Positions 1 to 64,000 of a DNA stretch of 64,000 nt are shown here, in pieces (position 1 is the first letter of the stretch; the number at the start of each line of letters is the position of its first letter). The stretch is from Candidatus Ruminimicrobiellum bubulum (GTDB lineage: Bacteria; Elusimicrobiota; Endomicrobiia; Endomicrobiales; Endomicrobiaceae). The stretch covers positions 1-64,000 of the forward strand of contig JAGCCP010000057.1 of assembly GCA_017651625.1 (NCBI GenBank), read 5' to 3'. The notes under the pieces were generated by a model. The model saw only the letters and a program-made list of their open reading frames with translations, searched no databases and was not told the DNA's origin. The position numbers were made by a program, and so were the translations under genes.

Positions 1-25
1 ACCACACTTTCAAAAATTTGTCAAG
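1..25 (-). repeat. Direct-repeat copy 1: truncated strong promoter
   Basis: These 25 bases are identical to 107-131. Read on the minus strand they hold a TTGACA -35 box (19-24) and the full 17-base spacer; the -10 box would lie just left of base 1, outside the window. The first base agrees with the TATAAG -10 of the other copy. It is therefore probably a second, downstream copy of the same leftward promoter. Confidence 0.6.
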
Positions 26-101
26 TACTTTTTTTCTTTTGTACTTTTTATCTCTTAGATTTTTAAAAGAACATTTGCAATTCCGATTTGCAATGGGCAT
101 A

Positions 102-130
102 CTTATACCACACTTTCAAAAATTTGTCAA
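102..130 (-). promoter_or_regulatory. Strong leftward promoter, TTGACA-N17-TATAAG
   Basis: On the minus strand TTGACA (125-130) and TATAAG (102-107) are separated by exactly 17 bases, and TGG precedes the -10 box (extended -10). The promoter points out of the left edge, away from the U32 gene. A copy of its -35 and spacer lies about 106 bases downstream. Tandem promoters of this strength commonly serve rRNA or tRNA operons; the target is not visible here, so that is inference. Confidence 0.7.
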
Positions 131-166
131 GCCCCTAAACAACAATTATTAATTAGTAATTAGAAA

Positions 167-195
167 TTAGTAATTTCGGAATAAATTGCTATAAT
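167..195 (+). promoter_or_regulatory. Promoter of trhP-like gene
   Basis: A consensus TATAAT (190-195) follows a weak -35 (TTAGTA, 167-172) at 17 bases. Only nine bases separate the -10 box from the ATG at 205 and there is no Shine-Dalgarno sequence, so the transcript should be leaderless or nearly so. Confidence 0.5.
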
Positions 196-204
196 ATATA
201 TGTT

Positions 205-1452
205 ATGGAAAATTTTAAATCCGAACTATTATTACCTGCAGGATCTTTATCGAGATTAAAGACTGCTATTTTATACGGAGCAGATGCAGTTTATTCCGGA
301 ACTCCGGACTTATCTTTAAGAGCAAGATCTTCTTTCCCTTTGGAAGAACTTAAAGAAGGTATAGAGTTCGTTCATAATGCAAATAAAAAAATATATCTTA
401 CTTTAAATTTATTTTCACACAATAAGGATATTGATAAATTATCCGTATTTGTAAATACCATAAAAGAATTAAATCCCGACGGAATTATTATTTCTGATCC
501 CGGAGTATTTCAATTTGTGCACGACAGAATTCCTAATATTCCGTTACATATATCCACACAAGCAAATGTCTCATCTTACCTTACTGTAGACTTTTGGAAA
601 AAGATGGGAGCAAGACAATGTGTATTATCAAGAGAAACTTCTTTTAACGAAATAGTTGAAATAAAACAAAAATGTCCCGATATAAAAATAGAAATGTTTA
701 TACATGGTGCAATGTGTATCAGTTATTCCGGAAGATGTCTTATTTCCGCATTTATGGCATCAAGAAGTGCAAACCAGGGAGCATGTGCTCATTCTTGCAG
801 ATGGAAATATAAAATGTATTTAGAAGAAGAAGAAAGACCGGGCAATTTTTATCCGATAGAAGAAGATGATAAAGGAACCTATTTTTTCAATTCTAAAGAT
901 TTATGTTTAATGCCGAAACTGGATAAAATTTTAAAAGCAAAAATAGATTCTTTAAAAATTGAAGGCAGAACAAAAACAGAATATTATGTTGCACAAACAG
1001 CAAGAATATACAGAAAAGCAATTGATGATTATTATTCTAACCCGAAAAAATGGGACAGTTCTATATATATGAAAGAACTTGAAACTTTACAAAACAGAAG
1101 ATACACGTTGGGCTTTTTTAACGGAATACCCGATGACTCCGCACAAGATTATAACGACACTTCAAGTAAAAGTGATTACAGAAATTGCGGAGTTGTAAGA
1201 GAAATAAACGATAACAAAATAACTCTTGAACTAAGACACAAATTATCAAAAGGTGACGAATTTGATTTATTATCTCCTTATCAGTTTGAACCTTACAAAA
1301 TAAAACTAGGAGATATTCAAATCGCAAATTCAAGAAAGGTTGTTGATACTGTTTCCCCCGGTCAAGTTAATCAGGCAATAGTTATTACCATACCGGAACA
1401 AGATGTAAACCTTTTTCCTAAATACACTATAGCAAGAATAAAGATCAAATGA
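205..1452 (+). CDS. trhP: U32 family protein, TrhP (YegQ)-like tRNA hydroxylation factor
   Basis: The 415-residue protein belongs to the U32 'peptidase' family. It opens with the typical ELLLPAGSLSRLKTAILYGA block and carries the Cys cluster C171, C178, C194 and C198 (GAMC..GRC..GAC.HSC) expected to hold an Fe-S cluster, then the KIEGR block near residue 250. The E. coli relatives TrhP/YegQ and RlhA hydroxylate RNA using prephenate-derived chemistry; the length and the C-terminal beta-rich tail fit TrhP better than the longer RlhA. The ATG lies nine bases after a TATAAT box with no ribosome-binding site. The stop overlaps the next ATG (ATGA), so the following genes are probably translated in series. 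Assignment to the family is firm; the exact substrate is inferred. Confidence 0.8.
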   Translation: MENFKSELLLPAGSLSRLKTAILYGADAVYSGTPDLSLRARSSFPLEELKEGIEFVHNANKKIYLTLNLFSHNKDIDKLSVFVNTIKELNPDGIIISDPGVFQFVHDRIPNIPLHISTQANVSSYLTVDFWKKMGARQCVLSRETSFNEIVEIKQKCPDIKIEMFIHGAMCISYSGRCLISAFMASRSANQGACAHSCRWKYKMYLEEEERPGNFYPIEEDDKGTYFFNSKDLCLMPKLDKILKAKIDSLKIEGRTKTEYYVAQTARIYRKAIDDYYSNPKKWDSSIYMKELETLQNRRYTLGFFNGIPDDSAQDYNDTSSKSDYRNCGVVREINDNKITLELRHKLSKGDEFDLLSPYQFEPYKIKLGDIQIANSRKVVDTVSPGQVNQAIVITIPEQDVNLFPKYTIARIKIK

Positions 1453-1664
1453 AACAAATTTTAATTTTATTATCCGCTGTTATCTTTATATTTATATGTA
1501 TTGAAGTTATGTTACAAACAAATTATTATGTACTTTTATATTTTAATAAGATATATAATACTGATGTTCCCGTTGTTCAAACAAAATATAAGTTAAAAAC
1601 AGTTGAAACTTTTATGAATATAAACAATTATATAAGAAACAAATCTATTAAAATGGTAAACTAA
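1449..1664 (+). CDS. Small single-pass membrane protein, unknown function
   Basis: A 71-residue protein begins with a hydrophobic segment (about residues 4-32, ILILLSAVIFIFICIEV) followed by a short polar tail rich in Asn, Lys and Val. It overlaps the stop of the U32 gene by four bases and ends directly before the Smr gene (stop TAA, then ATG at 1665), so it is embedded in the operon with tight spacing, which argues that it is a real gene. I do not recognise a family. It most likely sits in the inner membrane with the tail outside or inside; the sequence does not decide which. Confidence 0.6.
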   Translation: MKQILILLSAVIFIFICIEVMLQTNYYVLLYFNKIYNTDVPVVQTKYKLKTVETFMNINNYIRNKSIKMVN

Positions 1665-1940
1665 ATGTCTTGTTTAAAACTTGATTTACATGATATTTTT
1701 AATAAAGGTAAAGAAATAGATAAAGCGTTGGTTGATATAATTCAACGGGCAGTAAATAAAAAAATAGACATTGTTGAAATTATTCCGGGTAAAGGAACAG
1801 GGCAACTAAAAAAGAAAGTTATCCGTTTTTTAAATGAGCCCAACATAAAAAAATGTTATAGCAGATATAAAACCGATAACATAAATTTTGGTAAAATATA
1901 TGTATACTTTAACCATAAGAAATTGGAGAAAAGCAAATGA
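1665..1940 (+). CDS. Smr-domain protein
   Basis: The 91-residue protein is a stand-alone Smr (small MutS-related) domain. It opens with the family's LDLH motif (about residues 6-9), followed by a helix and the IIPGKGTGQLKKKV loop (residues 40-53), matching the HGxGxG/L pattern. Smr domains bind or cut nucleic acid, often branched DNA or stalled-ribosome mRNA (MutS2, SmrB). Here the glycine loop reads PGKGTG, lacking the leading His, so nuclease activity is uncertain. It lies between two membrane-protein genes in one operon and overlaps the next ORF by four bases. Confidence 0.75.
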   Translation: MSCLKLDLHDIFNKGKEIDKALVDIIQRAVNKKIDIVEIIPGKGTGQLKKKVIRFLNEPNIKKCYSRYKTDNINFGKIYVYFNHKKLEKSK

Positions 1941-2398
1941 GAAATTTTATTATTGTGATTTTAATAAACATGTTTGCTTTGTTTATTGTCTCAGGAATTT
2001 TTAACGGAATTTCAATTACAAGTTGGCAAGCATTAATAGTTGCAGCAATAATATTATCTTTAATAAATATTTATTTAAAGCCTGTTATAAAAATAATAAT
2101 GTTGCCGGTAAACTTTTTTACTTTGGGCCTTTTTACATTATTTATAAATGCTTTCTTATTAATAATCGTAGAAAAGATAGTAAAAGGTTTTTATATAGCG
2201 GATTTTACAACCGCTTTTTTCGGCGCATTAATGTTAAGCATAATTTATTTAATAGTTGAAAGATTTGTTATAGTCAGAGACCAATCTTTCTACAACTCGT
2301 CATCGGAACCTAAAGTTCATTATAAAGAATCTTTGGACAAAGACAATATTATAGATGTGGAAGGAAAATATGAAGATGACAAAAACGACAATGTATAA
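1937..2398 (+). CDS. Holin-superfamily IV / YvlD-like membrane protein
   Basis: The protein has 153 residues and four hydrophobic segments (about 4-22, 28-45, 52-80, 88-112), including the family pattern INIYLKPVIKIIMLPVNFFTLGL typical of the YvlD/DUF360 'phage holin family 4' proteins. A charged tail of about 40 residues follows. Despite the name, chromosomal members are not phage genes; their role in the envelope is poorly known. The start overlaps the Smr stop by four bases (ATGA). No phage genes lie nearby, so a holin role is unlikely. Confidence 0.75.
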   Translation: MRNFIIVILINMFALFIVSGIFNGISITSWQALIVAAIILSLINIYLKPVIKIIMLPVNFFTLGLFTLFINAFLLIIVEKIVKGFYIADFTTAFFGALMLSIIYLIVERFVIVRDQSFYNSSSEPKVHYKESLDKDNIIDVEGKYEDDKNDNV

Positions 2399-2427
2399 TT
2401 AACGATTAAAAAATCGGAGGAAAAGAA

Positions 2428-3618
2428 GTGATAACCAAACAACTTATTGAAAGAATATTTTCGGCAGCAAATATTTTAAGATGGAATGATCATATAAGGC
2501 CGTTTGATTTTTTTGAAATAGATAAACAAGCGCACAAGATGATTATTGCTTATATCATTGCAAAATTCGATGAAGAAGAAAATAAAAAAATAGATTGGCT
2601 AAAACTTATCGAAGGCGGAATATTTGAATTTTTTCACAGAACAATGCTCACGGATTTAAAGCCGGAAGTTTATCATGAAATAATGTCAAAAAAGAAAAAA
2701 GAGTTGAACAAATGGGTATTGGAAAATCTCATTGAAGATATTTCAAAAATAGGCCCGGAATTTACAAAAAGATTTGAACAATATTTGTTTGATGATGAAT
2801 ATGCAAAATATGAAAAAAGAATTCTCGCCGCTTCTCATGAATTTTCTACAAGATGGGAATTCGGTGTAATTTATCCTTTAAATCAAATGCTTTACGGAAT
2901 ACACAGAACAAAAGAAACCGTTGAAAATTGTGTATCAAAATATCAAGATTTTGCAGGTGTAAAAAATCTTGTAATGAACAAAAAATATTACGGTTTTTTA
3001 GATTTGTGCGGTCAGTTAAGATTTCAACAAAGATGGGCACAATCTTTCAGACAACCGAAAACTACCGTTTTAGGACACATGTTTATAGTTGCAATTTTTG
3101 CATATCTATATTCTTTAGATATGAATGTTTGTGAAAAAAGATGTTACAACAATTTCTTCTCATCTTTATTTCACGACTTACCTGAAATTTTAACCAAAGA
3201 TATAATAAGTCCGGTAAAATCGTCCGTAGAAGGCCTTGAAGATATAATAAAAGAATTTGAAAAGAAACAAGTTGAAAATAGAATTTTACCTTTACTTCCG
3301 GAAACTTGGCACTTCGAAATGAAATACTTTATAGAAAATGAATTCACAAATAGAGTTGTAGAAAACAACGAAGTTAAATTTATGGATACAATCGAAGAAA
3401 AATATAATAAAAATGAATTCAATGCTGCAGACGGTGGATTGGTCGAAGTTTGCGATAAGCTATCTGCATATATAGAAGCAAGTCTTGCTTTAAGATACGG
3501 TATTCATTCCGATATGTTAAATAAATCAAAGATGAAACTTTATAATAGATTTGCAAACTTAAAAATTGCAAATTTAACATTTAAAGACGTGTTTGATTAT
3601 TTTAAAGAAGAGAATTAA
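2428..3618 (+). CDS. HD-domain phosphohydrolase (YfbR-like HD_3 family)
   Basis: This 396-residue cytoplasmic protein contains a metal-dependent HD domain in its C-terminal half: a histidine in TTVLGHMF (about 217), the HD pair in SLFHDLPE (about 250), and an aspartate in EVCDKLSAYIEA (about 350). The arrangement resembles YfbR-type nucleotidases. The N-terminal 200 residues are helical and not recognised. A good Shine-Dalgarno (GGAGG) precedes the start; some readings could start with GTG at 2428 (MITKQ), which is the spacing-favoured choice. The gene ends with its stop codon interlocked with the convergent PBP stop (TTAA at 3615-3618). Substrate is unknown. Confidence 0.7.
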   Translation: MITKQLIERIFSAANILRWNDHIRPFDFFEIDKQAHKMIIAYIIAKFDEEENKKIDWLKLIEGGIFEFFHRTMLTDLKPEVYHEIMSKKKKELNKWVLENLIEDISKIGPEFTKRFEQYLFDDEYAKYEKRILAASHEFSTRWEFGVIYPLNQMLYGIHRTKETVENCVSKYQDFAGVKNLVMNKKYYGFLDLCGQLRFQQRWAQSFRQPKTTVLGHMFIVAIFAYLYSLDMNVCEKRCYNNFFSSLFHDLPEILTKDIISPVKSSVEGLEDIIKEFEKKQVENRILPLLPETWHFEMKYFIENEFTNRVVENNEVKFMDTIEEKYNKNEFNAADGGLVEVCDKLSAYIEASLALRYGIHSDMLNKSKMKLYNRFANLKIANLTFKDVFDYFKEEN

Positions 3619-5723
3619 TAACCTTCGTTTTCTTCGGCTTCTTCAGCTATAACTTTTTCATCGTACTGATTTTTTTGAGTGCAGTACATGGTAGGAACTG
3701 TTCCTTCCAAAAATGTTTCCAGATAAGCATTTGGTGTTTTACTTAGTGCGAGAAGCCCTGTTTTTGGATCTATCAAAGCCCACTCTATTCCATTAGTGGG
3801 TTGTGTAAAATCAACAGTAGGATAACCTTTTAATGCTTCTTTCATAAATGTTGTCCATATAGGACAAGCAAGACTTCCGCCCGTAACTTTTGATCCTAAC
3901 GAAGTTCTGTCATCATAACCTACCCAAACACCTGCGACTATTTGCGGAGTATATCCTACAAACCAAGCATCAACACTGTCGTTAGATGTTCCGGTTTTTC
4001 CGGCACAAGGTCTGCCTAATTGTCTTGCGGCATATCCACTGCCATTTTTTACAACACCTTGCAAAAGATTTGTCATAACATAAGATGTTTCCGGTGATAA
4101 CACTTCTTTTTCTACAGGTAAATTATTTTCTAAAACTTTACCGTCTTTATCTATAACTTTTGTAATAAAGTAAGGTTCCGTTCTTACACCACCGGAAGCC
4201 AATGTTCCGAAAGAAGAAACCATTTCTTGCAATGTAACATCACTTGAACCGAGCGCCAAAGATAAAGTGTTTGTTAAAGGACTTTTTATACCCATCTTTC
4301 TCGCATAATCTATAACAGTGTTCGGCTTTATTTTATCTATAACTTCTATTGCACAAGTATTCAACGATCTCGCCAAAGCTTCTCTTAATAAAACATTACC
4401 TCTGTATTTTCCCCCATAATTTACCGGATACCAAATTTTCATAGGATCTATAACTTCATCTCTTGTCATTTTCTCGGCTAACACTTCAATATAAGAAACT
4501 TTTCTTGAAACCAAATTCCAAGTCGTTCCATCAAACAAATACACCATTTGTTCATCTTCCAACGGTGTTGCGGGTGTCATTTGTTTTGTATCTATTGCGG
4601 CAGTATAAACAAATGGTTTAAAAGAAGATCCTGCCTGTCTTTTTGCTTGAACTGCTCTATTAAATTTTGTTTCTTTAAAATCTCTACCGCCAACCATAAC
4701 TCTTATAGCACCGGTTTTGGGATCTATTGCCATTATGGCACCTTGAACTTTTTTAGGTTCAACTCCTTCTTTTTCAAAAGTACTTAAATGTTCCTGGTCG
4801 AATTTATCCAAAGCTTCGGTTAACGCTTTTTCTGCGGCTTCCTGCATTTTTATATCGAGAGTAGTGTATATGGTTAAACCGCCTTTATGCAAAACATTCG
4901 TTCCGTATTTCGGTTCCAACAAAATTCTTAAATATTCAACAAAATAGTGTCCCGATGTTTGCTCTTGTGTATGTTTTTCTGTAGGAACAGGAACTTCGTT
5001 TGCTTCTTTTTCTTGTTCTTCGGTTATGTATCCCAATTCTCTCATTCTGGATAAAACAAGTGCTCTTCTTTTTGTTGCTCTTTCTGGATTTCTTAACGGA
5101 GAATAATAATTTGGAGCTTTAGGAAGAGCGGCAATCATTGCACATTCCGCTAAATTCAAATCTCTAACCGATTTTCCGAAATATATTCTTGATGCGGATT
5201 CTGCCCCATATCCGCCGGCACCGAAATATATTTGATTAATATAAAGTTGTAAAATTTCTTCTTTTGTGTATTGTCTTTCAAGTTGTATTGTAAGTAAAAC
5301 TTCTTTTATTTTCCTTGTAAGTGTTCTTTCCGCAGTCAAAAATATCGTTTTTGATAATTGTTGAGTTATTGTAGAACCACCCTGTGCAACTTTACCTTTC
5401 AAAAGATTTTTTACAAATGCTCTTAAAATACCTTTCGTGGATATTCCCCAATGTTCATAAAAATCGTTATCTTCCGTTGCCAAAAAAGCATTTTGTAAAT
5501 CTACAGGAATATCTTTTAAAGGGACCAAAACTCTTCTTTCAACAAAAAGTTCCGTAATGAGTCTTTCGTTTCTATCAAAAATTCTCGTAACTATACTCGG
5601 GGTATAATTTTCAAGGTTAGATATAGACGGCAACTCATCTACAAGTTTTTTTGTATACAGAGAACCTGCAACTATTGATATTGAAAAAAGTATTGTTAGC
5701 ACTAATATTATTTTAAATTTCAT
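3615..5723 (-). CDS. mrcA: Class A penicillin-binding protein 1A
   Basis: A bifunctional peptidoglycan synthase of about 702 residues: a short cytoplasmic start and one membrane anchor (ILVLTILFSISIVAGSL), a GT51 glycosyltransferase domain (TEDNDFYEHWG with the catalytic Glu, GGSTITQQLSKT, IYFGAGGYG), and a transpeptidase domain with SSFK, SLN and KTGTS motifs. I place the start at 5723 (MKFKIILV) rather than the upstream codon at 5756, because 5756 lies inside the promoter's -35 region and the shorter form begins like other PBP1A proteins. A TATAAT box ends ten bases before the ATG with no ribosome-binding site, so the message is probably leaderless. The 3' end interlocks with the convergent HD gene. 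Confidence 0.93.
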   Translation of the reverse strand: MKFKIILVLTILFSISIVAGSLYTKKLVDELPSISNLENYTPSIVTRIFDRNERLITELFVERRVLVPLKDIPVDLQNAFLATEDNDFYEHWGISTKGILRAFVKNLLKGKVAQGGSTITQQLSKTIFLTAERTLTRKIKEVLLTIQLERQYTKEEILQLYINQIYFGAGGYGAESASRIYFGKSVRDLNLAECAMIAALPKAPNYYSPLRNPERATKRRALVLSRMRELGYITEEQEKEANEVPVPTEKHTQEQTSGHYFVEYLRILLEPKYGTNVLHKGGLTIYTTLDIKMQEAAEKALTEALDKFDQEHLSTFEKEGVEPKKVQGAIMAIDPKTGAIRVMVGGRDFKETKFNRAVQAKRQAGSSFKPFVYTAAIDTKQMTPATPLEDEQMVYLFDGTTWNLVSRKVSYIEVLAEKMTRDEVIDPMKIWYPVNYGGKYRGNVLLREALARSLNTCAIEVIDKIKPNTVIDYARKMGIKSPLTNTLSLALGSSDVTLQEMVSSFGTLASGGVRTEPYFITKVIDKDGKVLENNLPVEKEVLSPETSYVMTNLLQGVVKNGSGYAARQLGRPCAGKTGTSNDSVDAWFVGYTPQIVAGVWVGYDDRTSLGSKVTGGSLACPIWTTFMKEALKGYPTVDFTQPTNGIEWALIDPKTGLLALSKTPNAYLETFLEGTVPTMYCTQKNQYDEKVIAEEAEENEGY

Positions 5724-5732
5724 GATTTTATT

Positions 5733-5761
5733 ATTATACATAATCAAAAATTGCAAGGCAA
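5733..5761 (-). promoter_or_regulatory. pbp1A promoter with palindrome over the -35 box
   Basis: Minus-strand TTGCCT (5756-5761), 17 bases, TATAAT (5733-5738). The -35 box lies in the palindrome AATTGC-CTT-GCAATT (5749-5763). The gatC promoter at 15633-15661 has the same boxes, palindrome and most of the same spacer, so this is likely a shared regulated promoter type. Confidence 0.7.
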
Positions 5762-5763
5762 TT

Positions 5764-5875
5764 TTTTAGGTTATAAGTTTATAGGGTGATAGGGTTATTG
5801 GTAAAAAACAACAAAAAAATCAAAAACAAAAAAACAACCTATTATCATATAATCTCACAACCCCATAATCTAAAA
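5764..5875. repeat. Long imperfect palindrome between pbp1A and the Kef gene
   Basis: A purine-rich arm (about 5764-5800, starting TTTTAGGTTATAAG) is the imperfect complement of a pyrimidine-rich arm (about 5838-5875, ending CATAATCTAAAA); many differences are A/G transitions that would still pair as G-U in RNA. The loop (5801-5837) is almost only A and C. No ORF of note lies here. Confidence 0.45.
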
Positions 5876-5881
5876 TTTTCC

Positions 5882-5910
5882 TTGAAAAAAAATTTGCACA
5901 CATATATAAT
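5882..5910 (+). promoter_or_regulatory. Promoter of the Kef-type antiporter gene
   Basis: TTGAAA (5882-5887), a 17-base spacer and TATAAT (5905-5910). The leader is about 25 bases and contains an AAGGA Shine-Dalgarno eight bases before the ATG. Confidence 0.75.
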
Positions 5911-5939
5911 AATGTTTAATAAAAAGCATAAGGATTTTT

Positions 5940-7640
5940 ATGTCTAACGGAATAGGTTTATTATTCACATTAACAAGCGGTTTAACTGTTGCTTTACTGC
6001 TCGGTTATATTGCTCACAAAATAAAATTATCACCTCTTGTAGGATATTTAATTGCCGGTATTATGGTAAGCCCGTATTCACCCGGAATTGTTGCTGATAT
6101 GAGCATCGCACAACAGTGTGCGGAAATCGGTATCGTTCTTCTAATGTTCGGTGTAGGAATGCACTTTAAATTGGAAGATTTCATTTCGGTAAAAAATATT
6201 GCCGTAGGTGCATTAATTCAAATAGCAAATTGCACAATTATCTCCGCAATATTAATAAAACTTTTAGGATGGTCTTGGACTTCAGGTATTATTTTAGGTA
6301 TGTCAATATCTGTTGCAAGTACTGTCGTTTTAACAAGAGTATTTTCCGATAATAAATTATTACATACTCCTACCGGTCATGCCGCAATAGGTTGGCTTAT
6401 ATTAGAAGATCTTTTTACAATTTTAGTATTGGTTTTGTTACCCGCTTTTTTAGGTAAAACAGCATCCAACCATAATTTATTTTTAACATTTGTAATTACT
6501 GTTTTGAAACTCTCTGTATTGGTTGTATTTGCCTTGATTGTAGGTAAAAAAGTTATACCTTTCTTGTTGGAACATATATCAAAAACAGGTAACAGAGAGC
6601 TTTTTATATTAGCGGTTCTTGTTATTGCACTAGGGATATCTGTTTGTGCAGCGGAATTTTTCGGAGCCTCTATGGCATTGGGTGCATTTTTGGCAGGTAT
6701 GGTTGTGGGACAATCGGATTTCAGTTCAAGAGCAACTTCCGAAGCTCTTCCGATAAGTGATGTTTTCTCTGTTCTATTTTTTGTATCTGTAGGAATGCTT
6801 TTTGATATTTCATCTTTGAAATCATCTTGGATATTAACGCTAATACTATTAATAATTGTTCTGTTAGTAAAACCTATATGTGCAATTTTGGTTGTAAAAA
6901 TTTTAAAACAGCCTATAAAAAAAGCCATATATATCGGTGTTGCTTTAGGCCAAATAGGAGAATTTTCATTTATTTTAGCATCACTTGCAGTATCTTATGG
7001 AATAATGTCTAAAGATGCTTACAATGCAATAATATTTGTATCAATTGTTACAATAACATTTAATACTACAATTTACAGATGGATACCTTCTATAATAAAA
7101 TTTTTACAAAATAAAGGCTACTTTAAAACTTATTACACAATAACGGATGAAATAGAAAATGAAACTAAAGATTTAAGGCATGTTATTGTTATAGGATATG
7201 GTCCTGTAGGTAAAACAATATCCAAAATATTGTTACAAAAACAAATAAATGTAACTGTTATCGAAATGAATATTGATACAGTAAAAAAGATAAAATTACA
7301 AAACATAAAAGAACTCAGAGCAATTTACGGAGATGCTTCTCAAAGAGAAATTTTAATAATGTCCGCTATTCAAACGGCAGAGGCAATCATTATTTCCACC
7401 CCGTTTGCACCGGCACAAGAAATAACAGAAATAGCAAAATCTTTAAATTCAAGAATAAAGATATTAGTACATACAACTTATTCGGAAAATGCTAAAGATT
7501 TAAGAAAAAAGAACTCAGATCTAATAGTTCGTTCCGGGGAAGGATCGGTAGCACTTGCTTTATCAAAAGAAGTATTTACCATTTACGGTACAACGAACTT
7601 TGAAGAAGAAATAGACAAAATTTATAAAGAACTACTGTAA
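5940..7640 (+). CDS. CPA2-family cation:proton antiporter (Kef type) with TrkA-N domain
   Basis: The 566-residue protein has an N-terminal domain of about 12 hydrophobic segments (residues 5-385) typical of the CPA2 Na+(K+)/H+ exchangers, including GYLIAGIMVSPYSPG and the LGAFLAGMVVGQS segment. A cytoplasmic Rossmann domain (TrkA-N) begins near residue 412 with VIVIGYGPVGKTI and a downstream GDASQREIL block that binds NAD(H). It should move K+ or Na+ against protons and be gated by the nucleotide-binding domain. It is transcribed from its own promoter divergently from pbp1A. Whether it is glutathione-gated like KefB/KefC cannot be told from the sequence. Confidence 0.88.
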   Translation: MSNGIGLLFTLTSGLTVALLLGYIAHKIKLSPLVGYLIAGIMVSPYSPGIVADMSIAQQCAEIGIVLLMFGVGMHFKLEDFISVKNIAVGALIQIANCTIISAILIKLLGWSWTSGIILGMSISVASTVVLTRVFSDNKLLHTPTGHAAIGWLILEDLFTILVLVLLPAFLGKTASNHNLFLTFVITVLKLSVLVVFALIVGKKVIPFLLEHISKTGNRELFILAVLVIALGISVCAAEFFGASMALGAFLAGMVVGQSDFSSRATSEALPISDVFSVLFFVSVGMLFDISSLKSSWILTLILLIIVLLVKPICAILVVKILKQPIKKAIYIGVALGQIGEFSFILASLAVSYGIMSKDAYNAIIFVSIVTITFNTTIYRWIPSIIKFLQNKGYFKTYYTITDEIENETKDLRHVIVIGYGPVGKTISKILLQKQINVTVIEMNIDTVKKIKLQNIKELRAIYGDASQREILIMSAIQTAEAIIISTPFAPAQEITEIAKSLNSRIKILVHTTYSENAKDLRKKNSDLIVRSGEGSVALALSKEVFTIYGTTNFEEEIDKIYKELL

Positions 7641-7687
7641 AAATTTGATATAATAATCAATATATTTAATTAAAAAGGGATTTTATT

Positions 7688-9517
7688 ATGTGTGGAATTG
7701 TAGGATATATCGGTAAAAAAAATGCAGTTGATGTAATATATGACGGTTTACAAAAACTTGAATACAGAGGTTACGATTCTGCCGGTATTGCCGTTATAGA
7801 AAACAATAAAATCGAAAGAAGAAGAAGTGTCGGCAAACTCGTAAACTTACAAAAAAACATAAAATCAAATAAAATTTTCGGTAATATAGGTATCGGTCAC
7901 ACCAGATGGGCAACACACGGAAAACCAAGTGAAGAAAATGCACATCCTCATACAGATTGTAGCGGTAAAATAGTTGTAGTTCATAACGGAATAATAGAAA
8001 ATTATGTTTCGTTAAAAAAACAGTTACAAAAAGAAAAACATAAATTCGCTTCAGAAACAGATACCGAAGTTGTAGCACATTTAATAGAAAAATATTACAA
8101 AGGCGATTTGTTAGCTGCAGTAAAATCTGCACTAAAAAATATAGAGGGTGCTTATGCACTTTGTGCAATATCCGCCGAAGATAAATCAAGAATTGTTGTT
8201 GCAAGAAAAGATGCACCTTTGGTTATAGGATTGGGTAAAGATGAAAACTTTATCGCTTCCGATGTTTCCGCATTATTGCAATACACTAAAGATGTAATTT
8301 TTCTTGAAAACGGTGATGTTGCCGAAATTAAAGAAAATTCAATAAAAATATTTGATGTAAAGAACAAAAAAGTTGTAAGAAAACAACAGAAAATTTTGTG
8401 GAATGCAATACAAGCCGAAAAGTGCGGTTATAAACATTTCATGCTTAAAGAAATTAACGAACAAACTCAAACCACACAAGATACTTTCAGAGGCAGAATT
8501 TCCGATGAAGAAAACAAAATAATTTTGCAATCGGTAAAACTTACAAAAGAAGAAATTGCGAATATATCAAGAATATGTATCGTTGCTTGCGGAACATCTT
8601 ATCATGCGGGACTTACGGCGAAATTTTTATTTGAAAATTTGACCGGTATTCCTACAGAAGTAAATATTGCTTCCGAATTCAGATATGCCAACCCTGTTAT
8701 AGATAACAAAGTTTTAACGATATTTATTTCACAGTCCGGAGAAACGGCGGATACTCTCGCGGCATTAAGACTTGCGAAAGAAAAGAAATCGAAAACGGTT
8801 GCAATATGCAATGTTGTAGGTTCAAGTGTCAGCAGAGAAGCGGACAATGTTTTATATACTCACTGCGGACCGGAAATAGGTGTTGCTTCAACAAAAGCTT
8901 TTACGGGGCAACTTACCGCTCTTTATTTACTTGTAATGTTTATAGCATCTAAAAAGCAAACTATTTCAAAAAAGCAGTTAGCAAAATTTATTGTTAATTT
9001 AAGAGATGTTCCGAAAAAGATTTCAGAAACATTAAAACTTTCAACAAAAATAAAAGAAATCGCAAAATTGTTTCAAAACACAAAACAGTTCATATATTTG
9101 GCAAGAAATATAAATTATCCCATAGCACTTGAAGGTGCACTGAAATTAAAAGAAATATCATACATTTATGCCGAAGGATATCCTGCCGGTGAAATGAAAC
9201 ACGGACCAATCGCATTGATAGATGAAACAATGCCTGTAATGGTCATAGCAACCAAGAGTAAAGTATATGATAAAATTTTAAGTAATATTGAAGAAGCTAA
9301 AGCAAGAGGTGCAAAAATAATTGCAATAGCAAATAAAGGTAATAAGGATATAATAAAAAAATCCGATTACCAAATTTTTGTTCCCGAAGTTGACGAAATT
9401 CTTTCACCTTTAATAAATGTTATACCGTTACAATTTTTTGCATATTTTGTTTCTGTTATGAAAGGTTGCGATGTTGACCAACCAAGAAATTTAGCAAAAT
9501 CAGTTACGGTAGAGTAA
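7688..9517 (+). CDS. glmS: Glutamine-fructose-6-phosphate aminotransferase (isomerizing)
   Basis: GlmS makes glucosamine-6-phosphate, the first step to UDP-GlcNAc for peptidoglycan and LPS. The 609-residue protein has the N-terminal nucleophile Cys2 (MCGIVGYIG), the class II glutaminase motifs (YRGYDSAG, HTRWATHG), two SIS domains (VACGTSYHAG, SQSGETADT; ARNINYPIALEGALKLKE) and the family C-terminus DQPRNLAKSVTVE. Length and all motifs are normal. A TATAAT lies at 7649-7654 but no convincing -35, so it may have its own weak promoter or be read through from the antiporter gene. The 47-base gap is too short for a glmS ribozyme. The ribosome-binding site is AAAGGGA. Confidence 0.97.
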   Translation: MCGIVGYIGKKNAVDVIYDGLQKLEYRGYDSAGIAVIENNKIERRRSVGKLVNLQKNIKSNKIFGNIGIGHTRWATHGKPSEENAHPHTDCSGKIVVVHNGIIENYVSLKKQLQKEKHKFASETDTEVVAHLIEKYYKGDLLAAVKSALKNIEGAYALCAISAEDKSRIVVARKDAPLVIGLGKDENFIASDVSALLQYTKDVIFLENGDVAEIKENSIKIFDVKNKKVVRKQQKILWNAIQAEKCGYKHFMLKEINEQTQTTQDTFRGRISDEENKIILQSVKLTKEEIANISRICIVACGTSYHAGLTAKFLFENLTGIPTEVNIASEFRYANPVIDNKVLTIFISQSGETADTLAALRLAKEKKSKTVAICNVVGSSVSREADNVLYTHCGPEIGVASTKAFTGQLTALYLLVMFIASKKQTISKKQLAKFIVNLRDVPKKISETLKLSTKIKEIAKLFQNTKQFIYLARNINYPIALEGALKLKEISYIYAEGYPAGEMKHGPIALIDETMPVMVIATKSKVYDKILSNIEEAKARGAKIIAIANKGNKDIIKKSDYQIFVPEVDEILSPLINVIPLQFFAYFVSVMKGCDVDQPRNLAKSVTVE

Positions 9518-9522
9518 CGACA

Positions 9523-9648
9523 GAAGATTGGAAGAATAGAAGATTAGAAGAATAGAAGGAAAAAGGAAAATTAAATAATAACAAAAATTGCTTCGCAATT
9601 TTTACAAATTCACTTCAAATCATCCAATCTTCAAATCATCTAATCTTC
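9523..9648. repeat. Inverted pair of 16-base tandem repeats with central hairpin
   Basis: On the left, GAAGATTGGAAGAATA and GAAGATTAGAAGAATA follow each other from 9523; on the right, CTTCAAATCATCCAAT and CTTCAAATCATCTAAT follow each other from about 9613. GAAGATTGGA (9523-9532) and GAAGATTAGA (9539-9548) are exact complements of 9623-9632 and 9639-9648. In the middle is a 9-bp stem AAAAATTGC/GCAATTTTT (9583-9603), which may terminate glmS transcription. Confidence 0.65.
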
Positions 9649-9670
9649 AAAAAGTACGGAGTGTTTTTTA

Positions 9671-10327
9671 ATGAAGCCAAAAATAGCAATAATAGATTAC
9701 GGAATGGGCAATTTAAGAAGTGTATCCAAAGCCGTTGAACTTTGCGGCGGTGATGTTGATATTATTTCCGATACCGACAACATAAAAAATTATAATTCAA
9801 TAATTCTTCCCGGAGTAGGTGCTTTCGAACCTGCAATAAAAAAGCTTGAACAGAACGGACTTGATATCGCAATAAAAGAACATATTTCAAATAAAAAAAT
9901 GTTTTTGGGAATATGTTTGGGATTTCAACTTTTGTTTTCCGAAAGTTATGAAGACGGATTACATAAAGGTTTAAATATAGTTGAAGGGATTGTAGAAAAA
10001 TTTGTTCCTAAACAAAACGAAAAATTAATAATTCCGCATATGGGCTGGAACAAAATACTTATTTCCAAAACAAATAAAATCACAAAAGAAATGTATAACG
10101 ATATAAAAGATGAAAGTTATGTATATTTTGTTCACTCTTATTTCTGCAAACCGGCAAACAAAGAATATATCGCAACAACAACAAACCATTCAATAGATTT
10201 TTGTTCATCAATCGCCAAAGAAAATGTGTGGGGTTGCCAATTTCATCCGGAAAAAAGTTCCGAAATAGGATTACAATTATTAAAAAATTTTGTTTCTAAA
10301 TGTGAGGTTTCAAATGGTAGCAATTAG
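9671..10327 (+). CDS. hisH: Imidazole glycerol phosphate synthase, glutaminase subunit
   Basis: A class I glutamine amidotransferase of 218 residues. It shows [10 protein letters not shown] at the N-terminus, the oxyanion loop LPGVGAF, the nucleophile Cys in [10 protein letters not shown] (about 82), and the His/Glu pair in QFHPEKSSE (about 197). It feeds ammonia to HisF to make IGP and AICAR in histidine synthesis. A CGGAG ribosome-binding site lies ten bases upstream. It overlaps hisF by 14 bases. No other his gene is in the window, so whether it serves histidine synthesis or, like some surface-polysaccharide HisH/HisF pairs, a sugar amidation is open. Confidence 0.92.
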
Positions 10328-11063
10328 GGTTATTCCATGTTTAGATGTTAATGCCGGACGAGTTGTTAAAGGAACAAACTTTGTAGATTTAAGAGATGCC
10401 GGAGATCCTGTAGAAATAGCAAAAAGATACAATGTTGAAGGTGCGGACGAAGTCGTATTTTTGGATATCACCGCTTCTTCCGATAAAAGGGCAATAACTT
10501 TAGATGTCGTAAAAAAAACAGCCGAACAAGTGTTTATTCCGCTAACTGTCGGCGGCGGAATAAGAACGGTGGATGATATGAGAACACTTTTAAAAGCCGG
10601 AGCTGATAAAATATCGATAAATACAGCTGCGGTACTAAATCCTCAACTCATACATGACGGCAGCAGAAAATTCGGTAATCAATGTATAGTAGTCGCAATA
10701 GATGCTGAAAAAGAAAATGATAGTTGGAAAGTATATATTCACGGTGGAAGAACAAGAACAGATTTAGATGTCATCAAATGGGCACAAAAATGTGTGGAAC
10801 TCGGAGCCGGTGAAATTCTTCTTACAAGTATGGATAAAGACGGAACAAAAGACGGTTACGATTTGGAACTTATGGAACAAGTAACAAAAGTAGTTGATGT
10901 TCCGGTAATTGCTTCCGGCGGAGCAGGTAAAAAAGAACATTTCGTTGATGTGTGCAAAAAAGGTGCATCTGCCGTTCTTGCCGCATCACTTTTTCACTTT
11001 AAACAGTTGGAAATTTCCGATTTAAAACAATATATGAAACAAAACGGAATTGAAGTAAGGTAA
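10314..11063 (+). CDS. hisF: Imidazole glycerol phosphate synthase, cyclase subunit
   Basis: A TIM-barrel protein of 249 residues starting [12 protein letters not shown]. Asp11 equivalent is in [13 protein letters not shown] and Asp130 equivalent in [10 protein letters not shown]; phosphate-binding loops are GGGIRTVDD and ASGGAG. I start it at 10314, where TGAGGT gives a ribosome-binding site, not at 10290, because the first eight residues of the longer reading are absent from HisF proteins. The overlap with hisH implies coupled translation of the two subunits. It converges on the ligase gene with one base between the stop codons. Confidence 0.94.
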
Positions 11064-11064
11064 C

Positions 11065-12240
11065 CTACTTTATTTCTGTCTTGTTACTTGATTTTGCAAG
11101 GATAAGTCCGGTTAACCAAAAATAGTCCATTGCAACTCTCGGTCCTCTTAAAACGGTATCAAAACAATCCCCTATCAACAAAGACATCCATGCAAAAAGC
11201 ATGCATAAAGCAAGTAACGAATTATTATATTTATATTCGTAATATAAATTTTTCATAACCAAAAATATCATTGCGAAAAACAATACAAAACCTATTGTTC
11301 CGAACTCAGCAAGAATAGACAGCCACATAGAATGTAAATGTCTGCTGTTTTCTTTTTTATCAAAATTTATTGATGCAAATATTTCATCTTGTTTTACTCC
11401 CTGTCTGGGACCTACACCGAAAATAGGATTATTTTTAAAAATAAGTATTGCAGCTTTATACGAATCTATTCTGTTTGTTACACTCCATTCTTTTGTAACA
11501 CTTGTATTTCTTATTCTTTCTTTCATATATGAACTATTAAAAAACAACACTGATATTATCGCAAAAGATACACAAAATAATATTGCAGGAATTACTATTT
11601 TTTTTGTTTTAAAGATATAGAATACAATCATACATAAATAAGTTATAAATCCGGCAATATAGTACCCTCTTGAACTTGTTAAATACAACGAAATTATAAA
11701 TAGTATCGTTAACAAACTTAATATGACTTTTTGTTTAGGTAATAAATCTTTTTTAAACAAAAGAGTGTTTAATGAAAACGATGATAAAAGCACACACATT
11801 GCGCCTAACGATATATGCCATAAACATGCATTAATATGTTCACCTTTTAAAGCTAACGGTTCTCCTAAAACTCTTTCAAAAAATAAACCGAAATATGATA
11901 ATATCGAAAATGCTATAACAATAGTAAAAGTTATAAAATAAACTTTTATTATTTTCCCCTTTTTATAATTATCTGTTAAAAGATACCCTAAAATAAAAGG
12001 AAACAACCAACTCGTTAAATATGTAAACATTTCTTCAAAAGCATCTTTTGTATAATTACAAAAACATGCAAGTATAAAACCATATAACAAAAAAGCAGAA
12101 ACAAAAACAATTATTTTGTTATTTTTTATATTACTCCAATTTTTATATATAAAAAAGAATGCAAAGATTGAAACGATATAACCTATTACATGTGAAAAAA
12201 CTATTCCTACGGAAAAAATATAATTTAAAATTTCAAACAT
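11065..12240 (-). CDS. O-antigen ligase / polymerase-like membrane protein
   Basis: The 391-residue protein has 10-11 hydrophobic segments and a large periplasmic loop with the Wzy_C/WaaL hallmark around residues 270-300 (KNNPIFGVGPRQGV, followed by RHLHSMWLSILAEFG). Such proteins join O-antigen to lipid A-core or polymerise surface glycans in the inner membrane. The fully formed loop (Arg, Gly-rich turn, His) supports an active enzyme. It is the last gene of a leftward group with the DUF2157 and GDYXXLXY genes; LPS genes lpxB, msbA and a GT9 gene lie elsewhere in the window. Ligase versus polymerase cannot be told apart from sequence alone. Confidence 0.82.
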   Translation of the reverse strand: MFEILNYIFSVGIVFSHVIGYIVSIFAFFFIYKNWSNIKNNKIIVFVSAFLLYGFILACFCNYTKDAFEEMFTYLTSWLFPFILGYLLTDNYKKGKIIKVYFITFTIVIAFSILSYFGLFFERVLGEPLALKGEHINACLWHISLGAMCVLLSSFSLNTLLFKKDLLPKQKVILSLLTILFIISLYLTSSRGYYIAGFITYLCMIVFYIFKTKKIVIPAILFCVSFAIISVLFFNSSYMKERIRNTSVTKEWSVTNRIDSYKAAILIFKNNPIFGVGPRQGVKQDEIFASINFDKKENSRHLHSMWLSILAEFGTIGFVLFFAMIFLVMKNLYYEYKYNNSLLALCMLFAWMSLLIGDCFDTVLRGPRVAMDYFWLTGLILAKSSNKTEIK

Positions 12241-12266
12241 TCTATTACCCTTTAATTATTTATCTC

Positions 12267-12698
12267 TTATATAATTTTTTGGTAAGGTTGTCCGTCTACC
12301 AAAAGTTTTTTGGCTATGGGATGTTTACCCTTTTTACATGAATAAACAACTTCTACTATTTTCTTATCTTCTTCTTTTACATCCCAAGATTCCATTAACA
12401 ATTTATCCAAATATTTTGCATGAGTTTCGGAAACATAAAATCTGTAAGAAGTTTTATTCAAACTATCAACAAAATCATCCTTTGTAAAATTTTTATCTTC
12501 AAATTGTTGTAAATCCGTTTTGTTCCAATCTATTGTGTATCTTATATAGTGTCCGGACAACAAATCTCTCGGATCATATCCCGATATTCTTACGGTTATT
12601 TCCGTTCCTGAATCTTTATCGTACCACAAAAAACAGTTCCATACGAACAAACATATAACGGGAATTAATAATATTAACAGCAAAATTTTATTTTTCAA
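12267..12698 (-). CDS. GDYXXLXY-type membrane-anchored protein
   Basis: A 143-residue protein with one N-terminal hydrophobic segment (residues 4-25) and the family's signature region DPRDLLSGHYIRYTIDW around residues 42-58, here with GHYIRYTI instead of GDYxxLxY. These proteins are usually encoded beside a DUF2157 membrane protein, as here: its start overlaps the DUF2157 stop by four bases. The function of the pair is unknown. The C-terminal half is extracytoplasmic and ends DGQPYQKII. Confidence 0.75.
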   Translation of the reverse strand: MKNKILLLILLIPVICLFVWNCFLWYDKDSGTEITVRISGYDPRDLLSGHYIRYTIDWNKTDLQQFEDKNFTKDDFVDSLNKTSYRFYVSETHAKYLDKLLMESWDVKEEDKKIVEVVYSCKKGKHPIAKKLLVDGQPYQKII

Positions 12699-13678
12699 TT
12701 ATTTGCCCCTAACTTTTTCATGTAAGATAACACTTTTCTTAAAACATATATTGAAACAAGTAAAAGTATTCCGCCCATAATAAAACCTATACCCGTAAAC
12801 AACAAATTACCGTAAGCACTTACAAACAGATATATAATATACACTTCAGCCAGTATTGCATAATTTCTAAAATATTTATCTTTTCTGTTTTTATAATTAA
12901 TATACAGTTTATATGCCAATAAACAAAATATAAAAATTATATCTATTGCATTTCTTTGTAAAGCTATCGCACACAAAGTCCAATATTTTGTTAATTGTGC
13001 AAGTATGGAAAAAGCTTTAAGCACCACTATTTTTTTATCAAATTTTATATATATACTTTTCCCGAAATATTGTAAAAATTCCAACAACAAATATAACAAA
13101 ATACAGAATATGGAAATGTTGTAAGATTTTGAAAAAGGTAATAAAGTTGAAACGAAATAAGAATAAATATCGTGCAACCAAGTATAAAAACTTTGAGGAA
13201 AACTGTTAAACAGTAAAATCAACCACAAAATATTTATTAAAAAAGTTTTGCTTAAAAATACAAAAGGTATAGCTAAAATCATCCAAAATCTTGCAAAAGA
13301 AAACCACCCGCCATCCAAATTATATACCTGTGCAATAAGGCCTATGGTTCCTGCAATCATAAAAAAAGATATTATCAAAAACACTTCCGATAAATTCTTT
13401 TTATTGTTTGTTATAAAATAATGGTCCGTGTATATCAATACTAAAAACAAAATAAAATCTACTGCTATTTTTATAAAATTCGGAATTAAGGACCAATTTG
13501 CACCTATTATTAAGATAATACCTAATGCAATAAGAAGCCCCGCTATAACAAAAAGTCGCTTCCATAACTTATTATTATCATTGTTAGTTTGATAATAATT
13601 TGTTATCTGTTCTACTTGTTGAGAAGTTATTAAACCCTCTTTATTAAGTTTTTCCAATTCTTTTTTAGATATTTTCAT
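12695..13678 (-). CDS. DUF2157 multi-pass membrane protein
   Basis: The 327-residue protein starts with a soluble helical stretch ending the family's typical 'GLITSQQVEQI' motif (residues 15-25) and continues with about nine hydrophobic segments up to residue 310. It matches the DUF2157 pattern of an N-terminal helix-turn segment followed by the membrane domain. It is first in a leftward operon with the GDYXXLXY gene and the ligase-like gene. A TAAAAT box ends seven bases before the ATG and no ribosome-binding site is present, so the mRNA is probably leaderless. Function unknown. Confidence 0.78.
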   Translation of the reverse strand: MKISKKELEKLNKEGLITSQQVEQITNYYQTNNDNNKLWKRLFVIAGLLIALGIILIIGANWSLIPNFIKIAVDFILFLVLIYTDHYFITNNKKNLSEVFLIISFFMIAGTIGLIAQVYNLDGGWFSFARFWMILAIPFVFLSKTFLINILWLILLFNSFPQSFYTWLHDIYSYFVSTLLPFSKSYNISIFCILLYLLLEFLQYFGKSIYIKFDKKIVVLKAFSILAQLTKYWTLCAIALQRNAIDIIFIFCLLAYKLYINYKNRKDKYFRNYAILAEVYIIYLFVSAYGNLLFTGIGFIMGGILLLVSIYVLRKVLSYMKKLGANN

Positions 13679-13684
13679 AGCAAT

Positions 13685-13713
13685 ATTTTACTAAATTTAA
13701 TATTACTTTTAAA
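13685..13713 (-). promoter_or_regulatory. Probable promoter of the DUF2157 operon
   Basis: TTTAAA (13708-13713), 17 bases, TAAAAT (13685-13690) on the minus strand; the start codon follows after six bases. The boxes are weaker than consensus, but the position is the same as at the lpxB and pbp1A starts. Confidence 0.45.
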
Positions 13714-13752
13714 CGACAACCAACAATTGCTAATTTATGTTGTAAATCCATA

Positions 13753-13781
13753 TTGATTTTTATCTAAAATTATGTAATAAT
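13753..13781 (+). promoter_or_regulatory. Promoter of first OmpX-like gene
   Basis: TTGATT (13753-13758), 17 bases, AATAAT (13776-13781) preceded by TGT (extended -10). The same boxes with the same spacing, and the shared downstream GGGTAGTTAA, stand before the second paralog at 14664-14692, so the whole transcription unit was duplicated. Confidence 0.65.
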
Positions 13782-13819
13782 TTCAGGGTAGTTAACTTTT
13801 TATTTAAGGAGAAAAGTAA

Positions 13820-14395
13820 ATGAAAAAAGGATTGTTGGCTTTGTTGTTGGCAGTAGCACTTGTAACACCTGTTTTTGCAGCAGATGAAGGTGCAATGGAG
13901 TTGGACATTAAAGCAGGTTTTAACCTTATGTCCAATGTAAAAATCGATGATTGGGATTTTGATAAAAGTGTTGATCCGGCATTTACAGCAGGTGTAGATT
14001 TCTTCTACTATGTAATGCCACAATTGGCAATCGGTGCAGGTGTTAGCTATGTTTTTAATTCTAAGATAGATGCTCCTGGTCCTAAAGACATAAAAGCCGG
14101 TTGGACAAATCTTTATGCACAAGCAAAATATGTATTTGATTTAGGTGATGATTTATTTAACAACATTTATCCTTTAGTTCAACTTGGTTATGGTATGCTA
14201 AGATTAGATCCTGATGCATTGGAAGATTCAAACGGTTTGTATTGGGGTATCGGTGTTGGTACAACAATAAAAGAATGTGTTGTTCTTGAACTTCTTTATT
14301 CAAATGGTAATGCAACAGTTAAAGAAGGACCTGCAATAGCTGATTTAAAATATTCAACTTTACAATTGAAAGTTGGTTATAAATTTTCTTTTTAA
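13820..14395 (+). CDS. Outer-membrane beta-barrel protein, OmpX-like (paralog 1)
   Basis: A 191-residue protein with a clear signal peptide (cleavage expected after VFA, residue 20) and alternating beta strands ending in an aromatic residue (YKFSF), as in small 8-stranded outer-membrane barrels. Turn-rich acidic loops vary most between this protein and its tandem copy at 14733-15299 (residues 40-52, 80-90, 130-140 and 163-172), whereas the strands are nearly identical. The strong AAGGAG ribosome-binding site, a matching promoter and an own terminator suggest high expression. Which ligand or role it has is unknown; surface-loop divergence fits exposure to phage, host or immune pressure, but that is inference. 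Confidence 0.85.
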   Translation: MKKGLLALLLAVALVTPVFAADEGAMELDIKAGFNLMSNVKIDDWDFDKSVDPAFTAGVDFFYYVMPQLAIGAGVSYVFNSKIDAPGPKDIKAGWTNLYAQAKYVFDLGDDLFNNIYPLVQLGYGMLRLDPDALEDSNGLYWGIGVGTTIKECVVLELLYSNGNATVKEGPAIADLKYSTLQLKVGYKFSF

Positions 14396-14415
14396 TTAAT
14401 ATAAAAAAATAGTTA

Positions 14416-14456
14416 AAACACAGAAAGGAGAAAACTTCTTTCTGTGTTTTTATTTT
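14416..14456 (+). terminator. Intrinsic terminator of OmpX-like gene 1
   Basis: A perfect 10-bp stem ACACAGAAAG / CTTTCTGTGT (14418-14427 with 14438-14447), a 10-base loop and a long T-rich run. Confidence 0.9.
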
Positions 14457-14469
14457 TTTATATCAACGA

Positions 14470-14600
14470 AGCGACTTCATCTTTTGAATTACAACTTTGT
14501 ATTTGACTCAATCGAGTACCAATCGCTATCACTTTTATTTTACGTACACTTCATTCGCCAAATACTTCGTTCTAATTCAAAATCTTAAAAGTCTTTGAAT
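14470..14600. repeat. Long imperfect palindrome A (downstream of OmpX-like 1)
   Basis: Arms 14482-14505 and 14559-14582 are 24 bases each and match at 20 positions as inverted repeats (outer part TTTTGAATTA, inner part GTATTTG). Pairing extends imperfectly outward and inward, where GTAC appears in both arms. No coding sequence. The inner right arm (14544-14563) matches palindrome B at 16 of 20 bases. It fills most of the gap between the OmpX-like genes (14396-14732); the rest is terminator, promoter and AT-rich sequence with nothing else I can identify. Confidence 0.6.
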
Positions 14601-14663
14601 GCCCCAAAAAAAAGCATTACAAAATTATTAATTTTCAATTACTGATTATCGTTATATATTCTA

Positions 14664-14692
14664 TTGATTTTTGAATAAAATTTTGCAATAAT
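14664..14692 (+). promoter_or_regulatory. Promoter of second OmpX-like gene
   Basis: TTGATT (14664-14669), 17 bases, AATAAT (14687-14692) with TGC in front of the -10 box. Leader and ribosome-binding site (TTTAAGGAGAAA) are like those of paralog 1. Confidence 0.65.
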
Positions 14693-14732
14693 TTTGGGGT
14701 AGTTAAATTTAATTTAAGGAGAAAGAAAACAA

Positions 14733-15299
14733 ATGAAAAAAGGATTGTTGGCTTTGTTGTTGGCAGTAGCTCTTGTAGCTCCTGTTTTTGCTGCAGATGA
14801 AGGTGCAATGGAGTTGGACATTAAAGCAGGTTTTAACCTTATGTCTAGTGTTGATTTAGATGGGCATGATTATGATGTTGATCCTGCATTCACGGCAGGT
14901 GTAGATTTCTTCTATTATGTAATGCCTCAGTTGGCAATCGGTGCAGGTGTTAGCTATGTTTTTAATTCCGAAGTAGATGTTGCTCATGGTGGAAAAATCG
15001 GTTGGACAAATCTTTATGCTCAAGGCAAATATGTATTTGATTTAGGTGACGATTTATTTAACAACATTTATCCTTTAGTTCAAGTTGGTTATGATATGTT
15101 AAGAGTAGACCCTGATGATGGTATTGATACTGAGGGCGGATTATACTGGGGTATCGGTGCAGGTACAACAATAAAAGAATGTGTTGTTTTTGAACTTCTT
15201 TACTCAAATGGTAATGCAACAACTAAAGTTGGTCCTGGATCATTTGATTCTAAATATTCAACATTACAATTGAAAGCAGGTTATAAATTTTCTTTTTAA
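14733..15299 (+). CDS. Outer-membrane beta-barrel protein, OmpX-like (paralog 2)
   Basis: A 188-residue tandem paralog of the preceding gene, with the same signal peptide (one residue changed near the cleavage site), the same strands and the same C-terminal aromatic ending. Differences cluster in the predicted loops, for example VKIDDWDFDKSVD against VDLDGHDYDVD near residue 40, and the acidic segment near residue 130. The ribosome-binding site is AAGGAG. It has its own promoter and terminator, so the two copies can be expressed separately. Like its paralog it should sit in the outer membrane; function unknown. Confidence 0.85.
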   Translation: MKKGLLALLLAVALVAPVFAADEGAMELDIKAGFNLMSSVDLDGHDYDVDPAFTAGVDFFYYVMPQLAIGAGVSYVFNSEVDVAHGGKIGWTNLYAQGKYVFDLGDDLFNNIYPLVQVGYDMLRVDPDDGIDTEGGLYWGIGAGTTIKECVVFELLYSNGNATTKVGPGSFDSKYSTLQLKAGYKFSF

Positions 15300-15312
15300 T
15301 TAACATATTAAT

Positions 15313-15348
15313 AAAAAAGCAGGGAGATATCTTCTCCCTGCTTTTTTT
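15313..15348 (+). terminator. Intrinsic terminator of OmpX-like gene 2
   Basis: Stem GCAGGGAG / CTCCCTGC (15319-15326 with 15334-15341), extended by flanking A and T runs, loop ATATCTT, followed by seven T. Confidence 0.93.
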
Positions 15349-15351
15349 ATT

Positions 15352-15468
15352 CTTTATTTCACCTGTCATTCCCATACCTCAATGTCTTCCTGTCTCTGCC
15401 GTTAATGTCGTTACTAATCTTCCAATCCTACAATCTTCCGTTATTCTACCTTTGTGAGTGAAATAAAG
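15352..15468. repeat. Segment bounded by an 11-bp inverted repeat
   Basis: CTTTATTTCAC (15352-15362) and its exact complement GTGAAATAAAG (15458-15468) enclose about 95 bases that are strongly pyrimidine-rich on the plus strand. No ORF and no terminator are present. The ends look like those of a small insertion element, but I see no target duplication. Confidence 0.4.
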
Positions 15469-15477
15469 CAATCCGGT

Positions 15478-15620
15478 TGTTTTTTTGCTCTCAAAGGATT
15501 TAATATTTTTAAATAAGAATGAAACATTTGCCGACTGCGGTGTACAAAAGCGAAGCGGTACATAAAAAAGGCAAATGTAAAATTATTATTTAAAAGATAA
15601 ATCCGTTTCGCAAAAACGTT
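15478..15620. repeat. Long imperfect palindrome B (upstream of gatC)
   Basis: Left arm 15496-15532 and right arm 15570-15604 are inverted copies with few changes (both end in ACATTTGCC when read inward), continued outward by TTTTTGC/GCAAAAA. The centre contains TGTAC (15541-15545) and GTACA (15558-15562) around an AAAAGCGAAGC loop. With the segment at 15352-15468 it accounts for the 396-base gap between OmpX-like 2 and gatC. Confidence 0.65.
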
Positions 15621-15632
15621 ATAACAAATAAA

Positions 15633-15661
15633 TTGCCTTGCAATTTTTTCTTATGTATAAT
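15633..15661 (+). promoter_or_regulatory. gatC promoter with palindrome over the -35 box
   Basis: TTGCCT (15633-15638), 17 bases, TATAAT (15656-15661). AATTGC-CTT-GCAATT (15631-15645) covers the -35 box exactly as at the pbp1A promoter, and the spacer ends TTATG in both. Confidence 0.75.
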
Positions 15662-15695
15662 ATTGAGGTAAATTATTATTTTTTTAGGAGCAAAT

Positions 15696-15998
15696 ATGGA
15701 AATATCAAAAAAAGATGTTGATTATGTTGCTTCTCTTGCAAGACTTGAATTTGAAGAGAAGGAAAAAGAAAATTTGGCTAAACAACTTGGCTCGATTTTA
15801 GGTTATATCGAGAAGATAAAAGAAGTTGATACTTCAACAATAGCACCTACAAGCCATGGTGGAACAAGCGAAAATGTTTGGAGAGAAGATGTTGTAGTAA
15901 AAAGTTCTCAAGAAACAATTGATGCATTATTTAAAAATGCACCCGAACAAGACGGTGACTTTTTTAAAGTTAAGAAAGTTATGGAATTAGAAGACTAA
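15696..15998 (+). CDS. gatC: Asp/Glu-tRNA amidotransferase subunit C
   Basis: The 100-residue protein is the small linker subunit of GatCAB, which converts Glu-tRNAGln (and Asp-tRNAAsn) to the amide forms. It shows the family pattern: [14 protein letters not shown] near the start, [16 protein letters not shown] in the middle, and the conserved WREDVV segment near residue 63 before the C-terminal [13 protein letters not shown] is five bases upstream of the ATG. It is first in the gatC-gatA-gatB operon. Confidence 0.93.
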
Positions 15999-16062
15999 AT
16001 TTTGCTTTGAAAAATTTAATCTTCAATTTATAATTTACAATTTAGAATTAAGGATATTAAAA

Positions 16063-17523
16063 ATGAGTGAAATAATAAAAATGACTGCTACCGAGTTGGC
16101 AGCAAAAATTAAAAGCAAAGAACTTTCAAGTGTTGAAGTAACAAAAGCTTTTCTCGGAAGAATAAAAGAAGTAGATCCTAAAATAAAAGCATATGTTTCG
16201 ATATGTGAAGATTATGCTTTAAAACAAGCACAAATTTCAGACGACAAAATCGCTAAAGGTGAAAATGTAGGTATATTGGAAGGGGTACCTATAGCAATTA
16301 AAGATAACATTTTAATAAAAGATATAAGAATGACGGCTTCATCAAAAATTTTGGAAAACTATATTGCTCCTTACGATGCAACCGTTATAACAAAATTAAA
16401 AAATGCAGGTGCAGTATTTGTAGGTAAAGCAAACCTCGATGAATTCGCAATGGGTTCATCTACAGAAAACTCAGCATTTTTTACTACAAGAAATCCTTGG
16501 AATACCGAACATATTCCGGGAGGATCTTCCGGCGGTAGTGCTTCCGCAGTTGGTGCAATGACTGCACCTTTAGCATTAGGAACGGATACCGGCGGTTCTA
16601 TAAGGCAACCTGCAAGTTGTTGCGGAATCGTTGGTGTAAAACCCACTTACGGCAGAGTAAGCAGATTCGGTGCTGTAGCATTTGCTTCTTCACTTGACCA
16701 AATAGGACCAATGTCTAAAACAGTTGAAGACAGTGCATTGTTATTAAATGTTATTGCAGGTCACGATACAAAAGATTCAACATCAATAAACATAGATGTT
16801 CCAAACTATATTGCAAATATTAAAGACGGTGTTAAAGGATTGAAAATCGGTCTTCCTAAAGAATATTTTATAGACGGTTTAGATGCTGATGTTAAAGCTG
16901 CACTCGACAAAGCAATAGAAGTATACAAAAATTTAGGTGCTGAAATTGTGGAAATTTCTTTACCTCACACAGATTATGCAGTTGCTGTTTATTATATTAT
17001 TTGTTGTTCCGAAGCATCTGCCAACCTTGCAAGATATGACGGTGTAAGATACGGTTTCAGAGCAGATTGTAACAACTTGTTAGACGAATATCAGAAATCA
17101 AGAGGTCAAGGTTTCGGTGCTGAAGTTAAAAGAAGAATAATGCTTGGAACTTATGCACTTTCTGCAGGATATTACGATGCTTTCTATGGTAAAGCACAAA
17201 AAGTAAGAACATTAATAAAACAAGATTTTGAAAATGCTTTCAATAAAATTGATATTATTCTTACTCCTTCGGCTCCTACACCGGCATTTAAAATAGGTGA
17301 AAAGAGTTCGGATCCTTTACAAATGTATTTATCGGATATATTTACAATATCATGTAACTTAGCTGCAATTCCGGGTATGAGTTTACCTTGCGGTTTTTCA
17401 CAAAAAGGTATTCCTATAGGTATGCAATTGTTAGCTAAAAACTTTGATGAACAAACAATGTTTAAGACAGCTTATGCTTATGAACAAGCAACTGCTTGGC
17501 ATAAAGAGTTCCCAAAAATATAA
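16063..17523 (+). CDS. gatA: Glutamyl-tRNA(Gln) amidotransferase subunit A
   Basis: The 486-residue amidase subunit releases ammonia from glutamine. The Ser-cisSer-Lys triad is complete: Lys in AIKDNIL (about 78), cis-Ser in GGSSGGSA (about 153), nucleophile Ser in [12 protein letters not shown] (about 177). Length and C-terminus (AWHKEFPKI) are normal. The ribosome-binding site is AAGGATA. The 64-base gap from gatC is AT-rich, without a visible terminator. Confidence 0.97.
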
Positions 17524-17542
17524 TTGTATGAGGATATAAAAA

Positions 17543-19012
17543 ATGAATAACAAATACGAAGTAATTATAGGACTTGAAGTTCACTCACAAATAAAAACAA
17601 AAACAAAAATTTTCTGTAACTGTTCTACAGAATTTCATTGTCAACCTAACACAAACATTTGCCCTGTTTGTACGGGACAGCCGGGAGTGTTACCGGTATT
17701 AAATAAACATGCCGTAGAACTTATAGTAAGAACCGGTCTTGCACTCGATTGTACAATAAACAAAAAATCAGTATTTGCAAGAAAACAATATTTTTATCCG
17801 GACTTACCTAAAAACTATCAAATATCACAATATGAATTACCTTTTTGCGAACATGGTAAAATAAATATTTCCGTTGACGGCAAAACAAAAAGTATCGGTA
17901 TAACAAGAATACATTTGGAAGAAGATGCCGGAAAACTTATCCACGATATCGGTTCAAGACAATTAGATTATTCGTTGGCAGATTATAACAGAACCGGTGT
18001 ACCTTTAATGGAAATTGTTTCCGAACCGGATATGAGATCTCCGCAGGAAGCAGCAGCTTATTTGGAATCTCTTAAAAACTTAATCGAATATGTTGAAGCA
18101 TCAGATTGTAACATGGAAGAAGGAAAATTCAGATGCGATGCTAACATAAGTATAAGGCCTGTAGGTCAAAAAGAGTTCGGAACAAAAGCAGAACTTAAAA
18201 ATATGAACTCTATTTCCGGTGTGCAAGAAGCATTATCCTATGAGGTTGAAAGACAAATTGAAATTGTAGAGTCCGGTGGCAGAGTTATACAAGAAACTAG
18301 AACTTGGGATCCTAACGAAAAAGTTACAAAATCTATGAGATCAAAAGAAAATGCTCACGATTACAGATATTTCCCCGATCCTGATTTGGTACCTGTAAAT
18401 TTGGATGACGAGTTTATAGATAATATTAAGAAAAATATTCCTGAATTACCTGAAGCAAGAAAAGCAAGACTTATAAATGATTTAGGCCTTTCAGAATATG
18501 ATACAAACATAATAATATCCGATAAAGCACTTGCCGATTATTACGAAACTGCTCTTAACACAGCAAATAAAGGTGCAAAGGAACCGGCTGCAGCCGCTAA
18601 AACTGTTGCTAACTGGATTATTACAGAATTGTTAGGAAAGTTAAACAATTCTAAATTGACAATAAAAGAATCCCCTATTTCACCTGAAAATATCGGTAAA
18701 CTTGTAATACTTATTTCCAAAGGGACAATATCGGGTAAAATAGCAAAAACAATATTTGAAGATATGTTCAAAGATAACAAAGATCCTGAAGTAATAGTTA
18801 AAGAAAAAGGTCTTGTTCAAATATCTGATGCAGGCGAAATTGTAAAAGTTTGCCAAGAAGCTATAAATGAAAATGCTAAAATTGTTGCAGATTATAAGTC
18901 TGGCAAAAAATCTGCTATAGGTGCTTTGGTTGGTGCAGTAATGAAAAAATCTAAAGGTAAAGCAAACCCGCAAATGGTAAACAAAACATTAACCGAACTT
19001 TTAAACAAATAA
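17543..19012 (+). CDS. gatB: Asp/Glu-tRNA amidotransferase subunit B
   Basis: The 489-residue subunit phosphorylates and amidates the mischarged aminoacyl-tRNA. It starts [21 protein letters not shown], has the zinc-site cysteines ([13 protein letters not shown]), the kinase-site block HLEEDAGK and [16 protein letters not shown], and the C-terminal YqeY-like helical domain (about 335-489) that grips the tRNA. It is co-transcribed with gatCA. GatCAB here suggests that the organism lacks at least one of GlnRS or AsnRS, which is a general inference. Confidence 0.97.
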
Positions 19013-19029
19013 AAAATATTTGAACATAA

Positions 19030-19066
19030 AAAAAAGGAACTGTGTTATAAATACAGTTCCTTTTTT
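19030..19066. terminator. Bidirectional terminator between gatB and the GT9 gene
   Basis: AAAAAAGGAACTGT / ACAGTTCCTTTTTT (19030-19043 with 19053-19066) is a 14-bp stem with a nine-base loop. The A-run on one side and T-run on the other allow it to end both the gatCAB transcript and the leftward GT9 transcript. Confidence 0.92.
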
Positions 19067-19080
19067 ATTTCATATAAAAC

Positions 19081-20094
19081 TTAATTCAACAATTTATTTA
19101 TTGATTCTTCTATTTCGGTTGTATCTACAGAATTTATATCTCTTTTTTTAGATAACAATTGTATTGCATTATTATAATTTGGTGCCCACACCTGCGATAT
19201 TTTTTCTTCGTTCATAGTATCATTATTATATACAGCAATTAATTTCTTATCAAATACATTAGCAACATGTATAATAGATGTATTAATAGTAAGTATTGTG
19301 TCTGAATATTTCACAAGTGCGATTATATATAAAAAATTATCTTTTCTTGGAACAATTATATTTTCATTGTTTATATCGTATTGAGAATTTAAAATTATTT
19401 TAAAATTATATTTATAAAGCATTTGTAAAAGTTCTCTTATTTTATCAAAAGATAAACTTCTGTCTTTTGATGCCGAATGTGTATTAAAAAATATATATTT
19501 TTCATTACTGTTTTTAATAACACTTTTCGCATAATCTTCATATTTTTTATCTAAAAAAATATCATAATTTGTATTAACATCTTTTATGTATAAATGATGT
19601 AATATTTCCGTATATATTTTAGACATATGTTCTGTGTTATAATCAACATTTACGGATATATCGTATATATTATATTTCTGTTTACATATACCAAGTAAAA
19701 ATTTTGGATTTATTGTTCTTAATTTAAAAAAATGTTTTGGTTTAGGTCTAAACAACCAAAAATCTATAAGTAAATCTATTTTTTGTTTTCTTAATTTTTT
19801 ATAAATTGAAAGATCTTTAAAAAATTCATTATGTGATATAAAAACTTCATCTACATAAGGATTATTTTCTAATATTATTTTATTTGCATTGCCGCATAAA
19901 ACAAATATCTTAATATGCGGATATGTTTTTTTTATTTCTCTGAACAAAATAGTCGTTATTATCATATCCCCTATTTTGTTATCGTCTCTTAAAATCAAAA
20001 TAGAGTTTATTTTATTCATATCCAAAATATCTTTGGATTTTTCTTTTTTATCGAAAATAAATTTTGATAACGATTTTCTAAATTCTTTTAACAT
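19081..20094 (-). CDS. Glycosyltransferase family 9 (heptosyltransferase-like)
   Basis: The 337-residue protein has the GT9 layout: an N-terminal Rossmann domain starting SILILRDDNKIGDMIITTILF (about 29-50, with the conserved Asp and Gly-Asp), the TYPHIKIFVLCGN strand, and a C-terminal domain binding the nucleotide sugar (YIFFNTHSASKDRSL; TILTINTSIIHVAN with the SxxxH motif). It probably adds a sugar to the LPS core. It is last in the tRNA-Leu-led operon, 15 bases after the collar-domain gene. The upstream ribosome-binding site is weak (AAAGAAA). The exact donor sugar is not predictable. Confidence 0.8.
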   Translation of the reverse strand: MLKEFRKSLSKFIFDKKEKSKDILDMNKINSILILRDDNKIGDMIITTILFREIKKTYPHIKIFVLCGNANKIILENNPYVDEVFISHNEFFKDLSIYKKLRKQKIDLLIDFWLFRPKPKHFFKLRTINPKFLLGICKQKYNIYDISVNVDYNTEHMSKIYTEILHHLYIKDVNTNYDIFLDKKYEDYAKSVIKNSNEKYIFFNTHSASKDRSLSFDKIRELLQMLYKYNFKIILNSQYDINNENIIVPRKDNFLYIIALVKYSDTILTINTSIIHVANVFDKKLIAVYNNDTMNEEKISQVWAPNYNNAIQLLSKKRDINSVDTTEIEESINKLLN

Positions 20095-20109
20095 TTTTTA
20101 ATATTTTCT

Positions 20110-20946
20110 TTATTTTTTCATAATATAGCATAGTGCATAATATGGTGGCATATTGTTATGGGGTTTAGATTTACCCACACTATTTGTGCTAAGAACTTGA
20201 TAAAGTTGCCCTACTTCTGCATTTGCTACATAGCCAGACATACTAGTACTTTCTCCTTTTCCTGTATAGTATTCATGACTATGGCTCGGCATTTCATCTA
20301 TCGTTAAAATGTGTTCTTCTTCACCGGCTCTTGCACCAATAGCATAATTGTGACCTGCACCTAAAACAAATCTGTCCGTTAAATCAGGTGTTCCGTTAGA
20401 ACCATCACACAATACCCAACCAGCAGGTATATCATTTACTGAACCCGACCAAATTATTATTGCCCCTTTAGGCACCATAAAATACTCAGTGGTTCCTACA
20501 ATTGTTTTTGCACCTGAAGAATTTACAACAAATTTTTTATCGTTACCTACTATCACTGAAAATTCAGAATTTTCTTTAACTGTTGCTAATTCTGTAGTAT
20601 TTGAATGTAAAGAATAAGGAACAGCGGTAAGTTTTTCTCTCGGCTCCAACTTTTTATTTTCTATTTCAATTTCAAGATAACAATCTTTCTGTCTCCAATC
20701 TATTTCCGGACTTAACACCACCGAAAAAATACCGCTGGAAACAACTACCGATTGGTTCCCTGATTCCCATTTTGCTGTTCCACCTGCCGATTGATTATAA
20801 ATTTTGAAATTCATCTTTTTTGTTGCATTAACTTCTGTTCTATATTCTTTAAGTTTTCCATTATACCTTATTTCGTTAGGGACATCCGCAATAACTAAAT
20901 TAGCAATAAAAACAAAAAATATCGTTAATAAAAATTTTTTTAACAT
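20110..20946 (-). CDS. Secreted protein with phage-tail-collar-like C-terminal domain
   Basis: The 278-residue protein has a signal peptide (residues 1-20, cleavage after VIA), a middle part with beta-rich repeats that resembles bacterial surface-protein adhesive modules (PNEIRYNGKL ... EPREKLTAVPYSLHS), and a C-terminal collar domain (about 165-278): PKGAIIIWSG, IPAGWVLCDGSNGTPDLTDRFVLGAG, and a metal-binding-type HILTIDEMPSHSH ... PHNNMPPYYALCYIMK. Collar domains cap phage tail fibres. Here no phage genes are near and the protein is exported, so it probably trimerises on the surface. It overlaps the previous gene's end closely and has an AAGGCGGAA ribosome-binding site. Confidence 0.75.
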   Translation of the reverse strand: MLKKFLLTIFFVFIANLVIADVPNEIRYNGKLKEYRTEVNATKKMNFKIYNQSAGGTAKWESGNQSVVVSSGIFSVVLSPEIDWRQKDCYLEIEIENKKLEPREKLTAVPYSLHSNTTELATVKENSEFSVIVGNDKKFVVNSSGAKTIVGTTEYFMVPKGAIIIWSGSVNDIPAGWVLCDGSNGTPDLTDRFVLGAGHNYAIGARAGEEEHILTIDEMPSHSHEYYTGKGESTSMSGYVANAEVGQLYQVLSTNSVGKSKPHNNMPPYYALCYIMKK

Positions 20947-20947
20947 A

Positions 20948-21685
20948 TTATTCCGCCTTATTATTTACAAAATTCTTTATATTTGAAACTACACTTACTT
21001 TATTACCATCAATATCTACAATATGAAACCCATACACATTTATAACCATCGTATTATCTACTCTTGTAATTTGTTCCGTCATTTGACCTTCAAAATGAAC
21101 ATGACCGTGAAACCAAATCAACGGATTAAACTTTTTAAGAAAGTTCTTAAAACATAAGAAACCTTTATGGCACGTATCTTGTTTATCATGAACACCCAAT
21201 ATAGGTGCATGAGAAATAACTATTATTTTTTTCTTTTTTCTTCTAAATATAAAATCTTTTATTTGTTGAATTCTTATTTTTCTTGATACTCTATTTACGA
21301 TTCTTGCCATTTCTTTTTCGGTATATTGGTAACCTTTCATGTTGTATCTCATGGAACCTTCAAATCCTACTAAAATATAATCGGCATAAATTTCCATTCT
21401 TGCATGCAGATTTATACCACCCAAACTGAACTGTTGTTCATCATCATAAATTTTATCAACGATTTTCTTAAAATAGTCTTTTGATGTATCATTATTTAAT
21501 GTAGGATGGTTACCTTCAACAAAAAAGAAATATTTTCTTACACTATCAACGACAAATTCTAAATATGTTTTCGATAAATCTCCGCAAGATACAATAAAAT
21601 CAATATTATTTACGGTATTAGGATTTGTAAATATAAAATCTTGAAGTTTTGCATCTTCTTTATCGGATACTGCAAGAATTTTCAT
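20948..21685 (-). CDS. Calcineurin-like metallophosphoesterase
   Basis: The 245-residue protein carries the metal-binding motif set of the calcineurin-like superfamily: D in AVSDKED, GD in SCGDLSK (about 36), GNH in VEGNHPT (about 58), HAP in VISHAP (about 157), and GHVH in WFHGHVHF (about 195). No signal peptide. The first block is D-x-E rather than the usual D-x-H. Substrate is unknown; it may be a phosphodiesterase or nucleotidase. It sits between the ParB-like and the collar genes in one operon with two-base spacing to the latter. Confidence 0.85.
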   Translation of the reverse strand: MKILAVSDKEDAKLQDFIFTNPNTVNNIDFIVSCGDLSKTYLEFVVDSVRKYFFFVEGNHPTLNNDTSKDYFKKIVDKIYDDEQQFSLGGINLHARMEIYADYILVGFEGSMRYNMKGYQYTEKEMARIVNRVSRKIRIQQIKDFIFRRKKKKIIVISHAPILGVHDKQDTCHKGFLCFKNFLKKFNPLIWFHGHVHFEGQMTEQITRVDNTMVINVYGFHIVDIDGNKVSVVSNIKNFVNNKAE

Positions 21686-21704
21686 AAGTTATCCTTATTT
21701 TAAA

Positions 21705-22556
21705 TTACTTTACTAAATTTTTTATAATATCGGTAAATATCGAAGGAATAATATCAAGAAACTTTTTATCTTTATATTTTGCCATAAAGTCATGTGCGGT
21801 AAAATCAAAACCTACATCGTGCCCCGCTTGCTGACTTAAAAAATATTTATGTTTTTGTATCCATACATATAAATCGGTATATGTTCTGTTTGCGAATTTA
21901 GATAAGATTTTTTCTTCTTCCATTAATTCTACGGCAGGCAAAAATCTTTCAGCATACCATTTATAAGATACAAACATTATAGATTTTTTTACAAGTTCGC
22001 CATCATTATAATTTTCTTTAAAATCAAGAATTTCCTGATTAAGAATAGCATAACTTTTTAACTCTGTAACTTTTAAAGGATGTATCAAAATTTTGTTGTT
22101 TAACATTGTTGCTTTTTGAAAAGCATTTTCTTCCAACTTTATTAAAAATTTCTTTGTGCTTTCGGAATCAAATGTATAATTTTTATCTTTAGACAACTCA
22201 AAATCAAATTTAATTTCGGTAACATCGGCATCTATATATTTTGCTTTAAATTCATTTTTTGCTACGGCAACTCTATGATGACCGTCTATAATAAAATAGT
22301 TATCTAACATTTGGTAAACCTGTATAGGTTCCAAGTTTATACCTTTTTCCATTAAAGATTTTATGTATTCGTATCTTGATGAACCATCAGTACGTTTCGG
22401 TAGCAACGTTTCGGAAAAATCTAAATATCTTCCCAAACTGCCTATAATTTTATCTATTGGTATTGCCTGTATACCTCTTGTTTTCAATGTGTAGACAGGC
22501 ACATTTTTTTCTATAGCAGAAAAATCTACTAATATTCCGTCTTTGTCGTTTGCCAT
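21705..22556 (-). CDS. ParB-like nuclease-domain protein
   Basis: A 283-residue cytoplasmic protein. The N-terminal part has the ParB/Srx-fold pattern: IQAIPIDKIIGSLGR (about 29-44), GINLEPIQVYQ (about 72-82) and YFIIDGHHRVAVAKN (about 87-101), in which the DGHHR motif is typical of CTP- or ATP-binding members. It has no helix-turn-helix DNA-binding domain, so it is not a chromosome-partitioning ParB. The C-terminal two thirds (about 110-283) is helical and not recognised. AGAGGT provides the ribosome-binding site, 25 bases after the end of tRNA-Leu. Function unknown. Confidence 0.75.
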   Translation of the reverse strand: MANDKDGILVDFSAIEKNVPVYTLKTRGIQAIPIDKIIGSLGRYLDFSETLLPKRTDGSSRYEYIKSLMEKGINLEPIQVYQMLDNYFIIDGHHRVAVAKNEFKAKYIDADVTEIKFDFELSKDKNYTFDSESTKKFLIKLEENAFQKATMLNNKILIHPLKVTELKSYAILNQEILDFKENYNDGELVKKSIMFVSYKWYAERFLPAVELMEEEKILSKFANRTYTDLYVWIQKHKYFLSQQAGHDVGFDFTAHDFMAKYKDKKFLDIIPSIFTDIIKNLVK

Positions 22557-22581
22557 TTTTACCTCTACAAAATAAAAAATA

Positions 22582-22667
22582 TGGGTAGAGAGGGAATTGA
22601 ACCCTCACGGCTCTTGCGAGCCTCAGGATTTTAAGTCCTGTGCGTCTGCCAGTTCCGCCATCCACCC
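22582..22667 (-). tRNA. tRNA-Leu (anticodon UAA)
   Basis: An 86-base tRNA on the minus strand: acceptor GGGTGGA/TCTACCC, D-arm GCGG..., anticodon stem CAGGA/TCCTG with loop CTTAAAA (anticodon TAA), a long variable arm GGCTCGCAAGAGCC, T-arm GAGGG-TTCAATT-CCCTC, discriminator A. CCA is not encoded. It is the first element of the transcript that continues into the ParB-like gene. Confidence 0.95.
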
Positions 22668-22716
22668 ATATTCACAACACTTATTTAAAAAAACATATTA
22701 CAACTTGTACTGAAGA

Positions 22717-22745
22717 ATTATACATTTTTTTTATAAAACTGTCAA
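22717..22745 (-). promoter_or_regulatory. Consensus promoter of tRNA-Leu operon
   Basis: TTGACA (22740-22745), 17 bases, TATAAT (22717-22722) on the minus strand, about 50 bases upstream of the tRNA. It is the only perfect consensus promoter I found in the window. Confidence 0.9.
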
Positions 22746-22780
22746 AGAGAATCCTACGAAATTTTCTATATCTCTGAATC

Positions 22781-24550
22781 TCATTTTAAATGTTTCAAAG
22801 CATTTATTGCTTTCTGATGGTTAGGATTTAATCTTAATGTAAGTTCAAACATTTTTTCCGCTTCGAAATATTTGCCTTTAGCATACAATATTAAACCTTC
22901 TTTGTATTTATCTTCTGCCAGTTTTTCATCTATAAAAATTTCTTCTTCCTTTTCTTCTTGTATATTTTTTCGTTCCGGTTTTATAGTATTTTTTAAAGTT
23001 TTTGTTAACTCTTTTACAGATTTATCTATATATCCTTTTGCAGAAGAATAGTAATTAAACGATGTGTTGGTATATTGAGTAGATTTTAAAAACTCCTGCA
23101 ATTTTTCCATATGTTTTATACATTCAACCCACTGTTTATTTTTATATAAAATTATTCCGTTTTTAAGTAATGTGTTTGCTTCATATTCAAACTGCTTTTT
23201 CTTTTGTTCTTCAATTGTATTGGTTACAATATCGTTTACCTTGTTGTAATATTCCGTAACCTCTTTGTTTTTGTTATCAAACTGAAGATATTTCATCCAT
23301 TCTTTTAAACATTGATCGTAATTTCCTTCATAATAATTTTTATATCCGGACCAATAAGCATATTCATCAAAATCACTTTCATAACTTGAAGAAGCTTTTT
23401 CATTCATTAATTTTTTTATTTTGTTACAATAAACATTCGGAGAATCGTATGTAGGGTAATCTATTATAATTTTCTGTAATAAGTCTGTTGAATATAAATA
23501 TTGTTTCTTATTATAAAATTCTTTTGCTTTATCAAACATTTTCTGTGCCTGTTGCTGTGAAAGCTTATCTTGATTTAGTGCGGCCTGTGCCTCTTTTTCA
23601 AGTTCTGTTTCCAATTTCTTTTTTTTGTTCCATCTATATGCTAAAGAAAACCTGTTTATTAAATCCAATTCATTAAAATCTATCGAATAGTTCACGGTAA
23701 CAGCTGAAATATTTATACCAAACCCTGCAGTAATATGTTCCGGATAATATCCGCACCTTATGGCATATTTTCCCATTAATTTATATTCAAGTCCGGCAAA
23801 AAGTTCGTTATACGTATCTTCGTTTACTATATCCAAAGATAGTGTAACCGTATCTTTTGTTTCAAATCTGTATATTACGGGTATTTCCATCATTGTCGAT
23901 AACCTAAATATATATTGAAAATCTTCTTTATATTCGTCGAGCTTTATTCCCGTTCCGAAGATATTTTGCATAGATAGCCCTACACCGAACTTTGCTTGAG
24001 TATACTTTATATCAACATTATCAAAGTATTTTGATAAACCGATATCCATTGCAAAACCGCCGTCTTTTTTTGCATATAAGTCATAATAAATATATTTTAA
24101 GTTTATACCTATTGATGTATCTATAGGTTTTATATTTGTTGCCACAGCAAGAATATATGCCCACTGATTTGTATTAACCGTTTTAGAATTATCGAAAGCA
24201 TCTTTTCTTATTTCAATATCCCCGCTTGCCAAATCTATGGCAGAAAAGCCTAAAAACAGGTTATTAAACAATCTATAATTTATTGTCCCCGCATTATATG
24301 ATGTTCCATCAAACAAATTGTATCTTGATAAAGAAATATTATTATAATCGAAATAAGATAACAATGAACTGTTATAATATATTACAGAAGGATCATCTAA
24401 AGAGTTTAGTGATGTTTCTCCTTGAGAAAATGCTGAAACAGACGGACCATGAGAAAGAAAATTTTTTCTTTTTCCATCACAATATATATTTTGAACAAAA
24501 AATATAGATATTATTAAAAGTAAAATTATTTTATTATTAATAATCTGCAT
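22781..24550 (-). CDS. PorV/PorQ-like outer-membrane barrel fused to TPR domain
   Basis: The 589-residue protein has a signal peptide (to about residue 24), a barrel domain of roughly 25-300 that begins SAFSQGETSLNSLDDPSVIYYNSSLLS (the PorV/UPF0164 opening with the 'A..N.A' pattern) and ends with YSIDFNELDLINRFSLAYRW, then a Lys/Glu/Gln-rich linker and tetratricopeptide repeats (about 330-589). It should sit in the outer membrane with the TPR part in the periplasm. It overlaps the preceding FlgD-like gene by 25 bases, suggesting that the two act together. Possible roles are secretion or surface assembly; no direct evidence. Confidence 0.78.
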   Translation of the reverse strand: MQIINNKIILLLIISIFFVQNIYCDGKRKNFLSHGPSVSAFSQGETSLNSLDDPSVIYYNSSLLSYFDYNNISLSRYNLFDGTSYNAGTINYRLFNNLFLGFSAIDLASGDIEIRKDAFDNSKTVNTNQWAYILAVATNIKPIDTSIGINLKYIYYDLYAKKDGGFAMDIGLSKYFDNVDIKYTQAKFGVGLSMQNIFGTGIKLDEYKEDFQYIFRLSTMMEIPVIYRFETKDTVTLSLDIVNEDTYNELFAGLEYKLMGKYAIRCGYYPEHITAGFGINISAVTVNYSIDFNELDLINRFSLAYRWNKKKKLETELEKEAQAALNQDKLSQQQAQKMFDKAKEFYNKKQYLYSTDLLQKIIIDYPTYDSPNVYCNKIKKLMNEKASSSYESDFDEYAYWSGYKNYYEGNYDQCLKEWMKYLQFDNKNKEVTEYYNKVNDIVTNTIEEQKKKQFEYEANTLLKNGIILYKNKQWVECIKHMEKLQEFLKSTQYTNTSFNYYSSAKGYIDKSVKELTKTLKNTIKPERKNIQEEKEEEIFIDEKLAEDKYKEGLILYAKGKYFEAEKMFELTLRLNPNHQKAINALKHLK

Positions 24551-25698
24551 CTTTCGGTTTTATTTCCACCATCCGAATATTTTTTCTTTACTACACATAA
24601 ATATGTTCCGTTATATAATGTGTTGCCATTATCATCTTTACCGTCATAAACAATTTCATTATTACCTTGTGCCAAATTATCTTTTATGGTATGATATATT
24701 TTATCACCATACTCCGAATATATATCAAGCTCAGCTTTACCTTCTTTACTCATTTCAAAAAATATTCTTGTAGTTTGACCTTTTTGCGGATTAAATGGAT
24801 TGGGGGCTAAGTATGCTTTTCTTATTTCACCCAAAGTAACAAAATCAAAAGTTACAGGATTTAACATTTTTACCCCATACTGATTCTCAACTTCTACTTT
24901 CCAATAATATCTTGTTCTTGGAGAAAGATTTTCTGCCGTATAAAAATCATCAGTTGCCAAATCGTATTGTTGCATGGAATTTTCATCTGTTCCTAAAAAC
25001 AAAGTGTATTTTAATATGTCGCTATCCACACCTTTGCTAACTCTCCAACGAAAATTTAAATTTGTATTAGGGTTTCCTTTACCATCTTGTAAGCTATCGT
25101 TTAAATTTTCAAATGAGTGCGGCCTTTCTGTTACTATAATAAGTTTTATAGGAGAGATATATTCGTTGGGATAATTTTCATTATCTGCAACAACATAATA
25201 TTCGTAGACTCCGTAATCTAACGATAATTCAGTATTAAACAAATTGTTCCCGAACGAAATAGAATCTACTTCTGTCCAAGAATCGGATGAACCTTGTTTT
25301 CTGTGATATAATTTCGGATATCCATCGTATATTTCGTTACCGTATTTATCATCATACTTAACTTGTACAGTAACTTCATTTTCACTTTTTATACTGATTA
25401 TATCTTTTAAGGTATCACGAGAAATTAAAACATTATCTGTATTAGGTTCATAATCCAAAAGTGCAAAAAAAGATTGTTCGGATTGTTTTTGTTCTTGGGG
25501 ATCTGTCGGTTCATATTTCAATTCGGACAAACCGACATAATCTATATAAGAATCTACATTAAGCCAACCATTTTGTTGAGCAAATTGTGCAACTTTTTGT
25601 TCTATTTCAACTTCTTTTTCATCGACAGACATACTGCCGGCATATACATTTGAAACTGATATTATTAACGATAAAATTATTAAACAAAAAAGCTTCAT
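24526..25698 (-). CDS. Secreted protein with Fn3-like and FlgD-like C-terminal Ig domain
   Basis: About 390 residues, starting at MKLFCLIILSL (25698) or six bases earlier (MYMKLF); a longer reading would run into tRNA-Pro and is rejected. Signal peptide to about residue 21 (VYA), a middle region with fibronectin-like beta strands (ENLSPRTRYYWKVEVEN near 290), and a C-terminal FlgD-like Ig fold beginning LAPNPFNPQKGQTTRIFFEMSKEG and ending TYLCVVKKKYSDGG. The C-terminal NPFNP module is also used as an outer-surface targeting or anchoring module in several phyla. Start codon is only about seven to thirteen bases from the tRNA 3' end. Confidence 0.75.
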   Translation of the reverse strand: MKLFCLIILSLIISVSNVYAGSMSVDEKEVEIEQKVAQFAQQNGWLNVDSYIDYVGLSELKYEPTDPQEQKQSEQSFFALLDYEPNTDNVLISRDTLKDIISIKSENEVTVQVKYDDKYGNEIYDGYPKLYHRKQGSSDSWTEVDSISFGNNLFNTELSLDYGVYEYYVVADNENYPNEYISPIKLIIVTERPHSFENLNDSLQDGKGNPNTNLNFRWRVSKGVDSDILKYTLFLGTDENSMQQYDLATDDFYTAENLSPRTRYYWKVEVENQYGVKMLNPVTFDFVTLGEIRKAYLAPNPFNPQKGQTTRIFFEMSKEGKAELDIYSEYGDKIYHTIKDNLAQGNNEIVYDGKDDNGNTLYNGTYLCVVKKKYSDGGNKTERCRLLIIK

Positions 25699-25711
25699 AT
25701 ACATAAAAAAA

Positions 25712-25785
25712 TCGGGGTGACTGGACTTGAACCAGCGACCTCTCCCACCCGAAGGGAGCGCACTAGCCAACTGTGCTACACCCCG
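25712..25785 (-). tRNA. tRNA-Pro (anticodon CGG)
   Basis: A 74-base tRNA on the minus strand with acceptor CGGGGTG/CACCCCG (C1-G72 as typical of bacterial tRNA-Pro), D-arm GCAC/GTGC, anticodon stem CTCCC/GGGAG with loop TTCGGGT (anticodon CGG), T-arm GCTGG/CCAGT and discriminator A. CCA is not encoded. It lies inside an mRNA operon, five bases after the merR-like stop and next to the following start codon. Confidence 0.95.
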
Positions 25786-25790
25786 ACCAA

Positions 25791-26129
25791 CTATTCCAGA
25801 ATATCTAAAATTTCTTTTAATTCCTGTTTTATTTCTTCAAGAATTTTTGAGTCGGAAATACTAACCTGCATATTAGACATATTTTTTTTTCTTCTGTCAA
25901 CAGTAAGGCACTTTTTTACGCCTTCTATTGTGTACTTCTTATTATACAATAAATCTTTAATTTTTTTAATAAGTTCCACATCTAACGGTGAATATTTTCT
26001 TATTCCGGAATGTCTTTCCGGTTTTAATTGTTTGAACTCTGTTTCCCAATATCTCAATGTGTGAGCGGGAATATCCGTTCTTTCGGAAACTTCACTAATA
26101 TTTAAATATTTTTTATCAGGTTCAAGCAT
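25791..26129 (-). CDS. MerR-family transcription regulator
   Basis: A 112-residue protein consisting of a MerR winged helix-turn-helix (about 8-75: NISEVSERTDIPAHTLRYWETEF ... RKYSPLDVELIKKIKDLL ... YTIEGVKKCL) and a short coiled-coil tail. No effector-binding domain and no cysteine cluster. It resembles the small MerR regulators encoded next to HU (ihfA-type neighbourhood) in several phyla. Its start overlaps the HU gene's end by eight bases. Targets unknown. Confidence 0.85.
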   Translation of the reverse strand: MLEPDKKYLNISEVSERTDIPAHTLRYWETEFKQLKPERHSGIRKYSPLDVELIKKIKDLLYNKKYTIEGVKKCLTVDRRKKNMSNMQVSISDSKILEEIKQELKEILDILE

Positions 26130-26385
26130 TGAATATCTCTTTAGATTGTTTAAATTTGATTTTCTTTTTCGGTTCTATAAGTATTGTTTCACCTGTTTTG
26201 GGATTTCTGCCTTTTTTGGTTTGTGTAACCAACAAATTAAAACTTCCAAAACCGGTAATTACAACTTTTTCCCCGTTTATTATTGCATTTAACATTTCTT
26301 CAAACAACTTATTTACTACTATGGTTGCTTCTTTTTTTGAAGGCATCAAAAGAGCAATTTTTTCTATTAAATCATTTTTTGTCAT
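26122..26385 (-). CDS. HU/IHF-family DNA-binding protein
   Basis: The 87-residue protein has the full HU/IHF fold: helical dimer part (MTKNDLIEKIALLMPSKKEATIVV), GFGSFNL turn (about 46-52), and the DNA-wrapping arm RGRNPKTGETI near 60-70 (here GRNPKTGETI) and C-terminal FKQSKEIFNA. It bends DNA and helps compact the chromosome. Located between gpsA and the MerR gene, with ten bases to gpsA. Confidence 0.92.
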   Translation of the reverse strand: MTKNDLIEKIALLMPSKKEATIVVNKLFEEMLNAIINGEKVVITGFGSFNLLVTQTKKGRNPKTGETILIEPKKKIKFKQSKEIFNA

Positions 26386-26395
26386 TTTAGTTTCC

Positions 26396-27388
26396 CTATT
26401 CCGATTTCGGACTTCTTGTCATTAAATCGTATACCGCTTTTTTAGCATCTTTGTTGTTAAACAAAACTTCATAAACCTGATTTATTATCGGTAAATCTAT
26501 ATTTAATTTTTTGCCTAACTGGTAAGCACTCATACAAGTTTTTACACCTTCGGCAACCATTTTAAGTTCTTTTTCGGCTTGTTCCAAAGTTTTACCTTTT
26601 GCTAACATTTCACCAAGATTTCTGTTTCTTGAATGTTTTGAAAAACAGGTAACCATTAAATCACCAACACCGGAAAGTCCGTAAAAAGTTTTTTCTTTAC
26701 CGCCCAAAGCAACACCCAAATTTATAAGTTCTATTAAACCTCTTGATATTATTGCCGCTTTAGTATTGTCACCGAAATTAAGACCGTCTATTATACCGCC
26801 TGCTACCGCAAAAACATTTTTTAAAGATGCACCAAGTTCAACACCAACGATATCATCTTGTGTATAAACTCTGAAATAATCGTTCATAAATAAATCTCTA
26901 ACTCTTATTGCAAGAGATTCATCTTTTGAAGCAGATGTAACAGCAGTAGGAATTTGTTTTGATACTTCTTCGGCATGGCTTGGACCGGACAATGCAACGA
27001 TTTTATCTTTTGTATCAGGATAAATTTCTTCTATTATTTGAGAAACTCTTAACAACGTTTCGTTTTCTATACCTTTTGTTGCACTGATTATAAGTTTTTT
27101 ACCTAAATCTATATTTAATTTTTTTATAGACATTACTGTGGATCTTAAGAAATGAGAAGGTACAACAAACAACACTGCTTCTGTTTCATTTACAACATTC
27201 AAATCGCTTGAAACAACAACGTTTTTAGGAATTGTTGCTCCGCCTATAAACGGAATAACTCTTTCTTTATCCAATTTTTCCGCTGCTTGTTTATTTATTT
27301 CCCAAAGGTAAACCTCATGCCCGTTATTTGCTAACAAACATGCAAGAGTTGTTCCCCAAGAACCTGCACCTAAAACAGATATTTTCAT
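26396..27388 (-). CDS. gpsA: Glycerol-3-phosphate dehydrogenase [NAD(P)+]
   Basis: The 330-residue protein makes sn-glycerol-3-phosphate for phospholipids. It starts VLGAGSWGTTLACLLANNGH (Rossmann), contains SATKGIE (about 112), LSGPSHAEEV (about 140), the catalytic Lys in ASLKNVFAVAGG (about 190) and the GLSGVGDLMVTC loop (about 243). It lies between plsY and HU; PlsY consumes the glycerol-3-phosphate it makes. AGAGGT ribosome-binding site. Confidence 0.96.
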   Translation of the reverse strand: MKISVLGAGSWGTTLACLLANNGHEVYLWEINKQAAEKLDKERVIPFIGGATIPKNVVVSSDLNVVNETEAVLFVVPSHFLRSTVMSIKKLNIDLGKKLIISATKGIENETLLRVSQIIEEIYPDTKDKIVALSGPSHAEEVSKQIPTAVTSASKDESLAIRVRDLFMNDYFRVYTQDDIVGVELGASLKNVFAVAGGIIDGLNFGDNTKAAIISRGLIELINLGVALGGKEKTFYGLSGVGDLMVTCFSKHSRNRNLGEMLAKGKTLEQAEKELKMVAEGVKTCMSAYQLGKKLNIDLPIINQVYEVLFNNKDAKKAVYDLMTRSPKSE

Positions 27389-27400
27389 TTTTTACCTCTA

Positions 27401-28006
27401 TTATTTTGTAACTTTAGTTCCGTAAATTTTATTTTCAGTTCCGTTTAAAAGTCTTTTTATATTACTTATATGACGAACTATAACCAACACGGAAATTATA
27501 CTTGCAAAAATTACAATTTCGTGTGTAGAATTCAAAAAATATAAACTTACCGGCAAAGTAGCTGCCGCCATTATTGAAGCAAGAGAAACGTATCTGAATA
27601 TTACCAGAAACAAAACAAATACTAAAAAGCAAATTAATATTGCCAACGGATTCAATGCTAAAAACACACCGCAACCGGTCGCTACACCTTTACCACCGTT
27701 AAAATTTAAAAATACGGTAAAGATGTGCCCGATTATTGTAATAAAAGCAACCGCTATTATCAGCCATACTGAATCGGGATTTAATAACATTGTACAATAG
27801 ACAGGAACAAATCCTTTCAACAAATCCAATATCAATGTTAAAACACCCAAAGTTTTACTTATTGATCTGTAAACATTTGTTGCACCGGTATTTCCGGAAC
27901 CTACTGTTCTGATATCAACATGTTTAAATACTTTGGCAATTATATAGCCAAACGGAATTGCTCCGCACAAATATGCAAATAACAAATATATAATTATTTT
28001 TAACAT
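27401..28006 (-). CDS. plsY: Glycerol-3-phosphate acyltransferase PlsY
   Basis: A 201-residue membrane protein with five to six hydrophobic segments and the three PlsY motifs: VGSGNTGATNVYR (about 36-48), GHIFTVFLNFNGGKGVATGCG (about 92-112) and the NSTHE/NIKRLLNGTE end block. It adds the first acyl chain from acyl-phosphate to glycerol-3-phosphate. Encoded directly before gpsA and after der with spacings of a few bases. Confidence 0.95.
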   Translation of the reverse strand: MLKIIIYLLFAYLCGAIPFGYIIAKVFKHVDIRTVGSGNTGATNVYRSISKTLGVLTLILDLLKGFVPVYCTMLLNPDSVWLIIAVAFITIIGHIFTVFLNFNGGKGVATGCGVFLALNPLAILICFLVFVLFLVIFRYVSLASIMAAATLPVSLYFLNSTHEIVIFASIISVLVIVRHISNIKRLLNGTENKIYGTKVTK

Positions 28007-28009
28007 TTT

Positions 28010-29332
28010 TTACTCTTTAAATTTTTCTTTTGATATTTCCCTGAACTTCAAAATTATCGGTGTTCCCTTAAAAGAAAATCTTTCTCTCAATATATTTTCC
28101 AAATATCTTTTATATGAAAAATGTACCAACTCCAAATCGTTTACGGCAATTCTAAATGTCGGCGGTTTCGATACCGGCTGTTCAATATCTTTTATTTTTA
28201 AAACTTTACCTTTTCTTGTAAAAGGAGTTTTATCTGTAGCATATCTCATTGCATCGTTAAGTTCTTCTTGAGGAACCATCTTAGAATATTCTTTGTAAAT
28301 TGCCGGTGCAAGTTTAAATATTCTGTCTACTCTTTGTCTTGTTTTAGCGGAAATAAATATAATATCTGCCCAGTCTAAAAATTTTAATTTTTCTTCCAAC
28401 TGCTGTTGAAACATTCTTATTCTATCTTCTTTTTCTTCTATTAAATCCCACTTATTTACGGCTATTATACAAGGCTTTTTCTTTTCTATAATCATACCTA
28501 ATATTTTTGCTTCCGTTTCACCTATTCCCTGTTCGGCATCTGCTACAAGAACGGCAATATCCGCTTCATCAAGAGCATAATTTGTACTGAGTGTAGACAA
28601 ATATTCCAAATCATCTTTTTGTTTGTTGCCCCTGTGAAGACCGGCAGTATCTATCAACAAATAATCCGTATCTTCGTATGTTGCATGAACAGAAAGAGAA
28701 TCTCTTGTTGTTCCGGGAATGTTGTGAACTATACATCTGTTTTGTTGTGTTATGGAATTTACTAAAGAAGATTTACCTACATTAGGTTTACCCACAAATA
28801 TTATTTTTAATAAATTGTCTTTTTTTTCAACAACATCGTTATCACCTATCATATCACAAATTGCTTCCAATAACTCAACCATATTTCTGCCGTGAGTAGA
28901 CGATACGGATATTATATTTTCAAAACCTAATTGATAAAATTCGTAACTTTTTACTTCTTCGGCAAAAGTATCTATTTTATTTACCACAAGTATTACAGGT
29001 TTTTTACTTGCTCTGACAGACTTTGCAATTACAGGTTCAAACGGATGAATACCTGCTTTACCGTCAACTACAAATAAAATGATATCGGAACTTTCTATTG
29101 CCAAATTAAGTTGTTGGCTCATAGATTCCGAAAATTCGGAAGTTTCCGTACTCCAACCTGCAGTATCGGTAACAATGAAATGTTTATCTTTCCAAGCTAC
29201 TTCGTAATCGTTTCTGTCTCTTGTTGTTCCCGCAACATTGTGAACGATAGCTTTTTTCTTACCTATAAATCTATTAAATAATGTTGACTTGCCGACATTA
29301 GGTCTGCCGACAATTGCAACTTTTTTGTACAT
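28010..29332 (-). CDS. der: Ribosome-associated GTPase Der (EngA)
   Basis: Der helps 50S ribosome maturation. The 440-residue protein has two G domains, each complete: GRPNVGKSTLFN and DTAGW, NKID in the first; GKPNVGKSSLVN, DTAGL, NKWD in the second; plus the C-terminal KH-like domain (about 350-440, PTFRIAVND ... YLENILRERFSFKGTPI). GGGGATAT is the ribosome-binding site. The gene follows the Lys/Ala-rich secreted protein gene by about 30 bases. Confidence 0.97.
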   Translation of the reverse strand: MYKKVAIVGRPNVGKSTLFNRFIGKKKAIVHNVAGTTRDRNDYEVAWKDKHFIVTDTAGWSTETSEFSESMSQQLNLAIESSDIILFVVDGKAGIHPFEPVIAKSVRASKKPVILVVNKIDTFAEEVKSYEFYQLGFENIISVSSTHGRNMVELLEAICDMIGDNDVVEKKDNLLKIIFVGKPNVGKSSLVNSITQQNRCIVHNIPGTTRDSLSVHATYEDTDYLLIDTAGLHRGNKQKDDLEYLSTLSTNYALDEADIAVLVADAEQGIGETEAKILGMIIEKKKPCIIAVNKWDLIEEKEDRIRMFQQQLEEKLKFLDWADIIFISAKTRQRVDRIFKLAPAIYKEYSKMVPQEELNDAMRYATDKTPFTRKGKVLKIKDIEQPVSKPPTFRIAVNDLELVHFSYKRYLENILRERFSFKGTPIILKFREISKEKFKE

Positions 29333-29363
29333 TAATATATCCCCGACAAATTAAAATCGATTT

Positions 29364-30734
29364 TTATTTTTTCTTTTCTTGCTTACTGTTTTCTTGTTTA
29401 CTATTTAATATATTTTCATAAACTTCAAATCTTTTAATTTCACTAAAAGTTTTCACTTTTGTAGAAGCCTTTACTTTTTGCTCCTTCATAAGTTCTGTAT
29501 GTTTTACACTAAATGCCGTCAAAACTCTTTGAACATTACCGGATTCATCTTCTTCTACGGAAAACAACGGATCTATCACAAAATTATTTGGTGTGCTATG
29601 CATAATTTTTGCTTGTTCAAGATCAATATCCGAAATGTCGTATATTATGTTAGACATAACAGGTTGTTCCTTCGTATAAAGATATATTATTTTTATAATA
29701 AAATATTCCGCATCTTCTTTAATAGGACCTAAAGAAAGAACTTTTGCTTTGTCGGCATTTTCATCGGCAAATCTTTCTGTTTGAAAAAATTTTAAATATT
29801 CTATTTTCGGTTTAATTATAGAAACCGCAGTTTCCGATATTTTTGCTTTTGTATCTGAAACTTTACTTTCTTCTAAAGTCTTATCGAAATTATCTAACAG
29901 ACCTTTTGTCTCCTGTTTTACTCTGTATGCTTCCTCTAAAGCTTGGTCTATCGACATATTATTTTTAAAGACATTAACCTCGCTTACTACAGTACTGCTT
30001 GTAACGTTTTCCGGTTTTTCGGTTTTGATTTTACCTTCGACCGCAGGTGTTGAGTTTGGTTTATCAGCAGGAGCTTTCTCTTTTGATTTTTTCTTTGCTT
30101 CTTCTTTTACTTCCTGCTTTGCTTTTTTATCTGCTTCTTTTTTTGCTTTTTTATCTGCTTTCTTATCTTTTTTATCTTCGGCAGGTTTAGTTTCTGTAGG
30201 AGGTGTATCCAAAATTTCACTTACAGTAGGTGCAGGAGTTTTTTCTTCTTTTTCTACTTTTTTCGGTGTTTCTGTTTTTGCTACTACTTCTGTTTTTTCT
30301 GCTTTTCTCGGCGCTTGAACTTCTTGCTGAACTTTATTATCTGTATTTTCTTCTTTTTTAGTTTCTTTTGCCGCTTTTAAATTATCCAAATATTTTTTTG
30401 CTTCATCAGCATCCATTTGAACAAATAACCTAACATATGCACATTGTACACGACCTTTTTTAAAAAATACTTTTTTATTTTTAACATCAATACTTGTGTT
30501 TGATTTAACAAATTTATTATATTCATCTTGTGATAATTTATATGGTCTTAATTTAAGGCCAGAACTTTCTATAGCTTCTTTTGTTAATTTATCAGTCAAT
30601 GATAATATTACTTCATCCTGTGATTTGTTTGACGGGATATCTTCATATGCTTCCGCTTTATAACTTTTTACTTGAGCAAAACAAATACTGCCGGCAAACA
30701 AAAACACTACCGCTAAACTAATAATTTTTTTCAT
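29364..30734 (-). CDS. Secreted Lys/Ala/Glu-rich protein, unknown function
   Basis: The 456-residue protein has a signal peptide (cleavage after CFA, residue 20), an N-terminal domain of about 100 residues (AEAYEDIPSNKSQDEVILSL...), a low-complexity charged stretch from about 120 to 240 dominated by Lys, Ala, Glu and Pro (ADKKAKKEADKKAKQEV), and a C-terminal domain (about 260-440) ending in Ser/Lys/Glu/Gln. I recognise no family. The linker probably spans the periplasm or binds peptidoglycan or anionic polymer. The ribosome-binding site is GAAGGGGG, and it appears to be the first gene of a nine-element operon. Confidence 0.7.
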   Translation of the reverse strand: MKKIISLAVVFLFAGSICFAQVKSYKAEAYEDIPSNKSQDEVILSLTDKLTKEAIESSGLKLRPYKLSQDEYNKFVKSNTSIDVKNKKVFFKKGRVQCAYVRLFVQMDADEAKKYLDNLKAAKETKKEENTDNKVQQEVQAPRKAEKTEVVAKTETPKKVEKEEKTPAPTVSEILDTPPTETKPAEDKKDKKADKKAKKEADKKAKQEVKEEAKKKSKEKAPADKPNSTPAVEGKIKTEKPENVTSSTVVSEVNVFKNNMSIDQALEEAYRVKQETKGLLDNFDKTLEESKVSDTKAKISETAVSIIKPKIEYLKFFQTERFADENADKAKVLSLGPIKEDAEYFIIKIIYLYTKEQPVMSNIIYDISDIDLEQAKIMHSTPNNFVIDPLFSVEEDESGNVQRVLTAFSVKHTELMKEQKVKASTKVKTFSEIKRFEVYENILNSKQENSKQEKKK

Positions 30735-30858
30735 TTTTGCCCCCTTCTTTAGTAATTGTTTTATATATGTTTATTTTACCAAATTTGATTATTTCTTTAA
30801 AGATAGTATTTTAAAAATTTTCAACATATTTGTTAAATTTTACATAAATAGGTTCCCA

Positions 30859-30882
30859 TTAGAAAATCAAGAAATTTTCTAA
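30859..30882. other. Short hairpin in the gap before the sulfatase gene
   Basis: TTAGAAAAT / ATTTTCTAA (30859-30867 with 30874-30882) is a 9-bp stem with a six-base loop. No T-run follows on either side, so it is not a standard terminator. It lies in the 176-base gap between the hypothetical gene and the LtaS-type gene; otherwise that gap is plain AT-rich DNA. Confidence 0.35.
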
Positions 30883-30910
30883 GACAAAACTCAAAGAGAA
30901 TCAAAAGATT

Positions 30911-32839
30911 TTATTCAAACCATTTGTTGTACTTGAAGGAATCGGAAACAACTTTATCAAAAGACAGAAGTTTTTCTTCTAATTTTTTATAAGCATCGGA
31001 ATCTTTTTCAACATTCGTTTCCAATACGGATTGCCTGTTATGTCTCATAAAATTATCATCTTCAATTATTGCAATATTATTACCTTCACAAAGAAATGCA
31101 CAATGGTTTGCATTTTCATCTAAAGCATTTGTTCCTAAAGCGGTAAAATTTAAATTTTCACTAAACAAATGTGCTAATGTTGGTATAATATCCAATTGAG
31201 ATACTGTATAATTTATCTCTTGCGGTTTAAATATTTTAGGAGCATATATTACAAAAGGAATATGGAACTTATCTTTTACAGAATTCCCTTGTTCTATACC
31301 ATTAGGAACATGGTCGGCAACAAATATAAAAATTGTGTTATCAAACCAACCTTTTTGTTTTGCTTTTTCAATTAAAGCACCTATAGAATAATCGGCATAA
31401 TATAACGAATTTAAATATTTATTTTCTTCCGTTGTTCTCGGATATTTTTCAAATTCATCGGTTGTTTGAGTAAACGGAATATGTGTTGAACCGGTAAAAC
31501 CCAATATAAAGAAAGAAGTGTCTTTTTTTAATTTTGAAATCTTTTCATCCATAAACATACACAAATCATAATCATAACCATAAAAAGCTTTTTCTTTATA
31601 TTTCATATATACAGGAATAGAATCCTCCGAAAAAGTTTCTTTCATCCTAAAATTTGTTTTAGCCATTACTCCAAAAAATTTATTTGAATCAACAGGTGAA
31701 GTTTGCATATAGGCAGTGTAATAACCTTTGCCGTTAAAAATATCGACTATCGAAAACATATTTTTTAATTCCAAACCATAAGTATAACTTGAATTTTCAG
31801 CAATAAATCCCGGTACTAAAGGAAGTCCTGCAAAAATAGCATATAGTCCGAACATGCTCCTTGTTCCCACCGCATAAGCATTATTGAAGACTATACTTTC
31901 GGAAACAATCTTATCAAAATAAGGTGTTACGCCATAATTTGTATTACTTAAAGAATCTATATGTTTAAATGACCATCCCTCAAGGAGAACAATACATACA
32001 TTATAATTTTGGGTTAAATATTGTTTTTTAACATTCCTCATTAATGGATAATTATCATTTATAAATTGTTCGTTTTCCGACAACAAATATTTTTTTATTA
32101 TTTCATATGAATTATTTATATCGGTATTATTTTTCAAAGTTGTTTCATCTTTAACAAAAGCATGTGCTCCGGTAAAAACACCATTTAATATAAGATTTAC
32201 TTCTTGAATATTGTTTGTTATCTTATAAACATCGACTATTCCCAATGTCATACCGGAAATATTTCCTTTTATCATAAGAAATATTATTCCAAATACAAAT
32301 AAAGAAATTACTAAATTTTTAACTATGAGAACTTTTTTAGGATTATAAAAATTTTTAAATGCTTTTACGGATAGTCTGTGAAACAAATATACGAACAAAA
32401 TCAAAGATATTAAAGCAACCCAATATTTTGTTAACGAATATTTTATTATAAATCTGAAGTCACTTAATGCTAAAAATAATTCTTCGGTAATATGAGCTTT
32501 TGATTCTTGAAAATAAATAAGATCTCCTATCATTATAATAAGCATAATAAAAAACATAACCCATATAACTGATATTACAAGCTTATAATATTTTATTGAT
32601 TTTATTGGAAGAAAAAGCATTACAAAAGGAACACAATAAAACATTGTCATGATAGACAAGTCAAATTTTATAGAAAACAAAAAAGTCTTTAATATTTGAA
32701 TACTTGTTAATGTGAATATATTGCTATACTTTATTAACAAATAAATTCTACCTAAATCAAAAGAAATCAAAGTAATCAAAAGTACGGATAGTGCAAAAAA
32801 TATTTTCGTTTTGAAATCCTGATTAGGTGTCGTTTTCAT
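30911..32839 (-). CDS. LtaS/OpgB-type sulfatase-fold phosphoglycerol transferase
   Basis: A 642-residue protein with five N-terminal membrane segments (about 10-210) and an extracytoplasmic sulfatase domain (about 270-600). Typical parts are VCIVLLEGWSFKHID (metal-binding Glu), the nucleophile Thr in AVGTRSMFGLYAIFAG (about 340) and ADHVPNG (about 510) with paired Asp-His. Such enzymes transfer phosphoglycerol or phosphoethanolamine-like groups to surface glycans or make lipoteichoic-type polymers. In a diderm, a role on LPS, periplasmic glucan or lipid is more likely, but the acceptor is not predictable. It ends the MATE/argC group. Confidence 0.82.
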   Translation of the reverse strand: MKTTPNQDFKTKIFFALSVLLITLISFDLGRIYLLIKYSNIFTLTSIQILKTFLFSIKFDLSIMTMFYCVPFVMLFLPIKSIKYYKLVISVIWVMFFIMLIIMIGDLIYFQESKAHITEELFLALSDFRFIIKYSLTKYWVALISLILFVYLFHRLSVKAFKNFYNPKKVLIVKNLVISLFVFGIIFLMIKGNISGMTLGIVDVYKITNNIQEVNLILNGVFTGAHAFVKDETTLKNNTDINNSYEIIKKYLLSENEQFINDNYPLMRNVKKQYLTQNYNVCIVLLEGWSFKHIDSLSNTNYGVTPYFDKIVSESIVFNNAYAVGTRSMFGLYAIFAGLPLVPGFIAENSSYTYGLELKNMFSIVDIFNGKGYYTAYMQTSPVDSNKFFGVMAKTNFRMKETFSEDSIPVYMKYKEKAFYGYDYDLCMFMDEKISKLKKDTSFFILGFTGSTHIPFTQTTDEFEKYPRTTEENKYLNSLYYADYSIGALIEKAKQKGWFDNTIFIFVADHVPNGIEQGNSVKDKFHIPFVIYAPKIFKPQEINYTVSQLDIIPTLAHLFSENLNFTALGTNALDENANHCAFLCEGNNIAIIEDDNFMRHNRQSVLETNVEKDSDAYKKLEEKLLSFDKVVSDSFKYNKWFE

Positions 32840-32864
32840 TTTAATTTATCCTTACAGTGCAAAA

Positions 32865-34259
32865 CTATTCCAATTCTCTGAAATATTTTATTTTTTTGTG
32901 CAATTTTGAAGGAATTAACAATGTTTGATTATATTTATGAAAATAATGATGAAGTAAAAGTGCCGATATCAAACATGCAAAAAAGTCCGCAAATGTTGTA
33001 GCTAAAAACACACCATCAAGTCCGAAAAATAGCGGCAAAATCAAAACAAAAGGTATAAGTAACAAAACTTGTCTGGTTAAACTTAGTATTGTAGCCTGAA
33101 CAGGTTTATTTATTGCCTGAAAATATGTACTTCCGAAAATATGTAAAGATATTATCGGTAACATAAAATTAACAAATCTTAATCCTCTTGCAGCAATATT
33201 TATAAGTTCGGCATTTGTAGAATTGAAAAGTTTTACGACAGGCACAGCAAAAATTTCGGTTATTAAAAATCCCAATATTAAAATTATACTGCTCCACCTT
33301 ATTGCCATTTTTGTAGTTTGTATTGCATTTGAAAAATGTTTAGCGCCATAGTTATATCCGATTAACGGTTGTGTGCCTTGAGATATTCCCAAAATCGTAA
33401 AAATTATCATTGAGTTTATAGACATTACTATTCCGATAGCGGCAAGAGCAATATCACCACCGTAATGAACTAACGATCTATTCAAAATAAAATTCAATAA
33501 ACTTGAGGATATTTGAAATACAAATTGAGAAATACCTATCGCACTCATAGCCAGTATAATATCTGTTTTGAGAACAAAATTTTTTATTCTGATTTTGTAA
33601 GGACTCTTTTTACTTAAGAAGAAATATATTATCCAGCCCGCACTGAAACATTGTCCGATAACACTTGCCCATGCAACACCTTTCATTCCCCAATGAAAAT
33701 AATAAACAAACAATATACCGACTATAATATTTACCAAATTACCGACTATCTGAGTTACAAGTGCTGTTTTCGGATATCCGCTTGACCTTATAAAATGGTT
33801 CATACCGGCACCGATACCCCAAATGGAAAAGCCTACCATTGCAATATCCATGTACTCTTTTGCATAAGGTAACACATCCGGACTTGCACCTACTAAAACA
33901 AGCGCTTTATCCAAAAAAGCAAACAATATTACAGATACTCCTACCGATACAAGAGTAAGCATAACAAGAGTATTTCCCATAATATTTTCGGCTTTATCGA
34001 TATCTTTTTTGCCTAAATAAATGGAAAAAAGCGCATTACCTCCAACCCCCATAAATGCACTGAAAGCCATATATAAAATTACCAACGGGAATGTAACTGT
34101 TATACCTGCAATACCGAGCGGACCTACATCGTTTCCGATAAGTAGTCTTGCGATGATATTGTATAAAGCTCCGGCTATCATACCTGCAACCGCCGGAGCA
34201 GAAAACTTAAATAAAAGTCTGGATAGACTTGTAGATAAAAAAGGATTTTTGTTCTTCAT
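32865..34259 (-). CDS. MATE-family multidrug exporter
   Basis: The 464-residue protein has twelve hydrophobic segments arranged as two halves of six, beginning SLSRLLFKFSAPAVAGMIAGALYNIIARL, and the conserved second-half motif around GISQGTQPLIGYNYGAKHFSNA (about 300). Substrates (drugs, cations, sugar-lipid intermediates) cannot be told. It sits between argC and the phosphoglycerol transferase. The ribosome-binding site is weak (start follows AGTATAAA), so translation may depend on argC. Confidence 0.88.
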   Translation of the reverse strand: MKNKNPFLSTSLSRLLFKFSAPAVAGMIAGALYNIIARLLIGNDVGPLGIAGITVTFPLVILYMAFSAFMGVGGNALFSIYLGKKDIDKAENIMGNTLVMLTLVSVGVSVILFAFLDKALVLVGASPDVLPYAKEYMDIAMVGFSIWGIGAGMNHFIRSSGYPKTALVTQIVGNLVNIIVGILFVYYFHWGMKGVAWASVIGQCFSAGWIIYFFLSKKSPYKIRIKNFVLKTDIILAMSAIGISQFVFQISSSLLNFILNRSLVHYGGDIALAAIGIVMSINSMIIFTILGISQGTQPLIGYNYGAKHFSNAIQTTKMAIRWSSIILILGFLITEIFAVPVVKLFNSTNAELINIAARGLRFVNFMLPIISLHIFGSTYFQAINKPVQATILSLTRQVLLLIPFVLILPLFFGLDGVFLATTFADFFACLISALLLHHYFHKYNQTLLIPSKLHKKIKYFRELE

Positions 34260-34277
34260 TTTATACTGCTTAAAAAT

Positions 34278-35306
34278 TTAAATCTTTTCTAAACCTTCTG
34301 TTTCGGGTAAACCAAACATTATGTTCATATTTTGAACCGCTTGCCCGGATGCACCTTTAGTTAAATTATCTTGAACCGAAATTACTATAAGTTTGTTTGT
34401 TCTTTCATCTATACAAATTCCTATTTCAAGATAATTTGTTTCAACAACATTTTTTATTGAAGGAAGTTTACCTTCATCTAAAACTCTTACAAATTTTCTT
34501 CCTTCATAAAACTTTTTATACATTTCTATTACTTCACTAACGGAAACTTTTTTTGCCAAATCCATATAAATACAAGACAACATTCCTCTTTCCATAGGAA
34601 TAATTTGAGGAGTAAATGTTATAGTCACCGGTTTGCCGAACATATTAGATAATTCCTGTTCTATTTCGGGAATATGTCTGTGTTTGCCGCCGACTTTATA
34701 TGCTCTTGCCGTAGGTGCTTCTGTTTCATAATAGCTTTTTACACCTTTTCTTCCGGAACCGGAAACTCCGCTTTTGGAATCTATTATAATTCCTTCCGAT
34801 TTTACTAAACCATTTTTTATTGCAGGAGCAGATCCCAACAAAATCGTTGTGGGATAACAGCCGGGATTTGCAATAAGTTTTGCGGATTTTATTTCATCTT
34901 TATATATTTCACTTAACCCGTAAACGGCATCTTTTATATATTCTTTACCGGTATGTTTTACACCGTACCATTTTTCGTAAGTTTCAAAGTCTTTTATTCT
35001 GAAATCTGCAGATAAATCGATAACTTTTTTACCTGCTTTTAATAAATCCGGAACGACTTCAAAAGCAACAGCATGAGGCAAAGCCAAAAATACAACATCT
35101 GTTTCATTTTTTATTTGTTCGATGTTTAACGGATAACATTTCAAATTTAAATCAGCATATTTAGGATAAATATCTTTTAAATCTCTAAGTTCGGATGTTG
35201 CTCTTCCTGCAAGAACAGTTATTTTTACATCTTTACGTTTAGACAATATTCTTAATAATTCTTCTCCGGTATAACCTGTAATTCCTATAATTCCAACTCT
35301 AATCAT
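34278..35306 (-). CDS. argC: N-acetyl-gamma-glutamyl-phosphate reductase
   Basis: The 342-residue enzyme reduces N-acetylglutamyl-phosphate in arginine synthesis. It has the NADP-binding [11 protein letters not shown] block, the catalytic Cys in [10 protein letters not shown] (about 148), and the His of [12 protein letters not shown] (about 210). I start at 35306 (MIRVGII), where AAGGAAG lies eight bases upstream, not at the GTG at 35315. It is the only arginine gene in the window and precedes the MATE gene. Confidence 0.94.
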
Positions 35307-35383
35307 TTTATACACTTCCTTTTTATTATTTATGTTTTTATATCCCGATAATTTTACAAAATTTTAAATTGTTTTTATATAAC

Positions 35384-35420
35384 AAAAAATCAACGGCCGA
35401 TATTTTAACCGACCGTTGAT
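35384..35420 (-). terminator. Terminator of the giant gene
   Basis: On the minus strand ATCAACGG/CCGTTGAT (35389-35396 with 35413-35420), extended by two further pairs after one mismatch, followed by TTTTTTGTT. It separates the giant gene from argC. Confidence 0.85.
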
Positions 35421-35438
35421 TTTGAATTTCACTAAAAA

Positions 35439-38400
35439 CTATGCAGCTGCCAAGATGCTTCTTACAGCAATAGCTGAAATCTTTATATCTTGATTTACAT
35501 TCATTGCTTTCTTAAAGTCATCCATTAACAATTCAGGTATTCCTCTGAAATCAACAAGTTCTCCCTTTGCAGGTACACTGATACTGTATTCACTTTCTCT
35601 TAAGATATCGTCCAAGTTTTCATTTAGTTTAGCTCTTATAGAATTCAAATACTCTTTAGCCGTTAATTCATCCGAACCTTCTATCGTTGTATATAACTCT
35701 TGTATTGTTTTACCTTGCATCATTGCTTTAATTGTCATTATCAATACCGCTTGAACTTCGTTTGTCTTTATATCTCTCTGGAATTTTTCTTCGTCTATAG
35801 TTAAAATTTTTGATATATCGCTTACCAACGAATTCATTATTGATCCTCTTATAAAACCCAACACTTCTTCGTTATACCCTTTATCCAACAAATAAGTTAT
35901 GTAATTTGCTGCATCTTTGCTGAATACATTTCCTGCAACCAATGTTCTTATATCCTCTGCCTTACTTGCCGCTTCACTTAATTTTACCGATAACACTCCG
36001 CTGTCTATCAATGCTTGTATATTTGAAACACCATAGTCGAATTTAGTACTCATTGCCGCATTTTGTCCCTTCTTATATTTCCTTTCCGGCGACATTCCGC
36101 TTATACTGCTTATAGTTTCCATTACAGTTCTTATATTATCTAACAGACCGTTATTTAAATTTTCCATTGATTTTTTGTCTACCACCACACCTACTATTTC
36201 TTGGCCCTTTAACGCTTCTATGTCGGTCGCTTTCATTTCTCCTATTTCATCTACCTCTTTCTTGCCCCTTACACTTAATGCATTATTACCGCTTACTATA
36301 GGTATTACTCCATATTTTTCATATATGCTGCTGTCTTTCAAACTATCACTTAGTGCTTTTAATGTTTCTTCACTGAATTTTACCGATACCGTTATATCCA
36401 ATCCTTTTTTCAATGATAGTCTTGCAGTATGTATCTGTTTTAAGATTCCTTCCGCTTCCGCCAATGTCATATTCTTTCTACCGGACAAATCCAATATATA
36501 TTCATCACCGTTTACTTCCGCATTTTCCATTGTACCTATCAGTTCATTTACATCTGTTTCCATAATTACAAACTTATATGTATCTTTCAATCTCTCTATA
36601 TCTGCTCTGTGGTCTTCCGCTTGCGTTTTAGTCAATATAAATGTCACTATTCCTGTTTTATCTGCTATCGATTTAAAGCTTTCTCCTTCGCCATACATGT
36701 ATTTCATTCCTATAGGATTTATTACGGAATATGTATGTGCTATCTTCATAACATCTATAATAGTATCTATATTTCCTGTCTCTCCCGTGTATGAAATACT
36801 TCTTATATTTTTCAATCCTTTTATTTTTTTACCGGATTCCAACTTTGTTATCAACATGTTTATTATTTCGTCATTTACATCTATTGTTGCACTCTTTTTG
36901 ACACAGAAAATTAACTTACCGTCTTTTACTTTAACTCTTACAATATTACCGTTTCGATCTGTTCCTATGTTAACTCCACCCCTTTCATGTGAAGTTGCAA
37001 CAGACAAAACATTCATTCCCTGCCCTCTTAAAACCTTTGCCTGTTGTTCCTGTTGCTCTCCGACTAAAACTAAATTTTCCTCCAATTTAAAGCCCTGTTC
37101 TATTAAACTTTCAGCTTCTTTTGAACTTGTTATCAATCTTATTGCAGCCTGTTGTACAGAAGGCATAGAAGGATTAACGGAATTTTTTACCCCCTCTGTT
37201 GCAGCAGCCATCGCCGTTTGAGTTTGTTGTTGCTGTTCTTCTTCGGTTTGTGTTGTTTGTTTTGAAGGAGATGCTACAGATTCCGAAGAGGATTTGCCTG
37301 TTCCCAAATATTCAGACAAATCAAATTCTACTCTATTGAAATAATCTCTACCATCCTCATCCATATCCCATATTTCATCAGGTCTTACACCTGTTACATC
37401 AGTAACAGTCTTATTTATTTCATCCAACTCTATTAAACGAGCACCGGGAAGAGGATATATTATTAATTTATTATTTTTTATTTCATAACGGAAATGACCT
37501 CTCTTGCTTTCCATTCTTCTTGAATAACGATTATAAGTTGTAGTATCCAATTCTGTTTCCAAAGCACTTATTAATTCTTCTCTTTTTTCTTCTTGTATAG
37601 CTTGTGTTTGAGCAACAGATGTTTCCTGTTTGGTATCGGAATGAACACCATAAGCATCCTTTTTGGTCATAAGCGTTTCTATCTGTCTTGTTCGTTGATC
37701 AAGCTCTCTAAGTCTACGTGCTTTAGCCTCTTCGGAAATAAATGATGTCAGAATTCCGTTTCTTGCAATTTCTTTCATCATATTCCAATTCATCATTGTA
37801 TCATGTCCGGTCATGATAAGTTTTATATATTCCATATTTATGTCGGTTGTACACAACAAAGCATTATCTGTAGCAACAACACACCTAACTCCCGATTTTA
37901 ACAATGTTTCAACAGGATGTTCCTTTGCAAGTTGTGCATTTCCGCTATCTGCAACCGTCTGGAAGTTTACAGGTATTGATACTATATTACATGTAGGACA
38001 TATTTCTACTGTAACTTTATGGGCTTTTAAAAATTCAACATTATCGGGCCTTAGTACAACCTGAAGTCCGTGTCCGACTCTTTCAAGTCCCAAAAGATTT
38101 TCAACTGCTTCCCTTGCGGCATTAAAACCAGCTTTGCCTCCACGATATTTTTTTGTTCTTTCATTATATATTGCACGGTCGTATACAGGTGTTTCCGAAC
38201 TATGTATGGTTGTTCCGACTTTAGTCACATTTGATTTTGCATTATGTCTGGCAATTTTTCTGTAAATTTTGATAAAAGCACGTGGAGGAAGACCTACATC
38301 TTCCGAACCCGCAATATCAAATCCCAACCCTATATCTTTATATTTTTCACGTAAATCCTTTCTACTCGCAAATTTCAGAAGAGTATCTACTTGTCTTTCA

Positions 38401-41400
38401 ATATTTCCATTATCCAAATCATTGGTACCGTCTTTCCATATACTTCTTGATGCCAGAACAACACATGAAACATCCGGAACTCTCATACCTTTCGCTCTAA
38501 GTTCCTCACATGTTTTATTGATAGCATCCAAAACTATTGTCATTCCTTCTTCCGCACTGTAGTATTCCCAATTTTTTCTTGGAACTCTTAAATCTTTTAC
38601 CATAGAATCACATGCTGTTCTTATTTCTACAATACTCTGTCCTTTTTTTACGGCATCTTCTATTATAAACTTAATTACAGCTTCATAGTCTTCCCTTGTT
38701 CTTATAAGTTCTCCAATATCGCGATATGCATGGTTAAACGCATCAAGAGTGGCAAAACCTTCTTTTATTTGAGCTAAAGACTTTTCAGCCTTGTCGGCAA
38801 TATCTTGAGTAATAAGTCCGGCTTTTAATTTTTTGTCCAGTAGATCCATTATAAAATCTTCCGATACTGCCGTTTTAAAATGTTGGTGAGGATTTGTTTT
38901 AGGCATAAGTATTGTCATAGCAGCCACGGTAACAAGCATTTTCTCTCTTTCCGGAATGGAAGGATCATTTTGAACTTCATCAATTATATCACTGGCAGTT
39001 TTAAAGGCTTCATCAAAATCGGAAACATCAATTCTTGACAGATACCTTTCATACAAATCTCTGAGTATGCCGTCGGCTTCTTCGAATTTTTCTTTCAAAG
39101 TTTTTCCTTTAAAATCATAATAATACTCATCATGGTCTCTGTTTAAATCCGTGTAAAAGCCATTCACAAAACTTCTATAAGATTGTGTATTTCCGGACGA
39201 AGCATATGACTTAAGTTTTAAGAAAAATTCGGCGGATGTAGGGCTGTAAGGATCCGGAAGATATAGAGACAAGAAGCCTTTTTTGGGTGTTCCATCTTTT
39301 CTTGTAGTATCTGCAATTGGCATTGCATACACACTTATATCTTTTTTGCCTTCAAAGCCTGATTCAACATACATAACAACTTCTCCGGATTTTACGCGCA
39401 CATTACCTTCAGGTGTAGCAAGCATAGTTCCTTCAGGTACCATTACTACATTTGCAGTTGCCATCTTTGTAGCATCTATAACCGCTCCAGGAACCAAAGA
39501 TGCTTTATCGACAGGTATATATTTGCCCGCATTGTAATCAGACGTCTTGACATATTGCTCAAAGAAGGTTTCTCTTGAGCAGAAGCTTGAATATCTTAGG
39601 ATAATACTATCTTCTGATAATGCATCAGGATAACTCTCATTTTTCGAATACCATTTACCATCAGCTCTTTTTTCAAATCCATATTCTATAAGTTGTTGTT
39701 CGTTACTAAAATCGGGAACTAAAGCCTGAATACGATTATTCTTTGCAAATACCGGAACTTTGTACTTGAGTACAAACTCGGATTGTTCACTTTCTTTTCT
39801 CAGATCCAAAACGGTATCCTTTATACCATCAAGAGTAGAAGATATGCTTTCCATCTCTGCTTTCTTGGCAACTTCTGCAGCTTCGGAACCTAAATAAACA
39901 CGAATTGTTCCGTTATCTATTTTGGTATCTAAATTTTCAGTAATTTCAGGTACGGAACCTTTTAATATAGACTTCAAATAATACATATCTTTTATACCTC
40001 TGAAATCTATAGATATTGCCTTATTTTGGTATTTAGAGCTTTCCACTATTCTAATAACTGCCGCTATTAATTTTATTTGTTCTTCGATAGTCAAAGTAAT
40101 AACAGAATAACCTATATCCGATAAATAGGAATGCCATATTTGATATTTAATTTCCGAACCGAATGAAAAATCTTTTAAAAACTTTTTTATAGCTTTTCCG
40201 TCACCGTGAAAAGCTACATTCAACGCTTTATTAAAAGCTCTTGCAGTTGTAGGATCACTTGTAGGATTAAGTTGATTAAATCTTGCAAGAGCAACTGCTC
40301 TCTCATCTTTTGCATTTTGAGAATTTATTAATCTAACTCTATACGTCACTAAATCGTGAGAATACGGTTCCAAACCCTTTTCTTTATAATCGGAATTAAA
40401 ATAAGCCATTCCTTCATCGAGTAACCATTGAATCCAATTTGCATCTTCTGTTACATAAGGAACTTTTAACGGTGCACGTTGAGGGGTACCGATAGGTTCA
40501 AAAATATAATCATATCCCAAATCCGCCAAATATCTTTCAAGCGCCATTCTTGTTGTACTGCTGACAGACAATATTGCTTGTGCATCCGGATTTTTGGAAT
40601 TTAAAAGATTTGTTAAATTTTCTAAAATTTCTCTAAGGAATTTTGTTCCTCCATAGGCAGTTAAATCGTTTTCTCCTCTTAAATTTTCGGGTTCATCAAT
40701 ATACGGAGGGTTAACAACTATCATATCCATATTGCTTTCCAAGAAATCCAAACCTTGAATTCCGGGTCCCAATACAGGTATTAATTTTATTAAATCTTTC
40801 TTGGCTCGCTCAGCAGACTCTGCATCACCGCTTTCCAATGTTTTTAATATATTTGATAAAGACGCAACCAAAGCAAAAGGTGATATATCCGTAACATATA
40901 TATTTTCTACTCCATCCAATTGTGACATTGTTGCGGCTAAATGTCCTGCTCCCGTTCCAAATTCTATAACATTTTTAAATTTACCATCGATACCTTGTAT
41001 AACATCTGCGGCTAACACGGTATCTATCATTGTTCCCCAAACACCGCTATCAACTTCGGAATCAACAGAAGAAATTACATACTCATCTGTCCCGTCAGTA
41101 GTAGATAATTGTTGACATACATATACCCCGTGCTTCGGGTTATATAGTTGATCTATCACCTCATCAACATTTGATACACCTTGTTGTTTCAATTGTTCTC
41201 TTAATATTTCTTTTTTATTTAATGACGGAGTTAACAGATTTTCATCCGTTAAAGTAAGGAAAGATTTTATTTCTCCTTTTCCTATCTTTTCTAATATTTC
41301 TTCTCCCGAAATACCGCTGAATTCTTCCGGTATTTCATAATAATCTATAATTGTTTCTCCATGTTCACCTTTACGGAACATTTTAAATAAGGAATGTCTG

Positions 41401-44400
41401 ACTTCGGTATTTCTTTTATTAACTAATTCCATAATTTTGTCTATAGGTAATGCTTGCGGTCTCGGATATCCGCCTTCTGTATATTTTTCTCCTTTGTATC
41501 CGCTATATACAACATCACCTGTTTCCGGATCAAACTCAAAACCTAAACTTGTAATTATACTTCTAACTAAATCTATATAGTCTGAAACACTGCTTTCTTG
41601 TACACTTTCTGTTGTACCCTTTTCTTCTTCTGCAGGAAGATAACTTATCGGCAAACCGGTTTTTTCATCTATATTTACCATGTAATACATATTTTTTTCA
41701 TTCAATACTAAATATGCATCACGCCCTGCCGGTTTCGTCTGTGTTTCTCCCCACGGATCTTCTATAGATATTTCTTCATCTATCGGATATCCTAAATCAG
41801 ACATCTTTATCATTCTTGTAACGCCTTTCTTCGCTGCTCCAACTACATGACTGTCTCCTGCTAATATATCTTCTATTTCTTGTAATCTGTCATATAATGC
41901 CGCATTCTTTTCTCTTGCTTCTGCTACACTCATCTCTTCGTAATTTTCTTGATATCCGCCTACGGGATAGAAATCCAATGTTCCGTCTTTTTTTGTCTGT
42001 AACGATATTATGCTGCCTTTGTATCTGGCTTCAAGTTCTTTGTCCGAATATTTTTTTGAATCTACCCGGCCCAATACATCTTTTATAACTTTCGGTAATT
42101 TTACTTCTACCAAATTACCTTGTTCATCATAAACAAATAAATCATCCGACAATCTATATCCGAATATCGGCTCTTTCGTAAATCCATGGCTGTCCGGATT
42201 TGCTTGTGCTACTCTGTCTGCTATATCCATTTGACTGCCTATTGCAGGAACATAACTTATAGGTAATCCTGTACGTTCATCTATATTTACCATGTAGTAC
42301 AGATTTTCTTCATTCAATACTAAATATGCATCACGCCCTGCCGGTTTCGTCTGTGTAGTTCCCCACGGATCTTCTATAGATATTGCTTCATCTATCGGAT
42401 ATCCTAAATCGGACATTCTTATCATTTTTGTAACGCCTTTCTTTGCTGCTCCAACTACATGACTGTCTCCCGTTAATATATCTTCTATTCCTTGTAATCT
42501 GTCATATAATGCCGAATTCTTCTTTCTTGCTTCTGCTGTACTCATCTCTTCATATTTTTCTTGATATTCGCCTACAGGATAGAAATCAAATGTCCCGTCT
42601 TTTTTTGTCTGTAACGATATTATGCTGCCTTTGTATCTGGCTTCAAGTTCTTTGTCCGAATATTTTTTTGAATCTACTTGACCCAATACATCTTTTATAA
42701 CTTTTGGTAATCTTATTTCTACCAAATTACCTTCGTCATCATAAACAAACAAATCATCCGATAATCTATATCCGAATATCGGCTCTTTCGCAAATCCATT
42801 TCTTCTCGGTTTTGATTGTTTTACTCTGTCTGCTATATCTGCTTGACTAACTTTCCTTGCTTGCTCAGTAACTTGTTTAGCATCGGCAGGAGAAGATTGT
42901 TCATATTCTTCTTCCAAATCTTGAAGAATACCGCTTATTATGGGATCATCCGTCATTCGTAAATATTTAGCAATTTCTCTTAAATATATGTAATCTTTTT
43001 TCTTTTCTTCAAAAGACAATTCGTCATAATGGGCAGCAGATAATCCTTCCCAAGTATTGTTTACCGACCATCCGGCATGTATCAGTTTTAATGCCAAATG
43101 AGCATCTGTAATATTATGGTCTCTTAAATATTTTAATGTGGCTATTGTAACGGCTATTCCGTCTGTCTGCAAACCTATTAAGAACTGTTTTCTTTCCGCT
43201 TGAATCGCTCTCCAATTGCTCCAATCTTGTTTACCACTAGCATCTTTCACTGCACCATATTTTCCTATATCGTTGATAAGATATTCCCATGGAACTTGTA
43301 AAGTATTGGCTATAACCGTTTCTGCAAATTTTATTTTACCGCTATCTACTTGTTTTAAACCGTTATCGGTAAAATCTTTTCTTGTCAAATCATATTTTCC
43401 GCTTTTTACTTTTTCTATACCGGACGCACTTAAATATCCTTTTTCCAACCAATCTTGTGCATTTTGTTCTATATATTTTCTGGCTTCTATTATTTCTGTT
43501 CCATTCTTTGTAATCGCAATCTTCTTTGTCTTATAAAAAGCATTTATAAGTCCATAAAAAAGTTCTAATTTGTCTCCTTGAATATCAAAAATCGTAAGTT
43601 TTATTTTTTCTGTAGGGCTACGGAAATGTCTTCCTGTTATTTTTTCTCTGGCATCAGGAGTTAAACAATCTAACAGTGCTTCTGCATTAGGATTAATTTT
43701 TTCATCGAACAATCTTGTATCTATAACAGGAGATTCCGAAGAATTGATTTGATTATCTCTAATATCCTCGTAATAACTAGTATGAAATGTTTCTGCGGAA
43801 GCTAATGTTTGATCTATGTCTGCTGTAAGTGCTTCCGTGAAATCTTGAAAAGCTTGTGTTCCGTGTAATGCATGTTTTTTCAAAGTACTTTCATCAATTG
43901 TTTGTGACATATCGTCTTTTAATGAAGCAAGTTCCAACAACGGCTTCATTATTTCATCTATAGTCTCACTTTCAACATTCTTTGTCGCATCTCTATAGTA
44001 TTTTAATATCAAATCTAAAAAATCATCCATAATAGATCTTGTTTCCGTGGATTCTTCTGTCCTGAGTAAATCCAACGGATTTATGTCCGTGATATTAAAT
44101 ACTCTCTGTAAGATAGTTTGTACGGATGGTATTCCTCTAAATAATGTTCCGTAAGTATCTCTGTGATATCCCTCGGAATGTACTCCGCCTTTTTCAACTC
44201 TACTTTCAAAACCGGAATAAGCCGCTCTCGGTTTAGTAAGATATACCGGTAATCCCTGTTCATTTGTACCGGCCTCTATATACAACACTTCTTCACCGTT
44301 TTCCCCTCGTCTCGGATCAAGTTTAATTTCAAATTTAGACTCATCCAATATCTGTTGTTTCCAACCCCATTTGTATTCATGCTGATAAAAAGAATCGGCA

Positions 44401-47400
44401 AATTGAACACTGCTTGGTATAATATTTCCATCATCATCAAACTCAACTAAAATATTTAAAACATGTTCTTCTATATCGTTATCTTTGTCCGTACGAATTA
44501 ATTTTCCATCAACATCCGTAACAAAACTATACATATCATTCATAGCAACTTTACCGACAACCAAAGCTTCCATTGTAAGTAATTGCATATTTTGTAATTT
44601 TCTTATTTTTCTATATACTACTCTACTTGTAACAGGATTTGCTCTTGCATCTTTGTAATACTGCTGTAACCTCATTTCTTTCCAAACATCAAAGAAAACC
44701 TGTTTCATTTCTCCATGTTGCCTGCAATCTCCAATACCAAGCAAAAAGTCCAATATAATATTCGTTCTGGAATCGGTATCTGTTCCACTGGCAGTAAGTG
44801 CTTTTAAAGCCGCCATCTTATTATCAAATTCGCTGTGGCCATCACTTTTTAAATCTTCCATTCCCAATTCATCATTTCTATATTGCGTTCTGAGTATTAT
44901 GTCTATCTTTTTCATAAACTCGTCTAAACTTTCTACTTGATCGAGATTAAAATACTTTATAATTTGAATCGCAATATTCATATCTTCTCTGCCCAACATC
45001 ATTTCCTGGAGCCCACCGCCGAATCTATAGTTTCCGGAAATATGTTTTGTAACAGAATCATGTAAACTGTTTATTGGGATTCTATAACAGAAAGACAATA
45101 ATTCTCTCGTGAATCTCTCCTTCCTTGCTTGTTCGGCTTGTTGCGACAAAGTTGCATCGGTTACTTTCTGCTTAACAAGATATCTGTCAATAAAACTTTC
45201 GATATTTTCCAAGGACAATTCTTCCTTAAATTTTATCTCCGTTTCTATTAAATTTATTAAGCCTGAATCAGAATTAATTCTTGCTATTATAGCTCTGCTA
45301 TCTTCTTCTCCTAATTCTAATATTGAAGACATTACCGATGCAAAAACAGCTTTACTTTTGTTCGAATATGCTATTGCTTTTGATAGAGCAGACATAATAT
45401 CTTGTGCTGCTTTTTCTTTATCTTCGCTCTTAACAGCAGATTTATATTCTGCAACAATTAATTCCAATTTCTTCAAATACAACTTAGTAATAATCTTCAT
45501 CAAATTTTCAATATCTTTATTGGATTTTTCACCTTCTTTATCAAAAAGTTTTTGCGATAAAAGATTTTCTAAATTTGATAACGTAGAATTTATTTCCCAA
45601 GGGTGATGTGCAAACTCACAAGCTTTGTCTAAAATTTTATTTACACTACTAAATCCAGTTTTTGTACTATGCATACCGTTTATAGTCATAGCCTCTACCA
45701 TTGTAACAAGTGTCCAATAATCTCCGGATCTTACACCTCCTGCTTTTTCTGTGGAGTAATATACTAAAGCTGCTAAATTTTTTGCATCTTCCAACATTTG
45801 TGCCCTTTCAGTTTCATCGGTTGTTAATTCTGCTAATTCCCTTAATCTATACACTGCATTAATTCCGGGATAATAGTAGTGATCTATTTCAAATCCTTTA
45901 TTGTAAGCCTCGTAAGATGCCCTTAATGCTACTTTTGCTTCTTCTAATCTGCCGCTTTTTATGGCCTCTTCATATTGTTTATGATAAGCCTGTCCCAATG
46001 CTCCGAACATACCGCCTTTTTCCCTAGCCTGTTTATATCTTTCATAATAAGCCTTACCCAATGCTCCGTATAATTCACCATTCATTTCATCTAAATTTTC
46101 TTGTTCCAGTTTACTCAATGCATCTATGGTTTTTTCAAAATTATTTGTTTTATTAAATGCAACAAAATACAATTCTCTGATTTCAATAGAATTTTTAAAT
46201 TCTTTTGCGGAATCACCTGTTTTTTCATACAAATCTATCATTTTCTCAAAAAGGCCATTATCTCTATACAAATAGAATAAAATTGTTGCCTGCATAGAAT
46301 CTAAATTTTCATATCCGCCGAATTCTTCCAAAATAGTTGCTATTTTATCTTTATTTGTTCCTGCACCTAAAAGTTTTTCATTAACAATACCCTGAATATA
46401 AGCATAATATGCTCTAACCCATCCATTAGTTATCTGTAAATTATCTATATCCTTAAAATCTAATTCTCCGTCATCAACATCTTTCATTATTTCTTTGATT
46501 TTTTTATCAATTTGTTTTAATATCTCAGCGTCACTTAAATTTATGTTTGAAGCATCAGCATTTAAAACGGCTAATATTGCACCTTTTAATTCATATTCTG
46601 TAAATAAATATTTTGAATATCTTCTTTGTACTTCCGGCAACAATTGAATAATTCTGGTATTTTTTGAAACTTCTTTCGAAGAAGATCTTACTTGTTGCTC
46701 TGCTGACGGTAAAACGGCTTTACCGACATAAGACATGTAAGTTCTTATTGTATCTTGCAAAGCAGATATTGATTGTTGTAAAACCGGTTGTTGTAAAACA
46801 TCAATAAGTCTTTGTAATTCACTTATATCACCTTCCAACGCACTTTCAAAAGTATCCTTAAATTTTTCTGTATCTATGCTTCTTAAAAATTCTTCCGTAA
46901 CGGGCTCTTTACTATATTTATTCAGTTCATCTATAATTTTTTGTAAAACTTCACCGGAATCATCGGATTCCAACAATTTTGCAGCGGCAATTTGTATTTT
47001 TTCTCTTGCTTCTTCTTCCGATAAAGTTGATAAATCTTCCGTTGCTTGTTTATTTCCTGTTAATATAAAATCAAACAATTCTTGTCTCTTAGATGACGGT
47101 AACAAAGAAAGAATCAAATTTGCCAATGCTTGGAAAGAAATTTTGCTTTGTTCCTTTGCTATTTCATAATATGTATCTTCCGCAAGTTTTACTCCGTCGG
47201 TAACATTAGGAGTTATAACTATGTAACTTACTCCGTGATCTTTTAATATTTCCGTTACGGTTTGAGAATGGAAACCTCCGGTTATTACAACATCTACTTC
47301 TTTTACGCCTTTCATGTTGTCTATTATTTTGTTTACATCATCCTTATTCTCAACTTCCGTTTCTATCTTATTTAATACTTCACCTTCATGAAACATATTC

Positions 47401-48701
47401 CTCGTAAAATATATGTTTCTGTCTGTATTTATCTTGTAAAAAGTATCTGCTTCCGCTAAATAGTCATCTAATAAGCTTAAAACTCTGTTATCTACATATT
47501 CGTTCCACAACTCTCTGAATTTTTCTATATTTTCCTTATAATATTCATAATCTTTGGATGTTATTTTACTGGAAACATAATCCTTTATATATCTTTCAAA
47601 GTTGGTCAGGAATACAACTTCTCTTTGTGCTTTCGTTTCCGAAAACATTGTATTTATTTCCATTACCAACTGTTCTTCTTCATCAATTAAATCTAACGGA
47701 TTTATTTTTTGACTGAACTCTATGTAACCGAAATAGTTGTCTAAATCAGGAAAGTTTGTTGTTAAATCTAAGCCCAACTGTCTGCTTATTTTTATTATGT
47801 AACCATACAATTTATCTATCTTTGAAAAATTATCGGTATTATCCACCAACATTTGATATGCGTTGTATGGCAAGTTTTCGTTTAATAACAACACTAAATT
47901 TTGCAAATCGTTCGTTATCTTTGAATAATCCAACTTCTTTTGCATATCAAGCAACATCATGTATGTAAACGTATTTTCGTACTTACTTAAATCTACTTCT
48001 AATTTGTCCGTATGTTTAGATAATAATGCATAATATTTCTGCGGAGTGATTGTTCCTTCTCTGTAATTCTTTGAAAGTTCCTCTAATTTATATTGTCTTT
48101 TTGAGTAATATTGTTGCTTCAATTGAGCTAAAGATTCATCAATTGCATTCAATATTAAATTTATCTTTCCCTGGTTTTCTACTATGTCTCCGAATCTTTT
48201 TAAATTGTCTAAATACGGTCCTTTTTCTTCCAACCCGTTTATTATTTTATTTTTTCCGCTTATAACACTGTAATATTCCGCTCCGGTCAATCTTCCGGTA
48301 TCTAACATTTTATCCAATAAATCCGGCATACTGTATTCTTGCACTTTTTTACTTATCCAACTTGTATCTACTTGACCGTATGCACCTTCCAAATATACTT
48401 TTTTTACTCCAAAACTGCTATCAAATATTTCTATTATGTTACTGATATTTTTTTGAACTTTCGGATGGCAATGCAAATCTTGTATATTTATTATTACTCT
48501 GTCGGTTCCGGCATAATGTGCACTTGTTATTTGTCCATAATTATACGGCAACATGAAATCTTTGAATATTTGTTTATACTTACTTGTTGCCTCTTCGTTT
48601 GTCATAGCATTGGCTGCCGTAGGTCCTATGACAAAAGAAAGCATCAAACAACTTGCCGTTACGATGCTTATAAACTTTTTTAATTTTATTAAAATTTTCA
48701 T
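35439..48701 (-). CDS. Giant secreted multidomain protein with adenosine deaminase and methyltransferase-like domains
   Basis: One uninterrupted reading frame of about 4,420 codons, starting ATG at 48701 behind GGGAGG (the TTG at 48713 lies inside that ribosome-binding site). Residue numbers below count from the TTG. A signal peptide (about 5-36, ending AANA) is followed by a conserved module (about 40-520) with IQDLHCHPKVQ, LEGAYGQVDTSW and a GGFHSQ motif, vaguely like the TIKI/ChaN/TraB superfamily. Next come helical and TPR-like parts (about 800-1010, resembling DUF4071), a RyR-like stretch (about 1880-1910), a 204-residue tandem duplication (1954-2361), a Rossmann methyltransferase-like domain with EFGTGAGH and NPPY (about 2570-2740), an adenosine deaminase domain (about 3270-3680), a Gln-rich linker (about 3820) and a C-terminal helical part. 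Most of it is unassigned. No stop or frameshift interrupts it. Stretches near 38,000-40,500 look somewhat less AT-rich than the rest. Confidence 0.9.
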   Translation of the reverse strand: MKILIKLKKFISIVTASCLMLSFVIGPTAANAMTNEEATSKYKQIFKDFMLPYNYGQITSAHYAGTDRVIINIQDLHCHPKVQKNISNIIEIFDSSFGVKKVYLEGAYGQVDTSWISKKVQEYSMPDLLDKMLDTGRLTGAEYYSVISGKNKIINGLEEKGPYLDNLKRFGDIVENQGKINLILNAIDESLAQLKQQYYSKRQYKLEELSKNYREGTITPQKYYALLSKHTDKLEVDLSKYENTFTYMMLLDMQKKLDYSKITNDLQNLVLLLNENLPYNAYQMLVDNTDNFSKIDKLYGYIIKISRQLGLDLTTNFPDLDNYFGYIEFSQKINPLDLIDEEEQLVMEINTMFSETKAQREVVFLTNFERYIKDYVSSKITSKDYEYYKENIEKFRELWNEYVDNRVLSLLDDYLAEADTFYKINTDRNIYFTRNMFHEGEVLNKIETEVENKDDVNKIIDNMKGVKEVDVVITGGFHSQTVTEILKDHGVSYIVITPNVTDGVKLAEDTYYEIAKEQSKISFQALANLILSLLPSSKRQELFDFILTGNKQATEDLSTLSEEEAREKIQIAAAKLLESDDSGEVLQKIIDELNKYSKEPVTEEFLRSIDTEKFKDTFESALEGDISELQRLIDVLQQPVLQQSISALQDTIRTYMSYVGKAVLPSAEQQVRSSSKEVSKNTRIIQLLPEVQRRYSKYLFTEYELKGAILAVLNADASNINLSDAEILKQIDKKIKEIMKDVDDGELDFKDIDNLQITNGWVRAYYAYIQGIVNEKLLGAGTNKDKIATILEEFGGYENLDSMQATILFYLYRDNGLFEKMIDLYEKTGDSAKEFKNSIEIRELYFVAFNKTNNFEKTIDALSKLEQENLDEMNGELYGALGKAYYERYKQAREKGGMFGALGQAYHKQYEEAIKSGRLEEAKVALRASYEAYNKGFEIDHYYYPGINAVYRLRELAELTTDETERAQMLEDAKNLAALVYYSTEKAGGVRSGDYWTLVTMVEAMTINGMHSTKTGFSSVNKILDKACEFAHHPWEINSTLSNLENLLSQKLFDKEGEKSNKDIENLMKIITKLYLKKLELIVAEYKSAVKSEDKEKAAQDIMSALSKAIAYSNKSKAVFASVMSSILELGEEDSRAIIARINSDSGLINLIETEIKFKEELSLENIESFIDRYLVKQKVTDATLSQQAEQARKERFTRELLSFCYRIPINSLHDSVTKHISGNYRFGGGLQEMMLGREDMNIAIQIIKYFNLDQVESLDEFMKKIDIILRTQYRNDELGMEDLKSDGHSEFDNKMAALKALTASGTDTDSRTNIILDFLLGIGDCRQHGEMKQVFFDVWKEMRLQQYYKDARANPVTSRVVYRKIRKLQNMQLLTMEALVVGKVAMNDMYSFVTDVDGKLIRTDKDNDIEEHVLNILVEFDDDGNIIPSSVQFADSFYQHEYKWGWKQQILDESKFEIKLDPRRGENGEEVLYIEAGTNEQGLPVYLTKPRAAYSGFESRVEKGGVHSEGYHRDTYGTLFRGIPSVQTILQRVFNITDINPLDLLRTEESTETRSIMDDFLDLILKYYRDATKNVESETIDEIMKPLLELASLKDDMSQTIDESTLKKHALHGTQAFQDFTEALTADIDQTLASAETFHTSYYEDIRDNQINSSESPVIDTRLFDEKINPNAEALLDCLTPDAREKITGRHFRSPTEKIKLTIFDIQGDKLELFYGLINAFYKTKKIAITKNGTEIIEARKYIEQNAQDWLEKGYLSASGIEKVKSGKYDLTRKDFTDNGLKQVDSGKIKFAETVIANTLQVPWEYLINDIGKYGAVKDASGKQDWSNWRAIQAERKQFLIGLQTDGIAVTIATLKYLRDHNITDAHLALKLIHAGWSVNNTWEGLSAAHYDELSFEEKKKDYIYLREIAKYLRMTDDPIISGILQDLEEEYEQSSPADAKQVTEQARKVSQADIADRVKQSKPRRNGFAKEPIFGYRLSDDLFVYDDEGNLVEIRLPKVIKDVLGQVDSKKYSDKELEARYKGSIISLQTKKDGTFDFYPVGEYQEKYEEMSTAEARKKNSALYDRLQGIEDILTGDSHVVGAAKKGVTKMIRMSDLGYPIDEAISIEDPWGTTQTKPAGRDAYLVLNEENLYYMVNIDERTGLPISYVPAIGSQMDIADRVAQANPDSHGFTKEPIFGYRLSDDLFVYDEQGNLVEVKLPKVIKDVLGRVDSKKYSDKELEARYKGSIISLQTKKDGTLDFYPVGGYQENYEEMSVAEAREKNAALYDRLQEIEDILAGDSHVVGAAKKGVTRMIKMSDLGYPIDEEISIEDPWGETQTKPAGRDAYLVLNEKNMYYMVNIDEKTGLPISYLPAEEEKGTTESVQESSVSDYIDLVRSIITSLGFEFDPETGDVVYSGYKGEKYTEGGYPRPQALPIDKIMELVNKRNTEVRHSLFKMFRKGEHGETIIDYYEIPEEFSGISGEEILEKIGKGEIKSFLTLTDENLLTPSLNKKEILREQLKQQGVSNVDEVIDQLYNPKHGVYVCQQLSTTDGTDEYVISSVDSEVDSGVWGTMIDTVLAADVIQGIDGKFKNVIEFGTGAGHLAATMSQLDGVENIYVTDISPFALVASLSNILKTLESGDAESAERAKKDLIKLIPVLGPGIQGLDFLESNMDMIVVNPPYIDEPENLRGENDLTAYGGTKFLREILENLTNLLNSKNPDAQAILSVSSTTRMALERYLADLGYDYIFEPIGTPQRAPLKVPYVTEDANWIQWLLDEGMAYFNSDYKEKGLEPYSHDLVTYRVRLINSQNAKDERAVALARFNQLNPTSDPTTARAFNKALNVAFHGDGKAIKKFLKDFSFGSEIKYQIWHSYLSDIGYSVITLTIEEQIKLIAAVIRIVESSKYQNKAISIDFRGIKDMYYLKSILKGSVPEITENLDTKIDNGTIRVYLGSEAAEVAKKAEMESISSTLDGIKDTVLDLRKESEQSEFVLKYKVPVFAKNNRIQALVPDFSNEQQLIEYGFEKRADGKWYSKNESYPDALSEDSIILRYSSFCSRETFFEQYVKTSDYNAGKYIPVDKASLVPGAVIDATKMATANVVMVPEGTMLATPEGNVRVKSGEVVMYVESGFEGKKDISVYAMPIADTTRKDGTPKKGFLSLYLPDPYSPTSAEFFLKLKSYASSGNTQSYRSFVNGFYTDLNRDHDEYYYDFKGKTLKEKFEEADGILRDLYERYLSRIDVSDFDEAFKTASDIIDEVQNDPSIPEREKMLVTVAAMTILMPKTNPHQHFKTAVSEDFIMDLLDKKLKAGLITQDIADKAEKSLAQIKEGFATLDAFNHAYRDIGELIRTREDYEAVIKFIIEDAVKKGQSIVEIRTACDSMVKDLRVPRKNWEYYSAEEGMTIVLDAINKTCEELRAKGMRVPDVSCVVLASRSIWKDGTNDLDNGNIERQVDTLLKFASRKDLREKYKDIGLGFDIAGSEDVGLPPRAFIKIYRKIARHNAKSNVTKVGTTIHSSETPVYDRAIYNERTKKYRGGKAGFNAAREAVENLLGLERVGHGLQVVLRPDNVEFLKAHKVTVEICPTCNIVSIPVNFQTVADSGNAQLAKEHPVETLLKSGVRCVVATDNALLCTTDINMEYIKLIMTGHDTMMNWNMMKEIARNGILTSFISEEAKARRLRELDQRTRQIETLMTKKDAYGVHSDTKQETSVAQTQAIQEEKREELISALETELDTTTYNRYSRRMESKRGHFRYEIKNNKLIIYPLPGARLIELDEINKTVTDVTGVRPDEIWDMDEDGRDYFNRVEFDLSEYLGTGKSSSESVASPSKQTTQTEEEQQQQTQTAMAAATEGVKNSVNPSMPSVQQAAIRLITSSKEAESLIEQGFKLEENLVLVGEQQEQQAKVLRGQGMNVLSVATSHERGGVNIGTDRNGNIVRVKVKDGKLIFCVKKSATIDVNDEIINMLITKLESGKKIKGLKNIRSISYTGETGNIDTIIDVMKIAHTYSVINPIGMKYMYGEGESFKSIADKTGIVTFILTKTQAEDHRADIERLKDTYKFVIMETDVNELIGTMENAEVNGDEYILDLSGRKNMTLAEAEGILKQIHTARLSLKKGLDITVSVKFSEETLKALSDSLKDSSIYEKYGVIPIVSGNNALSVRGKKEVDEIGEMKATDIEALKGQEIVGVVVDKKSMENLNNGLLDNIRTVMETISSISGMSPERKYKKGQNAAMSTKFDYGVSNIQALIDSGVLSVKLSEAASKAEDIRTLVAGNVFSKDAANYITYLLDKGYNEEVLGFIRGSIMNSLVSDISKILTIDEEKFQRDIKTNEVQAVLIMTIKAMMQGKTIQELYTTIEGSDELTAKEYLNSIRAKLNENLDDILRESEYSISVPAKGELVDFRGIPELLMDDFKKAMNVNQDIKISAIAVRSILAAA
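41629..42240 (-). repeat. 612-base tandem repeat unit II inside the giant gene
   Basis: The second copy in reading order, about 204 codons. It shares KEPIFGYRLSDDLFVYD, KVIKDVLGxVDSKKYSDKE and GDSHVVGAAKKGVT with unit I and is offset by exactly 612 bases (204 codons), so the frame is kept. Confidence 0.9.
42241..42852 (-). repeat. 612-base tandem repeat unit I inside the giant gene
   Basis: The first copy in reading order. Most residues match unit II. The copies differ mainly at the start (VKQSKPRRNGFA against VAQANPDSHGFT) and in scattered conservative changes, consistent with a recent in-frame duplication. Confidence 0.9.
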
Positions 48702-48714
48702 ATTTCCTCCCAAT

Positions 48715-48749
48715 AAAAAAAGCTTGTATTGTTTTTACACAATACAAGC
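48715..48749 (-). terminator. Terminator/attenuator between the 166-codon gene and the giant gene
   Basis: A perfect 11-bp stem GCTTGTATTGT / ACAATACAAGC (48739-48749 with 48722-48732) with loop GTAAAA, followed by seven T (48715-48721). The stop codon TAA of the upstream gene lies in the loop, and the giant gene's ribosome-binding site begins four bases after the T-run. A ribosome arriving at that stop codon would cover the hairpin. Confidence 0.85.
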
Positions 48750-49235
48750 CCTTTCTATATACATTTTATTATAATCAACTGATATAGATCTCGGTAAAAC
48801 ATTAAATAATATTTTGGTTAGTAGTAACAGAAAGACACTTAACAACCAAAATGGTATTTTTAACGGATATTCTATTTCTTTACTCAAATAATTTGTTATG
48901 AATAAAACACCGTTATTAACATTATTAAAATTAAGATTCGAATTTAATGTTGTTTTATATACTATTGACGGTATTAAAAACTCAGTTATTTTATTAAGGC
49001 CTTTTTTATCGGTATCTTTCTTACTTTTTTGTTGTTTATTACCATTCATTTTCTGTGAAAGCATATTCGCTACTATATCGTCCGAAAAAGTTTTCACTGC
49101 AAAAAAATGTTCAACCATGCTCGACTTAATAACACCGGAACATTTGATGTTTGTTATAGTCAAGGACATAAAATTGAACATCAAAAAAAGCATAACAAAA
49201 AGTGATAATGCTTTATTTTTTAAAGACACTTTCAT
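48735..49235 (-). CDS. Small membrane protein upstream of the giant gene, unknown function
   Basis: A 166-residue protein with an N-terminal hydrophobic segment (about 9-30), a polar middle region rich in Asn and Lys (about 35-105, KTFSDDIVANML ... MNGNKQQKSKKDTDKK) and a C-terminal membrane segment (about 128-148, IPFWLLSVFLLLLTKILF). It would sit in the inner membrane with the middle part outside, if the first segment is not cleaved. A consensus promoter ends six bases before the ATG and there is no ribosome-binding site, so translation is probably leaderless. The stop codon lies inside the following terminator loop. I do not recognise the family; the genomic link to the giant gene is its main clue. 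Confidence 0.75.
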   Translation of the reverse strand: MKVSLKNKALSLFVMLFLMFNFMSLTITNIKCSGVIKSSMVEHFFAVKTFSDDIVANMLSQKMNGNKQQKSKKDTDKKGLNKITEFLIPSIVYKTTLNSNLNFNNVNNGVLFITNYLSKEIEYPLKIPFWLLSVFLLLLTKILFNVLPRSISVDYNKMYIERACIV

Positions 49236-49241
49236 ATGATA

Positions 49242-49270
49242 ATTATAGTCTATATTATTTGATTTTTCAA
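49242..49270 (-). promoter_or_regulatory. Promoter of the 166-codon gene
   Basis: TTGAAA (49265-49270), 17 bases, TATAAT (49242-49247) on the minus strand. Transcription should start at or within one to two bases of the ATG (49235). Confidence 0.85.
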
Positions 49271-49305
49271 TAAAAAGATGTAAAAAAATTGTAAATTATT
49301 TTTAC

Positions 49306-50016
49306 TTAGATTACCAAGAATTGTTCTTCTTTTGTTGATTGTGAAGTTTCCACTAAAACTATAAATTCACCAAGAATTTGTCTGTTAGACATATTTTCAA
49401 CAACATCTTTTATTGTTCCCCTGATGAACTCTTCAAATTTCTTTGTAAGTTCTCTTGCCAAAACTACTTTTGTATTTTCACCAAATACATCTTTACAAAC
49501 TTCCAAAGTTTTCAAAATTCTGTGCGGAGACTCATAAAAAACTATTGTTTTTTGAATATTTTTTGCTTGTTCCAATTCTTTTTTCATCTTTCCTGCTTTT
49601 TTCTTTAAAAAGCCTAAAAAAACGAATGAATCCGTAGTAAGTCCGGAGCCGACCAAAGCAGTTATTAAAGCACACGCGCCCGGTAACGGAACAACGTTTA
49701 TATTTTTATCTATAGCTTCTTTTATAAGATAGTATCCCGGATCGGAAATGGCGGGTGTTCCGCAATCAGAAACCAAAGCAATATTTTTTCCGCTTTCAAG
49801 CATAGAAATTATTTGAGGTATTCTTTTTAATTGATTTTGTGTGTAGAAACTAATTAAAGGTTTTGAGATTTTTAAGTGAGATAACAATTTTATTGTTTGT
49901 CTTGTATCTTCGCAAACAACAGTATCAACTTCCTGCAATATTCTTATTGCTCTTAAAGTTATATCTTCTAAATTTCCTATCGGAGTTGGAACTACAAATA
50001 ATGTGGCATTACTCAT
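49306..50016 (-). CDS. rsmI: 16S rRNA 2'-O-ribose C1402 methyltransferase
   Basis: The 236-residue protein has the RsmI/tetrapyrrole-methylase fold: LFVVPTPIGNLEDITLRAIRIL, DTVVCEDTRQTIKLL, ALVSDCGTPAISDPGY, VPLPGACALITALVGSGL and FYESPHRI. It methylates C1402 of 16S rRNA together with RsmH. The ATG follows the HD-GYP stop (TGA) by one base, so the two are coupled. The C-terminus is short (no HTH tail). Confidence 0.96.
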   Translation of the reverse strand: MSNATLFVVPTPIGNLEDITLRAIRILQEVDTVVCEDTRQTIKLLSHLKISKPLISFYTQNQLKRIPQIISMLESGKNIALVSDCGTPAISDPGYYLIKEAIDKNINVVPLPGACALITALVGSGLTTDSFVFLGFLKKKAGKMKKELEQAKNIQKTIVFYESPHRILKTLEVCKDVFGENTKVVLARELTKKFEEFIRGTIKDVVENMSNRQILGEFIVLVETSQSTKEEQFLVI

Positions 50017-50017
50017 A

Positions 50018-51262
50018 TCAATCTATAAGTTTTTCTTCCTTTAAAATATTAACAAATATATCTACAATTTTAGGATCGAACTGTTTACCTGCACCTTCTT
50101 TCAATTCTTTAACTGCTGTTTTTATAGGCATCGCTTTTCTATATGGACGATCTGAAGTCATCGCATCATAAGCATCTATTACGGCAACTATTCTTGCACC
50201 CAACGGAATTTCTTCTTTTGCAAGACCTTCCGGATAACCGGATCCGTCGTACCATTCCTGATGATACAATACCATCGGGGCAACAGGAGACAAAAATTTA
50301 ACCGGAGATAAAATTTTATTTCCTATTACGGGGTGTGTTCTTAACATCTTCATCTCTGCTTCGGTTAATTTATCTTTCTTCAATAATATATTATCCGCAA
50401 TTCCTATTTTACCGATATCGTGCATGAGTGCGGCATATTCTATATTTCTTACAATGGTATACGGTAAATTCATCTTGACGGCTATCGCTTTAGCATATTT
50501 TCTTGCTCTATCGGCATGATCGTAAGTATATGCATCCTTCGCGTCTATAGCTCTTGCCAAAGTTTGAACCATTTCGAAATAAAAAGATTGTAAATTATTG
50601 AACAACTCTATATTATCCAATCTCATAGCAGCCTGATCTGCCAAAATAGTAATCAATTTCAAATCTCTATCGGTAAACTGTTTTTTACTTCTCGGAGAAT
50701 TTACATTTAATACACCTATGACTTTAGTTTTAACTTTTAAAGGAACTGATATAAAAGATTTTGAAGCATACCTTTCTTCATCGTTAGGCCTTAAAAATCT
50801 AACATCTGTTTCAATGTTTTCTACGAAAATATATTTTCCGGTGCTTACAACTCGTCCTGCAATACCTTCACCTATTTTCATTTTTGTTTCTTTTTTTACT
50901 TTTTCGGATAAACCTTTTGAAGATATAATGTACAATTCATTATCGGAATTTATAAGCATTAACGATGCTAAATTGGAATGAAGAATGGAACATGCCGTAT
51001 CTACAACCGTTTGAGCAACTTCTTCTTTAGACAAAAGTCCCGTAGCTGTAACTCCAAACTCATGGATACTCGCCAACATCATTATAAGATTATCTATATC
51101 CATTGTATGAACTTGAAGTCTTTCTTCTGCAGAATTTATTTGATATCTCAATTTACCGACTTTATATTGCAGTCTTTTGTTTTTCAAAAACATATAGACT
51201 ATCAATATAATAGCAATACAGAAAGCGATAGTTATTAAAATATTGGTCGTTGTTAATAACAT
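50018..51262 (-). CDS. HD-GYP phosphodiesterase with GAF domain
   Basis: The 414-residue protein has one N-terminal membrane segment (about 8-28), a GAF sensory domain (about 65-210) and an HD-GYP domain (about 230-410). The signature is complete: YDHADRARKYA, LMHDIGKIGI, HPVIGNKIL, HQEWYDGSGYPEGL and DAYDAMTSDRPYR. It should break down cyclic di-GMP or a related cyclic dinucleotide, with the GAF domain sensing a small ligand or redox state. It starts one base after the GH57 stop codon, so translation is likely coupled. No diguanylate cyclase lies in the window. Confidence 0.9.
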   Translation of the reverse strand: MLLTTTNILITIAFCIAIILIVYMFLKNKRLQYKVGKLRYQINSAEERLQVHTMDIDNLIMMLASIHEFGVTATGLLSKEEVAQTVVDTACSILHSNLASLMLINSDNELYIISSKGLSEKVKKETKMKIGEGIAGRVVSTGKYIFVENIETDVRFLRPNDEERYASKSFISVPLKVKTKVIGVLNVNSPRSKKQFTDRDLKLITILADQAAMRLDNIELFNNLQSFYFEMVQTLARAIDAKDAYTYDHADRARKYAKAIAVKMNLPYTIVRNIEYAALMHDIGKIGIADNILLKKDKLTEAEMKMLRTHPVIGNKILSPVKFLSPVAPMVLYHQEWYDGSGYPEGLAKEEIPLGARIVAVIDAYDAMTSDRPYRKAMPIKTAVKELKEGAGKQFDPKIVDIFVNILKEEKLID

Positions 51263-51263
51263 T

Positions 51264-52853
51264 TTATTTTTCTATGTATACCTTGTAATCAATATCAGAA
51301 AAGATATTATTTACATATTCTAAGTTAGAAAGGAAACTTTCGTCAATAGAATTGTTTTTTATTTGATGATATAACGTCGTAAAATTATATATATGTTCCT
51401 TTGTTCTCTTTTCTGCATATTCTACCATTGTTCCGGTAGTCATAATAAATGCCCAATCAGAAGATTGTGCCAATAACAATTCTCTTGCTGCTTGATTCAA
51501 TGCTCTTAATTTTATTCCGTCGGCATTTTGATTTGATGTAGCAATTTCTACCATTCTGTCTGCTGCCATATTTAAATGTTTATATATCCAATCGTTCTTA
51601 GGATTTAACCATACTTTATAATATCCTTCATCTCCCCATGACGACGGCGACGGCTGACAAACTTGGTTTACCGGGAACTTATCTAAATACTGAACGGGAG
51701 TCATTGGTTTAAACGAAGCATTTGCTTCCTGCATAGTTCTGAATATATGATTTATAAAGTTTGGACCTTCAAACCACCAATGTCCGAAAAGTTCGGCATC
51801 ATACATAGACACAACCAAAGGTTCTTTTTGCATAATCCCCTGCAAATGTTCTATCTGTTTTGTCCTGTTAAACACAAAATTTTCGGCATGCATTTTAGCC
51901 TTATTATTTGCCCATTCGGGATTATAAGGTTGCTTTTCATTTAGTGGTACCTTACCGGTTATTCTGCAATATTTTACACCTATATTTCTTCTTACTCCGT
52001 CGGAGTGTAAATACGGTCTTATATAATCATAGTCTAAATCGTAAGCTAAATCTCTGTAAAATTCCCTGTAGTCCACATCTCCGGGATAACCGCATTCAGC
52101 ACTCCAAACCTGATGTGCCGTTTCCATATCTCTACTAAAAGCTGCAACACCGTTTTTGCAATATATCGGAGCAAAAACTCCGTATTTTGGTCTCGGTGTT
52201 GCATACAATATTCCATGCGACTCTAAAAAGAAAAATCTTATTTGAGCTTCTTTTAAAAATTTCTCTACACCATAAGTATATGCACATTCGGCAAGCCATA
52301 TACCGTTAGGTTTTCTGCCGAAATGTTTTTGATAATCTTTAACAGCAACTTGTATTTGTGCTCTTTGTGCGGTTTCATTTGTCATTAAAGGTAAGAATCC
52401 GTGAGTGGCACAACACGTAATAATTTCAAGTTTACCGGCATCTTGAAGATTTTTAAACCCGGTTAAAATGTTGCCGTGATATTTTTCCCAAATTCTTCTG
52501 CAATTTTTAAAATTTTGTTCATACATCAAAGCAACGGAATGATATTCCGGTAAATTTATTGTTCTTAAAACTTCTTTTTCGGATAGTTCTATAAGTTTAT
52601 TTAATTTTGCATAGTATCTTGATTGTAATAAAGGATCTGCTAACATATTTGCAAGAGAAGGAGTAATTGTCATTGTTACCGCAAAATTAATATTATCTCT
52701 TACAAAATTTTCGAAAACGGATAAAAGAGGAATGTACGTTTCCGTTATGGCTTCATATAACCAATCCTCTTCCAAAAAATCCGGATAGTTTGGATGACGA
52801 ACGAAAGGCAAATGAGCATGTAATTGAAGACACCAATATCCTTTATTATTCAT
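51264..52853 (-). CDS. GH57 1,4-alpha-glucan branching enzyme (DUF1957 family)
   Basis: The 529-residue protein has the GH57 layout: LQLHAHLPFVRHPNYPDFLEEDW at the start, the catalytic nucleophile Glu in GIWLAECAYTYG (about 184), the acid/base Asp in SMYDAELFGHWWFEGP (about 358), and the C-terminal helical DUF1957 domain (SSDWAFIMTTGTMVEYAEKR, about 470). It makes alpha-1,6 branches in glycogen-like glucan. It follows the DUF4912 gene by 24 bases, a pairing known in several phyla. A CGGAA ribosome-binding site is present. Confidence 0.92.
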   Translation of the reverse strand: MNNKGYWCLQLHAHLPFVRHPNYPDFLEEDWLYEAITETYIPLLSVFENFVRDNINFAVTMTITPSLANMLADPLLQSRYYAKLNKLIELSEKEVLRTINLPEYHSVALMYEQNFKNCRRIWEKYHGNILTGFKNLQDAGKLEIITCCATHGFLPLMTNETAQRAQIQVAVKDYQKHFGRKPNGIWLAECAYTYGVEKFLKEAQIRFFFLESHGILYATPRPKYGVFAPIYCKNGVAAFSRDMETAHQVWSAECGYPGDVDYREFYRDLAYDLDYDYIRPYLHSDGVRRNIGVKYCRITGKVPLNEKQPYNPEWANNKAKMHAENFVFNRTKQIEHLQGIMQKEPLVVSMYDAELFGHWWFEGPNFINHIFRTMQEANASFKPMTPVQYLDKFPVNQVCQPSPSSWGDEGYYKVWLNPKNDWIYKHLNMAADRMVEIATSNQNADGIKLRALNQAARELLLAQSSDWAFIMTTGTMVEYAEKRTKEHIYNFTTLYHQIKNNSIDESFLSNLEYVNNIFSDIDYKVYIEK

Positions 52854-52877
52854 TAATATTCCGAACTGCTAAAAATT

Positions 52878-53768
52878 TTATTTAGTATCTTTTTTTACTT
52901 CAAAAGTGATAGATTTTTTCATCGTTCCATCACTTGAAACTGCTTCTATTGTATATTTGTCTTCACCATTCGGCAAATAGAATCTTACGGAAAAAGAGCC
53001 GTCTGCGGATAATCTTATCGGTTGTCCTTTCAATGTTAAACTTGCATCCGGTTCTGTTGCACCGTTAATAATGATTTCGGTATCCGCTCTTAACCAAAAA
53101 CTCTTTTCTTTTTTTTCGCTTTGACTATTTTCAGGTGTATATGAAGGATGTGTTTTAAATGAGCTTGAACTGCTACTAATATGAGAATGTGAACTTGGTA
53201 AAGAAATCGACACGATTTCTTCCCATCTTTCTCTCATAAGTTTGGCTATGTCGAAAGAACTCATTCCGACTTTGTTTACGCCGGAAATCTTTAATAATTT
53301 TTCAAATTCGATTTGTAATAGTGCCCATTGTTCATCGGTAATATTAGAAACTCCGTATCTCGGCATACTTACTTTATTGGATCTTGCAACCGAAATAAAT
53401 TTTCCGTCTTTTGTTAAATAACCTAAATCTGCGCACCAACATCTGTTAAATTCACCTACATTTATGTACCAACTGTTTGATTTAGGAGTAACAAAAACAT
53501 CAAAATATCTGTTAGCATTGCTACCGTCAAAACTTATGTCTGTTGTATCATAAACTCTTATAACCAACTTAGAATCTGCAAAAACAGATTCACCGTATTG
53601 TTGTTTTAATTTATTGATATATTCATTTGAAATTGACCAATATGCAAAAATGCAAATCGGATCTCTAGGCAAAATTGTAATTTTAGTGTCGCCGTAATCT
53701 AACGGCAAACCGGTCTTATTTACCGGCTTTTCTTGATTACCAATTTTTGAACTTAATTTTTCAGACAT
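52878..53768 (-). CDS. DUF4912 protein with C-terminal Ig-like domain
   Basis: The 296-residue protein has a DUF4912 domain in its first two thirds: PLDYGDTKITILPRDPICIFAYWSIS, RVYDTTD, the SWYINVGEFNRCWCADLGYL block with aromatic residues, and a C-terminal Ig-like segment (about 230-290, INGATEPDASLTLKGQPIRLSADGSFSVRFYLPNGE). DUF4912 proteins co-occur with GH57 branching enzymes and probably bind glycogen or assist the enzyme; that is inference. The GAAGGT ribosome-binding site and the promoter (53810-53838) are clear. Confidence 0.82.
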   Translation of the reverse strand: MSEKLSSKIGNQEKPVNKTGLPLDYGDTKITILPRDPICIFAYWSISNEYINKLKQQYGESVFADSKLVIRVYDTTDISFDGSNANRYFDVFVTPKSNSWYINVGEFNRCWCADLGYLTKDGKFISVARSNKVSMPRYGVSNITDEQWALLQIEFEKLLKISGVNKVGMSSFDIAKLMRERWEEIVSISLPSSHSHISSSSSSFKTHPSYTPENSQSEKKEKSFWLRADTEIIINGATEPDASLTLKGQPIRLSADGSFSVRFYLPNGEDKYTIEAVSSDGTMKKSITFEVKKDTK

Positions 53769-53809
53769 AACGATACCTTCTTTTAGAGTTTATGATATAT
53801 ATTTAAGTT

Positions 53810-53838
53810 ATTTTATAATTAATATAAAAAATAGTCAA
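53810..53838 (-). promoter_or_regulatory. Promoter of the DUF4912-GH57-HD-GYP-rsmI operon
   Basis: TTGACT (53833-53838), 17 bases, TAAAAT (53810-53815) on the minus strand. It is divergent from the rpmB promoter. Confidence 0.65.
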
Positions 53839-53863
53839 CAGTTGTTTGGTAATTAACAAAGTA

Positions 53864-53892
53864 TTGAAAAAAAAATAATAATTTGATATATT
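53864..53892 (+). promoter_or_regulatory. rpmB promoter
   Basis: TTGAAA (53864-53869), 17 bases, TATATT (53887-53892), 30 bases before the start codon, with GGAGG as ribosome-binding site. Confidence 0.72.
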
Positions 53893-53922
53893 TTCTAAAT
53901 CAGTTAGATTGGAGGATTTAAA

Positions 53923-54114
53923 ATGTCTTACAAATGTTATGTATGCGGAAAAGGTTCTTCTTCCGGAAATACGGTTAGCCACTCTAATAAAGCTACAAAG
54001 AGATTATTCAGACCTAACCTTCAGGAATTAAGAATAGTAGTTAACGGCAAAAAGACAAAGGAATATGTTTGCACATCTTGCATTCGTTCCGGTAAAATAC
54101 AAAAAGCCATATAA
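53923..54114 (+). CDS. rpmB: 50S ribosomal protein L28
   Basis: The 63-residue protein is ribosomal protein L28 of the zinc-ribbon form: [18 protein letters not shown] at the N-terminus, [16 protein letters not shown] in the middle and [11 protein letters not shown] at the C-terminus, giving two CxxC pairs. It is monocistronic with its own promoter and terminator, and lies between two leftward operons. Confidence 0.97.
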
Positions 54115-54132
54115 CTAAAAATATCTTTTTAA

Positions 54133-54175
54133 TAAAAAAATACAACTCTCATTTTTTGAGAGTTGTGTTTTTTAT
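54133..54175. terminator. Bidirectional terminator between rpmB and the rel gene
   Basis: Stem ACAACTCTCA / TGAGAGTTGT (54142-54151 with 54157-54166), loop TTTTT, A-run before and T-run after. It can serve both convergent transcripts. Confidence 0.92.
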
Positions 54176-54191
54176 TTCCGTAAAATATAGA

Positions 54192-55652
54192 TTATTTCTT
54201 TTTATGTTCTCTTAAATATTTTCTTATTCTGCTTTTGGCTTGAGCTGTTATTGCTATAGACAACCAGTTTTCCGTAGGTTTTATATTTTTTCTTACAAGA
54301 GCTTCACACTTTTGACCTGTCTTTAACTTGTAATCCAAAGGAACTATTTTTCCGTCAACTTTTACCCCCATACATCTGTCGCCGATATCACTGTGAACTG
54401 CATAAGCAAAATCTAATGCCGTTGCCCCCTCCGGTAACTTTATTGCATCACCTTTAGGAGTAGTAACATATATTTGATCGAAATTACATTCCGTTTTTAT
54501 AGCAGTTAAAAATTCATTTGAATCTTTCACATCTTTTTGCGATTCCAAAATGTGTTTTATAAATTCCAAATGATGTTCCATATTTATGTCGGTCTGTTTT
54601 AAATTATTTGCTCCGTTTTTATTGAAGGCTTCTTTGTATCTCCAATGAGCAGCAATACCGTATTCGGCTCTTCTATGCATTTCTTCCGTTCTTATTTGTA
54701 TTTCAACTATAACATTTTGATCTGAATTTATCGTTATATGCAAAGACTGATACATATTCGCTTTAGGAACAGCGATATAATCCGTAAAGGAGTTTTCCAA
54801 AACATTAAATTCAGATTGTACAACGCTTAATATTGCATAACAATGTTCTTTCGTATCGGTAATAACTCTTAGTCCGAATAAATCTTGTATTGCGGAAAAA
54901 GGTTTTTCTTGTCTTTGCATTTTTCTGTAAATTCCGTAAAGGTTTTTAGGTCTTGCAAGAATTCTGTATTCTATGTTTAACGGATCTATTTTTTCTTGTA
55001 TTTGTTTTTCCACAATTTCAAGATTTTTCAAATTACTTTCTGATCTTGCTTCCCACTTGCTTTTTATTTCATGATATTTTGTAGGTTGCAAAACTTCAAA
55101 AATCAAATCTTCCAACTCACTTTTCCATTTATAGATACCGAGTCTGTGTGCAAAAGGAGTATATAACGTTAACGTTTCAAGTGATATCTCTTTTTGTTTG
55201 TCCGGCGGTAAATATTTGATTGTTCTCATATTATGAAGTCTGTCGGCAAGTTTTATTATAATAACTCTCGTATCTTTAACAACAGCAAGTAACATTTTTC
55301 GCCAATTTTCGGCTTGTTCGGTAATATTATCATTGAATTTATATGAATTTATCTTTGTTACACCTTCTACTAAAGTTGTAATTTCTTCACCGAATTCTTC
55401 TTTTAATTCTTCTCTTACAACCAAAGTATCTTCTAAAACATCGTGTAACAAAGCTGCACATATCGTTGCTTCATCTAACTTTAATTCCGTAAGAATTTTA
55501 GCGGTATTAAAACAATGATTAATATAAGGTTCACCGCTTGCTCTGGTTTGGCAATAATGTGCATTAGATGCAAAATTGTATGCTTTTTCTATTAAAGCAA
55601 AATTTGCATTAGGCAAATATTCTTTTACTAAATTTTTTAATTCTTCTATCAT
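54192..55652 (-). CDS. rel: RelA/SpoT-family (p)ppGpp synthetase/hydrolase, C-terminally short
   Basis: The 486-residue protein has an HD hydrolase domain (HYCQTRASGEPYINH near 32, LLHDVLEDT near 68), a synthetase domain (KNLYGIYRKMQRQ near 237, LFGLRVIT near 257 and VEIQIRTEEMHRRAEYG near 315) and a TGS domain (about 392-455, IYVTTPKGDAIKLPEGATALDFAYAVHSDIG). It then stops within the following helical region, so the zinc-finger/CC and ACT domains of the usual 700-750-residue Rel are absent. HD and synthetase residues look intact. The gene overlaps the operon of the PorV-like gene closely. Confidence 0.9.
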   Translation of the reverse strand: MIEELKNLVKEYLPNANFALIEKAYNFASNAHYCQTRASGEPYINHCFNTAKILTELKLDEATICAALLHDVLEDTLVVREELKEEFGEEITTLVEGVTKINSYKFNDNITEQAENWRKMLLAVVKDTRVIIIKLADRLHNMRTIKYLPPDKQKEISLETLTLYTPFAHRLGIYKWKSELEDLIFEVLQPTKYHEIKSKWEARSESNLKNLEIVEKQIQEKIDPLNIEYRILARPKNLYGIYRKMQRQEKPFSAIQDLFGLRVITDTKEHCYAILSVVQSEFNVLENSFTDYIAVPKANMYQSLHITINSDQNVIVEIQIRTEEMHRRAEYGIAAHWRYKEAFNKNGANNLKQTDINMEHHLEFIKHILESQKDVKDSNEFLTAIKTECNFDQIYVTTPKGDAIKLPEGATALDFAYAVHSDIGDRCMGVKVDGKIVPLDYKLKTGQKCEALVRKNIKPTENWLSIAITAQAKSRIRKYLREHKKK

Positions 55653-55654
55653 AA

Positions 55655-56644
55655 TTAAATTAATATCCTTACGGAAACAGTATATTGAGAAACTTTCTCT
55701 TTTTCAATCTTATATGTTTCTCCTGCAATTGATATAGAAATTATTGAAATATTTATTCCCGCACCATAAGTATATTTTATATCATCTGTTTCTGTAACAG
55801 ACGGACCTTGTGCACCTGCTCTTAAAGCCAAATATCTTCCCAAGTATTGTTCAACACCTATAGAGTAAAAATTATCATTTTCTATATTCCCGAATCTATA
55901 AAATTTCTTATGCCAATCTACAAGGAGATTAAATGTTCCTGCAATATATCCTAAACCTGTTCTTATTCCAAAGGGTAATTGATCGAAATCATAATTTTCC
56001 CACCACATAATACCGAAAATATTTTCAAAATTAACACCTACATATATGTTTCCTCTGAGCGGTGCCATAATACCGATATCCATGGTAAAACCATTACCGG
56101 AAGACGTTTGTGCAAAAGGCGTTCCGTCGATAACGGAACTTTCCGCAAGTGTTCCGTACAAATAAGATAGATTTAATCCGAATGAAACACCCTTTTCGTT
56201 TACATTCGCAGCAGAAAGAGTAAACGCTTTTATATGTTCTGATTTTTTATAAAAATCCGAACCATCATGATATTCTATATCATGAGAAGAAAAAGTTCTC
56301 CAAGATATTGCACCTTGTTTTTGATTAACAACAAAAGAAGTAAAACCTAAATCTATAGGATTACAATAGGCCATGTAATTTTTATCTATATCTGTATTTC
56401 TTATTATAGGAGCTGTAGCTTCAATCAATATTGCCTCACTGCCATTAAAACCTAAACTCGCCGAATTATAAAATACTCCATCTAAAGTGTTTGGCATAGC
56501 CGCACCCGTATATCCCATAGCAAGACTTCTTGCACTTACTCCCATAGAATCATAAGAGTTAGGCATTGTCGGCGGTTTTTTCGCAAAAGACAGTGTAACA
56601 CAAACAAGAAGCAAAGATAGTACTAACCAAATTTTTTTATTCAT
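55655..56644 (-). CDS. PorV/PorQ-like outer-membrane barrel protein
   Basis: A 329-residue protein with a signal peptide (cleavage after SFA, residue 21) and the PorV-type opening DSMGVSARSLAMGYTGAAMPNTLDGVFYNSASLGF (residues 30-65), followed by strand-rich sequence to a typical barrel end (SVRILI). Similar to the N-terminal barrel of the 22781-24550 protein but without the TPR part. An AGGGA ribosome-binding site is present. It sits between msbA and rel. Role in surface export is inferred from the family only. Confidence 0.8.
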   Translation of the reverse strand: MNKKIWLVLSLLLVCVTLSFAKKPPTMPNSYDSMGVSARSLAMGYTGAAMPNTLDGVFYNSASLGFNGSEAILIEATAPIIRNTDIDKNYMAYCNPIDLGFTSFVVNQKQGAISWRTFSSHDIEYHDGSDFYKKSEHIKAFTLSAANVNEKGVSFGLNLSYLYGTLAESSVIDGTPFAQTSSGNGFTMDIGIMAPLRGNIYVGVNFENIFGIMWWENYDFDQLPFGIRTGLGYIAGTFNLLVDWHKKFYRFGNIENDNFYSIGVEQYLGRYLALRAGAQGPSVTETDDIKYTYGAGINISIISISIAGETYKIEKEKVSQYTVSVRILI

Positions 56645-56652
56645 AACATTCC

Positions 56653-58377
56653 CTATTTTAAATTATATAATTTTGCATATATTCCATCTTTATCGAGCAA
56701 TTCTTGATGTTTTCCTGTTTCCGCAATTGTTCCTTTATCTATAACTATAATCTTATCTGCATTTTTTACCGTTGAAAGTCTATGAGCAATCAAAATAACA
56801 GTTCTATTCTTCATCAAAGTTTCTATTGCTTCTTGAACAAGTTTTTCGGATTCACTATCCAATGCAGAAGTTGCTTCATCAAGAATAAGTATAGGAGGAT
56901 TTTTCAACATTGCTCTTGCAATTGCAATTCTTTGTTTTTCTCCTCCGGAAAGTTTCATTCCTCTTTCACCGATTAAAGTACTGTATCCTTCGGGCATTTT
57001 GGAAATAAACTTGTGAGCGTTTGCCGCTTTTGCCGCCGCCTCTATTTCTTCATCTGTGGCATCAAGTTTTCCGTAAGCAATGTTATATCTTATAGTGTCA
57101 TTAAATAAAAAGACATCTTGAGAAACAACACCTATTTTATCTCTTAAAGATTCCAATGTTAAATTTTTTATATTTGTTCCGTCAACTAAAATTTCACCGG
57201 AATTGACATCGTAAAATCTTAATATTAAATTAGCGATTGTACTTTTCCCGGATCCTGAAGATCCCACAAAAGCAATTGTTTGACCTTTTTCTATATCAAT
57301 ATTTATATTATTTAAAATCGGTTTATCTTGTTCATATTTAAAAGAAACATTTTTATAAACAATATTTTTTGAAAAAGCATCAAGTGTTTTTGCATCGGGT
57401 GAATCAAAAATTTCAACTTTTTCATCTAATATTTCAAATACTCTCTCACTTCCGGAAGCGGCTTTTTGAATTGTAGAATTTAATTGAGCAAAATTTTTAA
57501 TCGGTTGATACATTTGTGTAATTGCAAGAATAAAAGCAGTGAAATCTCCCAATGTCCATACTCCGTTAATAACATCTTTACCTCCAAACCATAAAACAAC
57601 GGCAACGCCTGTCATGGATAAAAATTCCATCACCGGAGTCGTTCTTGCATCTACTCTTACAATTCTTTGTTGAACGTTATAGTATTCTTTGTTGTTAACT
57701 GCAAACCTTTTTTCTTCATGTTTCTCTCTACAGAAAGATTTTATAACGGAAAATCCGCTCAAAATTTCTTGCAAAGAAGTATAAATTTCCGATATTTGAA
57801 CCATACTGTCTTTGGAAGCTTTTTTCAATTTTCTGGCAAATTGAGCAAGAGGTATTCCTAATATTGGCAAAACAACTACTATAAAAAAAGCATATTTCCA
57901 ATGAAGATAAAATAATCCGCCTATCATACCGATTATTATCAAACTATCTCTTAAAAGAGTCGGCGGAACTTTTACGAGTGCATCCTGCAAAGCATTAATA
58001 TCGTTGGTTAATCTCGACATGATTTTTGATGATGTATTCTTTACATAAAAACTATGAGATAACGAAATTAATTTATAACATAAATCTTGTCTTAAATCTT
58101 TAATGGCATTTTGTGAAACATAATTTAAAAAATAACATCTGCCGTAATCTGCAACACCTTTTATAACATATATCAAAGGCATAACCAAACACAAACAAAT
58201 TAAATTATATTTAGCAACTGCAGGATCTTCGTTTATAAACACACCATCCATTATTTGTTTAGACAAATAAACCAAAAGGCCTGCAACGGCAGAATAAATT
58301 CCCATAGCTATCATTGCAAGAACGAATCTTCCTTTATATGGCATGGCATATTTTAATAGTCGTTTATAATCCATCAT
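56653..58377 (-). CDS. msbA: Lipid A-type ABC exporter (MsbA-like)
   Basis: The 574-residue half-transporter has six membrane helices (about 15-310) and a nucleotide-binding domain with GSSGSGKSTI (Walker A), VSQDVFLF (Q-loop), LSGGEKQRIAIARA (signature), ILILDEATSALD (Walker B) and AHRLST (switch His). It follows lpxB with a four-base overlap (ATGA), which supports transport of lipid A or core LPS across the inner membrane. GGAGG inside lpxB serves as ribosome-binding site. Confidence 0.9.
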   Translation of the reverse strand: MMDYKRLLKYAMPYKGRFVLAMIAMGIYSAVAGLLVYLSKQIMDGVFINEDPAVAKYNLICLCLVMPLIYVIKGVADYGRCYFLNYVSQNAIKDLRQDLCYKLISLSHSFYVKNTSSKIMSRLTNDINALQDALVKVPPTLLRDSLIIIGMIGGLFYLHWKYAFFIVVVLPILGIPLAQFARKLKKASKDSMVQISEIYTSLQEILSGFSVIKSFCREKHEEKRFAVNNKEYYNVQQRIVRVDARTTPVMEFLSMTGVAVVLWFGGKDVINGVWTLGDFTAFILAITQMYQPIKNFAQLNSTIQKAASGSERVFEILDEKVEIFDSPDAKTLDAFSKNIVYKNVSFKYEQDKPILNNINIDIEKGQTIAFVGSSGSGKSTIANLILRFYDVNSGEILVDGTNIKNLTLESLRDKIGVVSQDVFLFNDTIRYNIAYGKLDATDEEIEAAAKAANAHKFISKMPEGYSTLIGERGMKLSGGEKQRIAIARAMLKNPPILILDEATSALDSESEKLVQEAIETLMKNRTVILIAHRLSTVKNADKIIVIDKGTIAETGKHQELLDKDGIYAKLYNLK

Positions 58378-59462
58378 TGGTTATCCTCCACAATTCTTTT
58401 TGCTACTCTATCATAAACACCTTCCGGACCTAACTGTTGTCTGAATTTCAAAAGTTCTTCTTTTATGGAATCATATTTTTCCTGTTTTAAAACATCTAAA
58501 ATATTTTGAGACAAAATTTTATCAGTTGCTCTATGTTGTATACATTCGGGTATTAACTCTTTATTCAATAAAATGTTTGCTAATGTAATATATTTAACTT
58601 GAACTATCAATCTTGCCAACAAATAATTTGCCCATGACAATTTATACATAACTACCATAGGAATTCCCATTAAAGCATTTTCCAAACTTACAGTTCCGGA
58701 TGGACACAATGCAACATCTATTTTCTTTCTTTCTTCAAAATCGTTACCTTTCTTAACCGTTATATAATCGGGAACATTTTGTTCAAAATTATCAACGGAA
58801 AATAAAACAAACTTTGCATTAATTTTTTCTTTTAATATTTTTACCGTATCAAGTATTATCGGCAAATGTCTTTTTATGGTACTTTTTCTGCTTCCGGCAA
58901 AAAGGCCGATGGTTACCGATCCTTTATTTTTTTCTTTTACAATATCATTTATGTTCGGAACCAAGTCGACTAACGGGTTACCTTCAAAAAAAACTTTTAC
59001 TTTTTCTTTTTCATACATTTCTTTTTCGAAAGGAAGTATCGGAAATGCGATATTTACATACTTTGCAATATTTTTTATTCTGTATTTTCTTGAAGCCCAA
59101 ACTTGAGGAGTAACGAAATAATAAACCGGAATCTTTAATTCATGAGCAAGTTTAGCAACATGAATATTAAAGCCATAATAATCTACTAATATAACTTTGT
59201 TTACTTTTTTTTCTACAAGATATTTTTTTACGGTTTTAAATATTTCTTTTAAAAAGAAAACTTGTTTTATAGGGAAAAATCCGAAGCCGTTTATATTTAC
59301 GATATCTTGAATAAATCCGTCTGCAACTTTTTTTAACTGATCACCGCCGATAGCATAAATTTTATAATCGCTATCATTTTTTATTGATTTTATTAAATTT
59401 GCCGCATGAATATCACCGGAAATATCACCGGCAGAAATAAATATAGATTTGTTCTTTTCCAT
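58374..59462 (-). CDS. lpxB: Lipid-A-disaccharide synthase
   Basis: The 362-residue enzyme joins UDP-diacyl-GlcN and lipid X to the lipid A disaccharide. It starts FISAGDISGDIHAANLI (family AGExSGDxxGA, here with D at the Glu position), has VDYYGFNIHVAKLAHELKIP and VTPQVWASRKYRIKNI, the nucleotide-sugar block LFAGSRKSTIKRHLP and the CPSGTVSLENALMGIPMVVMYK segment. The ATG lies eight bases after a TATAAT box and has no ribosome-binding site, so the message is leaderless. It is first in the lpxB-msbA-porV-rel operon. Confidence 0.93.
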   Translation of the reverse strand: MEKNKSIFISAGDISGDIHAANLIKSIKNDSDYKIYAIGGDQLKKVADGFIQDIVNINGFGFFPIKQVFFLKEIFKTVKKYLVEKKVNKVILVDYYGFNIHVAKLAHELKIPVYYFVTPQVWASRKYRIKNIAKYVNIAFPILPFEKEMYEKEKVKVFFEGNPLVDLVPNINDIVKEKNKGSVTIGLFAGSRKSTIKRHLPIILDTVKILKEKINAKFVLFSVDNFEQNVPDYITVKKGNDFEERKKIDVALCPSGTVSLENALMGIPMVVMYKLSWANYLLARLIVQVKYITLANILLNKELIPECIQHRATDKILSQNILDVLKQEKYDSIKEELLKFRQQLGPEGVYDRVAKRIVEDNQ

Positions 59463-59470
59463 ATCTTAAA

Positions 59471-59499
59471 ATTATATTGAAAAACAAGACAAATTTCAA
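59471..59499 (-). promoter_or_regulatory. lpxB promoter
   Basis: TTGAAA (59494-59499), 17 bases, TATAAT (59471-59476) on the minus strand, only eight bases before the ATG. Strong promoter, leaderless gene. Confidence 0.85.
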
Positions 59500-59555
59500 T
59501 AAAAATATTGATTTTTTTGACAAATTATTTTTTGGATTATTCTTTGTACGAAATA

Positions 59556-61700
59556 TTATTCGATAAACAATATGTTTTCAAGCTCTTTTAACTCAAAAAC
59601 TATTTTCTGTGCTTCAGACATTTTCGATAACAAATTTTCTTTTAATTGTGCATATTTTCCGGTTTTATCCAACTCTATTGCTTTTATATAATCAGTTAAA
59701 GCCTTTTCATACATACCCAATTTTTCTTCCAACATACCCCTTTTTGCATAAACAAAAGCGTTTTCATATATTTCCAAAGACTTATCATAATCCTTTATCG
59801 CCTCTTTATAATTACCAAACATAACTTTTATATTACCTTTATCTGCCATAGCCAAATCATTTTTCAATATTCTCTCATATAAACTTGCTCTTAATATATA
59901 GTATATCCTTTTCTCTCTTATCGATAACGCCTTGGTACAATATGCAATAGCTTCATCATATTCTCCTTTCTTTTCCATAAGTTTGGCGAGTACATGATAT
60001 GTGTCTTCATTGTTTGCATCAATAGCTAAAGATTTATTCAAACTTGCCAAAGCTTCATCATCCTTATCCATTTCCATTTGAGTTTTACCGATATACATAT
60101 ATGCCAACGATGAAGGTTTTATTTTTAAAGCTCTGTTAAAATCATCCAGGGCTTCTCTATAATCTTGATTTTTTAGTTTCAATTCTCCTCTTGCAATATA
60201 AACTTCGGCATTTTGTTTCATTTCCAACGATTTCGTAAGCTCCGCTATAGCAACATTATTTTGATATGAACCTACAATAGCGCTGAAATAACCCTTATCA
60301 GCTTGTGCCAAATCTTTTCTGTTTATCAACATATATAAAGCAGATCTTTTCGAATAAAAATTTTTCAAATTCTGTTTTGCTATAAAACCTACATTTTCTT
60401 TTTCCATATCTATCGCAATGGTATAATTCAAAATTGCTTTTCTGTATTCTTTCGTTTTTTCATAAATTTCGGCAATTAAGACATATGTTTCCATTTTCGG
60501 ATCTATTTTTAAAGAACGTTCGGTATCTCTTAATGCTTCCTTATACATACCGATTTGGTATTCCGCTTTAGCCGCCAAATCCCATAATCTGCTATCATTA
60601 AATTGTGAAATTACACTTATCTTTTCTAATATTATTTCTTTATAATTCTTTAATTCATAAAGGCAATTCCATCTGTTTATAGTCGCTTCCAAATTTTGTT
60701 CCATCTTAAGACCTTTATTATAAAACTCTATGGCTTGCTCGTATTTTTTAGACAAGAAATATATTCCGGCAATTTCAAAATATGCCGATGCGGTTTTTTT
60801 CATTTTCAAAGAAGTATTAAAATCTTCTACCGCTCCATTATATTTATTTGTTTTTGCCTTTACTTTTCCTCTTTCAAAGAAAGCTTCCGGTGTTTTTTTC
60901 AATTCGATTGAACTGGTAAAATCGTTTATTGCACCTAAATTATCTCCCGCTTTACTTTTTAACAAACCCAACTTATAATATATCTCGTAATTTTGTTTCT
61001 TTTTTAAAACTTCCGTTAATTTTTTTATTGCAGAATCATAATCTCCGTTTATAGCATCAATAGCGGCACTATCTTCATCAACCAAATCAAACTTTTGCAT
61101 AACTTTATATAATTCATATCTGAAAGTGTAGTATTCCAAATTATCGTCTTCCATATTTATTGCCGTAGTGAAATCATTTAAGGCATTATAGTTTTGTTTT
61201 ACACTTTGATAGGCTATTCCTCTTCGTGAATAAAATAAAGCATTCGGCAACACTTTTATAGCATTTGTGGAATTCATTATTGCTTCTCTATAATTACCTT
61301 TTTTAAAATTTGCACAAGCTAAAAGAGCATGTGTAAGAGCAGAATTTTCTATTGTTAAAGCAGCATTAAAATCTCTAATTGCATCATCATATTGTTCATG
61401 CAACAATTCAGCTTTTCCTCTCGAAACATACGCTCTGGATGAAACTTCAATCTCCAATGCCGAAGAGTAATCACCTATAGCACCGCCATAATTGTCCAAT
61501 AAGTATTTTGCATCTCCTCTTTCCAAAAACAAAACAGGATCCTTATCGGTTTTCAATACCTTTGTATATTCTATTACAGCTTTATAATAATCACCGTCTT
61601 TTACCAACTTTCTGGCATTAGAAATTATCTCCTCGTCATCAGCAAAAACGATTGTTACCAAAAACATAAAAGAGAATAATAATAATATTTTTTTCATCAT
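59556..61700 (-). CDS. Exported TPR-repeat protein
   Basis: The 714-residue protein has a signal peptide (cleavage near residue 20, VFA) and then almost entirely tetratricopeptide repeats of about 34 residues (for example DYYKAVIEYTKVL, YGGAIGDYSSALEI, YDDAIRDFNAALTI, YREAIMNSTNAIKV, YREALDDFNRALKI, YEKALTDYIKAIEL). At least fifteen repeats are visible. It should form a periplasmic or surface scaffold. The start may be the first (61700) or second (61697) of two adjacent ATG codons; no clear ribosome-binding site is present. It follows the SIR2-like gene by three bases, so the two are probably co-translated. Partner unknown. Confidence 0.82.
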   Translation of the reverse strand: MMKKILLLFSFMFLVTIVFADDEEIISNARKLVKDGDYYKAVIEYTKVLKTDKDPVLFLERGDAKYLLDNYGGAIGDYSSALEIEVSSRAYVSRGKAELLHEQYDDAIRDFNAALTIENSALTHALLACANFKKGNYREAIMNSTNAIKVLPNALFYSRRGIAYQSVKQNYNALNDFTTAINMEDDNLEYYTFRYELYKVMQKFDLVDEDSAAIDAINGDYDSAIKKLTEVLKKKQNYEIYYKLGLLKSKAGDNLGAINDFTSSIELKKTPEAFFERGKVKAKTNKYNGAVEDFNTSLKMKKTASAYFEIAGIYFLSKKYEQAIEFYNKGLKMEQNLEATINRWNCLYELKNYKEIILEKISVISQFNDSRLWDLAAKAEYQIGMYKEALRDTERSLKIDPKMETYVLIAEIYEKTKEYRKAILNYTIAIDMEKENVGFIAKQNLKNFYSKRSALYMLINRKDLAQADKGYFSAIVGSYQNNVAIAELTKSLEMKQNAEVYIARGELKLKNQDYREALDDFNRALKIKPSSLAYMYIGKTQMEMDKDDEALASLNKSLAIDANNEDTYHVLAKLMEKKGEYDEAIAYCTKALSIREKRIYYILRASLYERILKNDLAMADKGNIKVMFGNYKEAIKDYDKSLEIYENAFVYAKRGMLEEKLGMYEKALTDYIKAIELDKTGKYAQLKENLLSKMSEAQKIVFELKELENILFIE

Positions 61701-61703
61701 AAA

Positions 61704-62912
61704 TTATAAAACCTTAAAATATTTAGAAACAAAATCTTTAAAACTGCATTCGTATTTTTCTACATTATAAAAATAGTTCTCAAATCTTTTAAAAACATCT
61801 TTCCCTCTTTGTATCGCCTTAAAATAATTTTCTGTTTCACCTATTTCATTATCACAAGATTTTATTTTTTCCAAAACATTTTTATATTTATTAATAGAAC
61901 TATTTGTATTAACAACGCTAATTTTGGGCAACTTATTTTTTTTAACCGTTTTTACTTTCCTAAAATTATAAATCTTCGAAAGAATATAAGAAAAGTATCT
62001 GTCGGCTTCAGGCAAAGAATAACCTATAAAACACCAGTTATCCGCTTCCTGCAAAATATTCTCTACTTTAGTCCAAATCTGCATTATATATTTATTTTCA
62101 TAAATTCTGTTGTTCGTAGGATGAACTATGTAAGGTTCCACGGAAGAAAGACCGCAATTATAACATTTCTTTTTCCCTATCAAATCCAAAGGTTTACCTT
62201 GTTTTGATATTTTGGAAAAAACTTTTCCGCAAGATTTACAAAAAACCCAATTTATTGAGCCGTGCGGTCTTAACAAATTTATTTTTCTTTTTCTCGGTCT
62301 ATGAAACCATTTTTCCTGTTCGTAATTTCCTAAATCTATACCGAAATCAACATCGAAACTTTTATCTTCGTTTTCGTCATACATCGACAACAAAACTCTA
62401 TCCAAACAAATATCATAATTAAACGTAATAAAAGATATATCTACATTCTTTTGTTTCTTACATCCGTTATATATCTTTTGACCCAGTATTGTGTACGGAC
62501 TAACTGCTTTCTTATTAAAAATATTATGTTCTTTTAGTTCGGCATCGGTTAATGTGGCAAACATTATACCTTTCAACAAACTGTCATAATATTTTTTTAT
62601 CTTTTCAATCTGGACATTACCTATATTTTCATTTTTGGATATTGCCGTTTCCAAAACATTGAAAATTGTTTCTAAAGAAATATTATCTATCGATCTGTTG
62701 CCGGTAAAAACTGTTTTTAAAAGAGACTTTATTTCTTTTGAAACTTTTTTATATTCCTTTATATGTGATCCTTCTTTATTTTTAAAAGCAAATTCTTGTT
62801 TTAATATGTTTTTCAAAATCTCGTCCTGTATGGGCAGATTGTCATCTTTACTGGCACCTGCACCCATAATAAAAACATACTTTTCTTTAGGATCCAATAT
62901 AAATTTATTCAT
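61704..62912 (-). CDS. SIR2-like domain protein with zinc ribbon
   Basis: About 402 residues, starting at MNKFILDPKEKYVF (62912), seven bases after the rng stop; the longer reading from 62963 would overlap rng by 44 bases. The NAD-site pattern of SIR2-like proteins is visible: FIMGAGASKDDNLP (about 14-27), ITFNYDICLDRVL (about 160), RPHGSINWVFC (about 215) and WCFIGYSLPEADRYF (about 300). Between them lie two CxxC pairs (FCKSC, KCYNC) forming a zinc ribbon. Such proteins occur as NADase-type antiphage effectors and as unassigned housekeeping proteins; here the neighbours are rng and a TPR gene, so I leave the role open. Confidence 0.72.
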   Translation of the reverse strand: MNKFILDPKEKYVFIMGAGASKDDNLPIQDEILKNILKQEFAFKNKEGSHIKEYKKVSKEIKSLLKTVFTGNRSIDNISLETIFNVLETAISKNENIGNVQIEKIKKYYDSLLKGIMFATLTDAELKEHNIFNKKAVSPYTILGQKIYNGCKKQKNVDISFITFNYDICLDRVLLSMYDENEDKSFDVDFGIDLGNYEQEKWFHRPRKRKINLLRPHGSINWVFCKSCGKVFSKISKQGKPLDLIGKKKCYNCGLSSVEPYIVHPTNNRIYENKYIMQIWTKVENILQEADNWCFIGYSLPEADRYFSYILSKIYNFRKVKTVKKNKLPKISVVNTNSSINKYKNVLEKIKSCDNEIGETENYFKAIQRGKDVFKRFENYFYNVEKYECSFKDFVSKYFKVL

Positions 62913-62919
62913 ACTATGC

Positions 62920-64000
62920 CTACTGTTCCAATATAATGTTATAATCTTCTCTTGTAACAGCATCCGTCGGAATAATATCTATATCTTTTTTAAACAACTC
63001 CTGCAATCTTCTTTTTCTTTCAACAAAATATTGTGCCACATCAGGATGTAATTTTATTTTTATTTTTCCAAAAAACTTTTCTATTTTCATCTGTTCTATT
63101 TCCTGACATACGGAAATAAAAACCGATTCTTTAGACAATATAAGACCAAGTCCGTGGCATGTCGGACAAGTATCACCGAGTAATGAAAACAACGACTCTC
63201 TTTTTCTTTCTCTTGTCATTTCAATAAGGCCCAAATGAGTTATCGGCCATATTTTTATTTTAGCTTTATCATGTTTTGTTGCTTCTTTCAAAGCTTCCAA
63301 AACTTTTTTCCTGTTTTTCTCTTTTTTCATATCGATGAAATCTATAACTATAATTCCGCCGATATTTCTTAATCTTAATTGCCTTGCAACTTCTTGAGCC
63401 GCTTCAATATTCGTTATTGTCCCAACTTCTTCTTGTGTATTATTGTTTCCTACAAATTTACCGCTGTTAACATCTATCGCACACAAAGATTCCGCTTCCT
63501 GAATAATAAGATACCCGCCCGACTTTAATCTTGCTTTGTTCGATCTTAATCTTTTTATCTCTTCTTCTATTCCGTAAGCTTTAAAAATAGGTTGTTTACC
63601 TTCATACAAAACAATTCTGTCTTCAAGTTCCGGAGAAACTGTTCTAACAAAATCAACAACATCATTTAATTCTTTTTGGTTATCGATTTGCATCATTTTC
63701 ACATCTTCGGTAAAATGATCTCTAACCGTTTGAAAAACAACTCCTAAATCTTTATGAACACATGTCCCGCATTTCGAATTATTAAATCTGTTTATAATAG
63801 AAGCCCACAATCTTGAAAGATACTGCATTTCTCTTTCTATTTCTTCTTCGGTAGCATCTTCCGCTTCCGTTCTGACAATTATTCCGCCCGCAAGGTTCTT
63901 CTTTAAATTCTTTACAATATTTTTTAGTCTGTTATATTCTTCTTTGCTTTCTATCTGTTTTGAAACACCTACACGTTTACTGAACGGCATATACACCAAA
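62920..64000 (-). CDS. rng: Ribonuclease G/E family protein (5' end outside window)
   Basis: About 360 codons of the C-terminal part are visible; the gene runs beyond the right edge, so its S1 domain is not seen. Present are the catalytic core pieces: VRTEAEDATEEEIEREM, IQEAESLCAIDVNSGKFVG (metal-binding Asp), GGIIVIDFIDMKKEKNRKKV (second metal-binding Asp), MTRERKRESLFSLLGDTCPTCHGLG (zinc-link CPTC) and the small domain following it. It ends soon after that domain, as in RNase G, without the long scaffold tail of RNase E. It processes rRNA and mRNA. Confidence 0.92.
   Translation of the reverse strand, partial: LVYMPFSKRVGVSKQIESKEEYNRLKNIVKNLKKNLAGGIIVRTEAEDATEEEIEREMQYLSRLWASIINRFNNSKCGTCVHKDLGVVFQTVRDHFTEDVKMMQIDNQKELNDVVDFVRTVSPELEDRIVLYEGKQPIFKAYGIEEEIKRLRSNKARLKSGGYLIIQEAESLCAIDVNSGKFVGNNNTQEEVGTITNIEAAQEVARQLRLRNIGGIIVIDFIDMKKEKNRKKVLEALKEATKHDKAKIKIWPITHLGLIEMTRERKRESLFSLLGDTCPTCHGLGLILSKESVFISVCQEIEQMKIEKFFGKIKIKLHPDVAQYFVERKRRLQELFKKDIDIIPTDAVTREDYNIILEQ

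What the first reader, a model, noticed from the sequence alone, without database searches (positions are those of the whole stretch)
35439..48701. A single secreted protein of about 4,420 residues with a never-seen-by-me domain order
The frame is open over 13.2 kb, has a standard signal peptide and strong ribosome-binding site, and its transcription unit ends in a clean terminator. The domain order (TIKI/ChaN-like module, TPR, RyR-like stretch, duplicated module, methyltransferase-like, adenosine deaminase, C-terminal helical part) combines cytoplasmic-type enzymes in an exported protein. I can assign perhaps a third of it. Giant proteins are known from Elusimicrobiota and Omnitrophota, but what they do is largely open. 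It may be a processed polyprotein, a surface effector or a phage-defence shell component; all are inference.
Basis: partly seen in the sequence, partly recalled or inferred. Interest (0 to 1): 0.85.

Follow-up and report, generated by a model that had tools for sequence, protein, structure and literature searches.

The report
Giant exported protein with swappable interior
In a rumen bacterium, one 4,420-residue exported protein turns out to be one of about 17 giant proteins that share the same enzyme-like front end and the same short tail but carry completely different, exchangeable enzyme modules in between, a layout that looks like an undescribed platform for sending many activities out of the cell.

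Summary
Confirmed: one intact ORF on the MINUS strand, 48,701 to 35,439, 4,420 aa, with signal peptide, RBS and terminator, under purifying selection in every module tested. It is not a one-off. Its first ~530 residues are a TIKI/EreA/ChaN-type domain with the family's catalytic set invariant in 24 relatives. This head starts 17 ORFs of 1.0-6.7k aa in the same Endomicrobiaceae genome; with one headless fragment they cover ~8.6% of it. It recurs in other Elusimicrobiota and one Omnitrophota genome. All complete giants share a C-terminal tail (…ILAAA/MLSAA-stop): 30 of 30 strict matches in three genomes are in-frame ends of long ORFs. At the same locus in two related species, DNA aligns at ~84-87% through the head, then not at all, and resumes at ~91-92% exactly at the last nine codons: the interior is an exchangeable cassette between constant ends. 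Interiors hold adenosine deaminase, PGI, PGM, PPDK-type, debranching enzyme, phosphatases, proteases. Best reading: an exported multi-enzyme (effector-like) platform, analogous to MARTX/polymorphic toxins but homologous to neither. Target, secretion route and tail receptor are unknown. RyR claim not supported.

The parts
35439..48701 (-). whole gene, ATG 48,701 to stop 35,439, 4,420 aa (P0001 numbering below carries 4 extra N-terminal residues)
48606..48701 (-). signal-peptide-like N-terminus, cleavage expected after ...AANA
   Evidence: sequence; hydrophobicity; conserved hydrophobic region in heads
47121..48554 (-). TIKI/EreA/ChaN-type head (residues ~54-531); invariant D79, H81, E109, R432, H482; large helical insert
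45852..46250 (-). TPR-S (Tetratricopeptide Repeats-Sensor) region
   Evidence: Pfam PF20308, 8.2e-13
44394..44732 (-). candidate Cys-His-Asp (C1330, H1417, D1440) hydrolase-like region; by eye only, kept in L086
   Evidence: no family or PDB match
42237..42842 (-). duplicated 200-aa module, copy 1 (residues 1958-2159)
41631..42230 (-). duplicated 200-aa module, copy 2 (residues 2162-2361)
40515..41057 (-). PrmC/HemK-like methyltransferase with EFGTGAG and NPPY motifs; most conserved module (pN/pS 0.14)
37698..38903 (-). adenosine deaminase domain; HxH, HSSE, GHG and TD kept, second Asp of TDD is Asn
35544..37193 (-). C-terminal TIM-barrel-like module plus helices, shared with many giants
35442..35468 (-). 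constant C-terminal tail AVRSILAAA; between-species DNA identity resumes exactly here
35472..47096 (-). variable interior: replaced by other modules at the same locus in two related species
35386..35423 (-). transcription terminator hairpin

Best explanation
The gene is one locus of a multi-locus family of exported, modular giant proteins ('TIKI-headed giants') with two constant ends and an exchangeable interior. Shown here: a signal-peptide-like N-terminus; a TIKI/EreA/ChaN-type head with the catalytic residues invariant; a variable interior built from enzyme modules, sometimes a diverged duplicate of a neighbouring housekeeping gene; a short C-terminal tail found only on these giants; and replacement of the whole interior at the same locus in related species. 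Inferred: Sec export starts the journey. The tail, an isolated helix after a disordered linker, is read by an unknown lineage-specific partner that hands over, anchors or releases full-length chains. The head is a hydrolase (peptidase or esterase) that acts on a partner or on the chain itself. The interior enzymes act outside the producing cell, most likely on the protist or bacterial cells the bacterium lives with. Diversification works as in MARTX or polymorphic toxins, by swapping the payload between constant ends.
For: Head in 17 ORFs of the genome and in 51 of 120 relatives. Invariant D79/H81/E109/R432/H482 map on the TIKI active site E3900/H3902/E3930/R4001/H4030, with the same 28-residue His-to-Glu spacing as RRSP and Bcr135 (PMC6254334). 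Tail: on every complete head-bearing ORF in the own genome; 16 hits among 120 ORFs of at least 100 aa in fetched own-genome loci, all giant ends; 30 of 30 strict hits in three genomes in frame at the stop of long ORFs with varying synonymous codons; kept in related families; a different but equally uniform ending in G111, 10 of 10 in [NQS]A. Cassette swap: blastn 47,120-58.7 kb at ~87% and 34,992-35,468 at 92% with no match between. Cargo families, mostly with catalytic motifs kept. Low Cys (0.36% against 1.10% in a small reference set of neighbours) and acidic charge fit an extracytoplasmic place.
Against: No protein-level data; export is read from sequence only. No secretion gene sits next to the gene; neighbours are housekeeping. 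The PGI copy has lost the Glu of the EPGTNGQ motif, so not all cargo need be catalytic. Phosphosugar and nucleotide enzymes would lack substrates outside a cell unless they enter one. Heads also occur in families of the order whose lifestyle I could not establish, so a protist target is not shown. The head has no significant hit in Pfam, PDB sequences or Foldseek.
Confidence: 0.5

Rival explanations
1. Exported polyprotein: the chain is cut in the envelope into separate enzymes, by its own head or by built-in proteases, and the constant ends only serve export.
For: HExxH zincin motifs in many giants (L089, L098 three times, L101, L104 twice, L105, L107, L083) and in G059/G064 giants; M48 match in L104; candidate Cys-His-Asp in this protein; TIKI head is a possible peptidase; low constraint in the 545-820 linker (pN/pS 0.67).
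Against: I noticed no recurring cleavage motif, though I did not search for one systematically; no known processing protease family in this protein; a tail needed only for export of a chain later cut would be unusual.
Confidence: 0.2
2. Envelope or surface scaffold: the modules are captured folds used as spacers or binding surfaces, many catalytically dead, and tail and head fix the chain in the envelope or to partner cells.
For: PGI cargo lacks the Glu of EPGTNGQ; adenosine deaminase has TDN for TDD in two distant giants; giant ORFs of Omnitrophota have been read as adhesins or coats (PMC10066038).
Against: Most other inspected cargo keeps catalytic motifs; the methyltransferase is the most conserved module; no typical adhesin domains found.
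Confidence: 0.2
3. The tail is a proteolysis or quality-control tag (ssrA-like ...LAA) rather than a sorting signal, clearing unexported or truncated giants.
For: Ends in Ala-Ala like ssrA tags (recalled knowledge); present only on giants.
Against: Register differs (Leu at -4, not -3, by recalled ssrA sequence); G111 giants end in [NQS]A; no tmRNA could be found for comparison.
Confidence: 0.15
4. Phage-defence component.
For: ADA part scores with CARF-ADA/Cad1 in PADLOC (1.4e-16); TPR-S is known from conflict systems (recalled, not tested).
Against: Signal peptide; only the ADA part of that model is matched, no CARF part; neighbours housekeeping; other family members carry unrelated metabolic enzymes.
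Confidence: 0.03

Closest known systems
TIKI/EreA/ChaN superfamily (Tiki, EreA/EreC, ChaN, Bcr135, RRSP)
   Same: Catalytic pattern [DE]xH ... 28 ... E ... R ... H; EreC, Bcr135 and ChaN appear among the weak Foldseek hits
   Different: ~300-residue helical insert; Asp instead of the first Glu; placed as the constant N-terminal head of giants; no significant sequence or fold score
MARTX toxins
   Same: Giant secreted chain, variable central effector region between conserved N- and C-terminal regions, one known effector of the TIKI family (PMC6315884, PMC6254334)
   Different: Signal peptide, TIKI as the constant head, 9-12-residue tail instead of repeat arms, many paralogs per genome; no RTX or cysteine-protease-domain family match
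Polymorphic toxin systems (PMC3482391)
   Same: Constant N-terminal part with exchangeable cassettes
   Different: Variable region is internal, with a constant end after it; no C-terminal toxin; next gene is argC, not an immunity gene
Giant ORFs of Omnitrophota and Elusimicrobiota (PMC10066038, PMC11573180)
   Same: Same or neighbouring phyla, very large exported ORFs, function open
   Different: Those reports describe size and scattered domains; in what I read, no common head, tail or cassette exchange is described
Cad1 (CARF-adenosine deaminase)
   Same: Adenosine deaminase domain
   Different: No CARF match, exported giant

Membership tests
TIKI/EreA/ChaN superfamily | 2His/2Glu active site with His-to-Glu spacing of 28 | tested here: met
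   H81 and E109 (28 apart), H482 invariant in 24 heads; first Glu is Asp79
TIKI/EreA/ChaN superfamily | conserved basic residue near the active site | tested here: met
   R432 invariant against R4001 in RRSP
TIKI/EreA/ChaN superfamily | significant profile or fold similarity | tested here: inconclusive
   no Pfam or PDB sequence hit; Foldseek lists EreC, Bcr135 and ChaN but with E 0.16-4
MARTX toxin | long repeat-containing N- and C-terminal arms | tested here: not met
   N-terminal end is the TIKI head, C-terminal end a TIM-like module and tail; no RTX family match
MARTX toxin | autoprocessing cysteine protease domain | tested here: not met
   no such family in Pfam or NCBIfam scans
MARTX toxin | variable interior between constant ends | tested here: met
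Polymorphic toxin | variable C-terminal toxin followed by an immunity gene | tested here: not met
   constant tail after the variable part; next gene is argC in window, L083 and L105
Adenosine deaminase (Pfam A_deaminase) | family score and Zn/catalytic residues | tested here: met
   4.4e-25, over the curated cut-off; HxH, H, E, H, D kept, second Asp is Asn; far below the NCBIfam equivalog cut-off
RyR domain | Pfam match | tested here: not met
   no match on whole protein or fragment
Exported protein | cleaved signal peptide | not testable with these tools
   sequence features only

The most novel reading that the evidence does not exclude
A previously undescribed export-and-delivery (or display) platform of Elusimicrobiota and Omnitrophota: TIKI-type head plus lineage-specific C-terminal tail define the cargo class, a dedicated but unidentified machine reads the tail, and the interiors are a rapidly exchanged arsenal of enzymes, including duplicated central-metabolism enzymes, that act on partner cells.
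Probability: 0.4. Interest if true: 0.92.

Novelty: new variant of a known kind. Interest (0 to 1): 0.8.

Why it matters
Giant proteins are a recognised but unexplained trait of Elusimicrobiota and Omnitrophota. A constant head and a constant tail turn the question 'what do giants do' into testable parts: a family that can be recognised from its last dozen residues, a catalytic hypothesis for the head, a search for the tail's receptor, and a natural experiment in cassette exchange between closely related rumen species. It also shows exported duplicates of housekeeping enzymes (PGI fused with PGM, next to the ordinary PGI gene), which is unusual in bacteria.

Tried and rejected
Plus-strand reading: stops throughout. 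RyR domain: no match. tmRNA tag comparison: no tmRNA recognised. PDB sequence matches for head, C-terminal module, Cys-His-Asp region and duplicated module: none significant. Viral, plasmid or phage origin of the head: no relatives. A starch/sugar-phosphate theme (debranching enzyme, PGM, PGI, PPDK-type among paralogs) is suggestive but was not tested as a pathway. Omnitrophota giants could not be checked for a tail because their contigs are short. Folding the TIKI core without its insert would need a changed sequence, which the tool does not take.

Full report
OBSERVATION. The open frame is real but on the minus strand: ATG at 48,701, stop at 35,439, 4,420 aa. P0001 carries four extra residues before the Met, and residue numbers here follow P0001. 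GGGAGG precedes the ATG and a 16-pair terminator follows the stop. The N-terminus is signal-peptide-like and no second strongly hydrophobic segment occurs. Against L086, a relative from another assembly, each module shows purifying selection: pN/pS 0.14 (methyltransferase), 0.21 (head), 0.29 (TPR-S), 0.34 (Cys-His-Asp region), 0.51-0.53 (C-terminal module, residues 1700-2060) and 0.67 (linker 545-820).

ORGANISM. The window is 64 kb of an 80.5-kb contig in a 1.88-Mb genome, 100% complete. The nearest named relatives are Candidatus Ruminimicrobiellum ovillum and sheep-rumen Elusimicrobia. The genus is thought to live with rumen ciliates; Endomicrobiaceae 16S genes from picked Isotricha fall in its radiation (PMC11257099). 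The terms 'giant' and 'large protein' do not occur in that paper.

DOMAINS. Adenosine deaminase 3271-3672 (4.4e-25), TPR-S 822-954 (8.2e-13), PrmC/HemK-like methyltransferase with NPPY, a tandem 200-aa duplication, a TIM-barrel-like C-terminal module (barrel matches with probability up to 1.0, though E-values are above 0.001 and no enzyme family is assigned). A Cys-His-Asp candidate (C1330, H1417, D1440) is kept in L086 but matched nothing. RyR was not found.

THE HEAD. Residues ~1-531 start 17 ORFs of 1,029-6,745 aa in this genome. With one contig-edge fragment they make up 54,147 aa or 8.6% of the genome (the protein split over contigs C46 and C18 was joined by a 45-aa overlap). A genus of small genomes (g8, 0.6-1.4 Mb) has 0-5, one copy broken by five stops. 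A distant family (G111) has about 20 or more, and an Omnitrophota genome has four. Thirteen columns are invariant in 24 heads, among them D79, H81, E109, R432 and H482. TIKI enzymes use a 2His/2Glu set with a nearby Arg: in RRSP E3900, H3902, E3930, R4001, H4030; in Bcr135 H85 and E113 (PMC6254334). The His-to-Glu spacing is 28 in all three. The AlphaFold model (pLDDT 84.8) gave no significant Foldseek hit, but EreC, Bcr135 (3b55) and ChaN are among the listed matches. I file the head as TIKI-type by active site, with fold similarity inconclusive.

THE TAIL. Every complete head-bearing ORF in this genome ends in a short motif such as VRSILAAA, IKAILSAA, VRRMLASA. A strict DNA pattern for [IM]Lx-A-A-stop hits 10 places here, 10 in G003 and 10 in G010; all 30 are in frame at the stop of an ORF running at least 505 aa upstream, to the edge of the stretch fetched. 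Synonymous codons vary, so the constraint is on protein. Among 120 ORFs of at least 100 aa in own-genome stretches a looser motif occurs 16 times, all at giant ends. Related families of the order keep it (IRATLSAA, VKALLGAA, IKKVLLAA). In G111 ten of ten complete giants end in [NQS]A, another uniform ending. In the model the tail is a low-confidence helix after a disordered linker.

CASSETTE EXCHANGE. Window DNA aligns with R. ovillum (L083) at 87% from 58.7 kb down to 47,120, the end of the head, then not at all until 35,468, the first base of AVRSILAAA, after which it runs at 92% into argC. L105 (RGIG6610) shows the same with 84% and 91%. Identity per five codons jumps from roughly 30-55% to 80-93% in the last ten codons. 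The three orthologous loci encode 4,420, 3,743 and 5,557 aa (ORF lengths) with different interiors. In L086 the adenosine deaminase part is missing between otherwise similar modules, while a related module with the same active-site pattern sits in another giant (L106).

CARGO. Paralogs carry PGI plus PGM (L090), PPDK-type domains (L091, C9), a CBM48/amylase debranching-type enzyme (L095), HD, metallophosphatase, ABC1 kinase, M48 peptidase, LMW phosphatase, cytidine deaminase, MFS. Catalytic motifs are mostly present by inspection, with exceptions: the PGI copy lost the Glu of EPGTNGQ, and the deaminase has TDN. The PGI giant lies next to the ordinary PGI gene in this genome, G003 and G010, so cargo can arise by capture of a neighbouring housekeeping gene.

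MECHANISM. Shown: constant ends, exchangeable interior, purifying selection. Inferred: Sec export, tail recognition by a lineage-specific partner, hydrolytic head, action on partner cells. Rivals are a polyprotein, a surface scaffold and a degradation tag; all are listed with tests. No neighbour suggests a dedicated secretion machine.

COMPARISON. It works like MARTX in having a variable interior between constant ends, but fails MARTX membership (no repeat arms, no cysteine-protease-domain match) and polymorphic-toxin membership (constant tail, no immunity gene). Elusimicrobiota are known to be rich in huge proteins (PMC11573180) and Omnitrophota in giant ORFs of unclear role (PMC10066038); in the papers I searched I found no description of this head, tail or exchange, though most subscription papers and preprints are not held.

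Noticed in passing
48,720-48,750: A terminator-like hairpin followed by seven T on the minus strand lies only about 20 nt before the giant's start codon, next to its ribosome-binding site; the DNA of this leader is conserved in L083 and L105. It could be an attenuator.
   Followed up: partly
L090 / L152 (G000:C54:253,468-265,432): A giant carrying PGI and phosphoglucomutase modules sits directly downstream of the stand-alone PGI gene; same arrangement in G003 and G010.
   Followed up: yes
L095 860-1480 aa: A debranching-enzyme-like (CBM48, amylase) module in another exported giant keeps the catalytic Asp, Glu and His-Asp motifs.
   Followed up: partly
L098, L089, L101, L104, L105, L107, L083, L185-L187: HExxH zincin motifs recur in many giants, up to three times in one chain.
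   Followed up: partly
L086 11,093-11,378: In G007 a second head begins right after the first giant's stop: tandem giants at one locus.
   Followed up: no
L174-L184 (G111): Giants of a distant Elusimicrobiota family share an ES-x-FW-x-x-RR-like motif just after the signal peptide and the complete ones all end in [NQS]A.
   Followed up: partly
51,264-52,853: Neighbouring gene is a GH57 branching enzyme (BE_C), with a DUF4912 protein next to it.
   Followed up: no
L102: A short head-and-tail protein of 1,029 aa carries an MFS-type membrane domain, so at least one member should be membrane-embedded.
   Followed up: no
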